Source: Asterias amurensis (taxonomy: Eukaryota > Echinodermata > Asteroidea > Forcipulatida > Asteriidae). Taken from it: DNA of 64,000 nt. A program made the position numbers and the translations under genes. A model generated the notes under the pieces. It worked only from the letters and a program-made list of their open reading frames with translations. It had not been told where the DNA came from and ran no database searches. Location: contig NC_092653.1 in the NCBI RefSeq assembly GCF_032118995.1, forward strand, positions 22,897,202-22,961,201, in the 5' to 3' direction. Below, piece by piece: positions 1 through 64,000 of this stretch; positions within the stretch are counted from its first letter, which is position 1, and each line of letters begins with the position of its first letter.

Positions 1-1737
1 GTTGCGTCCGGGCCCGCTTAAGGGCCCTGGAAGCTCTTCATAGATGCTCTGTCGTTCAATCAGTTACACAATTTGAAACATGTCCCTTTGGACCGTGCTG
101 GAATAATAGTAGTGTAACATGCATAATGATTAACCATACAATGACGTGCATAAGGCGAAGTTGAGTAAATTGGAAAAACCAGATGTAGTTTTCCGGCATG
201 GCTGAGGGCCCAAAAGTTTTCAGGTCCCATTGATGCTCTGTCGTGCAATCTGATCCACTATTTGGCACTTGTTTGTTTTGTTGGGGATGTATAATATATG
301 AATATATAACTTTGTTATGTATATATAACTTATAACTAAATTGCATCCATAAAGTGCTTTAACACTGTTTCAAAGCGCTGTACAGTCAAATACATTATAA
401 AAGAAAAACATAAGAATGGGGTCGAATAAGATTTTAATGCATGTTGAGTACCGGTATTCAGTATTAGTGCTTGACATCAGTGTATACCCTCTAAAAACTG
501 ATGGGTCAAATAAACTTCCGGGTCCCGTTTGGGCCTGACCGATTTCGGGTCAGTATGATCCGGGATCAGGGTCAAGAAGTGTTTAAAACTGGATGACAGT
601 AATGTTTCTCAAGGCTTTTCCCCTGGCATCAATCGGTAAAACCAATTAACTGCCCAGTCATTGTTAGTATTTTGACATTATGCATAAAAGCTAAGTAAAT
701 TCATCGTTAATTTCATCATCATTTTAAAAGATGCACTTTGAAGAGGTCATGATCGATAACGATTTCCATAAACTAGAACAGTACGCGTACCAATGTTGAG
801 CACTAGCACAACGATAATATGTGAGAGTTCACCTACTGCATGTTACAGTGGATTGCTTTGGGCGGCTCTCGTCATTGGTTACCGGTAAATTTATGACGAT
901 TATTTTGTATAATTAGGATAAAAACAAAATTTGTGAAAGGCTTTGGTACATCATCAGTAATTTTCCCATCACGGTTGACTGCTTGTAAAAATGTTAATTT
1001 TGTTATGCAAGTTTGCCCCAAACAAGGCTAAAATCCACTCTAGGTAAGGGGCTGCAAGAAGAAAATGATTGAAAATGAAAATAACTCAGGAGAGCTGGAG
1101 GCAGGAATTGATATATTTCTCTAAAATAGTCCAGATCATAGGGTGGGGGAAACACCAGGCAAGGATTTCCAATAAGATGCAGTACGTAACGATTGAATGT
1201 AATGTTCTTTCAGCCGACACGACATGGCAATTGTTCATTATGATAATTGTGATGCCAAGTAAAGGCTTTTAAATAGTTGTTGGTTGGCTAATTTCCAAGG
1301 TTGATCCGTCAATGAGTTATTTGTTTGTCTAAGTTGTTGGTTTATTTATGAGGGGCTTTATTCGCTACTGAGCTGTGTGTTGCACACAGTGAGGTCCCAG
1401 CTAATGGTGTTTTTTGCATTAAACAATTTTTTTCTCCAAAATTTATTTACTCATTTAATTGCGTTCTTTGTTAGGAATTCGTTAAGTTCTTTTGACTTTG
1501 AAATAACTTTTGTTTGTATCATGAAGAAAAGGTTAATTTAAAGCTGGATTTGTTTTTTCAGTTTTATTTTTTATTTTTACATTTACAGCTTACAATATTG
1601 TCATTATAGTAAAAAATTACTATCGGGACATGTCTTCAAAGCAACAAATTCTTCTTTAACATTTTCCCCTCCAAATTGCGAATCCCAAACTGGTGTGATG
1701 CTTTGTTAACATACAAACACTACGTTGTCTAGTTTAC
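1..1737. other. Left flank without recognisable gene
   Basis: No coding exon was recognised here on either strand. Gene A, transcribed leftward, would be expected to continue through this stretch as intron, but no FBG or discoidin exon like those of genes B and C is present. A phrase beginning ATGCTCTGTCG occurs twice (44-61 and 233-250), about 190 bp apart, suggesting a small repeat-derived element at the extreme left. Confidence 0.5.
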
Positions 1738-4583
1738 CTTTTGACTTGATAGTAGTCATCGTGCTTTCATCATGACAATCGAAATAGTCATGAATCTCCT
1801 CTACGTCATCAGTGAACAGCGGTTGATCGGTGTAGTAGGGCTCATACGGTCTCTTGGGTGCCCTTCGATTGACTCCCCCTGGTAGTATAACGGTACATGA
1901 GCATCGTTCTTGTTGGGTGAGAGGCATCACCCAGCGGAGTTTGCCTTCATGGTCAGGCTCTTGTTCAAAATAACACTTCTTCTTCGCTGTGACTGAGTGA
2001 AATAAAGAATATAGAAATTCTCGAAAAAGTAGGCCTAAGTTTCTTTGAAACTGATGCATTACTAACTAGCATTCTCTTGTTGTGCTTGAAAAAAAGTAAG
2101 AAAGTGTCACAAACAAAACAATACTAGATAGAAAACCAGCCACTTTGAGAGGAAACCAAATGTAATGTCGTAATATTGAAGTGAAAAACACCCTTATAAA
2201 AAAACATCAGTGCAAAATTATATTGGTATCTTTATTAAAAATTGAAGAAGGAAACAAGGACACGACGTCATTCAAAATGGATATAACCTGACCTTAATGG
2301 TACCTTAGGTCAGACGTACGGGCATATACAACACACCAGTTACGTGATAGGCCTTGCCTTATGTTTTGTATTAAAAGGCCAGTAAACACAAGCCTGGTTG
2401 CCTATTGTTGGGAATTAGACACGGGCAAACTGAAGCAGAAAATTTCATTAGCGATTTTGAATAGGTGCAGAAGCGACGGTTAGCTAAAAATAACACCTTA
2501 TGAATTAGTATGCTGGCCAAATATACATAATGCTGCTAGCAGAAAATTCTGCTTTGAAAATGTCTTTGCTAAGTAAGAAATAAAGGAGGTACCAATTGCA
2601 GCAATGGAAAATGTACGGTATTCTGGCTGGTAACATAATCTTTTGCTAAGCATGAGGTTTCTGCGTTCAACAAGTTTTAACTGAAGGCCAATTAACACCA
2701 GCCTGGTTGCCTATTGTTAAGAATTAGACACGGGGAAACTGAAACAGAACATCTCATTAGCGATTTTGAATAGGTGCAGAAGCGAAGGGTAGCTAAACAT
2801 AACGCTTAATTAGATCCCAAAATTAAAATTTTCCATACTAATTGTCTGTTCTCGTGTTTATAGACCTACGTTGTAAAATAGTTATTAAATAAAGGTAGGA
2901 TCCCGATAGCTTTGTTCCGTTTTCAACAGACGGCTGGTTAGAAATAAAAACTTGTATTAGTAGCTTCCAATTAAGATTATGCTGCTCTGATGATATCTTG
3001 AAGTTTTCACATTTCTTGTGTCTGAATTGTAGTAAGGGGTGGTAGTGTAACTACTAATTAAAAGGGTAAACAAATTAAATTTGTAAAACGAAAACAACTG
3101 TGTTGAATTTACTTTAGTATCATAATAAATGTATAGTTGAAGGAACACAACGCGTTTGGATTTGGCGCTTTTGCTAGAAAAGCGTTTAGAACATGGTTGG
3201 ATTTTTTCTCTTTTTAATAACAAAATGGTTCGTTCAAATATACGGCAGCTTCCGATAGTACAAAGCATTGTACAGACGCTTCATTTCAAAGTAACTTGGT
3301 TATGTACAAAGATATTAGTTTTTATGTCCTTAAAGCCGTTATACACTTTCGGTAAACAGTTTTGTTCAAGTCCCACACTTCGTGTATCACAACTTATATA
3401 TAAAATAACAATCCTGTGGAAATTTAGGCTCAATCGGACATCGGAGTCGGGAGAAAATAACGGGAAAACCCACTCCTGTTTTCGCGCGTTTCGCCGTGTC
3501 ATGACATGTGTTTATAACAAATCCGTAATTCTCGTTAACGAGAATTTATATTGTTTAACCGTTTTCTCAAAAAGTAAAGCATTTCATGGACTAATATTTC
3601 AAGAGAAGTCTTTCACCATTACCTTCTGTAAACCCTGTAAATTATTTGTAAATCTGTGAACTTTTTTTTTTTTTCTGTACCGAAAGGGTCCAATGGCTTT
3701 AAATTTGAATATTATCATTTGGGTGTTACTGAAATCAGTAACGCTTCCCAGATTGCGTATCCCTAATGGTTTTGTATTCTTCCTGCGTGGACATAATTCG
3801 CTCCGGATTTTCGGCGACATCTCAAAAACGAGACCACCTTTTTAAATGATCACATATAGATCACACGTTTTATACATCTACATTTATTTATGATTAAAAC
3901 AATCGAGCGATTCTATATTAATACAAAAAACTCACTTTGATGCCTATACTGCCTGTTGCTCGGCCCTTATCCTTTTATTGATGACGTCATGACTAATATT
4001 TTAACCACATTGCTTACTTTTGTTACTGAGTTTTTGTGAAAGACATCTTTTTCTCACTAAAATATTTGAATTGAATTCGACATCTCAGCTTTCTCAAGGC
4101 ATCTGTAAGCACGCAACGTGTGTGACAATGGTGTTTTTTTCTTCCATTATTCTCTCGCAACTTTGACGACCAAATATTGAGTCAAAATTTTAAAGGTTTA
4201 TATTGTATGCATAGTATTTAGATACACCAAGAGAGATTACTGGTCTTTGAAAGTTACCAAAAGTGTCCAGTGCACTGGACAAAGGCACCGCAGGGCCTTT
4301 AAAAAATGTCCTCAAATTTTCCTATCTGCCGGCCTCGTTTACAGCCTAACAGTGCTACTGCATACAAGTTCATGATATATTTTTTCTCACATTTGTGATG
4401 CACGCATTTTCCAAATTCATCCACCCGCATTCCAACACATCGGTTGAGCATATAAGTTTGGAAATTGCACATTTCTATGTTAGATCATTTGCAATTACCA
4501 TGATATGTAATGGCTTTAAAGTTAATGTTCTTACCTGCATGAATAATTATGAGCATCAGCAAGACGGTTCGCAGAAAGTCCAT
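1738..4583 (-). CDS. Gene A: 5' part of a secreted fibrinogen-related gene (two exons)
   Basis: Exon 1 is 4583-4535 and encodes a signal peptide (MDFLRTVLLMLIIIHA) ending in phase 1 at a GTAAGAAC donor. Exon 2 is 1986-1738, preceded by an acceptor CAG and ended by GTAAACT, also phase 1 to phase 1. It encodes the same N-terminal module as genes B and C: four cysteines in the pattern CYFEQEP, RWVMP, ERCSC, then DYFDC. The ATG was chosen because it starts a hydrophobic leader and lies about 115 bp after a TATA box. The later exons, by analogy FBG and discoidin, are not in the first 1.7 kb and must lie beyond the left edge or be absent. Function is inferred from the paralogues: a secreted, lectin-like recognition protein. 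The N-terminal module itself is not a domain I can name. Confidence 0.7.
2416..2806. repeat. Tandem repeat, about 308 bp period (one full, one partial unit)
   Basis: The phrase ACACGGGCAAACTGA begins a unit near 2418, and a close variant (ACACGGGGAAACTGA) begins again near 2726. Both units share the segments around GCGATTTTGAATAGGTGCAG and the following GTTAGCTAAA-like text. The paralogous block at 18.2 kb carries two full units and one partial, so the copy number changed after duplication. Confidence 0.75.
3334..3698. mobile_element. TTAA-flanked MITE (365 bp), present in block X only
   Basis: The element begins AGCCGTTATACACTTTCGG and ends in an imperfect inverted copy (CCGAAAGGGTCCAATGGCT). 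It is bounded by TTAA at 3330-3333 and 3699-3702. The paralogous block at about 19772 reads straight through GTCCTTAAATTTG with a single TTAA, which is the empty site. TTAA target duplications and purine-first ends fit the Kolobok or piggyBac-like superfamilies; I favour Kolobok. It is non-autonomous, with no transposase frame. Confidence 0.8.
4085..4295. mobile_element. Older one-armed remnant of the AGGCAGTGGACAC MITE family
   Basis: This stretch matches one arm of the complete elements at 18.9, 31.8 and 54.4 kb: the segment with GCACGCAACGTGTGTGAC, then CTCGCAACTTTGACGA, then ATACACCAAGAGAGA and TACTGGTCTTTGAAAG, ending near AAAGTGTCCAGTGC. The same remnant stands at about 20160-20345 in the duplicate block, so it was inserted before the block duplicated. 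Confidence 0.6.
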
Positions 4584-4698
4584 GGCGTGTAGGGTACGAG
4601 TGTCTTTCATCCAGCGGTACTGATTATAAATAAACGCTGGTCATAATAGGCAGCCTATGCCTATCACAACTGCCACGCGTATTTCTCTTTTCAACTGC

Positions 4699-4705
4699 TT
4701 ATATA
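4699..4705 (-). promoter_or_regulatory. TATA box of gene A
   Basis: On the minus strand TTTTTTATATAAGC lies about 115 bp before the gene A start codon. That leaves room for a transcription start near 4670 and a short 5' leader. The same box at the same distance is kept at 20768-20774 in the duplicated copy. Confidence 0.55.
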
Positions 4706-5745
4706 AAAAAAATTGAAGGCCAATCAAAACAAGCCTGATGTCTATTGGTGAGAATAAAGGAGAAAAAAAACCAGCAAAATATAGAGCAGGAAATTTCATT
4801 AGCGCCTGCTTGGGAATTGCAGAGGTTACTTAATTGTTCAGTAGGTGCAGACACAATGGTTACTGCCTGATAGCTGAATAATAACGTTCGATTGGTTTCT
4901 AAACTATGGTTTACGCATAAATGGTGATTTTTCTTTTCGAGTTCTTTACTTATGATCAAGACAGTGCACAGATATGAAACAATATAGCGTTCCTTTTCTT
5001 TTAACGATAACAAAAAGACGAGCTCGAGATTGAGCTATAGGTAATATATAACCATGTTTATATATTCTATAGTGGTATTAATCTCGAACACTTCTCACAT
5101 ATATTATGACTATAAGACACTTTTATTGTTGACTTTGATAATTAATTGTACTGAATTACCTTATGACAACGTTGTTGTTTGTTTAGATGTGGCCAAATAA
5201 TAAGAGCAACTTACAACAATTGATTCAAGTTTTATTATATACATGTACACGTGTAATTCTGTTATTGTGTAAACTTTTATAGAATTGGTAATACAATAAC
5301 TGTATAAGTCGATTTTTTGATGCAGCGTACAGGTGCAGTGAATCGCAAATTGATCATTATGGTATACGCAGTGAAATCAAGAGTTTGACTGGCTCTACGC
5401 GATGTGTGCAATATTAAATAATAATTATGATAATTAATTAACAACTAACTAACAGAAATGGGATACCATAACAATAACGCCACATACAACATTTTTGCAC
5501 CCGAGTGACCCGATCCTTTTGGTCAATACCAACGTAGGCCTATATTTTGAATCAACATTTTATCTTACTAAATACAAATTACGTGCACTTCAAATTTAAA
5601 AAGTAAACTAACCATCTGTGTGAACTTCTAAAATAAGGGATTATAGTGTGTTATACTCAGCTACTAGACGAATAATATTTTGTATTATTCCAAAGATACA
5701 TAACTCAGCTATTCAAGTTAGAGTACAAGTAGCATTCCGTCCATT

Positions 5746-8700
5746 TTAATTGCGACGCATTTTCATTTCTGTCTTAACGATCTGTCGTCCCGGCCAAATG
5801 GACGACCGAATACCGCGATACTCGGTACCCGAAGCATCCACTCGATGCGAATATTCGCCGTTCAGGTTCGATTGTAGGGCGCAGTCATTAAACCACCAAC
5901 CTGCTTTGACGAGACCTGTAAGGTTTTTAACGTCGTTGTTGTCATTGTTGTTGTCATATGTTGAGAAATGACGGCCATTCAACGACTCAAAATAGCTAAC
6001 TGAAAAAAGAAAAGGAGGGAAAAGTAAAGAAAGTAAAAAATGTGTTGATATTCATCAGTTTCAGATTCATTTAAAAGTCATTCACGATAATTTGACCAAA
6101 CCAATCTAAATGGTATCCATGCAGGGAATTGGATTTTGAAAAGGTTTCTCTGTTTAGCAGAGAAAAAAAAAATCGTAATGCGCGGCCCTATTATGTACTT
6201 AATTAAAAAACTGATATTGTACAAATCGTGAAAACAAACTTATGTATAGCACATTACCTTTGCAACCAATGAGCTCAATCCGCATTGCCGGCCATTTGTT
6301 GTACGCTATCGGTCTGATGCGAATGTACCGTGCTTGAACAGGCTCGTTGAACATGCTGGTAACGGGGGTGAAACTGTCGGTGTTGCCATGGAATTTCTGT
6401 TAAGAAAGTGAGCGGTGGTAACACTCAGTCATGGCACATTCTTCACTGTTTATGCCCTGCAGAGCCAAAGCCCTTGGATATCCTTAACTAGACCGTATAG
6501 GATAGGGATCTGGTCACAAAGTTGTGTAATTATTGTGTTTATAGGGTGAAATGTCACTGCTTTTTGTACAAAATTGTACTGATTTGCCGACCACTCTCAT
6601 GCTGAGAAAACCGGTTGTGAGGATTCTCACTTCCTTTCCCGCCAATACAGCCTGTTCTTTAAAGCTTACCGTTAAGGGTCTATGTAACTTTTGTGGGACA
6701 AAAAAAAAACAATGTCAACAGATTTACACAAATTTTACACGGTTTGAAGATAATGATAGTAGAAAGCTTCCCTGAAAATATTAAATGCTGAGGTGCTGTA
6801 ATTTTCTCAAAAAATACAGCACCTCATTAAGTAATAGTTGAAGGGAAGCTTTCCACTATCATTATCTTCAAACCCTGTAAGTTTATGGTAAATCTATGGA
6901 CATTTTGGAAAAGTACCCAAATCCTTTAAGGCTTGTAATTTTTTGTTGATTTACCAACAACTTACAACCCGAGACAAATGCAATGATCACGACCAAATAA
7001 TTTAAAACAAAAAGGAAAGAAAAGTGAGATGCTCGGCCAACACGAGTCAAACTTAGCCGGCATCGCTGAATGAAATCTGTTTTCTGACTTTTGTGTTGGT
7101 TTTTCAAAACACGGTTAGAAAATAATTATTGACAAATTATTGCTTAATAACAGTACAGTTAAAAAATATCAAATAAATTAATTGAACAGCACAACAATTG
7201 GATAATTTGGAAAGCTAGGTGACAGCAAACTAATACCAGGTAAACTGTTATTGTGGGTCTGAGCATTACCGGACACCTGGTCACATTACCGAGAATAATA
7301 CATTCACCTGGTCAGTCTGCTGCCACCTAGCGTTCAATAAGTGCCCAATTGGAATTTAAAAAAATATTTGTTTTATTTAGTGTATTGGTCTTACTTGAGC
7401 AAGATCCTGGGATGGCCCACCACCAACGTAGTGCCACTTAAGCTGGTCGCAGCCGTACTGCACCTTGAATACTGTCACCCATCCAGTAGATCCTGAGGAA
7501 CAAAAGCCCCCCTGTGTAATGACACCTACAACCTGTGTTTGTTGATTCAGTTCCTTCAGATCGACCTGAAACCAAGGTGCATGCATGTCGTCAGTTTGAG
7601 GGCACCAACAACCTCCAGCGTGTAGCCGTCCCTTTTCATCCTGTCCATAATCATCCGGACCCCGGGTTACAGACCACCAATCACTCGATGCCATGATGCT
7701 AGAGTCAGGGATTGACCCGTCTTCCATTCCAAGTAGTTGTCCACAGCGACCATTACCTGAACAACAAAGTATGAGTGGCATTTGTTTTAATAATTTGGTA
7801 TGTTGCTTTCAAAGTTCAATTTTGGCACGCACATTGTGAAACGGTTTATGCAACTAAACACAAACGGCGCGGTTTAATTTAGTTAGCAGTCCCATGGATA
7901 TTATGAAAACATCTACGAGATTGGCGTTGCGTCTTTCTTTCTTCATTCAATGTTGAAAAATCTGATCTCATTGCATTTGGCCTATTCAGTACAGTTTCAG
8001 AAAGCCTACCACTTATAACCCAAGGGCTGCCAATGCTGATGGTGTACTTGTCTTCTGTGATGCGGAAGGGCGATGCGGTCAGAGTTGTTTGCAAACCATT
8101 TACATCAGTGGGTTCCACAATGACCTCCCAAATAGATCCATCATCTACATTGGTCAACAGACGGAGCGCTTCATTTCCAAGCCAGAACTCACCGCTGAGG
8201 TTCCCAAAGCCTACTTTGTATTCGAGCCAGTTTCGAATGAAGTTCATAGACCCATCCTGGCGTCTTTGAAAAACCTTGAAATAAAACCAACAGAGGGCGG
8301 CATATATGTAATACATCAGCGATATCTTACCCAAGATGGAAGCGTCATAATATGATCAAATAGAACCATGTGTAAACATTATGATCAATAGAACCACGTG
8401 TAAAAGAAACAGGAAGATCTCAATCGTGAAAAAAGTAACTATTATACCAAACATTGCAGTTTGACAACTGGCGATGCTTATCTGAATTTACCTGTCTATA
8501 CCAAGAGATGAACTAACTGATAGAAACCTCACAGTCTTCTAAATGTACAGATTTTATTTCACCATTTCAGAGGCAGACCCATGAATATTGCACGGGTTGG
8601 TTTAGGTGTGTCAAATAATGCTTTAACTAAACGACAGACACGGCTCGTATGTACGAGTCAATGGAGAATTCCCTTGAGACAGCGGACCAGCCTATGTTGT

Positions 8701-10184
8701 AAAAAATCCAGCGGTTAAACGACCCTGCCTTGTACTTGTGGGACTCGTTTTACTTACGTTATTTTATGTTATAGCAAACGTTTTTTATCGCTTAAAGTAC
8801 CCAATCCAATGAAATTATGTCCCTTTTATAAGCTTTAATTTCAATAAACGTTTCCTGAAATCAGTAAAACTCCTGAGAAATCACATTCCTGTATTTTAGG
8901 AAATACCCATGTCGAGTTGACAACTTACCAACCAGCCTTCACCATTGTCCATATCACAGTAGACTTCTTTACTGTCTCCATTACTCCAAAGTATAGCGGT
9001 GTATACTCCACTACTAGTACTTCCAGAATCATACCAGGCCTGACAGTCTGCATGTTGATAACAAATTAAAGAAGCACGTTTGTGTTTTTGCTAGAATTCC
9101 GTTGACTTTAACGGTGTCTTAAACTACTTGGTCAATGACTGTGTTTGTGGTTTTTGTCTACCTGACAGTCAAATTCAGTGTCGCCTGAAATAGCTAGCCC
9201 CCTATTGTGGATTATCCCCTACCTTATTAACCTTCGATCACGAGTCGAAGCGTACAATAGTCAATGTACGGGGGTAGATTTGCATGGCTGATGCTGATAA
9301 CAACCGCGATCTCAGTTTGAATAAGGTCTTACCGTTTCCTTGATTTCACATCAAAATTCAGCAAGCACCTCACATTTAAAAGAAAAACAATACAAACGAG
9401 ACGATGTCGTGTACTCGTCCGAACCAGCGAATTCGGCTAAGCTACGAGATCAGCACGTCCGCCAGTGCCGAAGAATACTAGGCAGACGCGCGCGATCCAG
9501 CCGAGCTCTAGCCGAAGTCATGTTTGTATGCACAACAGAGTTAAGTAAAGAACCAACTCGACCATATATTTAAAAATTTAAAACGTTACCCGTGGTCTTT
9601 ATTGCAGTCGCTAGAGTACTTTCCTCATAAAGGCACCCGAAATAGTTGCGAACCACCTCGACGTCATGAGTGAACAGCGGCTGATCGGTGTAGTTGGGTC
9701 TATACGGTCTCTCGGATGTCATTGTGTTTACTCCCCCTGGTAATAGAACGGTACAGGAGCAGCGTTCTTTATGGGTAGTGCCCGGCATCACCCATCGAAA
9801 TTTGCCTTCATGGTCTGGCTCTTGCTCAAAATAACATTTCTTTGCTGTGACTGGAAACAGGTACAAACATTGAACTGAATAAAAGAATGTTATAGGTCAA
9901 TTGTAAACAAAGTGTAGGCTCGCATAATGGTTAGAAAATAACTTTTGCAGCAACGAACACTACCATTTCACTCAAGTGGCACGAATAAATAGCCTTTCTG
10001 AGCGAAAAAGCAGTCGGACGCGTTTAATTTAACTTTTAAATTCAATTCCAATTATGGAAAATAAAACTTTTTTGCAGAAACAGCAACACCAAACAACAAA
10101 CATAATAATATTTCATGTCTATGAGATGCTTCTCTTACCTGCTTGAAAAAGGACCAAGAACACGACGGAACAGAGGATATCCAT
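5746..10184 (-). CDS. Gene B: secreted FBG protein with nested F5/8C (discoidin) domain
   Basis: Seven exons fit with consistent phases: 10184-10139, 9850-9590, 9047-8929, 8274-8010, 7756-7395, 6396-6258 and 5999-5746, giving 481 residues and a TAA stop. In order they encode a signal peptide ([15 protein letters not shown]); a four-cysteine module (residues about 16-102); FBG first half (about 103-230; DCQAWYDSG, then [12 protein letters not shown] and NEALRLL); F5/8C domain (about 231-397; [36 protein letters not shown]); then FBG second half (about 398-481; HFSTYDN, GWWFNDC, SNLNG, EMKMRRN). The FBG second half reads NLTG where gene C has NCAG, so WWFNDC lacks its usual disulfide partner. 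The product is expected to be secreted and to bind glycans or cell surfaces, as FBG and discoidin proteins do; that role is inferred. Confidence 0.88.
6676..6925. mobile_element. TTAA-flanked palindromic MITE in gene B intron 5
   Basis: The element lies between TTAA at 6672-6675 and TTAA at 6926-6929. Its arms pair over most of their length: the text around GAAGATAATGATAGT returns reversed as ACTATCATTATCTTC, and TGAGGTGCTGTA returns as TACAGCACCTCA around a short AT loop. The right end (ACCCTGTAAGTTTATGG onward) resembles the right end of the element at 3334-3698, so both belong to one family. Confidence 0.7.
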
Positions 10185-12739
10185 GGCGGTCTCACATCGA
10201 ATGGCAACTGATGGGTTTGTCACAGAGACAGGCAATGACTGTCTCGTAAATTACCCTATGTTAATTTTACTCGCTACTCATACCATTTTGGTTGGTTTGA
10301 CGGCCAATCAATACCACTCTGATTGAACGTTGATGAGAAAAAAAGGAAGCAACTGAAGTGGAACACTTCACGCGTCTATCTGGTAGTTTCTTTAAATCTC
10401 AATACCTGCAATACCGATGGCCAGCTTGAAAAATATGTATTTTTGCTCTACATGTTAGTATAGCTTTATCGGTTTCATATGGAATGGAGTACGAAATTGG
10501 TGACAATCATTAAGCGGCCTCGCTCCATAACCACCGATCTATACCACTTATCTCACACTCTTCTCCACGCTCCAAAAAGGAAACGTTTCATGTCAAACGA
10601 TCTTCCTATAATATTATGGCTTTAAAATACATCGAAGATATACATTTACGTATAAATATTCACTATTTTGAGGAATAAATCGTGAAACCTTTACGTAAAA
10701 TGTATATGTTTCATGACCATTCAAAGCCACCATACTATTTATATAAACATCCACTTTCTCAAATTAATAAAATTTTCAAGAAGAGACTCAAACAGAATTG
10801 TTCTTTAGCAATTTTTATTTAATTTGCTCGATGTGTGGTGTCGTAGTAGTTGAAAAAAAGATCGGTAGTGATTAATAACAACGAGTATATGTATTATATA
10901 TATCAAGTCATAAAAAACAACAATACAAAAACGTAAAAGGCTAATAAGGCCATACTTTCTTAATGTTTCTTCCTTACATTACAAGAAAGTTTTGAACAAA
11001 AACAAAAAGAATGGTTTGAGTTGCCAACGTAGTGAAAGAGCTTTCCATCCCACCCCAATCGAAATGATTCCAATAACAACCCAAGTACTGCGCTGTGTAA
11101 AACTGCTTTTGCAATCTAACTACCTATGCTCACTGCCCTCGAGTGTTGATCAGCCTTTATTAAGGCCCGCATAGCCTGCAAATTGTTGATCACTAAAAAA
11201 CGGAAGTTGGGAATCTGCATAACATCTCCTCAATGTCAATATAGAGCCCGGACGCAAATTCATTAAGCTAAAGCACAATGTTTACTTCTCTCTGCTAACC
11301 ACAGCAGGGAACCAGACTAATTATTAGATAATAATAATAACAATAATCGTTATCTGTTTCTGCTAAGCAACAAATTGTGGTGCCAAGTAATTTGTAAATG
11401 TACGATAATTCGGTCTTGCTGTGCTTCATTGCTTGTATGCTGAGATGAGGTGCAGCTACTAAAAAGCTGTGCAGGCGACCCTGGGGAACAACTCCCGTAA
11501 AATTGCAAGACAGTAAAATTGCTGAGTGTCTCCCATTATCAAACCCTACGTCAGTCAATCGTGCACGTTTCGCCACATAACCAATATCACATAAATTTGA
11601 AATTAAAACTAACATGAGATTGGATTATATTATTATAAAAACAAAAGGGTGCTTCTATTATTTTACGCAAATGTTGGTGAATATTTTTAACAATTAGAAG
11701 AATAATAATATTTAGACGAAGATTTAATAGACTACACTTTGAATGGCATTGCTAAATACCAAATTTGTAGTATTTGGCATCACTAAGATACGAATACCAA
11801 TATTTCAAACGTAGCTATTGTAACGTGTAAGATATTAATGGAAATCACTCGACTCTGTTAACAATTTTCTTGCTTCAGGTGATGTCTAAACTATCTAATT
11901 AATCCCCTAAACTATCTAATCCACTCTAATACAGTAAATATTTCACTTACAGTTTTAACTGGGTCAGCTACGTTTGGTAACTATTTCATAACTTTCGTAT
12001 AGTAAGAGGTTCAACAGCTTTAGGTAGTGTAATGTATTGCAAAATGTCACATTTTCTCCCCAAAACTTTGAATATAAGAAGCATTACCGCATTTACGTTT
12101 CTCGGATTGTGTTTTCCTATAGGATTAGTCTCCCTGCGTTGACATAATTATTCGCTCCGGAGTTTTGGCGACATCTCCAAAACGCGACCACTGTTAGTTT
12201 TATTGTAAATAACTACATTTATCTAGGATTCAAAGTTGCACGGTTCCTGAAACCATAGGTTAATGTGCGACTTAGAATTGATTGGTGCATCCATTAAAAT
12301 ATAATTAAAAGGCTACTATATATAATATACTCTTCACAAAAACTTTAAACAATTAATTTAAAGATCCTATAGGCCTATATGTATTGTTATAAGTTGAACT
12401 CCTCTTCAAAGAGTTAAGACTAGTCTTATCTCTTTGGACGAGTTACTCGTCCTAACTTAGAACTAGCCGTGCGTTTTTAATATCTCCTTATAAGGACTAG
12501 AACTAGCCGTATACGTTTTTAATATCTCCTAGGACTAGTCTTAAGTAAAGAATAGTCCTATCTCTTTGTGAAATCGACCCCAGTTCACATAGAGTATGTA
12601 ATCTCTGAGTTAAATATCATACCTTCTCTCACTTAAGTCCATTTGTGTTTTTGCTTGTCTGGGCATGTCTACCACAAGCTTTGGTCCTTCTGGTTATGCC
12701 CCCATTTCCAATTCTCCTCAATACTGTTCTTTGTTATTT
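10185..12739. other. Intergenic region between gene B and gene C
   Basis: This stretch holds the gene B upstream region and the gene C downstream region. I see no TATA box before gene B; an inverted CCAAT word (ATTGG) lies about 125 bp upstream of its ATG. At 12131-12195 a segment around ATTCGCTCCGGAGTTTTGGC resembles block X near 3785-3835 and its copy near 19845-19890, a dispersed repeat or trace of older duplication. The rest is AT-rich with no exon recognised. Confidence 0.5.
12401..12581. mobile_element. Short palindromic element
   Basis: Left and right parts mirror each other: AAAGAGTTAAGACTAGTCTT at the left, and GGACTAGTCTTAAG with ATCTCTTTGTGAAATCGACC at the right. The centre contains GGACGAGTTACTCGTCC, itself a palindrome, and a direct repeat of AGAACTAGCCGT followed by GTTTTTAATATCTCC. 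I take it for a MITE of uncertain superfamily; no clear target duplication was found. Confidence 0.5.
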
Positions 12740-12745
12740 TTTATT
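12740..12745 (-). terminator. Probable polyadenylation signal of gene C
   Basis: AATAAA on the minus strand lies about 80 nt after the gene C stop codon, a plausible short 3' untranslated region. Confidence 0.45.
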
Positions 12746-12823
12746 TCTATTATCTGTTGAAATGGAAAGGATGTCTTGAAATGGAATTGAAACTGAAATA
12801 ATGAAAGAAAGAGTACAAGAAGG

Positions 12824-15800
12824 TTAACCTTCACGACGCATCTTCATTTCACTCTTCACAATCTGTCTTCCTTCCCAAGTACTCCATCGCATACCGCGAT
12901 ACTCATTAATCGAATAATTGACGTAATACGAATAGTCGCCATTCAGGTTGCTTTCCACAACCTTCTCATGGTAACCACTGTATAAAGGGACACCAGAACA
13001 ACGGTCAAACCACCAACCTCCCTCCAGCAGACCAGCACAGTTTTCAGCATCACCATCGTTGTCGTGGTCGTAGGTTGAGAATGGCCGGTTGTTGATCAAA
13101 TCAAGAACATCACCTTGAGAAAAGTAAAATTTGATTATGTAAATATTTAAAGTAAGGTGCTTAAAGGCACTGGACACGTTTGAAAGACCTATTCTCCCTT
13201 GTGTGTCCAAATATGCAAACAAAAGTTGGCCATCAGAGTTGCAAGAAAATAACGAAAACCACCCATGGAAAGAAAAAAATCATATGTCCTTCTGGAAATA
13301 ACTTGATGTGGACTGAAGCTAAACCCCTGAGGAACACTTGTAAAAGGTGCGACTATCAAATTATGTGCAATGCACAGGCTTAGTCCCTACCTTTGCAACC
13401 AATGAGCTCGATGCGCATGGATGGCCATTCTTGGTATGCAGTTGGTAAAACGCGAACATAGCGAGCACGTATGGGCTCCCGAAATATGCTTGTAACTGCT
13501 TCCACATCATCATCATTTCCTTGAAACACCTGTGAGATAATAATAGCCAAAATACCAACTTAAAATTTAGATTTACTCTTTAGCAAATAATTTTTACAAT
13601 ATTTTTTCGTTGAAGCAGCTTTTGAGAAGATTTTTCCATTCAATACAATTATCACTGTACATGCATTGTGTCAGCCTGGAATATTATTTTGTGTGGTAAA
13701 TGCATTTTACAATGGTTCTGCGCCGAGTTGTTTAACCATACATAACCCGTCGGTTTCAGTGTATGGAATAGGTTGTCAACTTTCTGACAAATTGTATGAG
13801 GAATCTTTATTCGGGCATTTTCCAGTGAGATTTGTAAGAAAATAAAATAAAAATAAAGGTCCTCTAGAAAACTACCTCTGCTGTTTGCAAAGATGATCCG
13901 CCGACGTAACGCCATGCTTGCGTGTCGTTGCTGTACCCCACTTTGTATTTTGTCACCCAGTCATGGAAACGTTCCCAAGGATCCGTGCTCCCTTGTATCA
14001 TTACACCTTCGACTTGCTTTGTTGTCTCCAAATCCACTTGGAACCAGGGTGTCCCGAGGTCGTTATCTGCCGGACACCAGCCACCTACAACCCCTTCGCT
14101 ACTTCCAGGATGGTTTAGTCGTCCATTACTCGCAATACAACTATCCTGGGGCCGGGTCTCTTCAGTATGGAAACTCGACGCTCTAATGTTGGAGTCTGGG
14201 ATGCTACCGTCTTCCATCCCGAGACGTTGGCCGCAAATCCCATGATCTGAAAAGTACACACGCGTTATAATTATATTACTTCATGTATCCAAATTTGAGT
14301 CATTTCTGTTTGGTATACCCCTGTGATAGATTGCAAATGTTATTGGTCAACTACCGATTACGTTATAAGAGATGTCAAGTTTGCATCGGGAATAAAGATT
14401 TGTTTTTCTTCACCCATACACCGATTTGTTTTAGCATTGTGTACTCAGTACTTACCCGAGTCCTGTGACCTCCAAGAAACAATACATGCCTGTGATACTT
14501 ATTCACGGGACTCGGGTAAAATTCAAACCGATACGGCCCTACGTGTTCTACAAATTCACACGTGCATTGCTCAGGGAGCATGAGGGGAGTACCCCCCTAT
14601 GGGAAACATTACTTTCCTCGTGCCCACAGTTGGTCGCTTCCGAATTCTTGATATAAAGGTACTTACATAACCCTGGCATAGAGAAAGGGTATGAGGTAGG
14701 AAGTATTAGGTATAGGAAGTATGAGATAGAGAAGTCTAAGGTAGAAAATAATTATGTGGGAATTTGGGTTGTGCTGCATTTTGGACCGAAAATGGCGTCC
14801 AGCAACCGACCACAGAAATCTAGTCCCCTCCCCCAGGTGTGCCGAAACTTTTCAAAACAAATATTTTGATTATCATTTCTTGTTTCTCGGTCTTTCCTTT
14901 AAATTGCTGATTGCTGTTATGTAGGCCCACTCACCAATTTGACCAAGCTCAGAGCTTCCCACTTGCAAGGTGTACTCGTCACCAACTATGCGGAATGACG
15001 ATTTCGTCAAAGATCCCTCAACGCCCGTTTCATCTGTGAGATCCACACGGATAGTCCAGTTAGACTCAGCTAGACCAGTCAGAAGACGCACTGCTTCATT
15101 GCCAAGCCAGAACTCCCCCTGAAGGTTCCCAAAGCCTCTCTTATACTCGTTCCAGTTCCGCGTGAAATTCACAGATCCATTCAGACGTCTCTGAAATACC
15201 TTTACAGCACAATTAAATTTCACTTTGGATTAGAAGCATCATGGGTCATCATGCAGTTTCCTGTGTTTTATGTTGTAAAGGCATGTAAACCTTTGTTTTT
15301 TGACCGTTCGATCGTTTTAATCTTGATGTAGACAACAATTAATCTGAGATATCATACGAGGCAGCTTTACAGGCAACAAGTTCCAGACATCTCAAAGAAT
15401 CCATTCTCATATAAAATTGCACACATTATTCTTCGGATCATTAATGCATCTGTATGAAAAACACTCTTGTGATACCAACTAGGTCCTGCAGCGTGCACTG
15501 CAGTTGGTTGCCCCAAGTTGCCTTCATGACAACCTTTATGGCAGTAAGTAACTCAGTTTAACAATTGATTTTTTGTTCCATAACCACATTACTTCGAAGT
15601 GAATGATCTCTAACTGCTTTATACTCACGGCTGCTGTATGAGTGATTGCAAACGTATTATAATGTGTACTTTTCCTTAAATTTAGCGTCTGCTGAAGTCG
15701 AAACTTAATAATGTCTCTCTGTTCGGTAATCACTTACCAGCCAGCCTGTTGTATCAATCATTTCACAGTTGACGTCCAAAAGCTCTTGGCTGTTTGGGAG

Positions 15801-17799
15801 CGAAACGGTGTAGACACCACTCTCAGTATTACCTGCATCCAGCAAGGCCTGGCAGTCCGCAGGTTTGTCATCTAATATTAATTTAAAAATGTGTGAAACA
15901 TAGACTTATATAATACACAATATAGCAACAAACCACCAGCAGCACCACCACCGCCGCCGCCGCCACCACCACCACCACAACAACAACAACAACAACTACA
16001 ACAAAAACGTGTCTACTGATGACATAAACATAGTAAGTAGAGATAAACTATAAAATGCCCCTTTTTGAGGAAGCAAAATGATATTAAGGTAAAGAAGTAT
16101 TGTTGCCTTAAAAGCTTTGGTTGAATGCACCTTTAAAGCTTTTTAGTAAATTAACTAATCTGCACACTCATGTATAGTCTTTTTACATTTTGTTTTGGTA
16201 CCAAACCGAATTGCTGTTTTATTGGCTGTTGAATACTCACAGTGGCAATTAAAATAGTCGTGAATCATCTTAACTTCGTCAGTAAACAGTGGGTGATCGG
16301 TGCGGTAGGGTTTGATTAGTCTCTTGGGTGCCATTTTATTTAGCCCCGCTGGTAATATAACGGCACAGGAGCAGCGTTCCTCATGACTGCCCGGCATCAC
16401 CCAGTGGAGTTTGCCTGCATGGTTCGGCTCTTGCACGAAATAGCACGTCTTTGGTGATCCATTGACAACTGCAAACAAGATTGCTTGGAAACAGTGTTAA
16501 ACAAAATAAAATAGCTTTAAAAAAATGTCGGTGTTTTGAAAAATCACGTGGAGTAGAACAGAAGAACAGTTCGCCGACAGTTCCCAAAATTTCATTTCGT
16601 GTAACAAAACATCTATTGACATCACGGGCAGGTAAAGCATTTTGAGTTATTCAGATGTCACAAATTGTCTTAATTTACCCGCAAATATTGCAACATTAGT
16701 GCCGGTTATAGGTGCATTATTATTAATACACGGCCGGGCAACGCATTTAAAGTTATTCAGAGAGATGCAAACAATTTCCCGCAAGTATTACAAATGCAGT
16801 ACATAATTACTTCTGGAAAGTAAAAAAAAACCGTTAACAAAAGGCCGGTGTCGCATGTAATTATGTCTTCTATGCAATACTATCCGGAGGACATTATTGC
16901 ATATGCAAAAATGTCCGCCTGACGGTTTGCATTTGCAATCGTGTCTGCCCGGACGCTGCTGCATAATGCAATTGTGTCCGCCCGGACACATTTGCATATG
17001 CAGTTGTGTCCGCCCCGTGCAAAACCTTACTTGCAGTAATTTAACGCCCTTGGTCGACGGAACACGTTCGCCGTTTTTTTTACAAGCCAAGTGCATGTCA
17101 TAAATGACATGGGAAATGTTCGGCCGTTGGGTATTCGCTGCAAAGTGAATATTCATGTTGCTATACGTAGGTTCAGTGCATGCACGCTCGCTTACGCGCG
17201 CACATACATGTAAAGTCACTGGATGGTTTTTGCATAGCCCCGGACAGGATTGCATAGTGCAAAAGTGTCCGGAGCGGACAGTATTGCATGGCGGACACAA
17301 TTGCATCTGAAACCGGCAAAAGCATCTAAAGTTATTCAGATGTATACATTGTTTACTCTAACTACACAATAATTTTGCAAACAATTAGTGCCAGTAGAAA
17401 TATGAAATGCTGTTATATTCTGACAGGAAACGCATTATAGTTTTTCATGAATGTGTAAATTATTTTATTTACCGGCAAGTGCGGCAACAAGTATCAATGC
17501 TTCTGTACATTACTATACTGACAGATGTTTTTTACAAGCCAAGATGTTGGTATAAGTTTACACGGCCAGGAAACTTACTCGGCCTACTATTTACAAAACT
17601 ATATCATTTCACTTCCCGCAGGTACTGTAGCAGGTGGCAGCTGTGTACTGTACACTTCTAATGAAAATTAATGAAACACTGTTTACAACACGGCCGGGTA
17701 AAGCATTTAAAGTTTTGCAGATGTATAAATTATAGAAACTGATGTATTATTTAACTTACCTGCAAGTATTGCAATAAGTACCAGTGCTACCGTAGCCAT
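12824..17799 (-). CDS. Gene C: secreted FBG protein with nested F5/8C (discoidin) domain
   Basis: Seven exons fit with consistent phases: 17799-17760, 16468-16241, 15871-15738, 15199-14935, 14246-13876, 13529-13391 and 13113-12824, giving 488 residues. Signal peptide MATVALVLIAILA; four-cysteine module (about 14-89; CYFVQEP, HWVMPG, ERCSC, DYFNC); FBG first half (about 90-222; [40 protein letters not shown]); F5/8C (about 223-392; [36 protein letters not shown]); FBG second half (about 393-488; PFSTYDHDNDGDAENC, GGWWFDRC, SNLNGDY, EMKMRREG). The calcium-site acidic run and both expected cysteine pairs of the FBG domain are present, unlike gene B. Exon 4 is exactly 265 nt and exon 6 exactly 139 nt in both genes. 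Expected to be secreted and to bind carbohydrate or cell surfaces. Two further intact signal-peptide exons lie upstream and may serve as alternative starts. Confidence 0.9.
13165..13300. mobile_element. Truncated AGGCAGTGGACAC-family MITE in gene C intron 6
   Basis: TTAA at 13161-13164 is followed by AGGCACTGGACACGTTTGAA and then by text recalling the internal part of the full elements (TTGCAAGAAAATAACGA). The second end was not found, so it is a shortened copy. Confidence 0.5.
15932..16005. repeat. Trinucleotide microsatellite (ACC, CCG, then ACA runs)
   Basis: A compound trinucleotide tract lies in the intron between exons 2 and 3 of gene C: CCACCAGCAGCACCACC, then CCGCCGCCG, then CCACCACC, then ACAACAACA. 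Confidence 0.9.
16875..17315. repeat. Short palindromic repeats (TGCAT / GTCCG words) in gene C intron 1
   Basis: Two word types alternate: TGCATATGCA or TGCATAATGCAA, and GTGTCCGCCCGGACA or close variants. Three to four copies stand at 16885-17025 and an inverted set at about 17230-17310, ending in GGCGGACACAATTGCAT. The two sets face each other around about 200 bp of other sequence, so the whole may be a transposon whose ends are built from these words. Confidence 0.6.
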
Positions 17800-17839
17800 C
17801 GCTTACCGCTGTTTGTTACAACAACCACTTCCAAAAGGT
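17435..17839. repeat. Block Y: gene C first-exon segment, duplicated at 21.5-21.9 kb
   Basis: This segment from TTATAGTTTTTCATG to CTTCCAAAAGG, holding exon 1 of gene C and its donor, recurs at 21531-21932 with few changes. The copies lie in the same orientation and flank the duplicated block X. Confidence 0.85.
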
Positions 17840-18120
17840 TATTGGTTTTCAAACATTTGTTGGCGTTCGTTGTATTTTTCACAATTTATGTTCACTTAAC
17901 AACAGTTTATTCCAACCCTCCCCCCTCCATTACCGAGTAAATTTATTATAAAATACTTAACAGGCAGGTCGTGCAGTCTCACTGAGACGAAACCTGCCAT
18001 TCCTCAAAGCATACTGCACCTGATGAGTCGTGCTTTTACATTTTTTATTTCTTTCTAAAAGAGGAAGTTAAGTACTTTGTTGCCGGCTTAACATACTAAC
18101 TACAACCTAACCCACCCCCT

Positions 18121-18137
18121 ACCCCCCCCCCCCCCTT
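18121..18137. repeat. Poly-C tract
   Basis: An almost pure run of cytosines lies just before the left edge of the duplicated block X. Confidence 0.9.
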
Positions 18138-18867
18138 CCCCCTTTTATAATTTGTCTTCTAAAGCATTAGCCACGGGCAAACTGAAGCAGAAAATTTCAT
18201 CGGCGATTTTGAATAGATGCAGAAGAGACGGTTAGCTAAAAATAACACCTTATAAATTAATATGCTGGCCAAATACATAAAGCTGCTAGCAGAAAATTCT
18301 GCTTTGAAAATGTCTTTGCTAAGTAAGAAATAAAGGAGGTACCAGTTGCAGCAATGAAAAAAGTACGGTATTCTGGCTGGTAACATAATTTGTTGCTAAG
18401 CATGAGGTTTCTGCGTTCAACAAGTTTTACTGAAGGCCAATTAAGACCAGCTACAGCCTGGTTGCCTATTGTTAAGAATGAGCCACGGGCAAACTGAAGC
18501 AGAACGTTTCATTAGCGATTTCGATTAGGTGCAGAAGCGAAGGGTAGCTAAAAATAACACCTTATAAATTAATATGCTGGCCAAACACATAATGCTGCTA
18601 GCAGAAAATTGTGCTTTGAAAATGTCTTGCTAAGTAAGAATTAAAGGAGGTACCATGTGCATCAATGGGAAAAAGTACGGTATTCTGGCTGGTAGCATAA
18701 TTTTTTGCTAAGCATGAGGTTTCTGTGTTCAACAAGTTTTAACTGAAGGCCAATAAACACCAGCCTGGTTGGCTTAAGAATTAGACACAGGGGAAACTGA
18801 AGCTGAACATCTCATTAGCGATTTTGAATAGGTGCAGAAGCGAAGGGTAGCTAAAAATAACGCTTAA

Positions 18868-19242
18868 AGGCAGTGGATACTATTGGTAATTGTCAAAGAC
18901 TAGCCTTCACAGTTGGTATATCTCAACATATGCATAAAATAACAAACCTGTGAAAATTTGAGCTCAATCGGTCATCAAACTTGCGAGATAATAATGAAAG
19001 AAAAAAACACCCTTGTCACACGAAGTTGTGTGCGTTTAGATGGTTGATTTCGAGACCTCAAGTAACTTGAGGTCTCGAAATCAAATTCGTGGAAAATTAC
19101 TTCTTTCTCGAAAACTATGGCACTTCAGAGGGAGCCGTTTCTAACAATGTTTTATACCGTCAACCTCTCCCCTTTACTCGTCACCAAGAAAGGTTTTATG
19201 CTAAGAGTTATTTTGAGTAATTACCAATAGTGTCCACTGCCT
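18868..19242. mobile_element. Complete TTAA-flanked MITE (375 bp), AGGCAGTGG family
   Basis: TTAA at 18864-18867 and 19243-19246 bracket an element that starts AGGCAGTGGATACTATTGG and ends in the inverted form (CCAATAGTGTCCACTGCCT). The arms are nearly self-complementary throughout, with a central palindrome around GACCTCAAGTAACTTGAGGT. Block X at about 2803-2812 has the undisturbed sequence with one TTAA, so the insertion followed the block duplication. Other copies lie at 29.3, 31.8, 32.3-32.8, 53.9 and 54.4 kb. I assign it to Kolobok-like MITEs by its TTAA target and AGG start. Confidence 0.85.
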
Positions 19243-20159
19243 TTAATTAGATCCCAAAATTAAAATTGGCCCCATTTTCCATACTAATTTTCTGTTCTGG
19301 TGTTTTTGGACCTACGTTGTAAAATAGTTATTAAATAAAGGGATGGTCCCGATAGCTTTGTTCCGTTTTCAACAGACGGCTGGTTAGAAATAAAACTTGT
19401 ATTAGAGCTTCCAATTAAGATTATGCTGCTCTGACGATATCTTGAAGTTTTCACATGTCTTGTGTCTGAATTGAAGTAAGGGGTGGTAGTGTAACTACTA
19501 ATTAAAAAGGTAAACAAGTTAAATTTGTAAAACGAAAACAGCTGTGTTGAATTTACTTTAGTATCATAATAAATGTATAGTTGAAGGAACACAACGCGTT
19601 TGGATTTGGCGCTTTTGCTAGAAAAGCGTTTATAACATGGTTGGATTTTTTCTCTTTTTAATAACAAAATGGTTCGTTCAAATATACAGCAGCTTCCGAT
19701 AATACAAAACATTGTAGAGAAGTTTCATTTTAAAGTAACTTGGTCATGTAAAAAGATATTAGTTTTTATGTCCTTAAATTTGAATATTATATACGCAATC
19801 CCCAGATCGCGTATCCCTAATGGTTTTGTATTCTTCCTAGGTGGACATAATTCGCTCCGGATTTTCGGCGACATCTTAAAAACTAAACCACCTTTTTAAA
19901 TGATCACATAGATCACACGTTTTATACATCTACATTTATCTATGATAAAATCAATCGAGCGATTCTATAATTAAAAAAACTCACTTTGATGCCTATACTG
20001 CTCTTGAGTGTTGCTCGGCCCTTATCCTTTTATTGATGACGTCATGGCTAATATTTTAACCACATTGCTTACTTTTGTTACTGAGTTTTTGTGAAAGACA
20101 TCTTTTTCTCACTAAAATATTTGAATTGAATTCGACATCTCAGCTTTGGTCTCGAACTC

Positions 20160-20345
20160 AAGGCATCTGAAAGCACACAACTTGTGTGACAAGGGTGTTT
20201 TTTTTTTCTTCCATTATTCTCTCGCAACTTTGACGACCAAATATTGAGTCAAAATTTTACAGGTTTATAGTGTATGCATATTATTTAGATACACCAAGAG
20301 AGAATACTGGTCTTTGAAAGCTACCAAAGGGTCCAGTGCACTGGA
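20160..20345. mobile_element. One-armed MITE remnant inside block X'
   Basis: This is the duplicate of the remnant at 4085-4295, with the same truncated form and the same neighbours, ending near GGTCCAGTGCACTGGAC. Confidence 0.6.
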
Positions 20346-20599
20346 CAAAGGCACTACAGGGCCTTTTAAAAAATGTCCTCAATTTTGTTTATCTGCCTTG
20401 TATATAGCCTAACAGTGGTACTGCATATTCAAGTTCGTGATATATTTTTTCTCACCTTGGTGATGCACGCATTTTCCAAATTCATCCATCCGCATTCCAA
20501 CACATCGGTTGAGCATATAAGTTTGGAAATTGCACATTTGTACGTTAGATCATTTGCAACTACCATAATATGTAATGGCTTTAAAGTTAATGTTCTTAC

Positions 20600-20648
20600 C
20601 TGCATGAATAGTTATGAGAAAGAGCAAGACGGTTCGCAGAAAGTCCAT
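20600..20648 (-). CDS. Orphan signal-peptide exon (copy of gene A exon 1)
   Basis: An ATG opens MDFLRTVLLFLITIHA and the exon ends in phase 1 at an intact GTAAGAAC donor, exactly as in gene A. Its TATA box is kept about 120 bp upstream. The nearest phase-compatible acceptor for this module on the same strand is exon 2 of gene C at 16468, so a spliced product would be the gene C protein with another leader. Expression is not shown by the sequence. It may equally be a dead promoter copy, although the leader reading frame is undamaged. Confidence 0.6.
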
Positions 20649-20767
20649 GGCGCGTGTCGGGTATACGAGTCTCTTTCATCTAGCGGTACTGATTAAAAAT
20701 AAAGGCTGGTCATAACAGGCAGCCTATGCCTATCACAACTGCCACGCGTATGTTTGTTTTCAACTGC

Positions 20768-20774
20768 TTATATA
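20768..20774 (-). promoter_or_regulatory. TATA box of the orphan first exon
   Basis: TTTATATAAGCAG on the minus strand keeps the spacing seen before gene A. Confidence 0.45.
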
Positions 20775-21530
20775 AATTTTTTTGAAGGCCAAGCAAAACA
20801 AGCCTGATGTCTTATTGGTGGGGGAAAAAGGGGAAAAAAAAAACAGAATTGCAGAGGTTACTTAATTTTTCATTAGGTGCAGACACAATGGTTACTGCCT
20901 GATAGCTGAATAATAACGTTCGATTGGTTTCTAATAAACTATGGTTTAGCCGATGCATCAATGATAAATTTTTCGAGTTCTTTACTCACGATCAAGAGAG
21001 TTCACAGATATGGACAGATATAGCGTTCGAGATTGAACTACCCATGTTTATACATTCTAGTGGTTTTAATCTCGAACACATCTCACACTTATGACTGTAA
21101 GACACAGTCTGGATTGTCTGAATGAAACCACAAGAGTTGTATACTTTTATTGTTGACTTTGATAATTAATTGTACTGAATTACCTTATAACAACGTTGTT
21201 GTGCGTTCAGATGTGGTCAAATAATAAGAGCAATTTACAACAATTGATTCAAGTGTTATTATATACAAATACACGTGTAAATTTGTTATTTTGCAAACTT
21301 TTATATAATTGGTAATACAATAATTGTATAAGCAGCGTACAGGTGCAGTGAATCGCAAATTGATCATCATGGTATACGTGAAATCAAGAGTTTGACTGGC
21401 TCTACGTGTATGTGTGCAATATTAAATAATAATTATGATAATTAATTAACAACTAACTAACAGAAATGGGATATTATAACAATAATGCCACATACAACAT
21501 TTTTGCACCGAGTGACCCGATTTTATAGTT

Positions 21531-21932
21531 TTATAGTTTTTCATGAATGTGTAAATTATTTTATTTACCGGCAAGTGCGGCAACAAGTATCAATGCTTCT
21601 GTACATTACTATACTGACAGATGTTTTTTACAAGCCAAGATGTTGATATAAGTTTACACGGCCAGGAAACTTACTCGGCCTACTATTTACAAAACTATCA
21701 TTTTACTTCCCGCAGGTACTGCAGCAGGTGGCAGCTGTGTACTGTACACTTCTAATGAAAATTAATGAAACACTGTTTACAACACGGCCGGGTAAAATAT
21801 TTAATGTTTTGCAGATGTATAAATTATAGAAACTGATGTATTATTTAACTTACCTGCAAGTATTGCAATAAGTACCAGTGCTACCGTAGCCATCGCTAAC
21901 CGCTGTTTGTTACAACAACCACTTCCAAAAGG
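21531..21932. repeat. Block Y'': duplicate of the gene C first-exon segment
   Basis: This is the copy of 17435-17839, joined at its left edge to the end of block X'. Similarity stops after CTTCCAAAAGG on the right. Changes are few, suggesting a recent copy or gene conversion. Confidence 0.85.
21854..21893 (-). CDS. Second orphan signal-peptide exon (copy of gene C exon 1)
   Basis: The exon encodes MATVALVLIAILA plus one base, identical in length, phase and donor (GTAAGTTAA) to exon 1 of gene C. It lies about 4.1 kb upstream of that exon and could be used as an alternative first exon reading into gene C exon 2. The sequence alone cannot show whether it is transcribed. Confidence 0.6.
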
Positions 21933-24900
21933 TAAAAATGAGCTTTCAAAACACAGTTTTAGGGTCTGGTCAGTAATCGAAAAATAAACAAAGCCATTAT
22001 ACTGTTGACCGCTTCCTAATGGTAGATTATCCTTCAAATGATGGTTTAAGGGTCTGAACAATACTGTTGAAATAAAAACAAAGCCATTTTAGAGATGAAA
22101 TTTATCAAACTAATGGGTAATAATCACTGAACCGTGTCACTGCGCATTCACAAAGGGGCTCGATAATTGGTGGGGAAGGGGGGGGGGGGGTATAGTCTTT
22201 GTTGAAAGAAAGATCACTGCACTTTCAGCATAGATAAATAAAAACAAGTAAAGAGAAGCAACCTTAGAAAATGTGTTCTATTTATCTGTCTTTCCCTCTC
22301 ACCACTTCGAGGGAGTTGAGAATGAGATCAAAGAACTTGGTCAATTGCATATAATGTTTGTTCGGGTGGTGATACGAATTATGTTAAGCCAATAATTATC
22401 TTTTTGGCGGAGGAAATATATATAATTATGTTTGGGTTGGTGGTGGCATATGGCGTTGTTACTTTAATCTCATTTGTGAGTTGAGCGGGCAAGGAATGGC
22501 ATTGGGTTAGAGAAGCATGCTCAAAAATGTCAAAACTGTCGCCTTAGTTTCGAAAAGGGCCTCCCGAAAAAGAGAGCGCCCTCTTTCTACCTGAAGAGGC
22601 CAAGCTGTGCATTCAATTTCTGGCGCGTGTGTGGTGTTCTGTACATGTGTCCGGTGAATATCGAGGTGGAAGATGTGGTCAACATTTCAAGGTAATTATT
22701 CCATATTTTCTGTGTTATTCAGACTGAATATGGGCACACGAACTGTTTCAAACAAATACCTTAGTGTTGGTGATCACATAGAATACTTTAAAGTTGTTAA
22801 GATGTTTAAAATGATTGAAAATGTGGTGATTTCCAATGCGTGTTTTGACACATTTAGAGCGCCACAGTGACACAATACATCAGCGTGTATGATGTATCCT
22901 CCTCTCCACAGCAATTTTCACGGTATTATGCCCTTTTCTTTGAATTGGGAAAAAAATAATGATGCCATATATGAACCGATGCCCTAATTATCTTCATTTG
23001 TTAATATGAAGTATGCAAACATATATTAAAACTTGATGGACATTGAAATGTTCACACCACACACCGATCTTCGATGACTTCTTCAACTGAACTGGCCCCA
23101 TTTGTTTTGAGTTTTTCCTGTTTTCACGGCAAACAAGAAAGTAAAGCCATACATGGAAGAAGCATCTGCAGTGTCTACAAGTGTTCTTTGAGACTCTGTG
23201 TATGACTCTATTAGCCAGCAGTTGTCTTCATTTTATTCAAGATATTTTTTTAATTAAATTTTAAAAATTACCATGGTAACTTGCAAAAAATAATAATTAA
23301 AAGTGTGAATAATTACTGGCTTTCAACCCTGATGTTTATTTATTTTTATATATTTTTTCCCTTAATATTTATAATATTAAAGCGTATAAATAAACAGTGA
23401 TAATTTAATCAACAAGCTGATACCCCCTTTTAATAATAATATTGATACGAGGGTTAAAAAATAAAAATCTCCAAAAATATTAGAAAATGATATATAAAGG
23501 GCATGTATTTTTTTTCCAGAATGCTCAGCAAAATATTCAGTCACATGATTTGATCATCATGAACTGTGAATTGAAATAGTGTTTGATGAAACTTTTTCGG
23601 TGGGCAATGGCCTCAACATTACATGTATGACATATTTTGAACCTTGTAGAAATGCCTAAAATACCAAACTTTTTGCATTTACAAGTGCAAATAACCAGTG
23701 GAGCCTTACGTGTTCCTAAGTTTTGGTCAAGGGAGAGGAGACTCTTTGCCTGGCAAATAAAACTGCACAATTTTAATCTAGGGACGGTTTACATCGCGCA
23801 CAGAGAGGTAAAAGATTTGCCACGATTTTAGGGACACCTCGAAAACACAGGACCTCCTACGATACATTAGTATTATTAGTAACGGCATGGCAAGAGTATC
23901 TGACGGACATACAATTTATAGGCACAATCATCATCACAACCATGACAACATTGTTAGTTATTCCTGTGATGAGAGGGAATAGTCTGCACAATTTGTACAC
24001 TTAGTTTATCATGATTCTACTTCTACATTAAATTCAAGATTATCTCTTCCAAAAACAAATTGATTATAATATCCCCTATTTCTTGTTGTGGGAGTTTGCC
24101 GAGTTATGGGCATGACGGGAAGATCATCTCAACTCAACAAACCAACAAACATGTTTGATGATCCCTACACACACTTCGCTTTCCAATTACCAACTTTTCA
24201 ATCATTCTGTGTAGCCAAGTAATGATTGAATTGCAGGGCAACTTGTCGTACTACTTTCACTGGTATATGAATCTTAAGGCAATTTACTTGTTCAAGTTCC
24301 TTGATCAATTTAAATAATTTTATGTCAATAACTATTCAAGTTTGCTTTTATATACTCATTATGCATGCACATCCGAAGTTTGTCATGCACAACTTCACAA
24401 GCCTGGTCTCACGATTTAATGCACCCGCAACTTTTTGCGTAACGGCCAAATTGCGCAATAGTGATGGCGCCCTCTGTTGCCAAGTCACATTCAGGACAAC
24501 TGAGACTTTCAATTCCATAAGAAATTCTTCTAATCTTCTTGTACTATAACGGGGTATCATTATTTGAGGTTCAATAACCAACAACAAGGAATGGTGAAAT
24601 AGCAGAAACAATCTGAACTACTTATGTATTTAATTTGTTTACAGTCTACTCTGTCGCCAAATTCTCGACAAACTATGGCTGTTGAAACAAACAGCACGGT
24701 TAAAACACCTAATGCAAGACCTGATCGGCAGAAAGTAGTGAAGTTACTACTCGACTTGTCGCACTTTAAATAGTCACAACAATGATACTAGTCGCAACTT
24801 ATTTTTTATTAATTCTTAAGATGCATTGTGGCAATGTTTGAAACAGGAGCAAATCAAGAAACATTCAAGCAAACTGAATTGAAGGATTGGAGGATTGTGT

Positions 24901-25177
24901 CACTGATGTCTGATTGTGTTTTGTAAGTAAATTATGATGTCGTGAGCGACACAACTGGTTGCACCAAAGTAGTCGTGACCATTAAGAATGGTCAATCATG
25001 GTAAGATTCATACACTGCTTTGTGTCTGAGGTCTTAGCCATCGTTGAATGCTGCTGTCTCCTCCCGGCTAAAAATTCTTGTGAAAATACCATGACAGGTT
25101 TTTTGTTTATGAGCTTGTGTTTCATTACTTGTTAAGCTAACTATAGCATTGTATTGTTCTTTGTTTGCATGATACAG
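21933..25177. other. AT-rich stretch, possible promoter and first exon near 22.5-22.7 kb
   Basis: No protein gene is recognised. A poly-G tract lies at about 22175-22190. A less AT-rich patch at 22550-22690 contains repeated GCGCC words and ends in a candidate exon border, TTTCAAG followed by GTAATTATTCC. This could be the first exon of the plus-strand noncoding transcript proposed at 25-30 kb. From 22.9 to 24.3 kb the sequence is low-complexity AT-rich. Around 24400-24500 a locally GC-richer patch has no recognisable homology. Confidence 0.35.
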
Positions 25178-28100
25178 GAAGACGTTCATCTCCAAAGAGA
25201 TCCAGCCATCAAATGATGAGGCCGAATGATGATGAGACCTGAAAAATGATAAGCTTCCAACATGGATGTACAGCATCTGGTAAATGAACTGCTCTCTTCC
25301 TTAAAAAAGGTTAGTTCATAAAAGATTTCATCATTTATTTTTTGGATCATAATTTCGTATGGTAGTCCAACCTAAGCCTGGGCAAGTTCACGATATTATT
25401 ATAATATATCTTATTTCTGAGGGTTGGTGTCTGTTTGTGAGCTGGTGCCAGGGATGTGGTAGGTACCTGCTTTTAAAGGATTGCTTTTCGAATTCTGTCA
25501 TTTTTCACCCCACAACATCTCAATCTGAGTTTAAACAATTCATGCATGAATAGTTTCTCAGATTTTGAAGGGGTTGATGTCATTCAAGAGTGCTGCTGCT
25601 AGCTGCTTACTGTTGGTGGACAAAAAAGTAAAAACAAAAAGTTTTTTGAAAAGGATTGCTTTCAAAATAATATTCTGATAATTTTTCCCGTAAAACTCTT
25701 GTCACATAAATAGTTTCTAAGATTTCTGAGGCTTGTTGTCTGTGTAAGAATGCTGCTGTCCCTCCCTGCTAAACATTCTTGTGAATTTACCATGACAGTT
25801 TTGTTGTTGTCTTTAACTACTTGAGCTTGTGTTTCATAACTTGTTAAGGTAACTACATAATTGTATAGTCTTTGTTTGCATGATACAGAACAACTTTCAT
25901 CTACGAGAGATCCAGCCTTGAACTGATGAGACCTAATGATGCTGAGACCTGAAAAATGATAAGCTTCAGACATCGATGTGCAGTATCTGGTAAATGAACC
26001 GCTCTCTCCCAGGTTAGTTAATAAAAGATTTTATCATTTATTTTGGGTATCATAATTTCTTAAGGTAGTCCAACCTAAGCTTGGGCGATATCACAATATT
26101 TTGTTTTTTAAATCGAAAGAATTGTTTCTCTTATTTCTGGGGCTGGTGTCCGTTTGAGCTGGTGCCAGAGATGTGGCTGGTACCCGCTGTCTTCTCACTG
26201 GTAATTGCGTTCTCCTTGTGAAAATCTTTTTGAATTCTTTGAATTTTCACCCCAAAACAATTCATGCAAGAATAGTTTTCTCAGATTTTTAAGGGGTTGG
26301 TGTCATTCAAGAGTGCTGCTGCTAGCTGCTGTATGTGGATGGACAAAAAGTAAACGTTCTTGTGAAAATACCCAAACAGTTTTGTTGTTATCTCAAACTA
26401 CTTGAGCTTGTGTTTCTTTACTTGTTAAAGCTAACTATAGCATTGTCTTTCATCTCCAAAGAGATCCAGCCATCAAGTGTTGAGACCAAATGATGCTGAG
26501 ACCTGAATAATGATTAGCTTCAAACTTCGATGTACAGTTTCTGGTAAAATGAACTGCTCTCTCCCTTAAAAAAAGGTTAGTTCATAAAAGATTTAATCAT
26601 TTATTTTATATATTATTATTTCTTATGGTAGCCCAACTTAAGCTTAAGCGATATCAAGATATTGTTGAAAATTGCAAGAATTATTTTTCTTATATCTGAT
26701 GGCTGGTGTCTGTTTGTGAACTGGTGCCAGAGCTGTTGTTGGTACCCGCTGTCTCCTCACTGCTTATTGGGTTCTCCGTGTGAAAATACCATGACAGTTT
26801 TCTAAAAGGATTGCTTTTTGCATTTTTGTTAGTTTTCAGCCCACAGCATTTCATTCTGATTTTAAACAATCAATGCATGAATAGTTTCTCATAATTTTGA
26901 GTGTCGGCGTCATTCACAAATGCCGCTGCTGTTTCTCAACCTACTCTCCCTTGTGTGTCTTTAATCAAAATTGTTACGTAATTATTCTTTGTTTGGATAA
27001 TACAGTAGACTTTCATCTCCGAAGACATCTAGCCATCAAGTGATGAGACATAATTATGCTGAAACCGTGAAAAATGATTAGCTGCAAACAATGAAATGTT
27101 CTCTCCCTTCAAAAAAGGTTAGTTCATAAAATAGTTCATCAATTATATTTTTTTAGTAAAATTTCTTTTGGTTGTTCCACCTAAGCTTGGAGGATATCAC
27201 GATACTATTTCTCTTATATCTGAGGGTTAGTGTCTGTTTGTGAATTGGTGCCAGAGGTAACATCTATTACATGTATATGGTGCCAGAGCTGTTGTTGGTA
27301 CCCGCTGTCTCCTCACTGCTAGTTGCATTCTCTTTGTGAAAATACCATGACAGTCTTTTTTAAAGGATTGCTTTTCGATATCTGTTACTTTTTACCCTAC
27401 AACATTTCATTCTAAATTTAAACAAAATAGTTTCTCAGATTTTGGAGGGATTGGTGGCATTCCTCAATGCTGCTTCAACTGTTGATGGCCAAAAAAGGCA
27501 GCCTTCTTGTGAAAATACCATTGACAGTTTTTTGAAAGAATTGCTTTTCAAGTTATACTCTGAATTTGTTTGACCCTAAACACATCATTGTTATTAACAA
27601 CTGATAGAAAAATAGTTTCTCAGATTTCTGAGATATGTTGTCTGTGTCTCCTCGCTGTGAAGGCAGCTCCTCGCTGTGAAGCAAGGATGGATGACATTCT
27701 TGTAAAAATACCACAACAGTTTTAATGTTTTTCTCAAACTACTTTACCCTGGTATTTCATTACTACAACATATTATTGTTCTTTTTTTGCATGGTACAGG
27801 TCAACTTTCATCTTCGAAGACATCTAGCCATCAAGTGATGAGACATAATGATGCTGAGGCACACTTTAAAATGATTAGCTTCAAACTTCGTTGTACATTG
27901 TCTGGTAAATGAACTGCTCTCTATTCCTTAAAAAAGGTTAGTTTTAAAAATATTTCATCGGTTTTGTTTTTTATTATAATTTCTTTTGGTAGTCCTGCCT
28001 AAGCTTGGACGATATCTTGATAGGTACTATTGTAAATCACAAGAACTGTTTTGTTTGATATCTGAGGGTTGGTGTCTGTTTGTCAATTGGTGCCAGAGAT

Positions 28101-28439
28101 GGGGTAGGTACATGTTGTCTCCTCTATGCTAGGTGCATTCTCCTTCCTTGTGAAAATACCATGACAGTTTTTTATTTCCTGGGGAAGCAAAGCCATTGAA
28201 GGGGCATACTGTTTGAAACATGTCCTTCCGTGTGTGTGTGCATGGTGTTTGGTGTTGTGGTGTTGTGATTTGTGTGTGCTCGCGTGCATGCATTAGGACA
28301 GGTGTACAGGTTATAACTTAGAAGGACTCAAAACTGTTAATGTGGGTTGGTCTTGTGAACCCCCCCCCCCCTCCCCTGGTCTGTCCTTATATTGGACTAT
28401 AGGCCAACAAATTTGTCATGGCTAAAACAAAGTAAATGT

Positions 28440-28935
28440 TATCTGAGCAATATTTCAAGAAGTACTTGTAGTATCAACTCCAAACTTGGTTTGTGGATTG
28501 GTCTTTCTTTTTGATTGGTCTGTGGATCCCCCCCCCCACCCAAGAAGCCTATTGCTTTTGGACCCTAGGCCAAACTTTTAGGTCATTATGACTAAAACAA
28601 AAGAAATGTTGTCTGAGCAATATCTCGAGAGGTACTTGTAATATCAACTCCAAACTTGGTTTGTGGATTGGTCTTTAATTGTGGATTGGTCTTGGGATCC
28701 CCGAGAAGCCTATTGCTTTTGGACCCTAGGCCAAACTTTTAGGATCATTATGAATAAAACAAAAGAAATGTTGTCTGAGCAGTATCTAGAGAAGGACTTG
28801 TCATATCAACTCCAAACTTGGTTTGTGGATTGGTCTTTAATTGTGGATTGGTCTTGGGATCCCCGAAAAGCCTATTGCTTTGGGACTCTAGGCCAAACTT
28901 TTAGGATCATTATGAATAAAACAAAAGGAATGTTA
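28440..28935. repeat. Tandem repeat, about 160-170 bp period, three units
   Basis: The phrases TCTGAGCAATAT, AACTCCAAACTTGG, TTTGTGGATTGGTCTT and GGCCAAACTTTTAGG recur with unit starts near 28442, 28612 and 28772. The reading frame that runs through the last two units is a by-product of the repeat, not a gene. Confidence 0.8.
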
Positions 28936-29259
28936 CCTGCCCACCATACTTCCCTCACACCTTCTCACCTATCCTTCCCCACTCTGTTTTCCCAGCCTTC
29001 TACTCTACCCACTTCGACAATGATTAAATCTCCTTTAAAAACAAATGTAATGCAGAAAGCTTAGAAGTGTGGGGGGGGGTGGTTGTTGTGTGTATGAGTG
29101 TTTTCACCCATTGGTCTTTCCCACCTACATGGCAGAGTGACCGCAGCACAACATTGCACAACACTGGCTAAGATTATTTGTGGGAAAAAAACCCAACACT
29201 GTTCTACATGTGTCAAATGTCAAGAAACAGACCGGCTAGCAGGGCATTTGCGTTTATAA

Positions 29260-29648
29260 AAGACACTGGACACTATTGATAATTGTCAGAGACTAGTCTT
29301 CACAGTTGGTGTAACGATCAACACGCATGATATAACAAACCTGTGAACATTTGAGCTCAATTGGTCGTTGAAGTTGCAAGATATTAATGAAAGAAAAAAC
29401 ACCCTTGTCGCACCAAGGTCACACAAAGTTGTGTGCTTTCAGATGCTTGATTTCGAGACCTCAAATGCTAAATATGAGGTCTGGAAATCAAATTAATGGA
29501 AAATTACATCTTTCTTGAAAACTACGTCACTTCATAGGGAGCTGTTTCTCACAAAGTTTTATACTATCAACCTCTCCCATTGCTTGTAATCAAGGAAGGT
29601 TTTATGCTAACAGTTATTTTGAATAATTACCTATAGTGTCCACTGCCT
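29260..29648. mobile_element. AGGCAGTGG-family MITE
   Basis: Starts AAGACACTGGACACTATTGA and ends CCTATAGTGTCCACTGCCT before TTAA at 29649-29652. The left TTAA has decayed to TTATAA. Internal arms match the element at 18868-19242. It sits inside the exon-like array and lengthens one of its introns. Confidence 0.75.
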
Positions 29649-30043
29649 TTAAACACGCCTTTTCTTGTTTAAAGGATTGCTTTTCGAATTCTGTTTTTGT
29701 TTTTACCCTACAACATTTCATTCTGTTTTTAAACATGTATTCACGCATGAATAGTTTCTCAGATTTCAGAGAGTTGTTGTCCATGTCTCCGTGCTGCTAA
29801 ACGAGGATGGATAACATTCTTGTGAAAATACCACAACAATTTTTGTTGTTTATCTTTACCTTGTGTTTCAATACTATAACATAATATTGTTCTTTTTTTG
29901 CCTGATACAGGTCAACTTTCATCTCCGAAGACATCTAGCGATCAAGTGATGAGGCCTAATGACGCAGAGACCTGAACAATGATCAGCTTCACACATCGAC
30001 GTACATTATCTGTTAGGTCAACTGTTCTTTCCCTTGAAAAAAG

Positions 30044-31759
30044 GTTAGTTCATAAAATATTTCATCATTTATATTTGTTTGTATATATTCACTTGGTAGT
30101 TTCACGTAACACTGGGCGAATATCATAATACTATCAAAATTTGCAAGAATCGTTTCTCTGTCCGTTTGTGAATTGGTGCCAGAGCTGTGATTGGTACCTG
30201 CTGTCTCATCACTGCTGATTGTATTCTCCTTGTGAGAATACCATGACAGTTTTTCAAAGGATTGCTTTTCGAATTCTGTTATTTTGTACCCTACAACACT
30301 TCATTCTGATTTTAAACAATTCATGCATGAATAGTTTCTCAGATTTTTCGGGATTGGTTTCATTCGCAAATGTTGCTGCTAACTGTGGATGGAAAAAGAA
30401 TCAACTTTTTTGAGAAATTACCGAAGCAGTTTTATTTTAAGGATTGCTTTATTTCTAATAAATTTTTACCCTAGAACATTTCATTTTGATTTACAACTCA
30501 TACATGAATAGATTCTCAATTCGTGTAGGGTTACTGTCCGTGTGTGAATGCAGCTGTCTCCTTGCTTGTGAAAATATGATGATAGTTTTGTTGTTTTCTC
30601 AAACAACTCAAGCTTGAATCCACATTCAAGAGTATGGTCATCTGGTACTGTTAAGGATCAAGGTAGTCACCTCATGGACCGATCTAATTAAATATGCACA
30701 CATAGAGAATGTTCTGCCATGTGCAGAAGACACTTTAAATGTGTTTGTGTCACTAATAGGTCCAAATATTTTCACCCCATGGTTGGACAGAACACCTGAA
30801 AGAAGTATACCTCAACTAAATTTTCATTTAAAATAAAATGTTTATTTTACTGCTTTCTTTAAGAAATGTTGAAATTTGATGATTTCAAATATCGATCCAA
30901 GTATCGTCAAATTTGTGCAATACTTTCTTGCTGATATATCATGGGTAAAAAAAGAGACTTTGCTTGAGCCTAGTAGTTCCACCTATCGCAGTTCATTTAG
31001 TAGGCCTATAACCAGGAGTTGGGGAAGGGAACCCCCCCCCCCAACAAAGGGGGTGGGGATAAATAAATTAAAGAAACAACCCCAAGGCAGTAAACAAAAT
31101 TATGCATGTAATTTATTTATATATATTCCTTTCTTCTTTAAGGGTTCGAAAACCCGTATATAGACGTTTTATTTCTCTCTTTTTTTTCTACGGTCATATT
31201 ACTGAAACCTAATCTGGCCATTGGAAAATTGTTACATATTGGTCATTCATTTACCGAGTTCTAGTTGAACAGAGTACATTCAAGACATATAAAGGCCTCA
31301 TATGTCATAAATGTTAATACTTGTTTGACTTCATGTAAACAAAGTTCCATTCGTTTTTATTTTGAAGGTGTACCATCTGTTGATGATACCAAGCTGTCAA
31401 CGAGAAGGGGATTTCACCAATCTACCAATCAGCAATGCACTAGGTGTGTGAAGTTTACTACGGAACAGAGGTATATTCAAAACCTGTGGGTTTCATTACC
31501 CATGTTTTACACTAACATCAAAAAGTGGGCTGTTTTTGCAGCACTATACAAGCGCCACCCCTACGCCACATGCCACAACATTCTGGGGACTTCATGCAGG
31601 CACCAGCCTAACCCAGATGAATGGTTCTCCCTTCAGATTAATTACAGATATGAAAATTGAAAACATGTTTTGATTAACACCATTTGTTTTTATACAAAAG
31701 TCATCGTTTGAAATTCCATTTATTAAATTATCGAACTATTCCATGTAACTGGTAGTAAA
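30044..31759. other. End of the array and flank, no confirmed gene
   Basis: Repeated intron text of the array continues to about 30.6 kb. A candidate terminal exon could run from an acceptor near 30722 (CATGTGCAG) to an AATAAA-type signal near 30833; this is weak. A reading frame of 131 codons at 31265-31660 has no recognisable domain. Confidence 0.3.
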
Positions 31760-32135
31760 AGGCAGTGGACACTGTTGGTAATTACTCAAAATAATTATGA
31801 GCATAAAACCTTTCTTGGTGACGAGTAATGGGGAGAGGTTGATGGTATAAAACATTGTGAGAAACAGCTCCCTCTGAAGTGACGTAGTTTTGAGAAGAAG
31901 TAATTTTCCAAGAATTGTATTTCAAGACCTAAGATTTAGAACTTGAGGTCTCAAATCAACCATCTATACGCACACAACTTCGTGTGACAAGGGTGTTTTC
32001 TTCTTTCATTATTATCTCGCAACTTCGATGACTGATTGAGCTCAAATTTTTACAGGTTTGTTGTTTTATGCATATGTTGAGATACACCAAGTGAGAAGAC
32101 TGGTCTTTGACAATTACCAATAGTGTCCACTGTCT
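31760..32135. mobile_element. AGGCAGTGG-family MITE
   Basis: Starts AGGCAGTGGACACTGTTGG and ends CCAATAGTGTCCACTGTCT. It lies in the opposite internal orientation to the 18.9 kb copy and its TTAA borders are degraded. Arms and central region match the family throughout. Confidence 0.75.
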
Positions 32136-32289
32136 TTATAATTTTTGCTGAACATTTCACATCTTTATTGACTGAGGGCATTCATTCATTCAAGTTTGAA
32201 TCGTATCATTTAGGCAAATCTAATTTGATGCAATTTAAGTTTATGTGTTTTTATTAAAACTTGAAATTGATTTACATATATTTAATAAA

Positions 32290-32790
32290 AGGCACTTGAC
32301 ACCATTTTTAATTACTCAAAATAATTGTTAGCAATGGGGAGCCGATGATAGGAGTAAACATTGTTGGAAACAGCTCCCTCTGAAGTAACATAGTTCTTAC
32401 TCAAATAATAAAAGACTTCAGGCCTGAAGCCTTTTATTAGGCATCTGAAAGCACACCAGTTTGTGCAAAGAGAGTGTTTCTTTCTTTGTTTTCTTGCAAC
32501 TTCCAGCATAAAAACTTACTTTGTAACGAGCAATGGAGAGCTGTGGAAAAAAAACTTTGAGAAAGGGCTTCCCCTGAAGTAACAAAGTTTTTGAGAAAGA
32601 GTTAACTTCTGACTAAAATATTAAAAGACTGAAGCCTTTTATAAGGCATCTTAAAGCACACAAGGTTGTGCACAAACTTGATGAATAATTAATTCAAATT
32701 TTCACAGATTTTTTAAATTAATGCTTATGTTGGGATACACCAAGTGACAATACTGGTCTTTGACAATATACTAAAGGTGTCAGGTGTCTT
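32290..32790. mobile_element. Two rearranged partial copies of the AGGCAGTGG-family MITE
   Basis: The segment opens AGGCACTTGACACCATTTTT and closes with the inverted end GGTGTCAGGTGTCT. Inside, the phrases GAGCAATGGAGAGCTG, AAGACT(T/G)(C/A)AGGCCTGAAGCC-like text and AGCACACAAGGTTGTG occur in two rounds, as if two copies had joined or one had been internally duplicated. Confidence 0.55.
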
Positions 32791-34499
32791 TGATGATAAG
32801 GAAGTTTTTTAGATAAGAAGTCAACATTGATTGACAAGGGCATAATGAAGCCACCATGAGGACCTCTTTTTTATGTACCCAATATGTAACCTCGATGCAA
32901 TAGACCCTTCCCATGGAATATGTAAATTGCACATAGCGCGTGCGCACTAACGTTTTGTTTGGCAAAATGAGGGAACATCGCACTGTTTTGTACACGGCTA
33001 ATGGGTGTGATTGCGCGTCTGCTTAGAGCACAACTCTATGGCGTTTGCCAACCAACAGTGTATGTACGCATGCGTGAATGTGATTAGCATATGTCATGGG
33101 AAGGGTCCATTGTTTTCTTTAACATTCAAGGCCATGCCCTGCGAGATATGGCCTGGTCTGTGGTTCGGACAAAACACTGAACTCGAACTAAACTGAAGAA
33201 GGCAATTTGTTTCAAGTGCTTATCTTGAAAGTTCACAATGTTCTTGGCAACATTTCATTTTCATCTAGAGAAAATGTTCTCTAAGGTGAAATAGAAACCT
33301 CAAAACGATCCCTGGGTCTAGTGTTGAACTTGTTATTGCTGGTACACAGTTAATTATTGTAAATGGTATGTTGTAAATTGTGCTAGTTAAAAGGTAGCGT
33401 TAATGTAGATAGCCATGTTAGTATAATAAATGAACCAAGTAAGGTATTGGTAGCATTTAAAGACTAAGGAGTTGCATTATAAACAAAACGATAGGTGTCA
33501 TTTTGATTAACCAAATTCATAAACTATGAAGGAAAACAGAAATTTTGAATATAGGTTTACTCGGTAAAATTCAGAAAGTGAGCAGCCAATTTCAGTTTCA
33601 TGCGTTTGAATTAAAGGTGTTTTGCCTCTCCAGTTGTTACTGCTTTTCAAATTCAGAATTTGGCCATTCAATTTTTGAATCGAGTCAAATTCCTTTAGCA
33701 CTCTGTTCAATTTAGCGAATCGTCATTCTTTTTGTGACACGTCTAAAAAAGCATCTGTGAATTTCAATGCTGCTTTGATGAATTGTTAAATTGAAGAATT
33801 ATTTTGGTTAATCGAATGATACAACATGACACATGACTAAGCATAAAACAAAAGCGAATTACCCTTTTCAGTAGCATTCAATTTCGCACGAAATAGAATA
33901 TCTTGGTGGTTTAATTCGCTGCTCATTTGCCGAAATTGACAGAGAAAACCTTTATTACATTTTGGTATAGTTCCTTGACAGTAACACCTACACTGTTGAA
34001 AAACTCACAGATTCAAAACAGATAGATCAGAAAGCAAAAATTTGTTTCATTTCAAGAATGTTCTAAAGAAAGCGTACTTTACAAAAATCCCAAACAATTA
34101 ATATCTAGAAGAAGTTTCACTCAATGAAAAAAAAGGAATTCAAAAGTCTACAAAATGTGTGTCTAACTATTAGTGGGCAAAACCGTTAAGCAGTGTAGTT
34201 TAACGTTACTCAAAGAACATTGTAAGCAATAAGGCTCGTTCAATTACAGTAAATTTATTGTTCCTATACTAATAATGGTAAATTTGTATTATTGATTATA
34301 TATATAGTATTGAGTCAAATAAAATGATTCTATAAATTTAGCAGAAGAAATATGTCTTGAATTCCTTATTGTATGTGCAAGTAATGTAATATAGTTTTGT
34401 TATACGCAGTACAAAGAAAAACAGTTCTTTATTTTAAGAAAACTCATTTTGACCCTACCCAAAACAATTCACTAAAATAATACCTTTAAATTTGTTTTA
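32791..34499. other. AT-rich flank, nothing recognised
   Basis: No exon, RNA gene or complete transposon was seen. The sequence around 32880-33110 is slightly richer in CG words and contains an inverted pair of GACCCTTCCCATG and CATGGGAAGGGTC about 190 bp apart, another likely small palindromic element. Confidence 0.4.
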
Positions 34500-35870
34500 A
34501 AAGTGAAAGGTCCTTTAAAATGTTTGAAATTCTCGTTTAAAAAACTTATTTATGCCTTTAAATTTGTTTATTGTAAAAAAAACTCCTTTAAAACAATTTG
34601 AACTGTCCCTTTAAGTCAATGCCGCCATATTGAGTAGTCATATGATCCCATAAAACCATAAATCATTTAGTACATTTAAAAACCTTCTGAACCACCCAAT
34701 AATCACTTTACTATACAAAATGTACCTTTAAATTTGTTTTTAAAGTAAAAGGCACTTTAAAATAGTTTTAACTTCTCCTTTAAGTCAAATCAACCATAAA
34801 TAGTAGTCTCATAAACCCACATTACAATAATCCACTGAATACATTTAAAAACATGCCTTTAAGTTTGTTTATTGTAAAAAACTCCTTTAAAATAGCTTGA
34901 ACTGTCCCTTTAAGTAAATTCCGCAATATCCGGCATAACGAGTAGTCTTATGAACCCATAAAACATTTCATGCATTTAAAAACCTTATTAACCACCTAAT
35001 AATCACTTCACAAAATGTACCTTTAAATTTGTTTTTAAAATAAAAGGCCCTTTAAAATAGTTTGAGTTGAATACATTAAAAAAACATGCCTTTAAATTTG
35101 TTTGTCGTAAAAATAAATCCTTAAAATAAATTGAACTGTCCCTTTAAGTCAATTCCGCCATATTTATAGAGTAGTCTTTTGAACCAATAATACCATAAAT
35201 CATTAAATACCTTTAAAATCTTCTAATCACCAATACAGCCCTTCACTATAAAACATACACCTTTAAACTCGTTGAATAGCGACCAATATCCTACAATACT
35301 TTAAAACAAGTTGAAACTTCCCTTTTAGTCAATTCCGCCATATAGAGTAGTCTTTTGAACCAAAAATACCATAAAACATTTAATACCTTTAAAATCTTCT
35401 AATCACCAATACAGCCCTTCACTATAAAACATACACCTTTAAACTCGTTGAATAGTGACCAATATCCAACAATACTTTAAAACAAGTTGAAACTTCCCTT
35501 TTAGTCAATTCCGCCATATAGAGTAGTCTTTTGAACCAAAAATACCATAAAACATTTAATACCTTTAAAATCTTCTAAACACCAATACAGCCCGCACTAC
35601 AAAACATACACCTTTAAACTCGTTGAATAGTGACCAATATCCAACAATACTTTAAAACAAGTTGAAATTTCCCTTTAAGTCAACTCCCCCATATAGAGTA
35701 GTCTTTTGAACCAAAAATACCATAAAACATTTAATACCTTTAAAATCTTCTAAAGACCAATACAGCCCGCACTACAAAACATACACCTTTAAACTCGTTT
35801 GAATAGCGACCAATATCCTACAATACTTTAAAACAAGTTGAAATTCCCCTTTAGTCAAATCTTGGAGCAG
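34500..35870. repeat. Tandem repeat array, about 178 bp period
   Basis: A unit containing CCCTTTAAGTCAATTCCGCC, ATAGAGTAGTCTTTTGAACC, CATTTAATACCTTTAAAATC and ACACCTTTAAACTCGTTG recurs about eight times. The right four units (from about 35135) are the most alike and evenly spaced; the left ones are more diverged and of varying length. Confidence 0.85.
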
Positions 35871-36427
35871 TCCCTTAAACCCATTATACCATAATTCATT
35901 ATTACCATTAAGAGCCTTCCAAACCTTCCACTCATAGCTTTACTACAAAATACATTGAAATTTGTCCCTTTAAATCCAAAAGAACCTATAGAGAAATACC
36001 CAACCCCAGCATGATGAGTATTACTCCATATCCCACATTAAAATCCAACAAGCTTACCCCAATGGCTAACTGACTTCTCAGCAACCCATATCCTATGGCC
36101 ACTATCCTTACCCTCACCCCAAGCCTTCATCAGTCCAATCAACTCAACCCCCTAGCTGACTGCTATTAGTCCATCACCCCAAGCCCATCTGACTACCTGC
36201 CCAGCAAACTCCCAGCCTCTGGCCCCTCCAGCTGCCCAACCCAAGTGACTGCCATATAGCACTCCCTCCCCTCGACTCAGAGCCCCAAGGCCCTTGGTCA
36301 ACCCTCAGATCAGCTAGAAATCCAAGGCTCGAGCAAGGCAAAACTTTTTGGTGAGAAATTTGCGAAAAATTTTCTAAGTCCAAATGCGGTAAATTCATCA
36401 CTCCAAAAACCGTTAAATTTTCATAAC

Positions 36428-36493
36428 AGCTCGTAGCACAGCGGTGAAGGCCAGAGACTACAGAGCGGAAGGTCCCCGGTTCAAGCCCTGCAC
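36428..36493 (+). other. tRNA-like sequence (degenerate; likely SINE or tRNA relic)
   Basis: An A-box-like word TAGCACAGCGGT and a B-box-like word GGTTCAAGCCC stand about 40 nt apart, the spacing of an internal RNA polymerase III promoter. The acceptor and T stems do not pair well, so a working tRNA is unlikely. Confidence 0.4.
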
Positions 36494-36540
36494 ATTTTTA
36501 CTAGAATTTAAAAAAATTCTTTATTTTAATGGTAAAAAGG

Positions 36541-36626
36541 TCCTGGAGAGGATTTGAACCCACCCGGCTCACAGCCCCAGGATTCTGGGGGCTGTGAGCT
36601 AGCCCGCTGCGCTACGGCGGCTCTTG
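36541..36626 (-). other. Second tRNA-like sequence, opposite strand, with a strong hairpin
   Basis: On the minus strand TAGCGCAGCGGGC (A box) and GGTTCAAATCC (B box) are separated by a nearly perfect hairpin, CTCACAGCCCC against GGGGCTGTGAG. It points at the first tRNA-like sequence from about 50 bp away. The expanded anticodon-arm region argues against a functional tRNA. Confidence 0.4.
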
Positions 36627-37464
36627 AAAAAAATCGCTCGGAACTAATATTTAAACCTTAGAATGGGTGGGTAAAAAAAAAAATGAAAAATTTAAATGAG
36701 ATGAGACTTATGACCTTTGACCTTAGCATGAGCATGAAGAGAAAAAGAAATAGAGAATTGTTTGTGGGTGTTAAAAAACACTTTAATTGTAGAACAAAAT
36801 AACTAATACAAACGCTAGATTATATTAACATGTAAAAAGTATATACTATAAAGTCTACAAATATTAAAGTAACTATCACTAGGTTAACTTTAAGGTAACA
36901 AATTTGATGTATTCAACTAATTAAGTATTCGCAGTGAACTTATTGTACATGTATATAAAACTAACTTTGCGATTTGCAACAACCCTTTTATGACAACACA
37001 GTATACTTTTGCCGTTGGCGAAACCAGTAAAAAATTGCAGACCTGAGTGCACAAAACGATTGATTCAATAAACATATTTAGCACCCGCAAATAATGTCTT
37101 TTTTGCCTGTGTATATGCCAACCATTACACATTTTTAACATCTATTATCTAACATCTATCAAATACACCTCAGTAAAGTACATAACAATATTGCATTCCT
37201 TATACATAATAATTTTAACTATTTCATCCACAAAATGTAACTAAATTTACTGCAACTGAGATAACAATGTCTTTATTTTCTGATCCCAGTTCCTGTAATA
37301 ACATGATACATTTTCAGAAACGAGGCCGCTTTTTCGCAAGGATTATTTCGATTGCACATAACACTCATCGCTGCTGCGCCGTTTAATAAGAAATCAAAAC
37401 ACAGTATTTTTTTAATACGGATACTTAATAAATGTTAATTATCTGTTTGATCCCATACATTTTT
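36627..37464. other. AT-rich spacer
   Basis: No gene or clear repeat recognised. The stretch separates the tRNA-like pair from the poly-C array. Text near 37200-37440 shares only loose AT-rich similarity with the following repeat. Confidence 0.4.
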
Positions 37465-39590
37465 AATTGTGTAATTAAGTTTATACCCCCCTCCCCAGTG
37501 TCATTTTATATGTGATTATATTTTTGTTAAATTAAATATATTATTAATTATTTGGTAAACTTAATCGTCCTGACTACACATCATATAATTGTTGTTATAA
37601 CATAAGCATTCGTATACACGTATAATCTTTTACTGTTAATTCCTTTTTTGTTTTCCCCACGTTTGTTGTTGTGTAATTAAATAAATACCCCCCCCCCAAT
37701 ATCTACAGCTTTCTCCAAGATATTTTATATGTGATTTATTTTTTGTTAAATTTGATTTATTATACATTTATTTGGTAAAGAAACATTTTCTAACTACACA
37801 TCACAAATTGTAACATCAGAATTTATATAAACGCATATTTTGTATAGTAATTCCCTGTTTGATTTCCCCACATTTTTAATTGTGTGGTCACATTGAAACC
37901 CCCCCCCCCCCCAGTATTGATAGTTTTCTCCGAGATTTAATTTATAAGTGATATAGTTTTGTTTAATTTGATATATTTTACATTTATTTGGTCAAATTAC
38001 ACTTCCTAACTACGCAACATAAATTTGTTGGTATAACTACAGAATTTGTATAAAGCATATTTTGTATCATTAATTCCTTGTTTGATCCCCAACATTTGTA
38101 ATTATGTGGTTACATTGATACCCCCCCCCCCAGTATTCATAGTTTTGGCCAAAATTAATTTTATATGTGATTTAGATATATTGATATATTATATATTTAT
38201 TTGGTAAACTTGCACTTCCTAACTACACATCATAAATTTGTTGTTATAACATCTAAATTTGTATAAACACATAATTGGTATTGTTTATTCCTCGTTAGAT
38301 TCCCCAACATTTGTAATTGTGTGGTAACATTGATACCCCCCCCCCCCCTCCCCAGTGTATATAGCTTTCTCCAAGAAACATTTAATATGTGATTTAAATT
38401 AAATTTTGTTAAATTTAATATATATTATTTTTTATATTTATTTGGTAAAATAACACAACATAAATTTGTTGGTATAACTACAGAATGTATATAAACGCAT
38501 ATTTGTATCATTAATTCCTTGTTTGAAACCCCCACATTTGTAATGGTGTGGTTACATTTATACCCCCTCCCCCAGTATTGATAGTTTTCGTTAATATTCA
38601 TTTAATACGTGATTTAAATTTTGTTATATTTATTTTATTATATATTTATTTGGTAAACTTACTCTTCCAAACTACACATAATTTTTTTTGTTATAACATC
38701 TAAATTTGTATAAACACATAATTGATATTCTTTTTTCCTTGTTTGATTCCCCCGCATTTGTAATTGTGTGGTTACATTGCCCCCCCCCCCAGTGTTTATA
38801 GTTTTCTCCAATATTCATTTTTTATGTGATTTAGCTTTTATTGGATTTGATATAATATACATTTATTTGATAAAATTACACCTCCTAACTACACATCATA
38901 AATTGTAACATCAGAATTTATATAAACGCATGTTTTGTATCGTTAATTCCCTGTTTGATTCCCCTTTTCTCAATTATTAATTTTATATGTGATTTAGTTT
39001 TTGTTTAATTTGATATATTATATATTTTGGGTAAAATTACACTTCCTAACTACACATCATAAATTTGTTGTTAAAACATCAGAATTTTGTATAAAGCATA
39101 TTTTATATTGTTTATTCCTTGTTTGATAACCCACGTTTGTAATTGTGTGATTAAGTTGATACCCCGCCCCCCTCCTGTCTAGTTTTCTCCATACTTCATA
39201 TATATGTTATTAGTTTTTAGATATAATATATGTTGGCTAAAACTGAACATCCTTACTACATTTTTTGTTATTACATCAACAATTTTTCAATCTACACATT
39301 TTATAAGTTTTAATCTTTGTTTGATCCCCCCATTTGTAATTATGGTTAAAGTAATATTTCCCAGTCTCGCTTGCTCCATATTTCATTTTACTTATTATAA
39401 TTTTTTCCCTCTTCATGTATTAATTTTTTATATTTTTTATAACGCTACTAAACTAAAAATCATAAATGTATTGTTATAATATCAGCAATTGTTTAAAACG
39501 CAAGATTTATAATTGTTTATTCCTTATTTGATTTCCCAGCATTTTTAATTGCCTGTTTAAATTTATTTCCCCCATTACATTTTATCCCTA
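37465..39590. repeat. Tandem array of about 215 bp AT-rich units with poly-C tracts
   Basis: About ten units each contain TTCCTTGTTTGATTCCCC, TTTGTAATTGTGTGGTTACA, a run of 5 to 14 cytosines followed by AGT, then TATGTGATTTAG, TATTTATTTGGTAAA, CCTAACTACACATCATAAA and TTGTATAAACGCATATTTTG. Poly-C runs begin near 37487, 37688, 37899, 38119, 38335, 38564 and 38780. Units to the right of 38.95 kb lose the tract or decay. Confidence 0.85.
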
Positions 39591-40009
39591 ATTTTTTATC
39601 ATCTGTAATTTAGTTTTTTTTCTGAACTTGATATATTATTTAAATTTGTATACATGTATTGTAAAACTCTTGAATTTCGGAATACATAATGGGCTCATTT
39701 TATACGAGATGAGTCTTTTAAAATTTCTCTCGCGATGTCTTTATGTCTGCCCGACTGCGCTGCAACCATCGTTTCAATTCTTTATGTATCTTATTTATTA
39801 CCAAATTATTAAAAATACTTAACAATAAAATGGTACAATTTTACAAACAAATACTTCTAGAGCCACTACTTATGCATACTTAACTAAAGCCAGGTACAAT
39901 ATTGCTAACAATTACACATGCAAGCACCCCCTACTGATCTACAAGTAATACAGAAGGGCTTAGAGAAGCTTTTGAAGACAGAAGATCTGAGAGTATGAAC
40001 TTACATGTA

Positions 40010-43000
40010 GGTCACAGAAGGACTGAGAATATGCCCTCTGAATAGAAGGTTTAAGAGTTTGCCCTATGAACACAGAGGGAAAGAGAGTGTGTCCTCTAAA
40101 CACACAAAGGACTAAGAGTGTGCCCTCTTATCACAGAAGGACTGAGAGTATGCCCTCAGAACGCAGAAGGAGTAAGAGTGTGCCCTCTGAACACAGAAGG
40201 ACTAATAATGTGCCCTCTGAACACAGAAGGACTAATAATGTGCCCTCTGAACACAGAAGGACTAAGAATGTGCCCTCTTATCACAGAAGTACTGAGAGTA
40301 TGCCCTCTGAACGCAGGAGTAAGATCGGCTCTCTGATCACAGGACTTTGAGTTTTCCCTCTGAACACAGAAGGACTAAGAGTGTGCCCTCTGAGCACAGA
40401 AGGACTAACAGTGTGCCCTCTGAACACAGAAGGACTAAGAATGTGCCCTCTGAACACAGAAGGACTAAGAGTGTGCCCTCTGAACGCAGGAGTAAGATCG
40501 GCTCTCTGATCACAGGACTTTGAGTTTTCCCTCTGAACACAGAAGGACTAAGAGTGTGCCCTCTGAGCACAGAAGGACTAAGAGTGTGCCCTCTGAGCAC
40601 AGAAGGAGTAAGATCGGCTCTCTGATCACAGGTGCCCTCCGATTACAGAAGGAATAAGTTGGTGCCCTCTGATCATAGGACTGGGAGTGTGCCCTCTGAA
40701 CACAATTGGATTAAGATTGTGCTCTCTGAACACAGAAGGAATAAGATCGTGCCCTTTGAACCCAGAAGGACATAGAATTAGCCATCTGAACAGTCGACTT
40801 ATATTGTCCCCTACTGATTGGAGGACTAACCGTGTACCCTCTGATCACAGAAGGACAAAGAGTTAGCCCTCTCGACACAGACGGACTAAGAGTGTTCCCG
40901 CTGGATACAGAAGGACCAGGAGTGTGCCCTCTGAAACAGGACAAACCATGTGCCCTCTGATCACAGAATGACAAAAAGTTAGCCCTCTGGACACAGATGG
41001 ACCAAGAGTGTTCCCGCTGGACACAGATGGACCAAGAGTGTGCCCTCTGATACAGAAGGACTGAGAGTTGCCCCTCTGATCCCCTGACACAGAAGGACTG
41101 AGAATGTGCCCCTCTGATCTCAGAAGGACTGCCCTCTGGCCACAGAAGGACTTAGACTATACCCTCTAAACCAGAAGGACTAAAATTGTGCCCTCGAACA
41201 CAGAATGACATCGCGTTAGCCCTCTGGACACAGACAGACTGAGATCTGACCACAGAATGACTGAGAGGTGCCCTCTGAACACAGAATAGACAAGAGTGAG
41301 CCCTCTGCACAGAAGGGAATGAAATTATGCCCTTTAAACACAGAAGGACTGCCCTCTGATCACAGGAGGACTACAATTTTACCCTATGAACACAGAAGGA
41401 CTAAGATTGTGCCCTCTAAACACTAAAGGACAAAGAGTTAGCCCACTACTGAACACAAAAGGATTAAGAGTAAGCCCTCTACTGAACACAGAAGGACTAC
41501 AATTGTGCACTCCTTACATGGAATGACTGAGAGTGTGCCCTCTCAATACAGAAGGGCCAAGAAAAGGCCCTCTGCGCGAAGGACTAAGAGTTGGCCCTCT
41601 GAACGCAGAAGGACTAAGATTGTGCCCTCTGAACACAGAAGGGCCAAGAGTTGGCCCTCTGCACTAAGGACTAGGATTGTGCCAACTGCACAGAAGTAAT
41701 ATTGCCCTCTGAACACCGAAGGACTGAGAGTAAGCCCTCTAATTACAGAAGGACTAAGAGTATGCCCTCTGAACACATAGTGAACGAAAGTGTGCTCTCT
41801 GAACACAGAAGGTCCCAGATGGAGCCCTCTGAAAACAGAAGGACTAAGATTGTGTCCTCTAAACACAGAAAGACTAAGAGTAAGCCCTCTGAACACAGAA
41901 GGTCCCACATGGAGCCCTCTGAAAACAGAAGGACTAAGATTGTGACTGAGAGTGTGCCAATTAAACACAGAAACGCCACAAGACAGCCCTCTGAACACAG
42001 AAGGACTAAGAGTTAGCCCTCTGAACACAGACGGCCAAAGATTGTTCCCTCTGAAGAATGAATAGGATTGTGCCCTCTTACGACAAATGGACTGAGAGTG
42101 TGCCCTTTAAACACAGAAAGGCCGCGAGACAGCCCTCTGAACACAGAAGTACTGAGAATTAGCCCTCTGGACACAGACAGCCTAAGATTGTTCCCTCTGA
42201 ACACAGAAGGAATAAGATTGTGCCCTCTCACCACAGCAGCATTAAGATTGTGCGCTCTGATTACAGTGTGCCATCTAAACACAGAGTGAATGAAAGTAAG
42301 CCCTGTGAACACAAAAGGTCCCAGATGGAGCCCTCTGAAAACAGGACTAAGATTGTGCCCTTTGAACACAGAGGAACTTAGATTGTGCCCTCTTATGACA
42401 AAAGGACTGAGAGTATGCCCTTTAAACACAGAAATGCCATGGGAGAGCCCTCTAGACACAGAAGGACTAAGAGATAGACCTCCGATTACTGAAGGAACAC
42501 AGAGTGAATGAAAGTGTGCCCTCTGAACACAGAAGGTCCCAGATGAAGCCCTTTGAAAACAGAAGGACTAAGATTGTGCCCTCTGAACACAGGAGGACTA
42601 AGATTGTGCCCTCTTACGACAAAAGGACTTAGAGTGTGCCCTTTAAACACCAAAAGGCAACGAGACAGCCCTCTGAACACAGGACTAAGAATTAGCCCTC
42701 TGAACACAGAAGGACTAAGATTGTGCCCTCTAAACACAGAAGGACTAAAAGTGTGCCCTCTGGACACAGACCGCCTAAGATTGCTCCCTCTGAGCACAGA
42801 AGGAATAAGATTGTGCACACTGATTACAGAAGGAATAAGATTACGCCATCTGAAAACAGAAGGACTAAGATTGTGCCCTCTGACAGAAGGACTGAGAGTA
42901 AGCCCTCTGAAAACAGAAGGACTGAGATTGTGCCCTCTGAAAACAGAAGGACTTAAATTGTGCCCTCTTATGACAGAAGGACTAAGAATGTGCCATCAGC

Positions 43001-46000
43001 ACAGAACTGAAATAATGCCCTCTGAATACAGAAGGACTGAGAGTATGCCATCTAAACACAGAAATGCCACAAGACAGCCCTCTGAACACAGAAGGACTAA
43101 GAGTTAGCCCTCTGAACACAGAGTGAATGAAAGTGTGCCCTCTGAACACAGAAGGTCCCAGATGGAGCCCTCTAAAAACAGAAGGACTGAGAGTGTGCCC
43201 TCTGAACACAGAAAGACCACAAGACAGCCCTCTGAACACATAAGGACTAAGCGTTAGCCCTCTGGACAAAGACGGCCTAAGATTGTTCCCTCAGAACACA
43301 GGTCTCACATGGAGCCCTCTGAAAACAGAAGGACTGAGATTGAGCCCACTGAAAACAGAAGGACTAAGAGTAAGCCCTCTGATTACAGAAGGACTAAGAG
43401 ACTGCCTCTGAACACTGAAGGAATGAGTTAGCCCTCTGTACACAGAAGGACTAAGAGAGTAAACAGAGTAAATGAAAGTGTGCCCTATGAACACAGAAGG
43501 TCCCAGATGGAGCCTTCAAAACCAGAAGAACTTTTTGAACACAAAAATACCACAAGACAGTCCTCCGAACACAGCAGGACTAAGATTGTGCCATCTTATG
43601 ACAAAAGGACTGAGAGTGTGCCCTTTAAACACAGAAAGGCCACAGGACAGCCCTCTGAACACAGAAGGACTAAGAGATAGACCTCCGATTACTGAAGGAA
43701 CACAGAGTGACTTAAAGTGTGCCCTATGAACACAGACGGTCCCAGATGGAGCCCTCTGAAAGCAGACGGACTAAGATAGTGCCCTCTGAAAGCAGAAGGA
43801 CTATATAAGAAGGAGCCCTCTGAACACAGAAGGACTAAGGTTGTGCCCTCTGAACACAGAAGGACTAAGAATGTGCCCTCTGAACACAGAAGGACTAAGA
43901 TAGTGCCCTTTGAACACAGAAGGACTAAGATTGTGCCCTCTTATGACAAAAGGACTGAGAGTGTGCCCTTTAAACAGAAAGGTCACGAGACAGCCCTCTG
44001 AACACAGGACTAAAAGATAGACCTCTGATTACTGAAGGACAAAGAGTGTGCCCTCTGAACACAGAGTGAATAAAAGTGTGCCCTGTGAACACACAAGGTC
44101 CCAAATGGAGCCCTCTGAAAACAGAAGGACTACGATTGTGCCCTCTGAACACAAGAGGACTAAGATTGTGCCCTCTTACGACAAAAGGACTGAGAGTGTG
44201 CCCTTTAAACACAGAAAGGCAACGAGACAGCCCTCTGAACACAGAAGGACTAAGAGTTAGCCCTCTGATTACAGGACTAAGAGTGTGCCCTCTTATGACA
44301 AAAGGACTGAGCGTTAGCCCTCTGAGCACAGGACTAAGATTCTGCCACCTGCACGGAAAGACTGAAATAATGTCCTCTGAACACAGGAGTACTGAGAATG
44401 TGCCCTTTGAACACAGAAAGGCCACAAGACAGCCCTCACACAGAAGGACTAAGATTGTGCCCTTTGAACACAGAAGGACTACGCCTTAGCCCTCTGGACA
44501 CAGAAGGCTTAAGATTGTTCCCTCTGAACACAGAAGGAACAAGATTGTGCCCTCTGACCACAGAAGGACTACAAGTGTGCCCTCTGAACACAGAAGGTCC
44601 CAAATGGAGCATCTGAAAACAGAAGGACTAAGATTGTGCCCTCTGAACACAGAAGGACAACACTGTGCCCTCTGATCAGGGTAGACTAAGATAGTCCCAT
44701 GTTATCACATGACTAACCATGTCTGCTGTAATCACAGGACTGACGGTCTGCTCTGATAATCACAGGTGGACTAAGAGTCTGCCCTCAGATCACAAAAGGA
44801 CTATTAGTCGCACTTGTAACAAAAAATTACTAAGAGTGTGCTTTTTGCACACAGAAGGTCCCAGACGGAGCCCTCTGAAAGCAGGAGGACTAAGATTTTG
44901 CCCTCTTATGACAAAATGACTGAGCGTTAGCCCTCTGAACACAGAAGGACTAAGATTGTGCCCTCCGAGTACAGGAGGACTAAGAGTGTGCCCTCTGGAC
45001 ATAGACGGCCTAAGATTGTTCCCTCTGAACACAAAAGGAACAAGATGGCGCCCTCTGACCACAGCATGACTGAGAGTGTGCCCTCTAAACACATAAAGGG
45101 CACGAGACTGCCCTCACACAGAAGGAACAAGATTGTGCCCTCTGAAGACAAAAAGACTTAGCAGAAGCCTGCTGATTACAGAAGGACCAAGGATGCCCTC
45201 TGAACACGGAGTGAATGAGAGTGTGCCCTCTGAACACAGACGGTCCTAAATGTAGCCCTCTGAACACAGAAGTACTTAGATTGTGCCCTCTGAACACAGA
45301 AGTACTTAGATTGTGCCCTGTGAACACATAGGACTACACTGTTCCCTCTGATCAGGGAAGACTAAGATTGCCCCCTCTTATCACAGGACTAACCATGTCT
45401 GTTGTGATCACAGAAGGACTGAGAGCCTGCCCTCTGAACACAGAAGGACTAAGATTTTGCCACTAGCACAGAACTGAAATAATGCCCTCTGTATACAGAA
45501 GAACTGAGAGTGTGCCCCTCTAAACACAGAAAGACCATGCGACAGCCCTCTGAACAAAAAAGGACTAAGTGTAAGCCCTCTGATTACAGAAGGACTAAGA
45601 GTGTGCCCTCTGAACACAGAGTGAACGAGAGTGTGCCCTCTGAACACAGGACTAACAGTAAGCCCTCTAATTACAGAATGACTAAGAGTTTGCCCTCTGA
45701 ACACAGAGTGAATGAAAGTGTGCCCTGTGAACACAGAAGGTCCAAGATGGAGCCCTCAAGGAACAGAAGGAATAAGAATGTGCCCTCTGAACACAGAAGA
45801 ACTAAGAGAGTGCTCTCTGAACACAGAGTGAACAAGATTGTGCCCTGTGAACACAGAAGGTCCCAGAAGGGGATCTCTGAAAACAGAAGGACTAAAATTG
45901 TGCCCTATGAACACAGGAGGAATAAGATTGTGCCCCCTGATAACAGAAGGATCAAGAATGTACCCTGTGATTACAGAAGTTCCAATAGTTTGCCCTCTGA

Positions 46001-46055
46001 TCACAGAAGGAATGAGATTGTGCTCTCTGAACCCAGAAAGACTAAGAGTATGAAG
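40010..46055. repeat. 6 kb minisatellite of a degenerate 30 bp unit (about 200 copies)
   Basis: The unit reads TGCCCTCTGAACACAG, then AAGGACTAAGAGTG. Copies differ by base changes and by small losses such as a missing GAAG. Because 30 is divisible by 3 the array gives long open frames on both strands with ten-residue periods (CPLNTEGLRV and PSEHRRTKSV on plus; TLSPSVFRGH on minus). No start context, splice pattern or end supports a protein. Variant units form larger patterns: a run with ACAAAAGGACTGAGAG, CCCTTTAAACACAGAAA and GACAGCCCTCTGAAC recurs near 42.1, 42.4, 42.6, 43.6, 43.95 and 44.2 kb. Confidence 0.93.
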
Positions 46056-46209
46056 AAAGTGAAGAATAAGAGTTGGAATAAGTGGTTCAACAAAGAAAAA
46101 AAATCTAAATTATAGGGGGGCAAAACTACTACAATATACTAAATACCATTAAATATCGTATATACCATTAAAAATTTAACATCACAGTAGAACAGAACAT
46201 AAACTTGTC

Positions 46210-46680
46210 ATTAAACAAAAACACATTTCTTATAAATACACCATCGCAAGCAAATATTTGGCATCAGATTTTGTCTGATAATCATCCTGATCAGCTTAGT
46301 TAAATTAGCAGGGCCACCACGTGCAGGTGCCAGGATACCAGCCCCACACGCTTTCGAGATCATAAGGGCCAATTGCACCTCCTTCCATTGGAGGGTCCGG
46401 TCCGCCACCTCAAGTTGCCCCAAGGCAGTCCCCTACTCTACTCACGCGGTCCCTAGCCGAAAAGACTAGGAACTCCTCCCGTTTAGCCAACCATTTGTGA
46501 TAACACCGGCACCATCCTCAGGTGAGGAGCCCAAATGCACCTTTAAGATCAGCCACCCATTGTAGCGAGCCGGAAGTAGGACCCCACAAGCCACGTGCAA
46601 GTGTCCAGGTCCCTTTAGTCTAATTTCGGAGTTATCCGAAATCCATTTCGGAGTTATCCGAAATGCCGCACCTGCAATAA
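46210..46680. other. GC-richer segment of unknown origin between two minisatellites
   Basis: This segment is markedly richer in G and C than its surroundings and is not tandemly repeated, except that TTTCGGAGTTATCCGAAAT occurs twice in a row at its right end (about 46624-46663). I do not recognise a protein domain on either strand. It may be part of a dispersed repeat or a relic of a gene. Confidence 0.35.
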
Positions 46681-46682
46681 AA

Positions 46683-47205
46683 CATTCCCTCCACCAATTG
46701 TACATTCCCTCCACCAACTGTATCCTCCCACCACCAACTGTATCCTCCCACCACCAACTGTATCCTCCCACCACCAATTGTATCCTCCCACCACCAATTG
46801 TATCCTCCCGCCACCAATTGTATCCTCCCACCACCAATTGTATCCTCCCACCACCAATTGTATCCTCCCGCCACCAATTGTATCCTCCCGCCACCAATTG
46901 TATCCTCCCGCCACCAATTGTATCCTCCCACCACCAATTGTATCCTCCCACCACCAATTGTATCCTCCCACCACCAATTGTATCCTCCCGCCACCAATTG
47001 TATCCTCCCACCACCAATTGTATCCTCCCACCACCAATTGTATCCTCCCGCCACCAATTGTATCCTCCCACCACCAACTGTATCCTCCCACCACCAATTG
47101 TATCCTCCCACCACCAATTGTATCCTCCCACCACCAATTGTATCCACCCACCACCAATTGTATCCTACCACCACCAATTGTATCCTACCACCACCAATTG
47201 TATGT
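46683..47205. repeat. Highly regular 20 bp minisatellite (about 26 copies)
   Basis: The unit is TTGTATCCTCCCACCACCAA. Spacing is exactly 20 bp through at least 23 consecutive copies and nearly all variation is at two positions (CCCACC or CCCGCC; CAATTG or CAACTG). The minus strand is G-rich, with four G runs per unit (GGTGGTGGGAGG). The open frames it produces in all registers are by-products of a stop-free unit. Confidence 0.95.
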
Positions 47206-47473
47206 TCTCTTACCCCTAATCCAATCGTCACACCTCCAATTTTAATCGTCACACCTCCAGTCGAGTAGCTGCATCACCAAGGCTCAAAGATCTCCAATTT
47301 CGTCGCGCAAAAATCGCGTATGTGCATGCTTGCTTGCAATGGTGTATTTATTTACAGACACTAACTGTTACGGTACTACAAAAACAGCTAACTACTGGCG
47401 ATTACAAAACTAACACGTCTTACTATTGATGATGCTTGGTTGTCATGATTTCATCTGCTTTGCTCTCCTTTAC

Positions 47474-50400
47474 CCTGCAGCTCTTATATGTCAGAAGAAA
47501 GGCTCCTCTTCGAACTTGATTTCAGGAAACTATTAGCTACATCTCAGGTCCTGAAAGGTAACAGATACAAAAGTGTATGCAATTGTAAGCATGCAATTGT
47601 AAGCCAACAATGTGCAAAACCTCTTGTAAGGGCGATACAAAACTGGTGAAGACCCCCAAGATATAATTTGTCAGCACAAAATTTGACTAATAAACTGTTT
47701 TAATTGAGTAATAGTTTAGTTTTGTCTTGCAAAGATTGAAACAGGAATGGGGCAGTTCGGAACCAGCAAGAAACCTTGTATTAACTGGAACGTCATCACA
47801 AAGAGTGACAAATACTTTGTATTTTTCATTATTTATTCAGTGGAGGTATTTCGTTCATGTTCAATTTTGTTTTTGCATTAATCACTATTTTTGATGCCAC
47901 TTTTGAGAATTTAAAAAAGGAATTTAAAAACGTGTTCACAGGGTGCTTTTATTGTTGACTTTGCATCTACAGGTGCTCCAATGCTCCACTCTGATACTTT
48001 CTTTGAGTTGTATCTGCTTAACTTGCTTGTCATCAGGCACCATGTTGTTTTTAGAACATTACTTCTGCACTGGGAACATTTATACAAGTACCAATCGAGT
48101 ACATGAATTTGGTTTGAATCTAAGGACCAAATGATTTCCCCAAAATATTGATTCCAAATTTAAAAAAAACCCACAAAATTCATAATAGGGGGTTCTCGGT
48201 CTAGCCTCTAGAAACCAAATGTTTGGTTCATTTTTTGCAATAAAAATAAGCAATAGTATACAACAACTTGACACAAAAACACAACCAAGCTTCTGTCTCC
48301 TCAAATCAAGTTAAAACTGAATCCGAGTTCTGTCCACACAACAGCAACATGCACTCTGGAAAATTATAATAGAGCTCCAATATTGACTGAGGTGAATATT
48401 AGAAAGGTTTTTCAGTGAACTCACCTTTTACTGGAGAAGGCAAATCCTTTATCAATGGCTGGTCTTGGACATCTACTCGTCAACTGGTAAATGGCTTTAT
48501 TGCAGCCTAACTGCAAAACAAACAAATTGCATAATTTGCAACATTTAGTTGTATGACTTATAATCTTGTAATTAACGGACAGTACATACCTGCCAACACT
48601 GGTGTCCCAGAAATAAAGGACAAATCCGGACTGATTTTTTTTGTCCTAGGAGGTCAATATCGAAAACTGTATACTTTGCTATTTTGGGGGTCACACTTTG
48701 GGTCGCCTGCAACATCTTGTTTACTAACCCACTTGAAACACTATTAATGCAAACAATATTTTTAAAACGGAAAAAAAAAAAAAAAAAAAAAAACCAAATA
48801 ATTGTGGGGAAAAAAATTAAAAAATCCTAATTTGTACATTCTTACAGTGAATATAAAACTTATTTGAAGCTTTGGCCACCTTGCAGCTTGACAAATTCCC
48901 CAATCCTAGAACGCAAAATTGCAAGGAGTCTGCTATAAAGTCAAGCGGCACTGATAGATTCTCAGTCTGTGTTTTGACTCCCAGTATACCTCGTCACTGA
49001 AACTAAGGAACACAAACCTACAAGTGCAATACAAAGCGTTTTTAATGCAACTGCCTTCCATCTGACATCTCTTCTGAACAGTTTATGTGCTACACTGGGG
49101 TGAATAACAAATGGATGTTTTCTGGGAATTCACCTTTTACTGGAGTGTGAAGCTCTTGCATCAGAGGCTGGTCTTAGACATCTACTTGTTGATGGGTAGA
49201 TGTCACTTGAGATCCCGAAGTCCGACTGCGACACAAACAAAATGCAAGATTTGCAACATTTACTAATTTGACAAACATTATTCATCAGTAAAACAGATGA
49301 TATTGCTATACTTTCAAACAGGACAAATCGTTGAACACAGAAATGGAAGGGCTGGCTGCACTCATGCACATCAGGGCAATATGAATTGGTGCAAAACTGA
49401 GCAACAGCAACTCAATGGGATGTCAAATGTCGGGAACAGTTCTTGTGACGGGTGCTGATATGAAGAACTTGACCTCAGGGACTTTCAAACATTCTTTATA
49501 CCTCTACAGAAAAGTACCACCTCCAGTCAGCTGTGCATTTAAAAAAACAACATAAACTTTGCCCAACCTAAGTGATTCATGTGTAATATTTTTATTAGAA
49601 ACTCCAGGTTCACACAAGCAGGGTCCAAAAAGGAACACGTTGCATTGGATCGGTCGAGTTGGTCTTTGAAAAGTGTTTGTAACTGTTTGTTATTGCACAT
49701 GGATGGAAAGATGTTGTAAAAGTAGAATACAATGATCCACACAAACATGCCTTAAAATTGCACGGTTTTCCTCTTACCTAGTCGACTAACACGGTCGGCC
49801 ATTTATGGGAGTCAAATTCTTGACTCCCATAAATGGCCGACCGTGTTAGTTGGCAAACCAAAAGGAAAACCGCGCAATGTTTGTGTGGATCATTGTTTTG
49901 TCATTGAAAACAACTTTCTAACCATATGCATTTTATAACAAACGGTTACAAACGCTTTTTATAAACCAACTAGTTCGATCCAAGGCAACGTGTTCCTTTA
50001 ATACCCTCTGTGTTTTTACTAGTGGCTAAATTGAGCCCTATGGGTGTGTTCTCCAGTGACTGATTGGTCATGTCTCTTTAGCTGTAGTCACTTCTCAGGA
50101 GATGTGGTGGTTGCAGTTGCAATTAGAAACTTTTAGATTTAAACTCACCATCATAACTTGCTGCATCCTCTCCCTGTCTTAACCCTCATAACCAATCTCT
50201 ATAGGCGTTGCTCTCTTGTATAAACTGCAGCTGTCAATGTCAGTAGAGGTGATTCCTTCCAGAGTTGGTTTCAAAGAACTACTAGATTCATAGCCCTGAA
50301 AGGTCAAGATACAATGAACGGATAAGTAACAGATACAAAATTGTGTACAAGCCATCAATTTCAATGTACAAAAAATCAATGAAAAAGGCGAGAGTACACC

Positions 50401-53364
50401 TCCTTTTGATATCAGTTTTACTTTAAAGTGTCAAAAGTCATCATTGTTTTTGTAGTTATTTCAAACCATTACTTTTCTTATCCTTTGCCTTTGTAAAAAA
50501 AACCACTTGTTTCTATTGAAGCTACAAACTTGTTCACTGTTATCAACAGGGGAAGCATTTGGGTGGAATATTTTGAGCTTGCCAGGATACTTCACTAATG
50601 AGGTCAAGTTTAAACCATAGCCAATGAAAAAATATAGGTGTTGTGACACAGACCATCTCTTTGAGTGAATTGTAAAATTTGGCTGCAATCCAATCTTTAA
50701 CTCCAAGCTTTAACTCACCATGGTTGAGTCTCAGCACATCCTCTCCATGTCTCAGACCTCATCTCAAGTTGGATATCTTGGGAGACATTCGAAGGTGGAT
50801 CTCTGGGGAGCCATTCGGAGGTTGACATTTAGGCAGCCATCTGAAGATAGATATCATGAGGACGCATCCGAAGGTCAGCTGGGCAGCCATCCGAAGGTGG
50901 ATATCTGGCAGCCATATTGGGGCAGCCAACTGAAGGTGAAAATCTGGGTAGCCATCATCCAAAGGTGAATATCTGGTGGGCAGCCATCTGATGGTGGTTA
51001 TCTGGGCAGCCATCTGATGGTGGTTATCTGGGCAGCCATCCGAGGGTTGATATCTGGGCAGCCATCTTAAGGTCGATATCTGGGCAGCCATCTTAAGGTC
51101 GATATCTGGGCAGCCATCTGAAGGTCGATATCTGGGCAGCCATCTGAAGGTCGATATCTGGGCAGCCATCTGAAGGACGATATCTGGGCAGCCATCTGAA
51201 GGTCAATATCTGGGCAGCCATCTGAAGGTCAATAGGCCAGCCATCCAAAGGTGATTATCTGGTGCGCAGCCATCAACAGAAGGATAACTGGGCAGCCATC
51301 TGATGGTGGTTATCTGGGCAGCCATTCAAGGGTGGATATCTGGGCAGCCATCTGAAGGTCGATAGGGCAGCCATCCAAAGGTGATTTTCTGGTGGGCAGC
51401 CATCAACAGAAGGATAACTGGGCAGCCATTCAAGGGTGGATATCAGGGCAGCCATCAGAAGGTGGGTGTCTAGGTGGATATCAGGGCAGCCATCAGAAGG
51501 TGGGTGTCTAGGTGGATATCTGGGCAGCCATCCAAGAGTATCTGGGCAGCAATCCGACAGTGGATATATGGGCAGCCATTCGCAATGGGAAAAAGAAAGA
51601 ATGAAATTAATCAATTTAGTACTTGATAATTAACTATCCTGTCAGAAACCCATTACTTGTATGGAAACTATTGTTTTTGATGGTTTCACCACCAATTTCC
51701 ACGAAGCTATGTATATACATGTATCATTAACAAGAACACTGAATGTAGGGCAGGAGTTGATGAGGTAGTGAACTGCTTAGTGGGGGCCTCACTAAAGTCT
51801 GTCCAAAGGCTCCACACAAATCTTCCAAAAAGAAGATTTCCCAACTCGGCAAAAACAATCTTGTTTTTTAACACTTTTAGGATTTTTAGCTTATTGAAAG
51901 CCCAATGGGTATGTTTCCCTAGTATGGTTGTTCACAATTTTACTAAAGTTACTTCTCTAGACCTGCATTACTTTTCTAGACCTGTGAAAGTTTTGATCAA
52001 AGCTCTACAGGTTTACCATGTTTTGTAAGCTTTAACTCACGATTGACTCTCAGCACATTCACTCCATGTTTCAGACCTCGTCTCATAGTGGACATTTGCG
52101 CAGCCATCAGAAAGTGAATATCTGGCAGCCATCAGAAGGTGGATATCTGGGCAGCCATCCAAGGGTATCTGGGCAGCCATCAGATGGAGGATATGGGCAG
52201 CCATTCAGGCGTAGATATACGAGCAGAAAGAATGAAATTAATCAATTTAATACTTGATAAATCCTGTCAGCGAACCCATTTCTTGTATTGAAATAACTGT
52301 TTTGGACGGTTTCACCACCAGTTTGCATTTAAGGCTATGGATATGTATTACTTAATACAAGAAAACTGAATGTAGGGCAGGATTTGATGAGGTAGTGAAC
52401 TGCTTGTGGGAGCCTCACTAACATCCGTCCAAAGGCTCCATACAAATCTTCCAAGAGGAAGACAATTTTCACAACTTGTTTTTTAACAACTTTTTTGAGA
52501 AGTTACATTATAGCTTACTGAAAGCCCAATGGATATGATTCCCTAGTGTAGTTGTTCACATTTGTAACTTAAGTTACTTCACTAGACCTTTGTTACTTTT
52601 CTAGACCTGTGAGGGTTGAAGTTTTGATCAAAGATAGCTACAGGTTAACCAAGTTTTGTAAGCTTTAACTCACCATCATTGAGCCTCAGCTAATTCTCTC
52701 CATGTCTCAGACCTCATCTCAGTTGGCAACCATTGAAGGTGGATATCTGGCAGCAAAGAAAGGTGGAAATCTGGGCAGCCATCCGAAGGTGAATACCTGG
52801 GTGTATCTGGGCAGCCTTCAGATGGTGGGTATGTGGACATATGGGCAGCCATTCCAAGGTAGATATACGGGGAGAAAGAATTAAATTAACTAACATTATG
52901 CTTGATAAATAACTATCCTGTCAGCAAACCCATTGCTTGTATAGAAACTATTGTTTTTGATGATTTCACCATCAATTTCCATGAGGCAAGAAAACTAAAT
53001 GTTGGGCAGGAGTTGATGAGGTGGAGAACTACCAACGGAAGCCCTATGAGTATGTTTCCCTGGTGTGGTTGTTCACATTTTTTGGTTGTTCACATTTTTG
53101 TGGTGGATACCAGCGCTTTATAAGACTCCATTATTATATTATTAATGTTTTATATTATGTTGCTTTATTTTGGATGATATAAACCACCCACTCCATGGTG
53201 AACATCAGATCAAGAAAATGAACACATTTTAAAACAAGAGCACAAAAAAACAATTTTGCAAAATTAGATGCCAATTCTACGCATTTACCTTTTACTCAGT
53301 GCAGCTCCTTTGCTGTCAGCAGTCTTGGATATTTCTTTGTAGACTACAGCTCTTTCGGTAGATG
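47474..53364 (-). CDS. Putative minus-strand gene with duplicated short 3' exons
   Basis: Five exon candidates have good borders: 53364-53289, 50295-50149, 49225-49134, 48510-48425 and 47550-47474. Acceptors follow pyrimidine-rich runs (TTTGTTTGTTTTGCAG before 48510) and donors are GTGAGT or GTAAAT. The exons at 53.3, 49.2 and 48.5 kb each end in SSK or LSK plus AG (phase 2) and are open in that frame (for example TSRCLRPASDARASHSSK and TSRCPRPAIDKGFAFSSK). Joining either of the last two to the 47.5 kb exon gives a stop after two residues. The 50.2 kb exon resembles the 47.5 kb one and has its own stop (after IEIGYEG). The 49.2 and 48.5 kb exons cannot follow each other in frame, so they may be alternative exons. 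No upstream exons or known domain were identified. It could also be a noncoding transcript. Confidence 0.3.
48774..48793. repeat. Poly-A tract
   Basis: A run of more than twenty adenines follows AAAACGG; no retroposed gene is recognised to its left. Confidence 0.8.
49629..49999. mobile_element. Long palindromic MITE (about 370 bp)
   Basis: The left end AAGGAACACGTTGCATTGGA returns inverted as TCCAAGGCAACGTGTTCCTT at the right end. The centre is a near-perfect hairpin: ACACGGTCGGCCATTTATGG and AGTCAA, a four-base loop, then the exact complement. A target duplication is not clear; the right border is followed by TAA. It is a separate family from the AGGCAGTGG elements. Confidence 0.75.
50780..51590. 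repeat. 26 bp minisatellite (GGGCAGCCATC unit), about 30 copies
   Basis: The unit is GGGCAGCCATCTGAAGG followed by TCGATATCT. Adjacent copies near 51055-51230 are almost identical. Shorter runs of the same unit stand at 52080-52220, 52730-52870 and 54215-54285 in the other module copies. On the minus strand the array contains ATGGCTGCCC and gives spurious frames with a 26-residue period. Confidence 0.9.
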
Positions 53365-53897
53365 CTAAAAATCCCTTCTTCAACACTCAAAGTGCCAAAT
53401 ATGCAATGTCAAGTGTTAAAAAACTGCTTTAACTGATTTTAAAACATGTTTACTTTCATCAAAGCATAAAAATAAGAAACAGAGATTTGGGGGACAGGTT
53501 TGTCAAATCATGGTCAAATGCATGCAACAGTCTCTTAAGAATTGGTGTTGGTATCACCACCAGTTTAAGTTGCTTTTTTAAAACAAAATTTGATTTGGTT
53601 TCAAAAATAAAGCTTTTTTAAAGTTCTTTCAGACCCAACAGAAAAAGACACAACTCAGCAAAGAGATTGTCAAACAAACATGCAATTAAACTCGCTGTAA
53701 AAGTGGTTTGGAGAAGGCAAATGACAGTTATAGGTCTCTTGAGGTTTGTTGATGGTGGAAACATTATCATCAGTGTGCTTTCAGTATAAAAACAAATTAA
53801 GAATATTACATGAATAATATGAGGCGTCCACATATGAGGCGAACTTTTTTATCATAGCATTTCAAACCTACCAGAAATACACCAACCATCTCTTTAA

Positions 53898-54005
53898 AGG
53901 GAAGGTACATGTTTGGCAATTACTCAAAACAAATATTAAAAACTGACTTGGTAACGAGTATTGGAGAGCTGATTGTTAGTATAAAACATTGTGGGAAATG
54001 ACTCC
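53898..54005. mobile_element. Truncated AGGCAGTGG-family MITE
   Basis: TTAA at 53894-53897 is followed by AGGGAAGGTACATGTTTGG and then by one arm of the family (AACGAGTATTGGAGAGCTG, TATAAAACATTGTGGGAAA). The other arm is missing. Confidence 0.55.
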
Positions 54006-54385
54006 CAACTTACCATGATTAAATGTCAGCACATTTACTGCATGTTTCAAGCCTCATTAGCTGTCTTTATTCAGTTAGTTCACACGTCTTGACAGGGCTT
54101 CCTCATCAAGGTCCACAAGGCGTATGGGCAGGAGTTGATGAGGTGGTGAACTGGTTTGTGGGCGCTTCATTCACATCTGTCCAAGGGCTCCATACTAATC
54201 TTGGCAGTTGCCGAAGGTGGATATCTGGGCAGCCATCAGATTGTGGATATGTAGGGCTGCCCTTCAACGGTAGATAAACGGGCAGAAAGAATGAATTTAG
54301 TCAATTTAATACCATATCGGGGCATCGCATCTAAAAGAACAAACACTTTAAAAGCATGTCAGTTTTCAAAGGGATAATAGTTTAA

Positions 54386-54717
54386 AGAAACTGGACACTA
54401 TTGGTAATTGTCAAAGACCAGTCTTCTCAATTGGTGTATCACAACATGCATAAAATAACAAACCTGTGAAAATTTGAGCTCAATTGGTTGTCGAAAGTTG
54501 CCAGATAATAATGGGAAATAAAACCTGTCACGCAATTTTGTGTGCTTTCAGATGCTTGATTTCGAGACCTCCACTTCTAATTTTAAGGTCTGCAAATCAA
54601 AATCGTGGAAAATTACTTCTTTCTCAAATACTATGAACAGCTCCCCATTACTCATTACCAAGTAAGATTTTGTGCTAATAATTATTTTGAGTAATTACCA
54701 ATAGTGTCTATTGTCTT
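54386..54717. mobile_element. Complete TTAA-flanked AGGCAGTGG-family MITE
   Basis: TTAA at 54382-54385 and 54718-54721 bracket an element starting AGAAACTGGACACTATTGG and ending CCAATAGTGTCTATTGTCT. It is shorter than the 18.9 kb copy because the arm around TTCTCAAATACTATGAACAG has lost some sequence. Confidence 0.8.
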
Positions 54718-54721
54718 TAAT

Positions 54722-56584
54722 TTTGAGAGAGTGCACTTGTTGTCATTCATAACAACCTTTACAAACAACCTACGAAAATGTTAATGAATTGGCCAGTTAC
54801 ATTAAATACAACTTTTGTATCATGTTTAAATACTTCTTTGAATAATGCAACCAACATGAGCTCTTTTAAGCTAACTTGATGGAAATACTTCTTTGGAGGA
54901 TTTTATCTGTGTACTTCTAAAATAAAATATATTAAGTTACTACTTAGTGATTATCAATCATGTCAAAGCAATTGCGTTCAAAAACTACTGGTTTTGATGA
55001 TTTAATCATCAAGGTCCTTAAAAGGTTAAATTGTTTACAAAAGTTAATGTAAGTCAGGAGTTGATGAGGTGGTGAACTGTTTTAGTAGGCACTTCACTCA
55101 CATCTGTCAGATAGCGCCTTTACTAATCTTTTACAAGGAAGAATGATTAGAAAGATGTTAAGAATTGCTCATTATGTTAAACAGTCAAACAACTTGATCC
55201 AATTTAAAGCAATACATGTCAAACGACTATGTACTGCAGTATATCCAGACAAATCAACAGTTAGCAAATTGAACATAAAAAGGCCACTCAACTAAGAAAC
55301 GTTTTTTGACAAACAATACCTGACAAATTTTCCCACAACACAATTATTTTGACACATCACAGAAATGAAACTAATGACACAAAATAAAACAAAGGTTTTC
55401 TAAGGGTGGGTTGATCGATGTCAAATTTAATACCTGAATCTTCAAAAGGAGGGTTATGTCATCCAAGTCTTGAAAAAGATTAGACACTCAACATAGTTTG
55501 ACACAATGTTTCTTTAACAAATTTTTAATATTGATTATAGAATTCAAACTAATTTGTATGTTATTAAATATTATTACTTAGATTTTTCTAAATATTTGTA
55601 TTATATATATATATATATTATTGTTTAATTCTTTCTTTTCTTATTTCAAGTATTTCATGATACCTAAAATATGATACCTGTTAGTGGCAGTAGAGATGTT
55701 GGTTATCATTGCAATTTCACAAAAGGTCCATCTGGCCAGAGGAAGAAAGGGAAGTGCCTTGTCTCCATGTCCTTTAAGTTCCTTGACCCTGTCATCATGT
55801 ATCATCATACCAACTGCTTGCCAATGGTCAGCAACTTCAGGTCCATTGTCACTCGTCCTGCAATAACGATGGTGCAGGTATTATGCAGCAAGCTGCAGTT
55901 CAGTAGTTGCAAGAGTTGTAAACGCATCTCTTTGATGTTCCCAAGATGAACACGAAGCAATGGAGAAGGGATCCAAGCTCTGATGAGGTCACGGACATCA
56001 GAGCTCTAGAGCTTCCTTTGTGTAGAGATGCAACCTTGATGTATCCCTTACATTGTGTTTGGGTTGACCTTTGTATACATGTAGGGAGCCTTCAGACTGG
56101 GGTAGGGGCAGCACTGGGTAGGGGGTAGGGGTGCAAGATCGACCCACAGGTGGAGTGAGGGTGGTTTTGCTTGTCATCTGTCTTGCTAGATCTCCCCATT
56201 CTACTGTGGTCTTGAATTTAAATCCTGCAGGACTGAATGTATCCAGTTTCTTCTGCATGCTGCTGGTTTGATGTAGCTGTTGTGTTTAAATGCAGTCAAA
56301 GTTGTGTTCATCACAATGAATGATACCAACATCACAAAGTTTTTAGGGCCAGGACGCTGTATGCAACAGCTTGTCTCTTTGGCCGAATTGTTCTCATTTC
56401 TTTTCACAGCTGAGATGACACTGGATATTTTGCAGTCAAACGAGTCACACTGACAGACAAAAGTAAGCTGAAGTCTTAAGAAGTGTTCTAGAATCAACTC
56501 ACGATGAGATACAACAAAGATGCTACTGTATATGTAGACAAAAAAGATTGACAACAAAAATACAACCACAATAAGCTTACACTA
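54722..56584. other. Stretch without a supported gene
   Basis: A last trace of the duplicated module (AGGAGTTGATGAGGTGGTGA) lies near 55057-55080. Around 55670-56030 the sequence is GC-richer and minus-strand frames give protein-like text (RVKELKGHGDKALPFLPLA) interrupted by stops. This could be a decayed gene or transposon fragment, but I cannot name a family. Confidence 0.35.
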
Positions 56585-57092
56585 AGATACAAAAAACTGT
56601 GGCACTTATGATTTCACAATTCCTTTATTTTAGCCTGTCGAGTAAACTGTTTATCTAAACAATAACCAATCCAACCCTGCTAAAAAAAAACATTCTCACC
56701 CATGAAAACAAAAATTATTCACAGTTAAATCTAGCTCGGTGTCATTGGTCAATTTTGCCCTACTACCAGCTGACCAGAGTACGGTGAAAAGTATTCAACA
56801 TCACGGAAGAAAAGGTAAGTTGTCGACGGTGATTTCTGATTAATTTTGCATCGTTTTGCTTGCGGAAAACTTTATTAATGAATGGTTTTAAATAAAAATC
56901 TATAATTATGTATCAAGCATAAATGTTGCAAAATATGCAACGCAAATTGGATTGCAAAATATGATACAAAAAACTGTGGCACTTTACATGATTTCACAAT
57001 TCCTTTATTTCAGCCTGTCGAGTAAACTGTTTTATCTAAACAATAACCAATCCAACCCTGCTAAAAAAAACCATTCTCACCCATGAAAACAA
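56585..57092. repeat. Direct repeat of about 130 bp, copies 376 bp apart
   Basis: The segment from GATACAAAAAACTGTGGCAC through CCTGTCGAGTAAACTG to CATTCTCACCCATGAAAACA occurs at about 56583-56710 and again at 56960-57090 with only a few differences, showing a recent local duplication. Confidence 0.85.
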
Positions 57093-57772
57093 ATTGCGAT
57101 GTGAAACAGGCGAAATCGTTCACTGTATGCCCATCGCAGAGAAATCGCACGAAATTTGTTGAAGTGTTGATGGAGAAAAAAACTGGTATGTGCACATTTG
57201 TGCGAAAAAGTGCAAAATTGGAATATATAAAAGGAGGCATTTGTACCTGAATGACAACTCAAAATAGTAGGTTTTAAGCTATCAAATGATTTTTTTCCCA
57301 AAACGATTGGCCATCGCGGTCTGTCGCGATCGCCTTTTCAATGTTCAAGACAGCGATACGGGGGGAATTTTCCAAACTTTAATGGGCTGGGGTCACGCTA
57401 TGCATGCAGTTGATACAGTGACTGGCCAACAAGCTTATACTTAAACAAAATACCAAACAAAACACAATATTTGACTTAGTTTTGTACAGTTTATTATAAT
57501 AAACAAATACAATTATTACAAAAATTAATTAAAAAAATAAATCAAACAAATTTAATTCATCTTTTTATATTTATAAACTGACCTGCATTTGTATGCTTTA
57601 TAATTTAATTAGTTACAAAAAATCACACTTTTTGTTAATGAAAACAATGAAACATTGTTGAACTGTTGATCTAGCGTAACTTGGGTTTGCATGACCCGAC
57701 CCCAACAAATGAGGTGTCAAATTGAATGTCTCCAAGAGACCTATCCAGCTATGAAAAAAATAATCTATAATC

Positions 57773-58155
57773 AGATGTTGTTTTAAAGTTAAGTGAATCT
57801 CCCCTTTTTGAGCTTTTTAAGTTTTTAATTTCATAATCAAATTATGTTTGAATGAACGAGAAACACATAATATAAACCTTTATCATTTTCTGATTGTCTA
57901 ATTCTAGTATACACATTTTAATTTTAATTTTCTGGTCCAATACAGAACACTTCTTAGATGTTCATCTTACACGGAACAAAATTATCAGATGTTGTTTTAA
58001 AATTTAGTCTGTATGCTTTATAATCAAATTATGTTTGAACAAGAAACACTCAAAAGGACCTTCATCATTTCCTAGTTGTCTGAACATACACTTTTTAATT
58101 TTAATTTTTATCTGGTCCAATACAGAAAACTTCTTAGATGTTCATTTTACAAAAT
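57773..58155. repeat. Direct repeat of about 190 bp, two units
   Basis: The segment with ATCAGATGTTGTTTTAAA, AATCAAATTATGTTTGAA, TTTTAATTTTAATTTT and CTTCTTAGATGTTCAT occurs twice in succession. It lies about 0.6 kb upstream of the MED21 start. Confidence 0.8.
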
Positions 58156-58462
58156 AACCACACCACCTTTTTACAAAAACAAAATACCGCCACGGTGATT
58201 TAAAGTGCGCCCTCTTCAACCTTGGCAGCCTGAAAAACTTTAATCAATGAGACACAAAATAAATAGTTTTCACTCTTCTAATACACCTTCTGCAAAGCAT
58301 TTTTTGCAACTTCATTAACAAACATTATATGAGAATACGTACCTTGTCAAAATAAGTGCTGGTGGAAACAGATTAGGGTCCTCATAAAGTGAGTTTTAAG
58401 CACTTTTCCATGGCGTCATTTCTGCACTTCTCGAGTTTTTCTTTCGGCCATGCTGGAAATTA

Positions 58463-58481
58463 TGACGTAGTGTCACATGAC
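58463..58481. promoter_or_regulatory. Likely MED21/CDIN1 promoter elements (CRE-like and E-box-like)
   Basis: TGACGTAG at 58463-58470 resembles a CRE/ATF half site, and GTCACATGAC at 58472-58481 is a palindromic bHLH-zipper type E-box. They lie about 285-300 bp before the MED21 ATG in a locally GC-richer patch. No TATA box is evident. The exact transcription start is not determined. Confidence 0.35.
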
Positions 58482-58763
58482 ACCGAGGGCGCTGTTCACT
58501 CGAATAAAACACAATATTTTAAGATATTGAGACTTGGTGAGGCATATGTAAACTGAAAATTAATACAATACGGAGTATGTTTTTTTTAGTTGACCTTTCG
58601 TGTTACAAAAACTCTTGATTTCGAAGAGCTTTCAAAAGTAGCTGGAGTGCTGGACGCCCCCAAAGGAAAACCAAGAAACCCAAACACACACGCCCACTTC
58701 CCCTAGTAATGCAAACAGCGCCACCAATCGTCAGTCCATGAAACTAGACATGAAAATGAAAAC

Positions 58764-60422
58764 ATGGCTGACAGAGTAACTCAATTACAAGACGCTGTCA
58801 ATCAGGTATTTCTTTGCTATTTTATAATACTTGGGAGAGATATTGTATTCATACACTAACATTAAATGGTTTCTTATATTGTGTTGACTTGTATTGCATT
58901 TCCCAGAGACCGTTTTCCCAAAACACCGGAGAAAATAAACGATAAAATTGTTGCCCAATTTTCGGACATTACTTTTTTGTATTTTTTTGTGTTTAATTTG
59001 TTGGCTGATGATTGACAACAACACTGCTGCCTGTAGTGTGGGGTGGTTCGATTGCAATCTAAATCAGTGCAAGTAATACAAAAAGCAAAGTTTGCAGGAT
59101 TGGAGGAAAGATTTATGTATCTTTCCACCACTTTCCTACTAAATTCTACCGAATGGTATGTCTCGTTTTGATTAATTTGAATTTGATTAATTATAAATAA
59201 TAAATTAATTTATTTCATGTATAACAAATCATTGAGGCCACACTCTAGTTCATACATGTAGCTGCCAAACTTCCTCGTTTGTAAATGGTATACAATTATT
59301 ACAGTCATGAAATAAGGAAAGTAGTTCTTCATAAAAAATCATAAAGCATTCTAAACCATATTTCTAATTTCCTGTTCTTACCATGTTTATAGCTTGCAGA
59401 ACACTTCTGTAACAGCATTGGTGTCCTTCAACAAAGCGCCACACCAGCCAAGTTTCCTGGCTTTGAGAAGCAAGGAGTAACACTTCAGCAGGAGCCTGGA
59501 CATGGTCCGCAAGAGGACTACACCCAGCTGTTTGCTCAACTCATTGCTAGGACGGCCAAAGATATTGATGTTCTAATTGACTCGCTGCCGAGTGAAGAAT
59601 CAACGGTTGAACTTCAGGTCAGAAAGAAATTTCAGAGTTTGATTTGGAATATTGACCATTTATTTCGACCCATATTTGATAAAGATGTAAGCTTTTAAAG
59701 GTGACAAGTGAAATATCAACTTTGTGCTGTATGTAGTTAACAACTTACCGGTAAAAACATCATGATTAGTTTACTTTTGATTCCTCTGCAGCAAATTTTG
59801 TTTAGATGTCAAGTACAAATACTGCAATGTTGTTTCCAATAACCCAAGCAACAGGGTTGCCTAAAATGACTTAATTCTTGAGGAAACAATAAGCTTGTTG
59901 TTAGTGTGCAATTGTGCTTGATCAGTTTTGTTTCAACTTGAAAGGTTCTGACATTGTTGATCAAGCATTATGAGATCATGTTAATTAGATAATGTATATG
60001 ATACATGATTTTTTAATGCTGCTTACAATAACTGGACAATAATTGTTGCTTTCTTAACGCCACTTATCTTACAAAATAAAGTGTTACAGTTACATTATGC
60101 AGGATTTGTGGTGTTTGCGTTAATTGATATTTTAAGCATCAAATGATTGAACTTTGTGCCTTAACCATTTATTTGACTTTGTGCTTTTCTTCAATTACAG
60201 CAAGCATCCTTGAAGCACCTTGAGGTTGAGAATCAGGAGGCAGCCCATAAGCTCGGTGAGGTAGTACAGAGAGGCGAGGCACTCCTTGTGAGGATACAGG
60301 AGGCACTTGGTGATATCGCTGAGGCTCAACTCAGAACACAGAGTGCAAAGACGGCTAAACAGACACAAGAAGCAACAGCCATTAAGCAGGAAGAAGAAAC
60401 GGTTGACACTGTACAAAGATGA
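58764..60422 (+). CDS. MED21: Mediator complex subunit 21
   Basis: Three exons: 58764-58805, 59393-59617 and 60201-60422, all joined in phase 0, giving 162 residues. Known role: MED21 is a small helical subunit of the Mediator middle module, pairs with MED7, and acts in the nucleus in RNA polymerase II transcription. The sequence matches the family from the start ([14 protein letters not shown]), through CNSIGVLQQ, and in the hallmark segment [18 protein letters not shown] followed by DSLPSEES. The third exon encodes a coiled-coil helix ([32 protein letters not shown]). The tail is Gln/Glu-rich and makes the protein longer than the roughly 144-residue human form. Exon borders are GT/AG. The stop TGA shares ATGA with the start of CDIN1, and exon 3 contains no ATG before that point. 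Confidence 0.96.
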
Positions 60423-61270
60423 AACGTAGCGAGTATAAAGAGATCATTCAGTGCTTTGAGACACAACAGTGTGATGGCACAACAGAATCTTTGGCAGAGG
60501 TCAATAAAGTGTTTCCGACAGTGTCCCACAACACACTAATCAGTATTTACTCTCAGTATGTCCAACTAAAGACCAAGAAGAACTATAGCGTCTACAGCTC
60601 CCCATACAAAGCGCAGAAGTATTATGCTCAGTACAAGCAGCGTAGCGCAGATTCCTCCAACACCCAAGGCATGATATTAGTGCAGTTTGCCAACGAGCTT
60701 GATCTGAGCCCTGCGCTTCTCGCACGTGTTATAGTGGAGAGATATCTCTTTCATCTTTCTGGCGGTGAGGCACCAGTCTCTAAGAACAGACTGACTAAAA
60801 TGCTACGTGATCCTTGTCTGATAATGGACCCAGCACTCTCTCTTGAGGTACAACAGTGTTCATTAGTGGATTCCAGTTATGGACCAGTAGTGGACAGTAT
60901 TAAGCATTCCATTGGAGAAGAACTGGAAGTCCACTTGAAAAAGACCCTCCAGGATCATCATCTGGCGTTTCTAGACGAAGACGATATGAGAAAGAAAGGT
61001 TATGACAAGACGCCGGATATTAAACTCCAAGTGCCAATAGCTGTTGGAGGAAGGATTGTAAATTGGATTGAAAGTAAAGCACTGTTTGGTGACGACCACA
61101 GTCATGAGAATTACATGAAAGACCAATTATGGAGCTATGTAAATCGTTTTGGCTCTGGTCTGGTCATTTATTGGTTTGGTTTTATTGAGGAGCTCGCAAC
61201 AAGTTCGGAGCAAGGCATTATCATAGCTAATGACTTCCCCAAAACATTCTCAATATTGACTCCAGCATAA
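60419..61270 (+). CDS. CDIN1: CDAN1-interacting nuclease 1, single uninterrupted frame
   Basis: A 283-residue frame matches human CDIN1 (C15orf41, about 281 residues) over its whole length: an N-terminal helical region ([17 protein letters not shown]), the block [42 protein letters not shown], then the nuclease core. Motifs of a PD-(D/E)xK nuclease are visible: KTPDI with Asp200, then WIESKA with Glu218 and Lys220, and [20 protein letters not shown] after it. Known role: in humans CDIN1 binds codanin-1 and is mutated in congenital dyserythropoietic anaemia type I. The start aligns with the human start, supporting the ATG at 60419. In vertebrates the gene has many introns; here there is none. 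It begins inside the MED21 stop codon, so it probably shares its transcript or uses MED21 exon 3 as leader. Confidence 0.96.
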
Positions 61271-61608
61271 TCTGAAACAGAACAACAAATTCTCATAAAC
61301 AATTCTTCAAAGCAATGTCCTGTTGCAAGTTTCAAACAAATTTGGTTTTTGATTGGACTGGATAAGTTAAGTTTATTTCTTGGCCAACATGTTAAACAAT
61401 GTAAGTTGTAGTCGATTGATGCAGACCTGGAACTTCGTTTGTCAGAGGGCAAGGGCCATTTTAATTTTGTAAAGGGCACTTCCATCAGAAAATCTTAGTC
61501 TGTGTGAAACTTTTGAAAGGGCATCAAGGACAAGACCAGGGCAACAGAGGTCGTGACCTCTGTGTAATTCCAGGCCTGTGATGATGGTTTAAGGTTTTAA
61601 TTACTTGT

Positions 61609-61614
61609 AATAAA
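61609..61614 (+). terminator. Polyadenylation signal for the MED21-CDIN1 unit
   Basis: AATAAA lies about 340 nt after the CDIN1 stop. No such signal can exist between the two genes because they overlap, so a message spanning both would end here. Confidence 0.6.
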
Positions 61615-64000
61615 GACATTACCACACACATATTTCTTTCACCATTATATGTGCATTTTTTATTTAATACCTTGGTTGGTTTAAGAGTCTTCATAAAGAC
61701 ACTTGAAATTTAACACTTGAAAAAATAGAATCAATTTTCTTAATTACGTCATGTTTTTTCACATGAGAAAGTTAGCGAAAAATAGTTGTTTATAATCCTT
61801 CACCTGTATTTGATATATAAATTTTACATTTCTGTCCCTTTTTTGAGTTAAAAAAACATGTTTGCTTTCCTTTTCTGAATCATGCTTTAAACAAAAAACG
61901 CTGCCAGCAAAAAAAAAGTGTGGCAAATTTACAAAAAAGCTTGTCTCTACACTGCGTGGTTGAATAACCAAATTTACACTTGTTTTGCTTTACTTTTCTA
62001 AGCATAAACTAAACTCTCTTATTAAAGCCTAAACTGTCATGTGTATTGGATGTACATTTCCTATAACTGGTCAAAGGTAAATTTTCTGCAGTGAGATAAA
62101 CTTGATGACACTGTACATTTTCTTTTGCAAATCCAAGACAATAAAATCCCTAGTTCATGCTGCTGTAAGGTCAACTGGTCAAAGGAAAAACGGATTTTTT
62201 TCGTAAAATATTTTCAAGTTTTCATTTTTAAATAAGAAAGATTTACTTGATATCTTTTGAATGTAAACACTTGGGATTTTAAGTAGGAACACAGTGGTAT
62301 ACATGTACATAAGCATTATTTCAGATTAATGCTTGATCAAATTTAAACATACATTGTTAATAACTACACACAAAACGAGATGAGCTTGAGAATTACTTTG
62401 TAGATATTAAACAGTGGACGTAACCTGTTGAGCATCAGTGCACAAATACATGGAAGGACTGTTCTGTTTCCTTAATAAAACAAATGTGTACAAAATTGCT
62501 TTACCCCCATTCTTATTATTCAGAAATGGATCTTTGGCTAGCGATTAATTTTAAAAACAAAACTAAATTTTGTCTTACATATGTTCAATTCTTCAGCACA
62601 CATTTTTGGGGGCAGCTACATGCCAATTAATTGGCCTACTCACTTGGCTGTGACAAAAATGAGCTTAGATGTTGATCATACATTTTTTGTACATTGAGGT
62701 TTGCGACCAACATACACTTCAGTGTTCACATTCATGTAGCCACATGTTCCATCGTGCGGTTCTTTTTTTGAAACCGTTAGGAATAAATACATTCGTAGAA
62801 ACACCTGCCTGAATAGAAAGCCCTGTGTTGCAGTCTCTGTTCTGTACACTAGGAAAATAGCACTGTGTGGTTGTATGTAAGTCCACACAATGTTTCAAGT
62901 CCTTATGTAGACTTCTTTTGTTCTCAGGTCCACACTTTGTAATGTAGTGTTACAACACAGTGTTCGAGTTCAGATAATGATCAGCAAATGTGTGTTGCAG
63001 GGAGAAATTACCCGGCAAAAAAATCCTACATGTGTTTCTACTCAAGCTAATAATTATTTGTTAAGTGTGTACAGTTATAAATAATTTAAATAAAAGCAGC
63101 TCTATTGTCCCTCTTCATTTCTTCACAGACCACAAAATTCACTTCTGTCTCAAAAATATCAGGTACACAGTTATCATTAGCACTTATGAATTATTGCAAC
63201 TTGTCAGGTTTTGTTACTTTTACATACAATATGACAGTTTTCTTCCAATAAAACACTTCAAGGACATAATAAAATTGCTTCCCCTTAATAAAGTAAATGT
63301 AATACTTCATATAGAAACTCAGAACAGACTGGACAACGGCCTTAAAACCGATATGATATAGAAACACCCTAGAAGTCATATTCCTTTAAACACTTTTGTT
63401 TTCAATAAATCTGTTGAAATTACTGAAAAATAAAACTTCCTTTTTTACAAAGAACAATTTTGGTCGGAGCACACTTCCAGCATTGGCTTATGCTTCATCA
63501 GCCATTCAGAAAACGTCATGCTTAGAGTAAACAGTAATGATGTGGCTACTGGAAAAAAATAGCCAGAGCCAGGTTATAACAAAATCTTCACGTTCCAACT
63601 AAGAATTCGAATTTCAAAGTAGTAGTTTCTTTACGCTAACCAGTTGGGAATCCATCCCAATTAAGAAATTTTGAGCACTTGATGAGATGATATTAATTAT
63701 TTCACAGTTCAATATAAATATAACATTATTTACATATGTACTTTCATGGTTGACCCGGACAATAGAGTAAAAAAAAACAATATTTTGGTCCAAAGCTTGG
63801 TATGTCCAACATTTTACATGAAGGTTAATATATAGGAGGCTATTAAAATAATTTATATACCACACACAGATTCTTGTCATTTGATTCATGGAATACATGT
63901 GTAGCATCATGTTCCATTTTTTGTATACATATTTTTTTGCCATGTTTACTGCCACGAGTCCTATATGGATAATTATTGTACAGCACCCATTAATCCACAC
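61615..64000. other. Right flank, nothing recognised
   Basis: AT-rich sequence without a recognisable exon, RNA gene or complete transposon. Several AATAAA words (for example near 62475) could serve as later polyadenylation signals. Short frames here lack homology that I can see. Confidence 0.45.

Follow-up and report, generated by a model that had tools for sequence, protein, structure and literature searches.

The MED21-CDIN1 Locus

The window analyzed here, a stretch of 64,000 nt from the genome of the starfish Asterias amurensis, carries on its plus strand two protein-coding genes that share four bases. The upstream gene, MED21, has three exons and a product of 162 aa, and the downstream gene, CDIN1, is one uninterrupted reading frame. 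Their parts are as follows (evidence in parentheses):

58764..58805, plus strand: MED21 exon 1, with its ATG in the context AAAACATGG (Pfam and sequence reading)
59393..59617, plus strand: MED21 exon 2 (Pfam and genome match)
60201..60422, plus strand: MED21 exon 3, with the stop TGA at 60420-60422 and no ATG before the overlap (Pfam and genome match)
60419..60422, plus strand: ATGA overlap of stop and start codons (sequence reading)
60419..61270, plus strand: CDIN1 coding sequence, 283 aa, intronless, of the TPD / PD-(D/E)XK family (Pfam and genome match)

The coding part of each MED21 exon is a multiple of three, the exons join in frame, and both introns are GT-AG. The product matches Pfam Med21 over profile positions 1-143 of 144 (E 2.2e-27), and its residues 1-139 align with PDB chains named Mediator subunit 21 (best E 5.8e-45). 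The best-matching of these chains are presumably human and mouse, although the search output does not name them. The final 23 residues are unmatched in the chain alignment, and the C-terminal tail bears EEETVD. Exon 2 and exon 3 were each found at one place in the genome, while the 14 codons of exon 1 gave no match of their own in the genome search.

CDIN1 comprises 283 codons plus a stop and matches Pfam TPD over positions 2-138 of 138 (E 5.5e-56). Both the TPD and ESK motifs are present, with the D of TPD at residue 200 and the E of ESK at 218. In human CDIN1, a protein of 281 aa (PMC13370696), the active-site D is residue 196 (PMC7261414), to which, unaligned, residue 200 presumably corresponds. 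A phmmer search for relatives of CDIN1 with solved structures returned none at E 0.001. For prokaryotic relatives, a contig scan gave 10 pattern matches, none of them confirmed, and the TPD profile found matches in one of 14 control genomes, that of Methanosarcina acetivorans.

The two genes meet at 60419-60422, where re-reading in both frames gives ..GTA CAA AGA TGA.. for MED21 and ..ACA AAG ATG AAA.. for CDIN1, the latter lying in the -1 frame relative to MED21 at an inter-ORF distance of -4 nt. The CDIN1 frame is closed by a TGA four codons upstream of its ATG, and 60419 is therefore the sole ATG able to start CDIN1, barring upstream splicing. The initial annotation had described this overlap as joining two intact, recognizable proteins, and the re-reading and the Pfam matches bear out both points. 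It had also called ATGA overlaps rare in animals, a statement that needs care, given that, according to one review, more than 2000 human genes have transcripts with a second ORF of at least 50 codons overlapping the main one (PMC5972666), although some of these second ORFs may not be conserved separate proteins. On the plus strand of the window, six of 331 ATGA sites close an open stretch of at least 74 codons, a chance estimate that is tempered because both frames here are conserved proteins. The overlap is real and unusual. We know of no other four-base stop/start overlap between two such unrelated, full-length, ancient animal proteins; the bicistronic arrangement itself is known, and what is new is the sharing of four bases by a Mediator subunit and a second protein, both full-length and ancient.

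Other Features of the Window

Exon-like frames at 7377-15229, apparently tandem copies of one gene type, occupy part of the minus strand:

7377-7808 and 13864-14280, minus strand: frames with an F5/8 type C domain (domain match)
7879-8355, 12824-13279 and 14873-15229, minus strand: frames with a fibrinogen C-terminal domain (domain match)

Repeat arrays also occur. A 6-kb array at 40013-46049 consists of approximately 205 copies of a 30-base unit (64% match) and has long open frames on both strands; the resulting ORFs, of up to 210 aa, are probably not genes. At 46686-47203 there is a nearly perfect 20-base satellite (26 copies, 96% match) that is open in all six frames, and at 50920-51532 a degenerate array of 21 copies of a 26-base repeat with 38-base units at its end. 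No Rfam family matched at gathering scores anywhere in the 64 kb.

Missing Introns and the Origin of CDIN1

We think that the main clue to the history of this locus is the lack of introns in CDIN1, a feature absent from the initial annotation. Two disease mutations in human C15ORF41 sit in exons 5 and 8 (PMC7261414), and the human gene therefore has at least eight exons; the comparison of an intronless starfish frame with an intron-bearing relative is made with this human gene alone. In the same genome, MED7 is likewise a single open frame, of 233 codons (C4:19422256-19422729).

The initial annotation had raised the case that another genomic copy of MED21 or CDIN1 is the expressed one. Searches of 491,506,623 bases in 23 contigs found no second copy of either gene, with the qualification that the search scores the best first-look candidates alone (here 1 to 4), so that a very diverged copy could escape; the protein, TPD-profile, and DNA searches each found CDIN1 at a single place. 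With no second copy found, this locus is probably the animal's source of CDIN1, which is the partner of codanin-1. The codanin-1 C-terminal domain itself gave one exon-sized match on another contig of the same genome, in accord with the reported co-occurrence of CDIN1 and codanin-1 across animals (PMC7092493).

A single intronless copy directly behind the stop codon of another gene fits the remnant expected of retroposition followed by loss of the parent. The alternatives are that introns were lost in place, or that the intronless state is older than the echinoderms. Physical marks of retroposition were not found. A 12-nt repeat, TGACACTGTACA, at 60404-60415 and 62106-62117 was considered as a target-site duplication and rejected as no better than background, since 439 of 4000 window stretches, and among those of similar GC 273 of 1918, also have a 12-nt repeat 0.8-2 kb downstream. 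Furthermore, no A-tract was seen before the repeat on reading the sequence. An old retroposition event would have lost both the target duplication and the A-tract.

Among 14 human bicistronic transcripts, the downstream ORF is intronless in 50%, whereas the figure for monocistronic coding sequences is <10%; the explanation proposed in that work is retroposition beside an active promoter, termed "gene symbiosis" (PMC13303939). In Asterias, two intact, conserved, and unrelated ORFs stand in order on one strand, and the arrangement fits this model, in which the intronless copy behind the host gene would use the host promoter.

One Transcription Unit or Two

Four features bear on how the two genes are transcribed:

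58251..59000, plus strand: likely MED21 promoter region, perhaps common to CDIN1 (CpG profile, controls, and inference)
58731..58736, plus strand: initiator-like TCAGTC with a possible start site at 58733 (consensus match, not evidence of function)
60503..60508, plus strand: AATAAA inside CDIN1, 80 nt past the MED21 stop, which could end a MED21-only mRNA
61609..61614, plus strand: AATAAA, the first past the CDIN1 stop and the likely end of the unit (sequence reading)

The reading that we prefer, tentatively and at somewhat less than an even chance, is that both genes belong to a single bicistronic transcription unit under the MED21 promoter, born by retroposition or intron loss, in which CDIN1 would be translated by reinitiation or by uORF bypass. 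Most simply, a spliced CDIN1 copy would have been retroposed into the 3′ end of MED21 and the old multi-exon gene then lost, wholesale intron loss being the alternative to these two steps; CDIN1 would next have adopted the host promoter. A separate CDIN1 transcript is a close rival and almost equally probable. It would mean two overlapping units, with CDIN1 transcription beginning in intron 2 or exon 3 of MED21 and with exon 3 serving as 5′ leader, while the MED21 mRNA would be cut at the AATAAA within CDIN1 or at a later site and the ATGA would be a by-product of compaction.

In non-vertebrate deuterostomes, among them one sea urchin, promoters are reported to be CpG-rich (PMC3333190). In 500-nt windows, the CpG observed/expected ratio is 0.79-0.82 over 58251-59000, 0.15-0.48 over 59001-60250, 0.44-0.60 across CDIN1, and 0.27-0.55 in the remainder of the window downstream; 400-nt windows around the CDIN1 ATG, reaching 1.2 kb upstream and 0.2 kb downstream of it, give 0.19-0.49. 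The lowest point between the MED21 promoter region and CDIN1, 0.15 at 59751-60250, is a place where a separate CDIN1 promoter could lie and thus counts against two units, although the signal is only modestly informative. ASF1 and MED7 of the same genome served as controls; MED10 and MED31 were dropped, the MED10 match not being a start exon and MED31 having no convincing start. For ASF1, the ratio is 0.68-1.5 before the start, 0.79 at the start, and 0.27-0.39 at 200-800 nt after it, followed by values of 0.7, 0.69, and 0.31. For MED7, it is 0.26-0.35 in windows reaching 600 nt upstream and 200 nt downstream of the ATG, and 1.1-1.19 approximately 1 kb upstream. The ATG itself therefore need not be CpG-rich. 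Both controls have a CpG-rich stretch within approximately 1.2 kb upstream, whereas CDIN1 has none of its own and the nearest is that of MED21. A ratio of 0.79 falls in the eighth decile of the 500-nt steps of the window, and 32 of the 254 steps, which are not known promoters, exceed 0.9; high CpG here therefore marks unmethylated DNA generally and not promoters alone. With two controls, the pattern favors a shared promoter only mildly.

Sequence signals fall on both sides. The initiator-like match at 58731 is the sole one in 58501-58800, and another, at 59922 in MED21 intron 2, speaks for separate units. Animal genes often have internal alternative promoters, which likewise counts for two units. 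TATAWA is absent from intron 2 and exon 3, which counts against them; many animal promoters lack TATA. A scan of 59600-60500 for bacterial-type promoters, a tool not meant for animals, found 2 where 2.3 were expected. Moreover, exon 3 has no ATG before that of CDIN1, so that a transcript starting within the exon would meet the CDIN1 ATG first. Selection against ATG in exon 3 was considered as a cause and rejected, since the amino acids force the absence (mean 0.0 in 4000 redraws).

The initial annotation had argued that no promoter or poly(A) signal could fit between the genes. For the poly(A) signal this is literally true, but it leaves out that the AATAAA at 60503-60508 could end a MED21-only mRNA; a promoter, for its part, could sit in MED21 intron 2. 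GUGUUU and GUGU occur in the stretch after this AATAAA, as separate units would have it, and an ATTAAA at 61019 also lies within CDIN1. These internal signals count against the shared unit, as do the modest CpG signal and a possible intron past CDIN1. Past the CDIN1 stop, donor-like sites at 61401 and 62077 match 8/9 consensus bases, compared with 7/9 for the real MED21 donors, and an intron in the 3′ UTR after CDIN1 is possible from these matches.

To return to the preferred reading, co-transcription of MED21 and CDIN1 is supported only indirectly, by the intronless state of CDIN1, by the position of the exon junctions of the gene model upstream of the MED21 stop, and by the fact that the nearest CpG-richer region is that of MED21. 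The last MED21 exon junction is 219 nt before the MED21 stop. Because CDIN1 is intronless and the junctions of the gene model are upstream, junction-dependent mRNA decay would not treat the MED21 stop of a spanning mRNA as premature; this would fail if the 3′ UTR intron after CDIN1 is present. By the same reasoning, such decay would be expected if the downstream gene still had introns, and intronlessness may be a prerequisite for second-cistron status as well as a trace of origin. The full term "nonsense-mediated," as distinct from its abbreviation, does not occur in the main text of PMC13303939.

Possible Routes to CDIN1 on a Putative Spanning mRNA

No donor with at least 7/9 consensus bases lies between 58600 and the exon 1 donor of MED21 (both real donors have 7), and by simple consensus counts there is no convincing donor that would let transcripts skip the MED21 start. 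The AG directly before the CDIN1 ATG was tried as a splice acceptor and rejected as weak, with 8/17 pyrimidines. Given these two results, transcripts from the MED21 promoter should carry the MED21 start. The same AG is the one point in favor of a spliced-leader operon, in which the pre-mRNA would be split by trans-splicing just before the CDIN1 ATG. This is highly improbable: the site is an AAG within a coding stretch, its 8/17 pyrimidines compare with 12 at each real acceptor, and we know of no spliced leader in echinoderms.

If the mRNA spans both frames, two further short ORFs become relevant:

58738..58779, plus strand: possible uORF, if within the mRNA, overlapping the MED21 start and ending in TAA at 58777-58779
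59502..59576, plus strand: 24-codon out-of-frame ORF inside MED21 exon 2 (sequence reading)

The uORF has three in-frame ATGs, at 58738, 58750, and 58756, and is out of frame with MED21; it possibly controls MED21 itself, irrespective of CDIN1. One route, which we consider doubtful, is leaky scanning or uORF bypass, whereby ribosomes would skip the MED21 start, some of them after translating from the 58738-58756 ATGs, pass the 24-codon ORF, and restart at CDIN1. The upstream out-of-frame ATGs that this would use exist, provided that the start site precedes them, and the sole two further ATGs within the MED21 coding sequence before the overlap fall in the exon 2 ORF, which ends 259 nt (on the mRNA) before the CDIN1 ATG, a workable restart distance. 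Against leaky scanning, the MED21 start codon is flanked by A at -3 and G at +4, a good context by the vertebrate rule, from which the sea star consensus may differ. Synonymous depletion of ATGs is also absent, 2 being seen where 1.46 were expected (4000 redraws). Simple leaky scanning is thus disfavored from the sequence, while ribosomes might be led to CDIN1 through a series of short ORFs, depending on a start site before the 58738-58756 ATGs. In green-algal bicistronic genes, the first ORF is the shorter, the second the longer, and the inter-ORF distance very short, as here; the algal genes also have the weak first-start context and AUG depletion of leaky scanning, neither of which MED21-CDIN1 has (PMC11892635).

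The other route is termination-reinitiation at the ATGA, which would yield both proteins in a fixed ratio and which we judge unlikely. The exact overlap of stop and start is the geometry of translational coupling and the overlap expected of TURBS. Five human transcripts are reported to undergo coupled reinitiation without a viral-type motif, one of them needing an aspartate-rich C-terminus (PMC5972666), which the EEETVD-bearing tail of MED21 weakly resembles. Yet reinitiation after long ORFs is, according to the same review, presumably very rare, and the downstream protein was approximately 82-fold lower in the only case quantified (PMC5972666). Furthermore, the last 150 nt of MED21 contain no UGGGA motif 1, and the fold of the last 101 nt before the overlap is no better than that of shuffles (z 0.44); neither the motif nor a structure presenting it is thus in place. 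The likeness to viral termination-reinitiation drawn in the initial annotation is accordingly weak, the calicivirus UGGGA and a stable fold being missing. Calicivirus and influenza B reinitiation sites have overlapping stop and start codons, as here (PMC5972666; PMC3035654), but MED21-CDIN1 is cellular and lacks both motif and structure. In a mouse embryonic GAD variant, the overlap is UGAUG, a putative UGGGA-type motif is present, and a single gene is involved, through one of its splice variants (PMC5972666), whereas MED21 and CDIN1 are two unrelated genes without such a motif.

On the preferred reading, a shared unit translated by either route, CDIN1 output would probably be lower than that of MED21. 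A stricter form, a true animal operon, would have every mRNA carry both frames, the ATGA couple their translation with CDIN1 made in fixed proportion, and the missing introns allow escape from decay. We regard this as distinctly unlikely.

Comparison With Known Bicistronic Genes

The closest parallels combine some of these features. In STREMI-SLC35A4, one of the 14 human bicistronic transcripts, a conserved upstream ORF is followed on the same strand by an unrelated intronless one, and retroposition next to an active promoter is presumed, as is proposed here (PMC13303939). The human case differs in that its upstream ORF is a 103-aa microprotein and a spanning mRNA has been shown (PMC13303939); MED21-CDIN1, known here from DNA alone, has a full Mediator subunit upstream and an overlap of 4 nt. 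RPP14-HTD2 is similar in placing a small subunit of a core machine before an unrelated enzyme on one mRNA, but HTD2 is described as part of the RPP14 3′ UTR and not as an overlap, and that link is reported to be conserved over 400 million years (PMC4705651; PMC5932603).

In the open-licence literature, we found no paper linking CDIN1 and MED21. Co-mentions of C15orf41 and MED21 there concern only chromosomally unstable cells and colorectal cancer, and no title reports a dicistronic gene in an echinoderm.

Few bicistronic genes of animals encode two proteins that are both full-length and anciently conserved. The locus is a natural test of second-cistron translation in an animal cell, as well as of the idea that intronless genes are favored as second cistrons, introns exposing the first stop to decay. 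A strict operon, if it proved ancient and was retained throughout the starfish, would link transcription, by way of Mediator, to histone-chaperone control, by way of the CDIN1-codanin-1-ASF1 branch.
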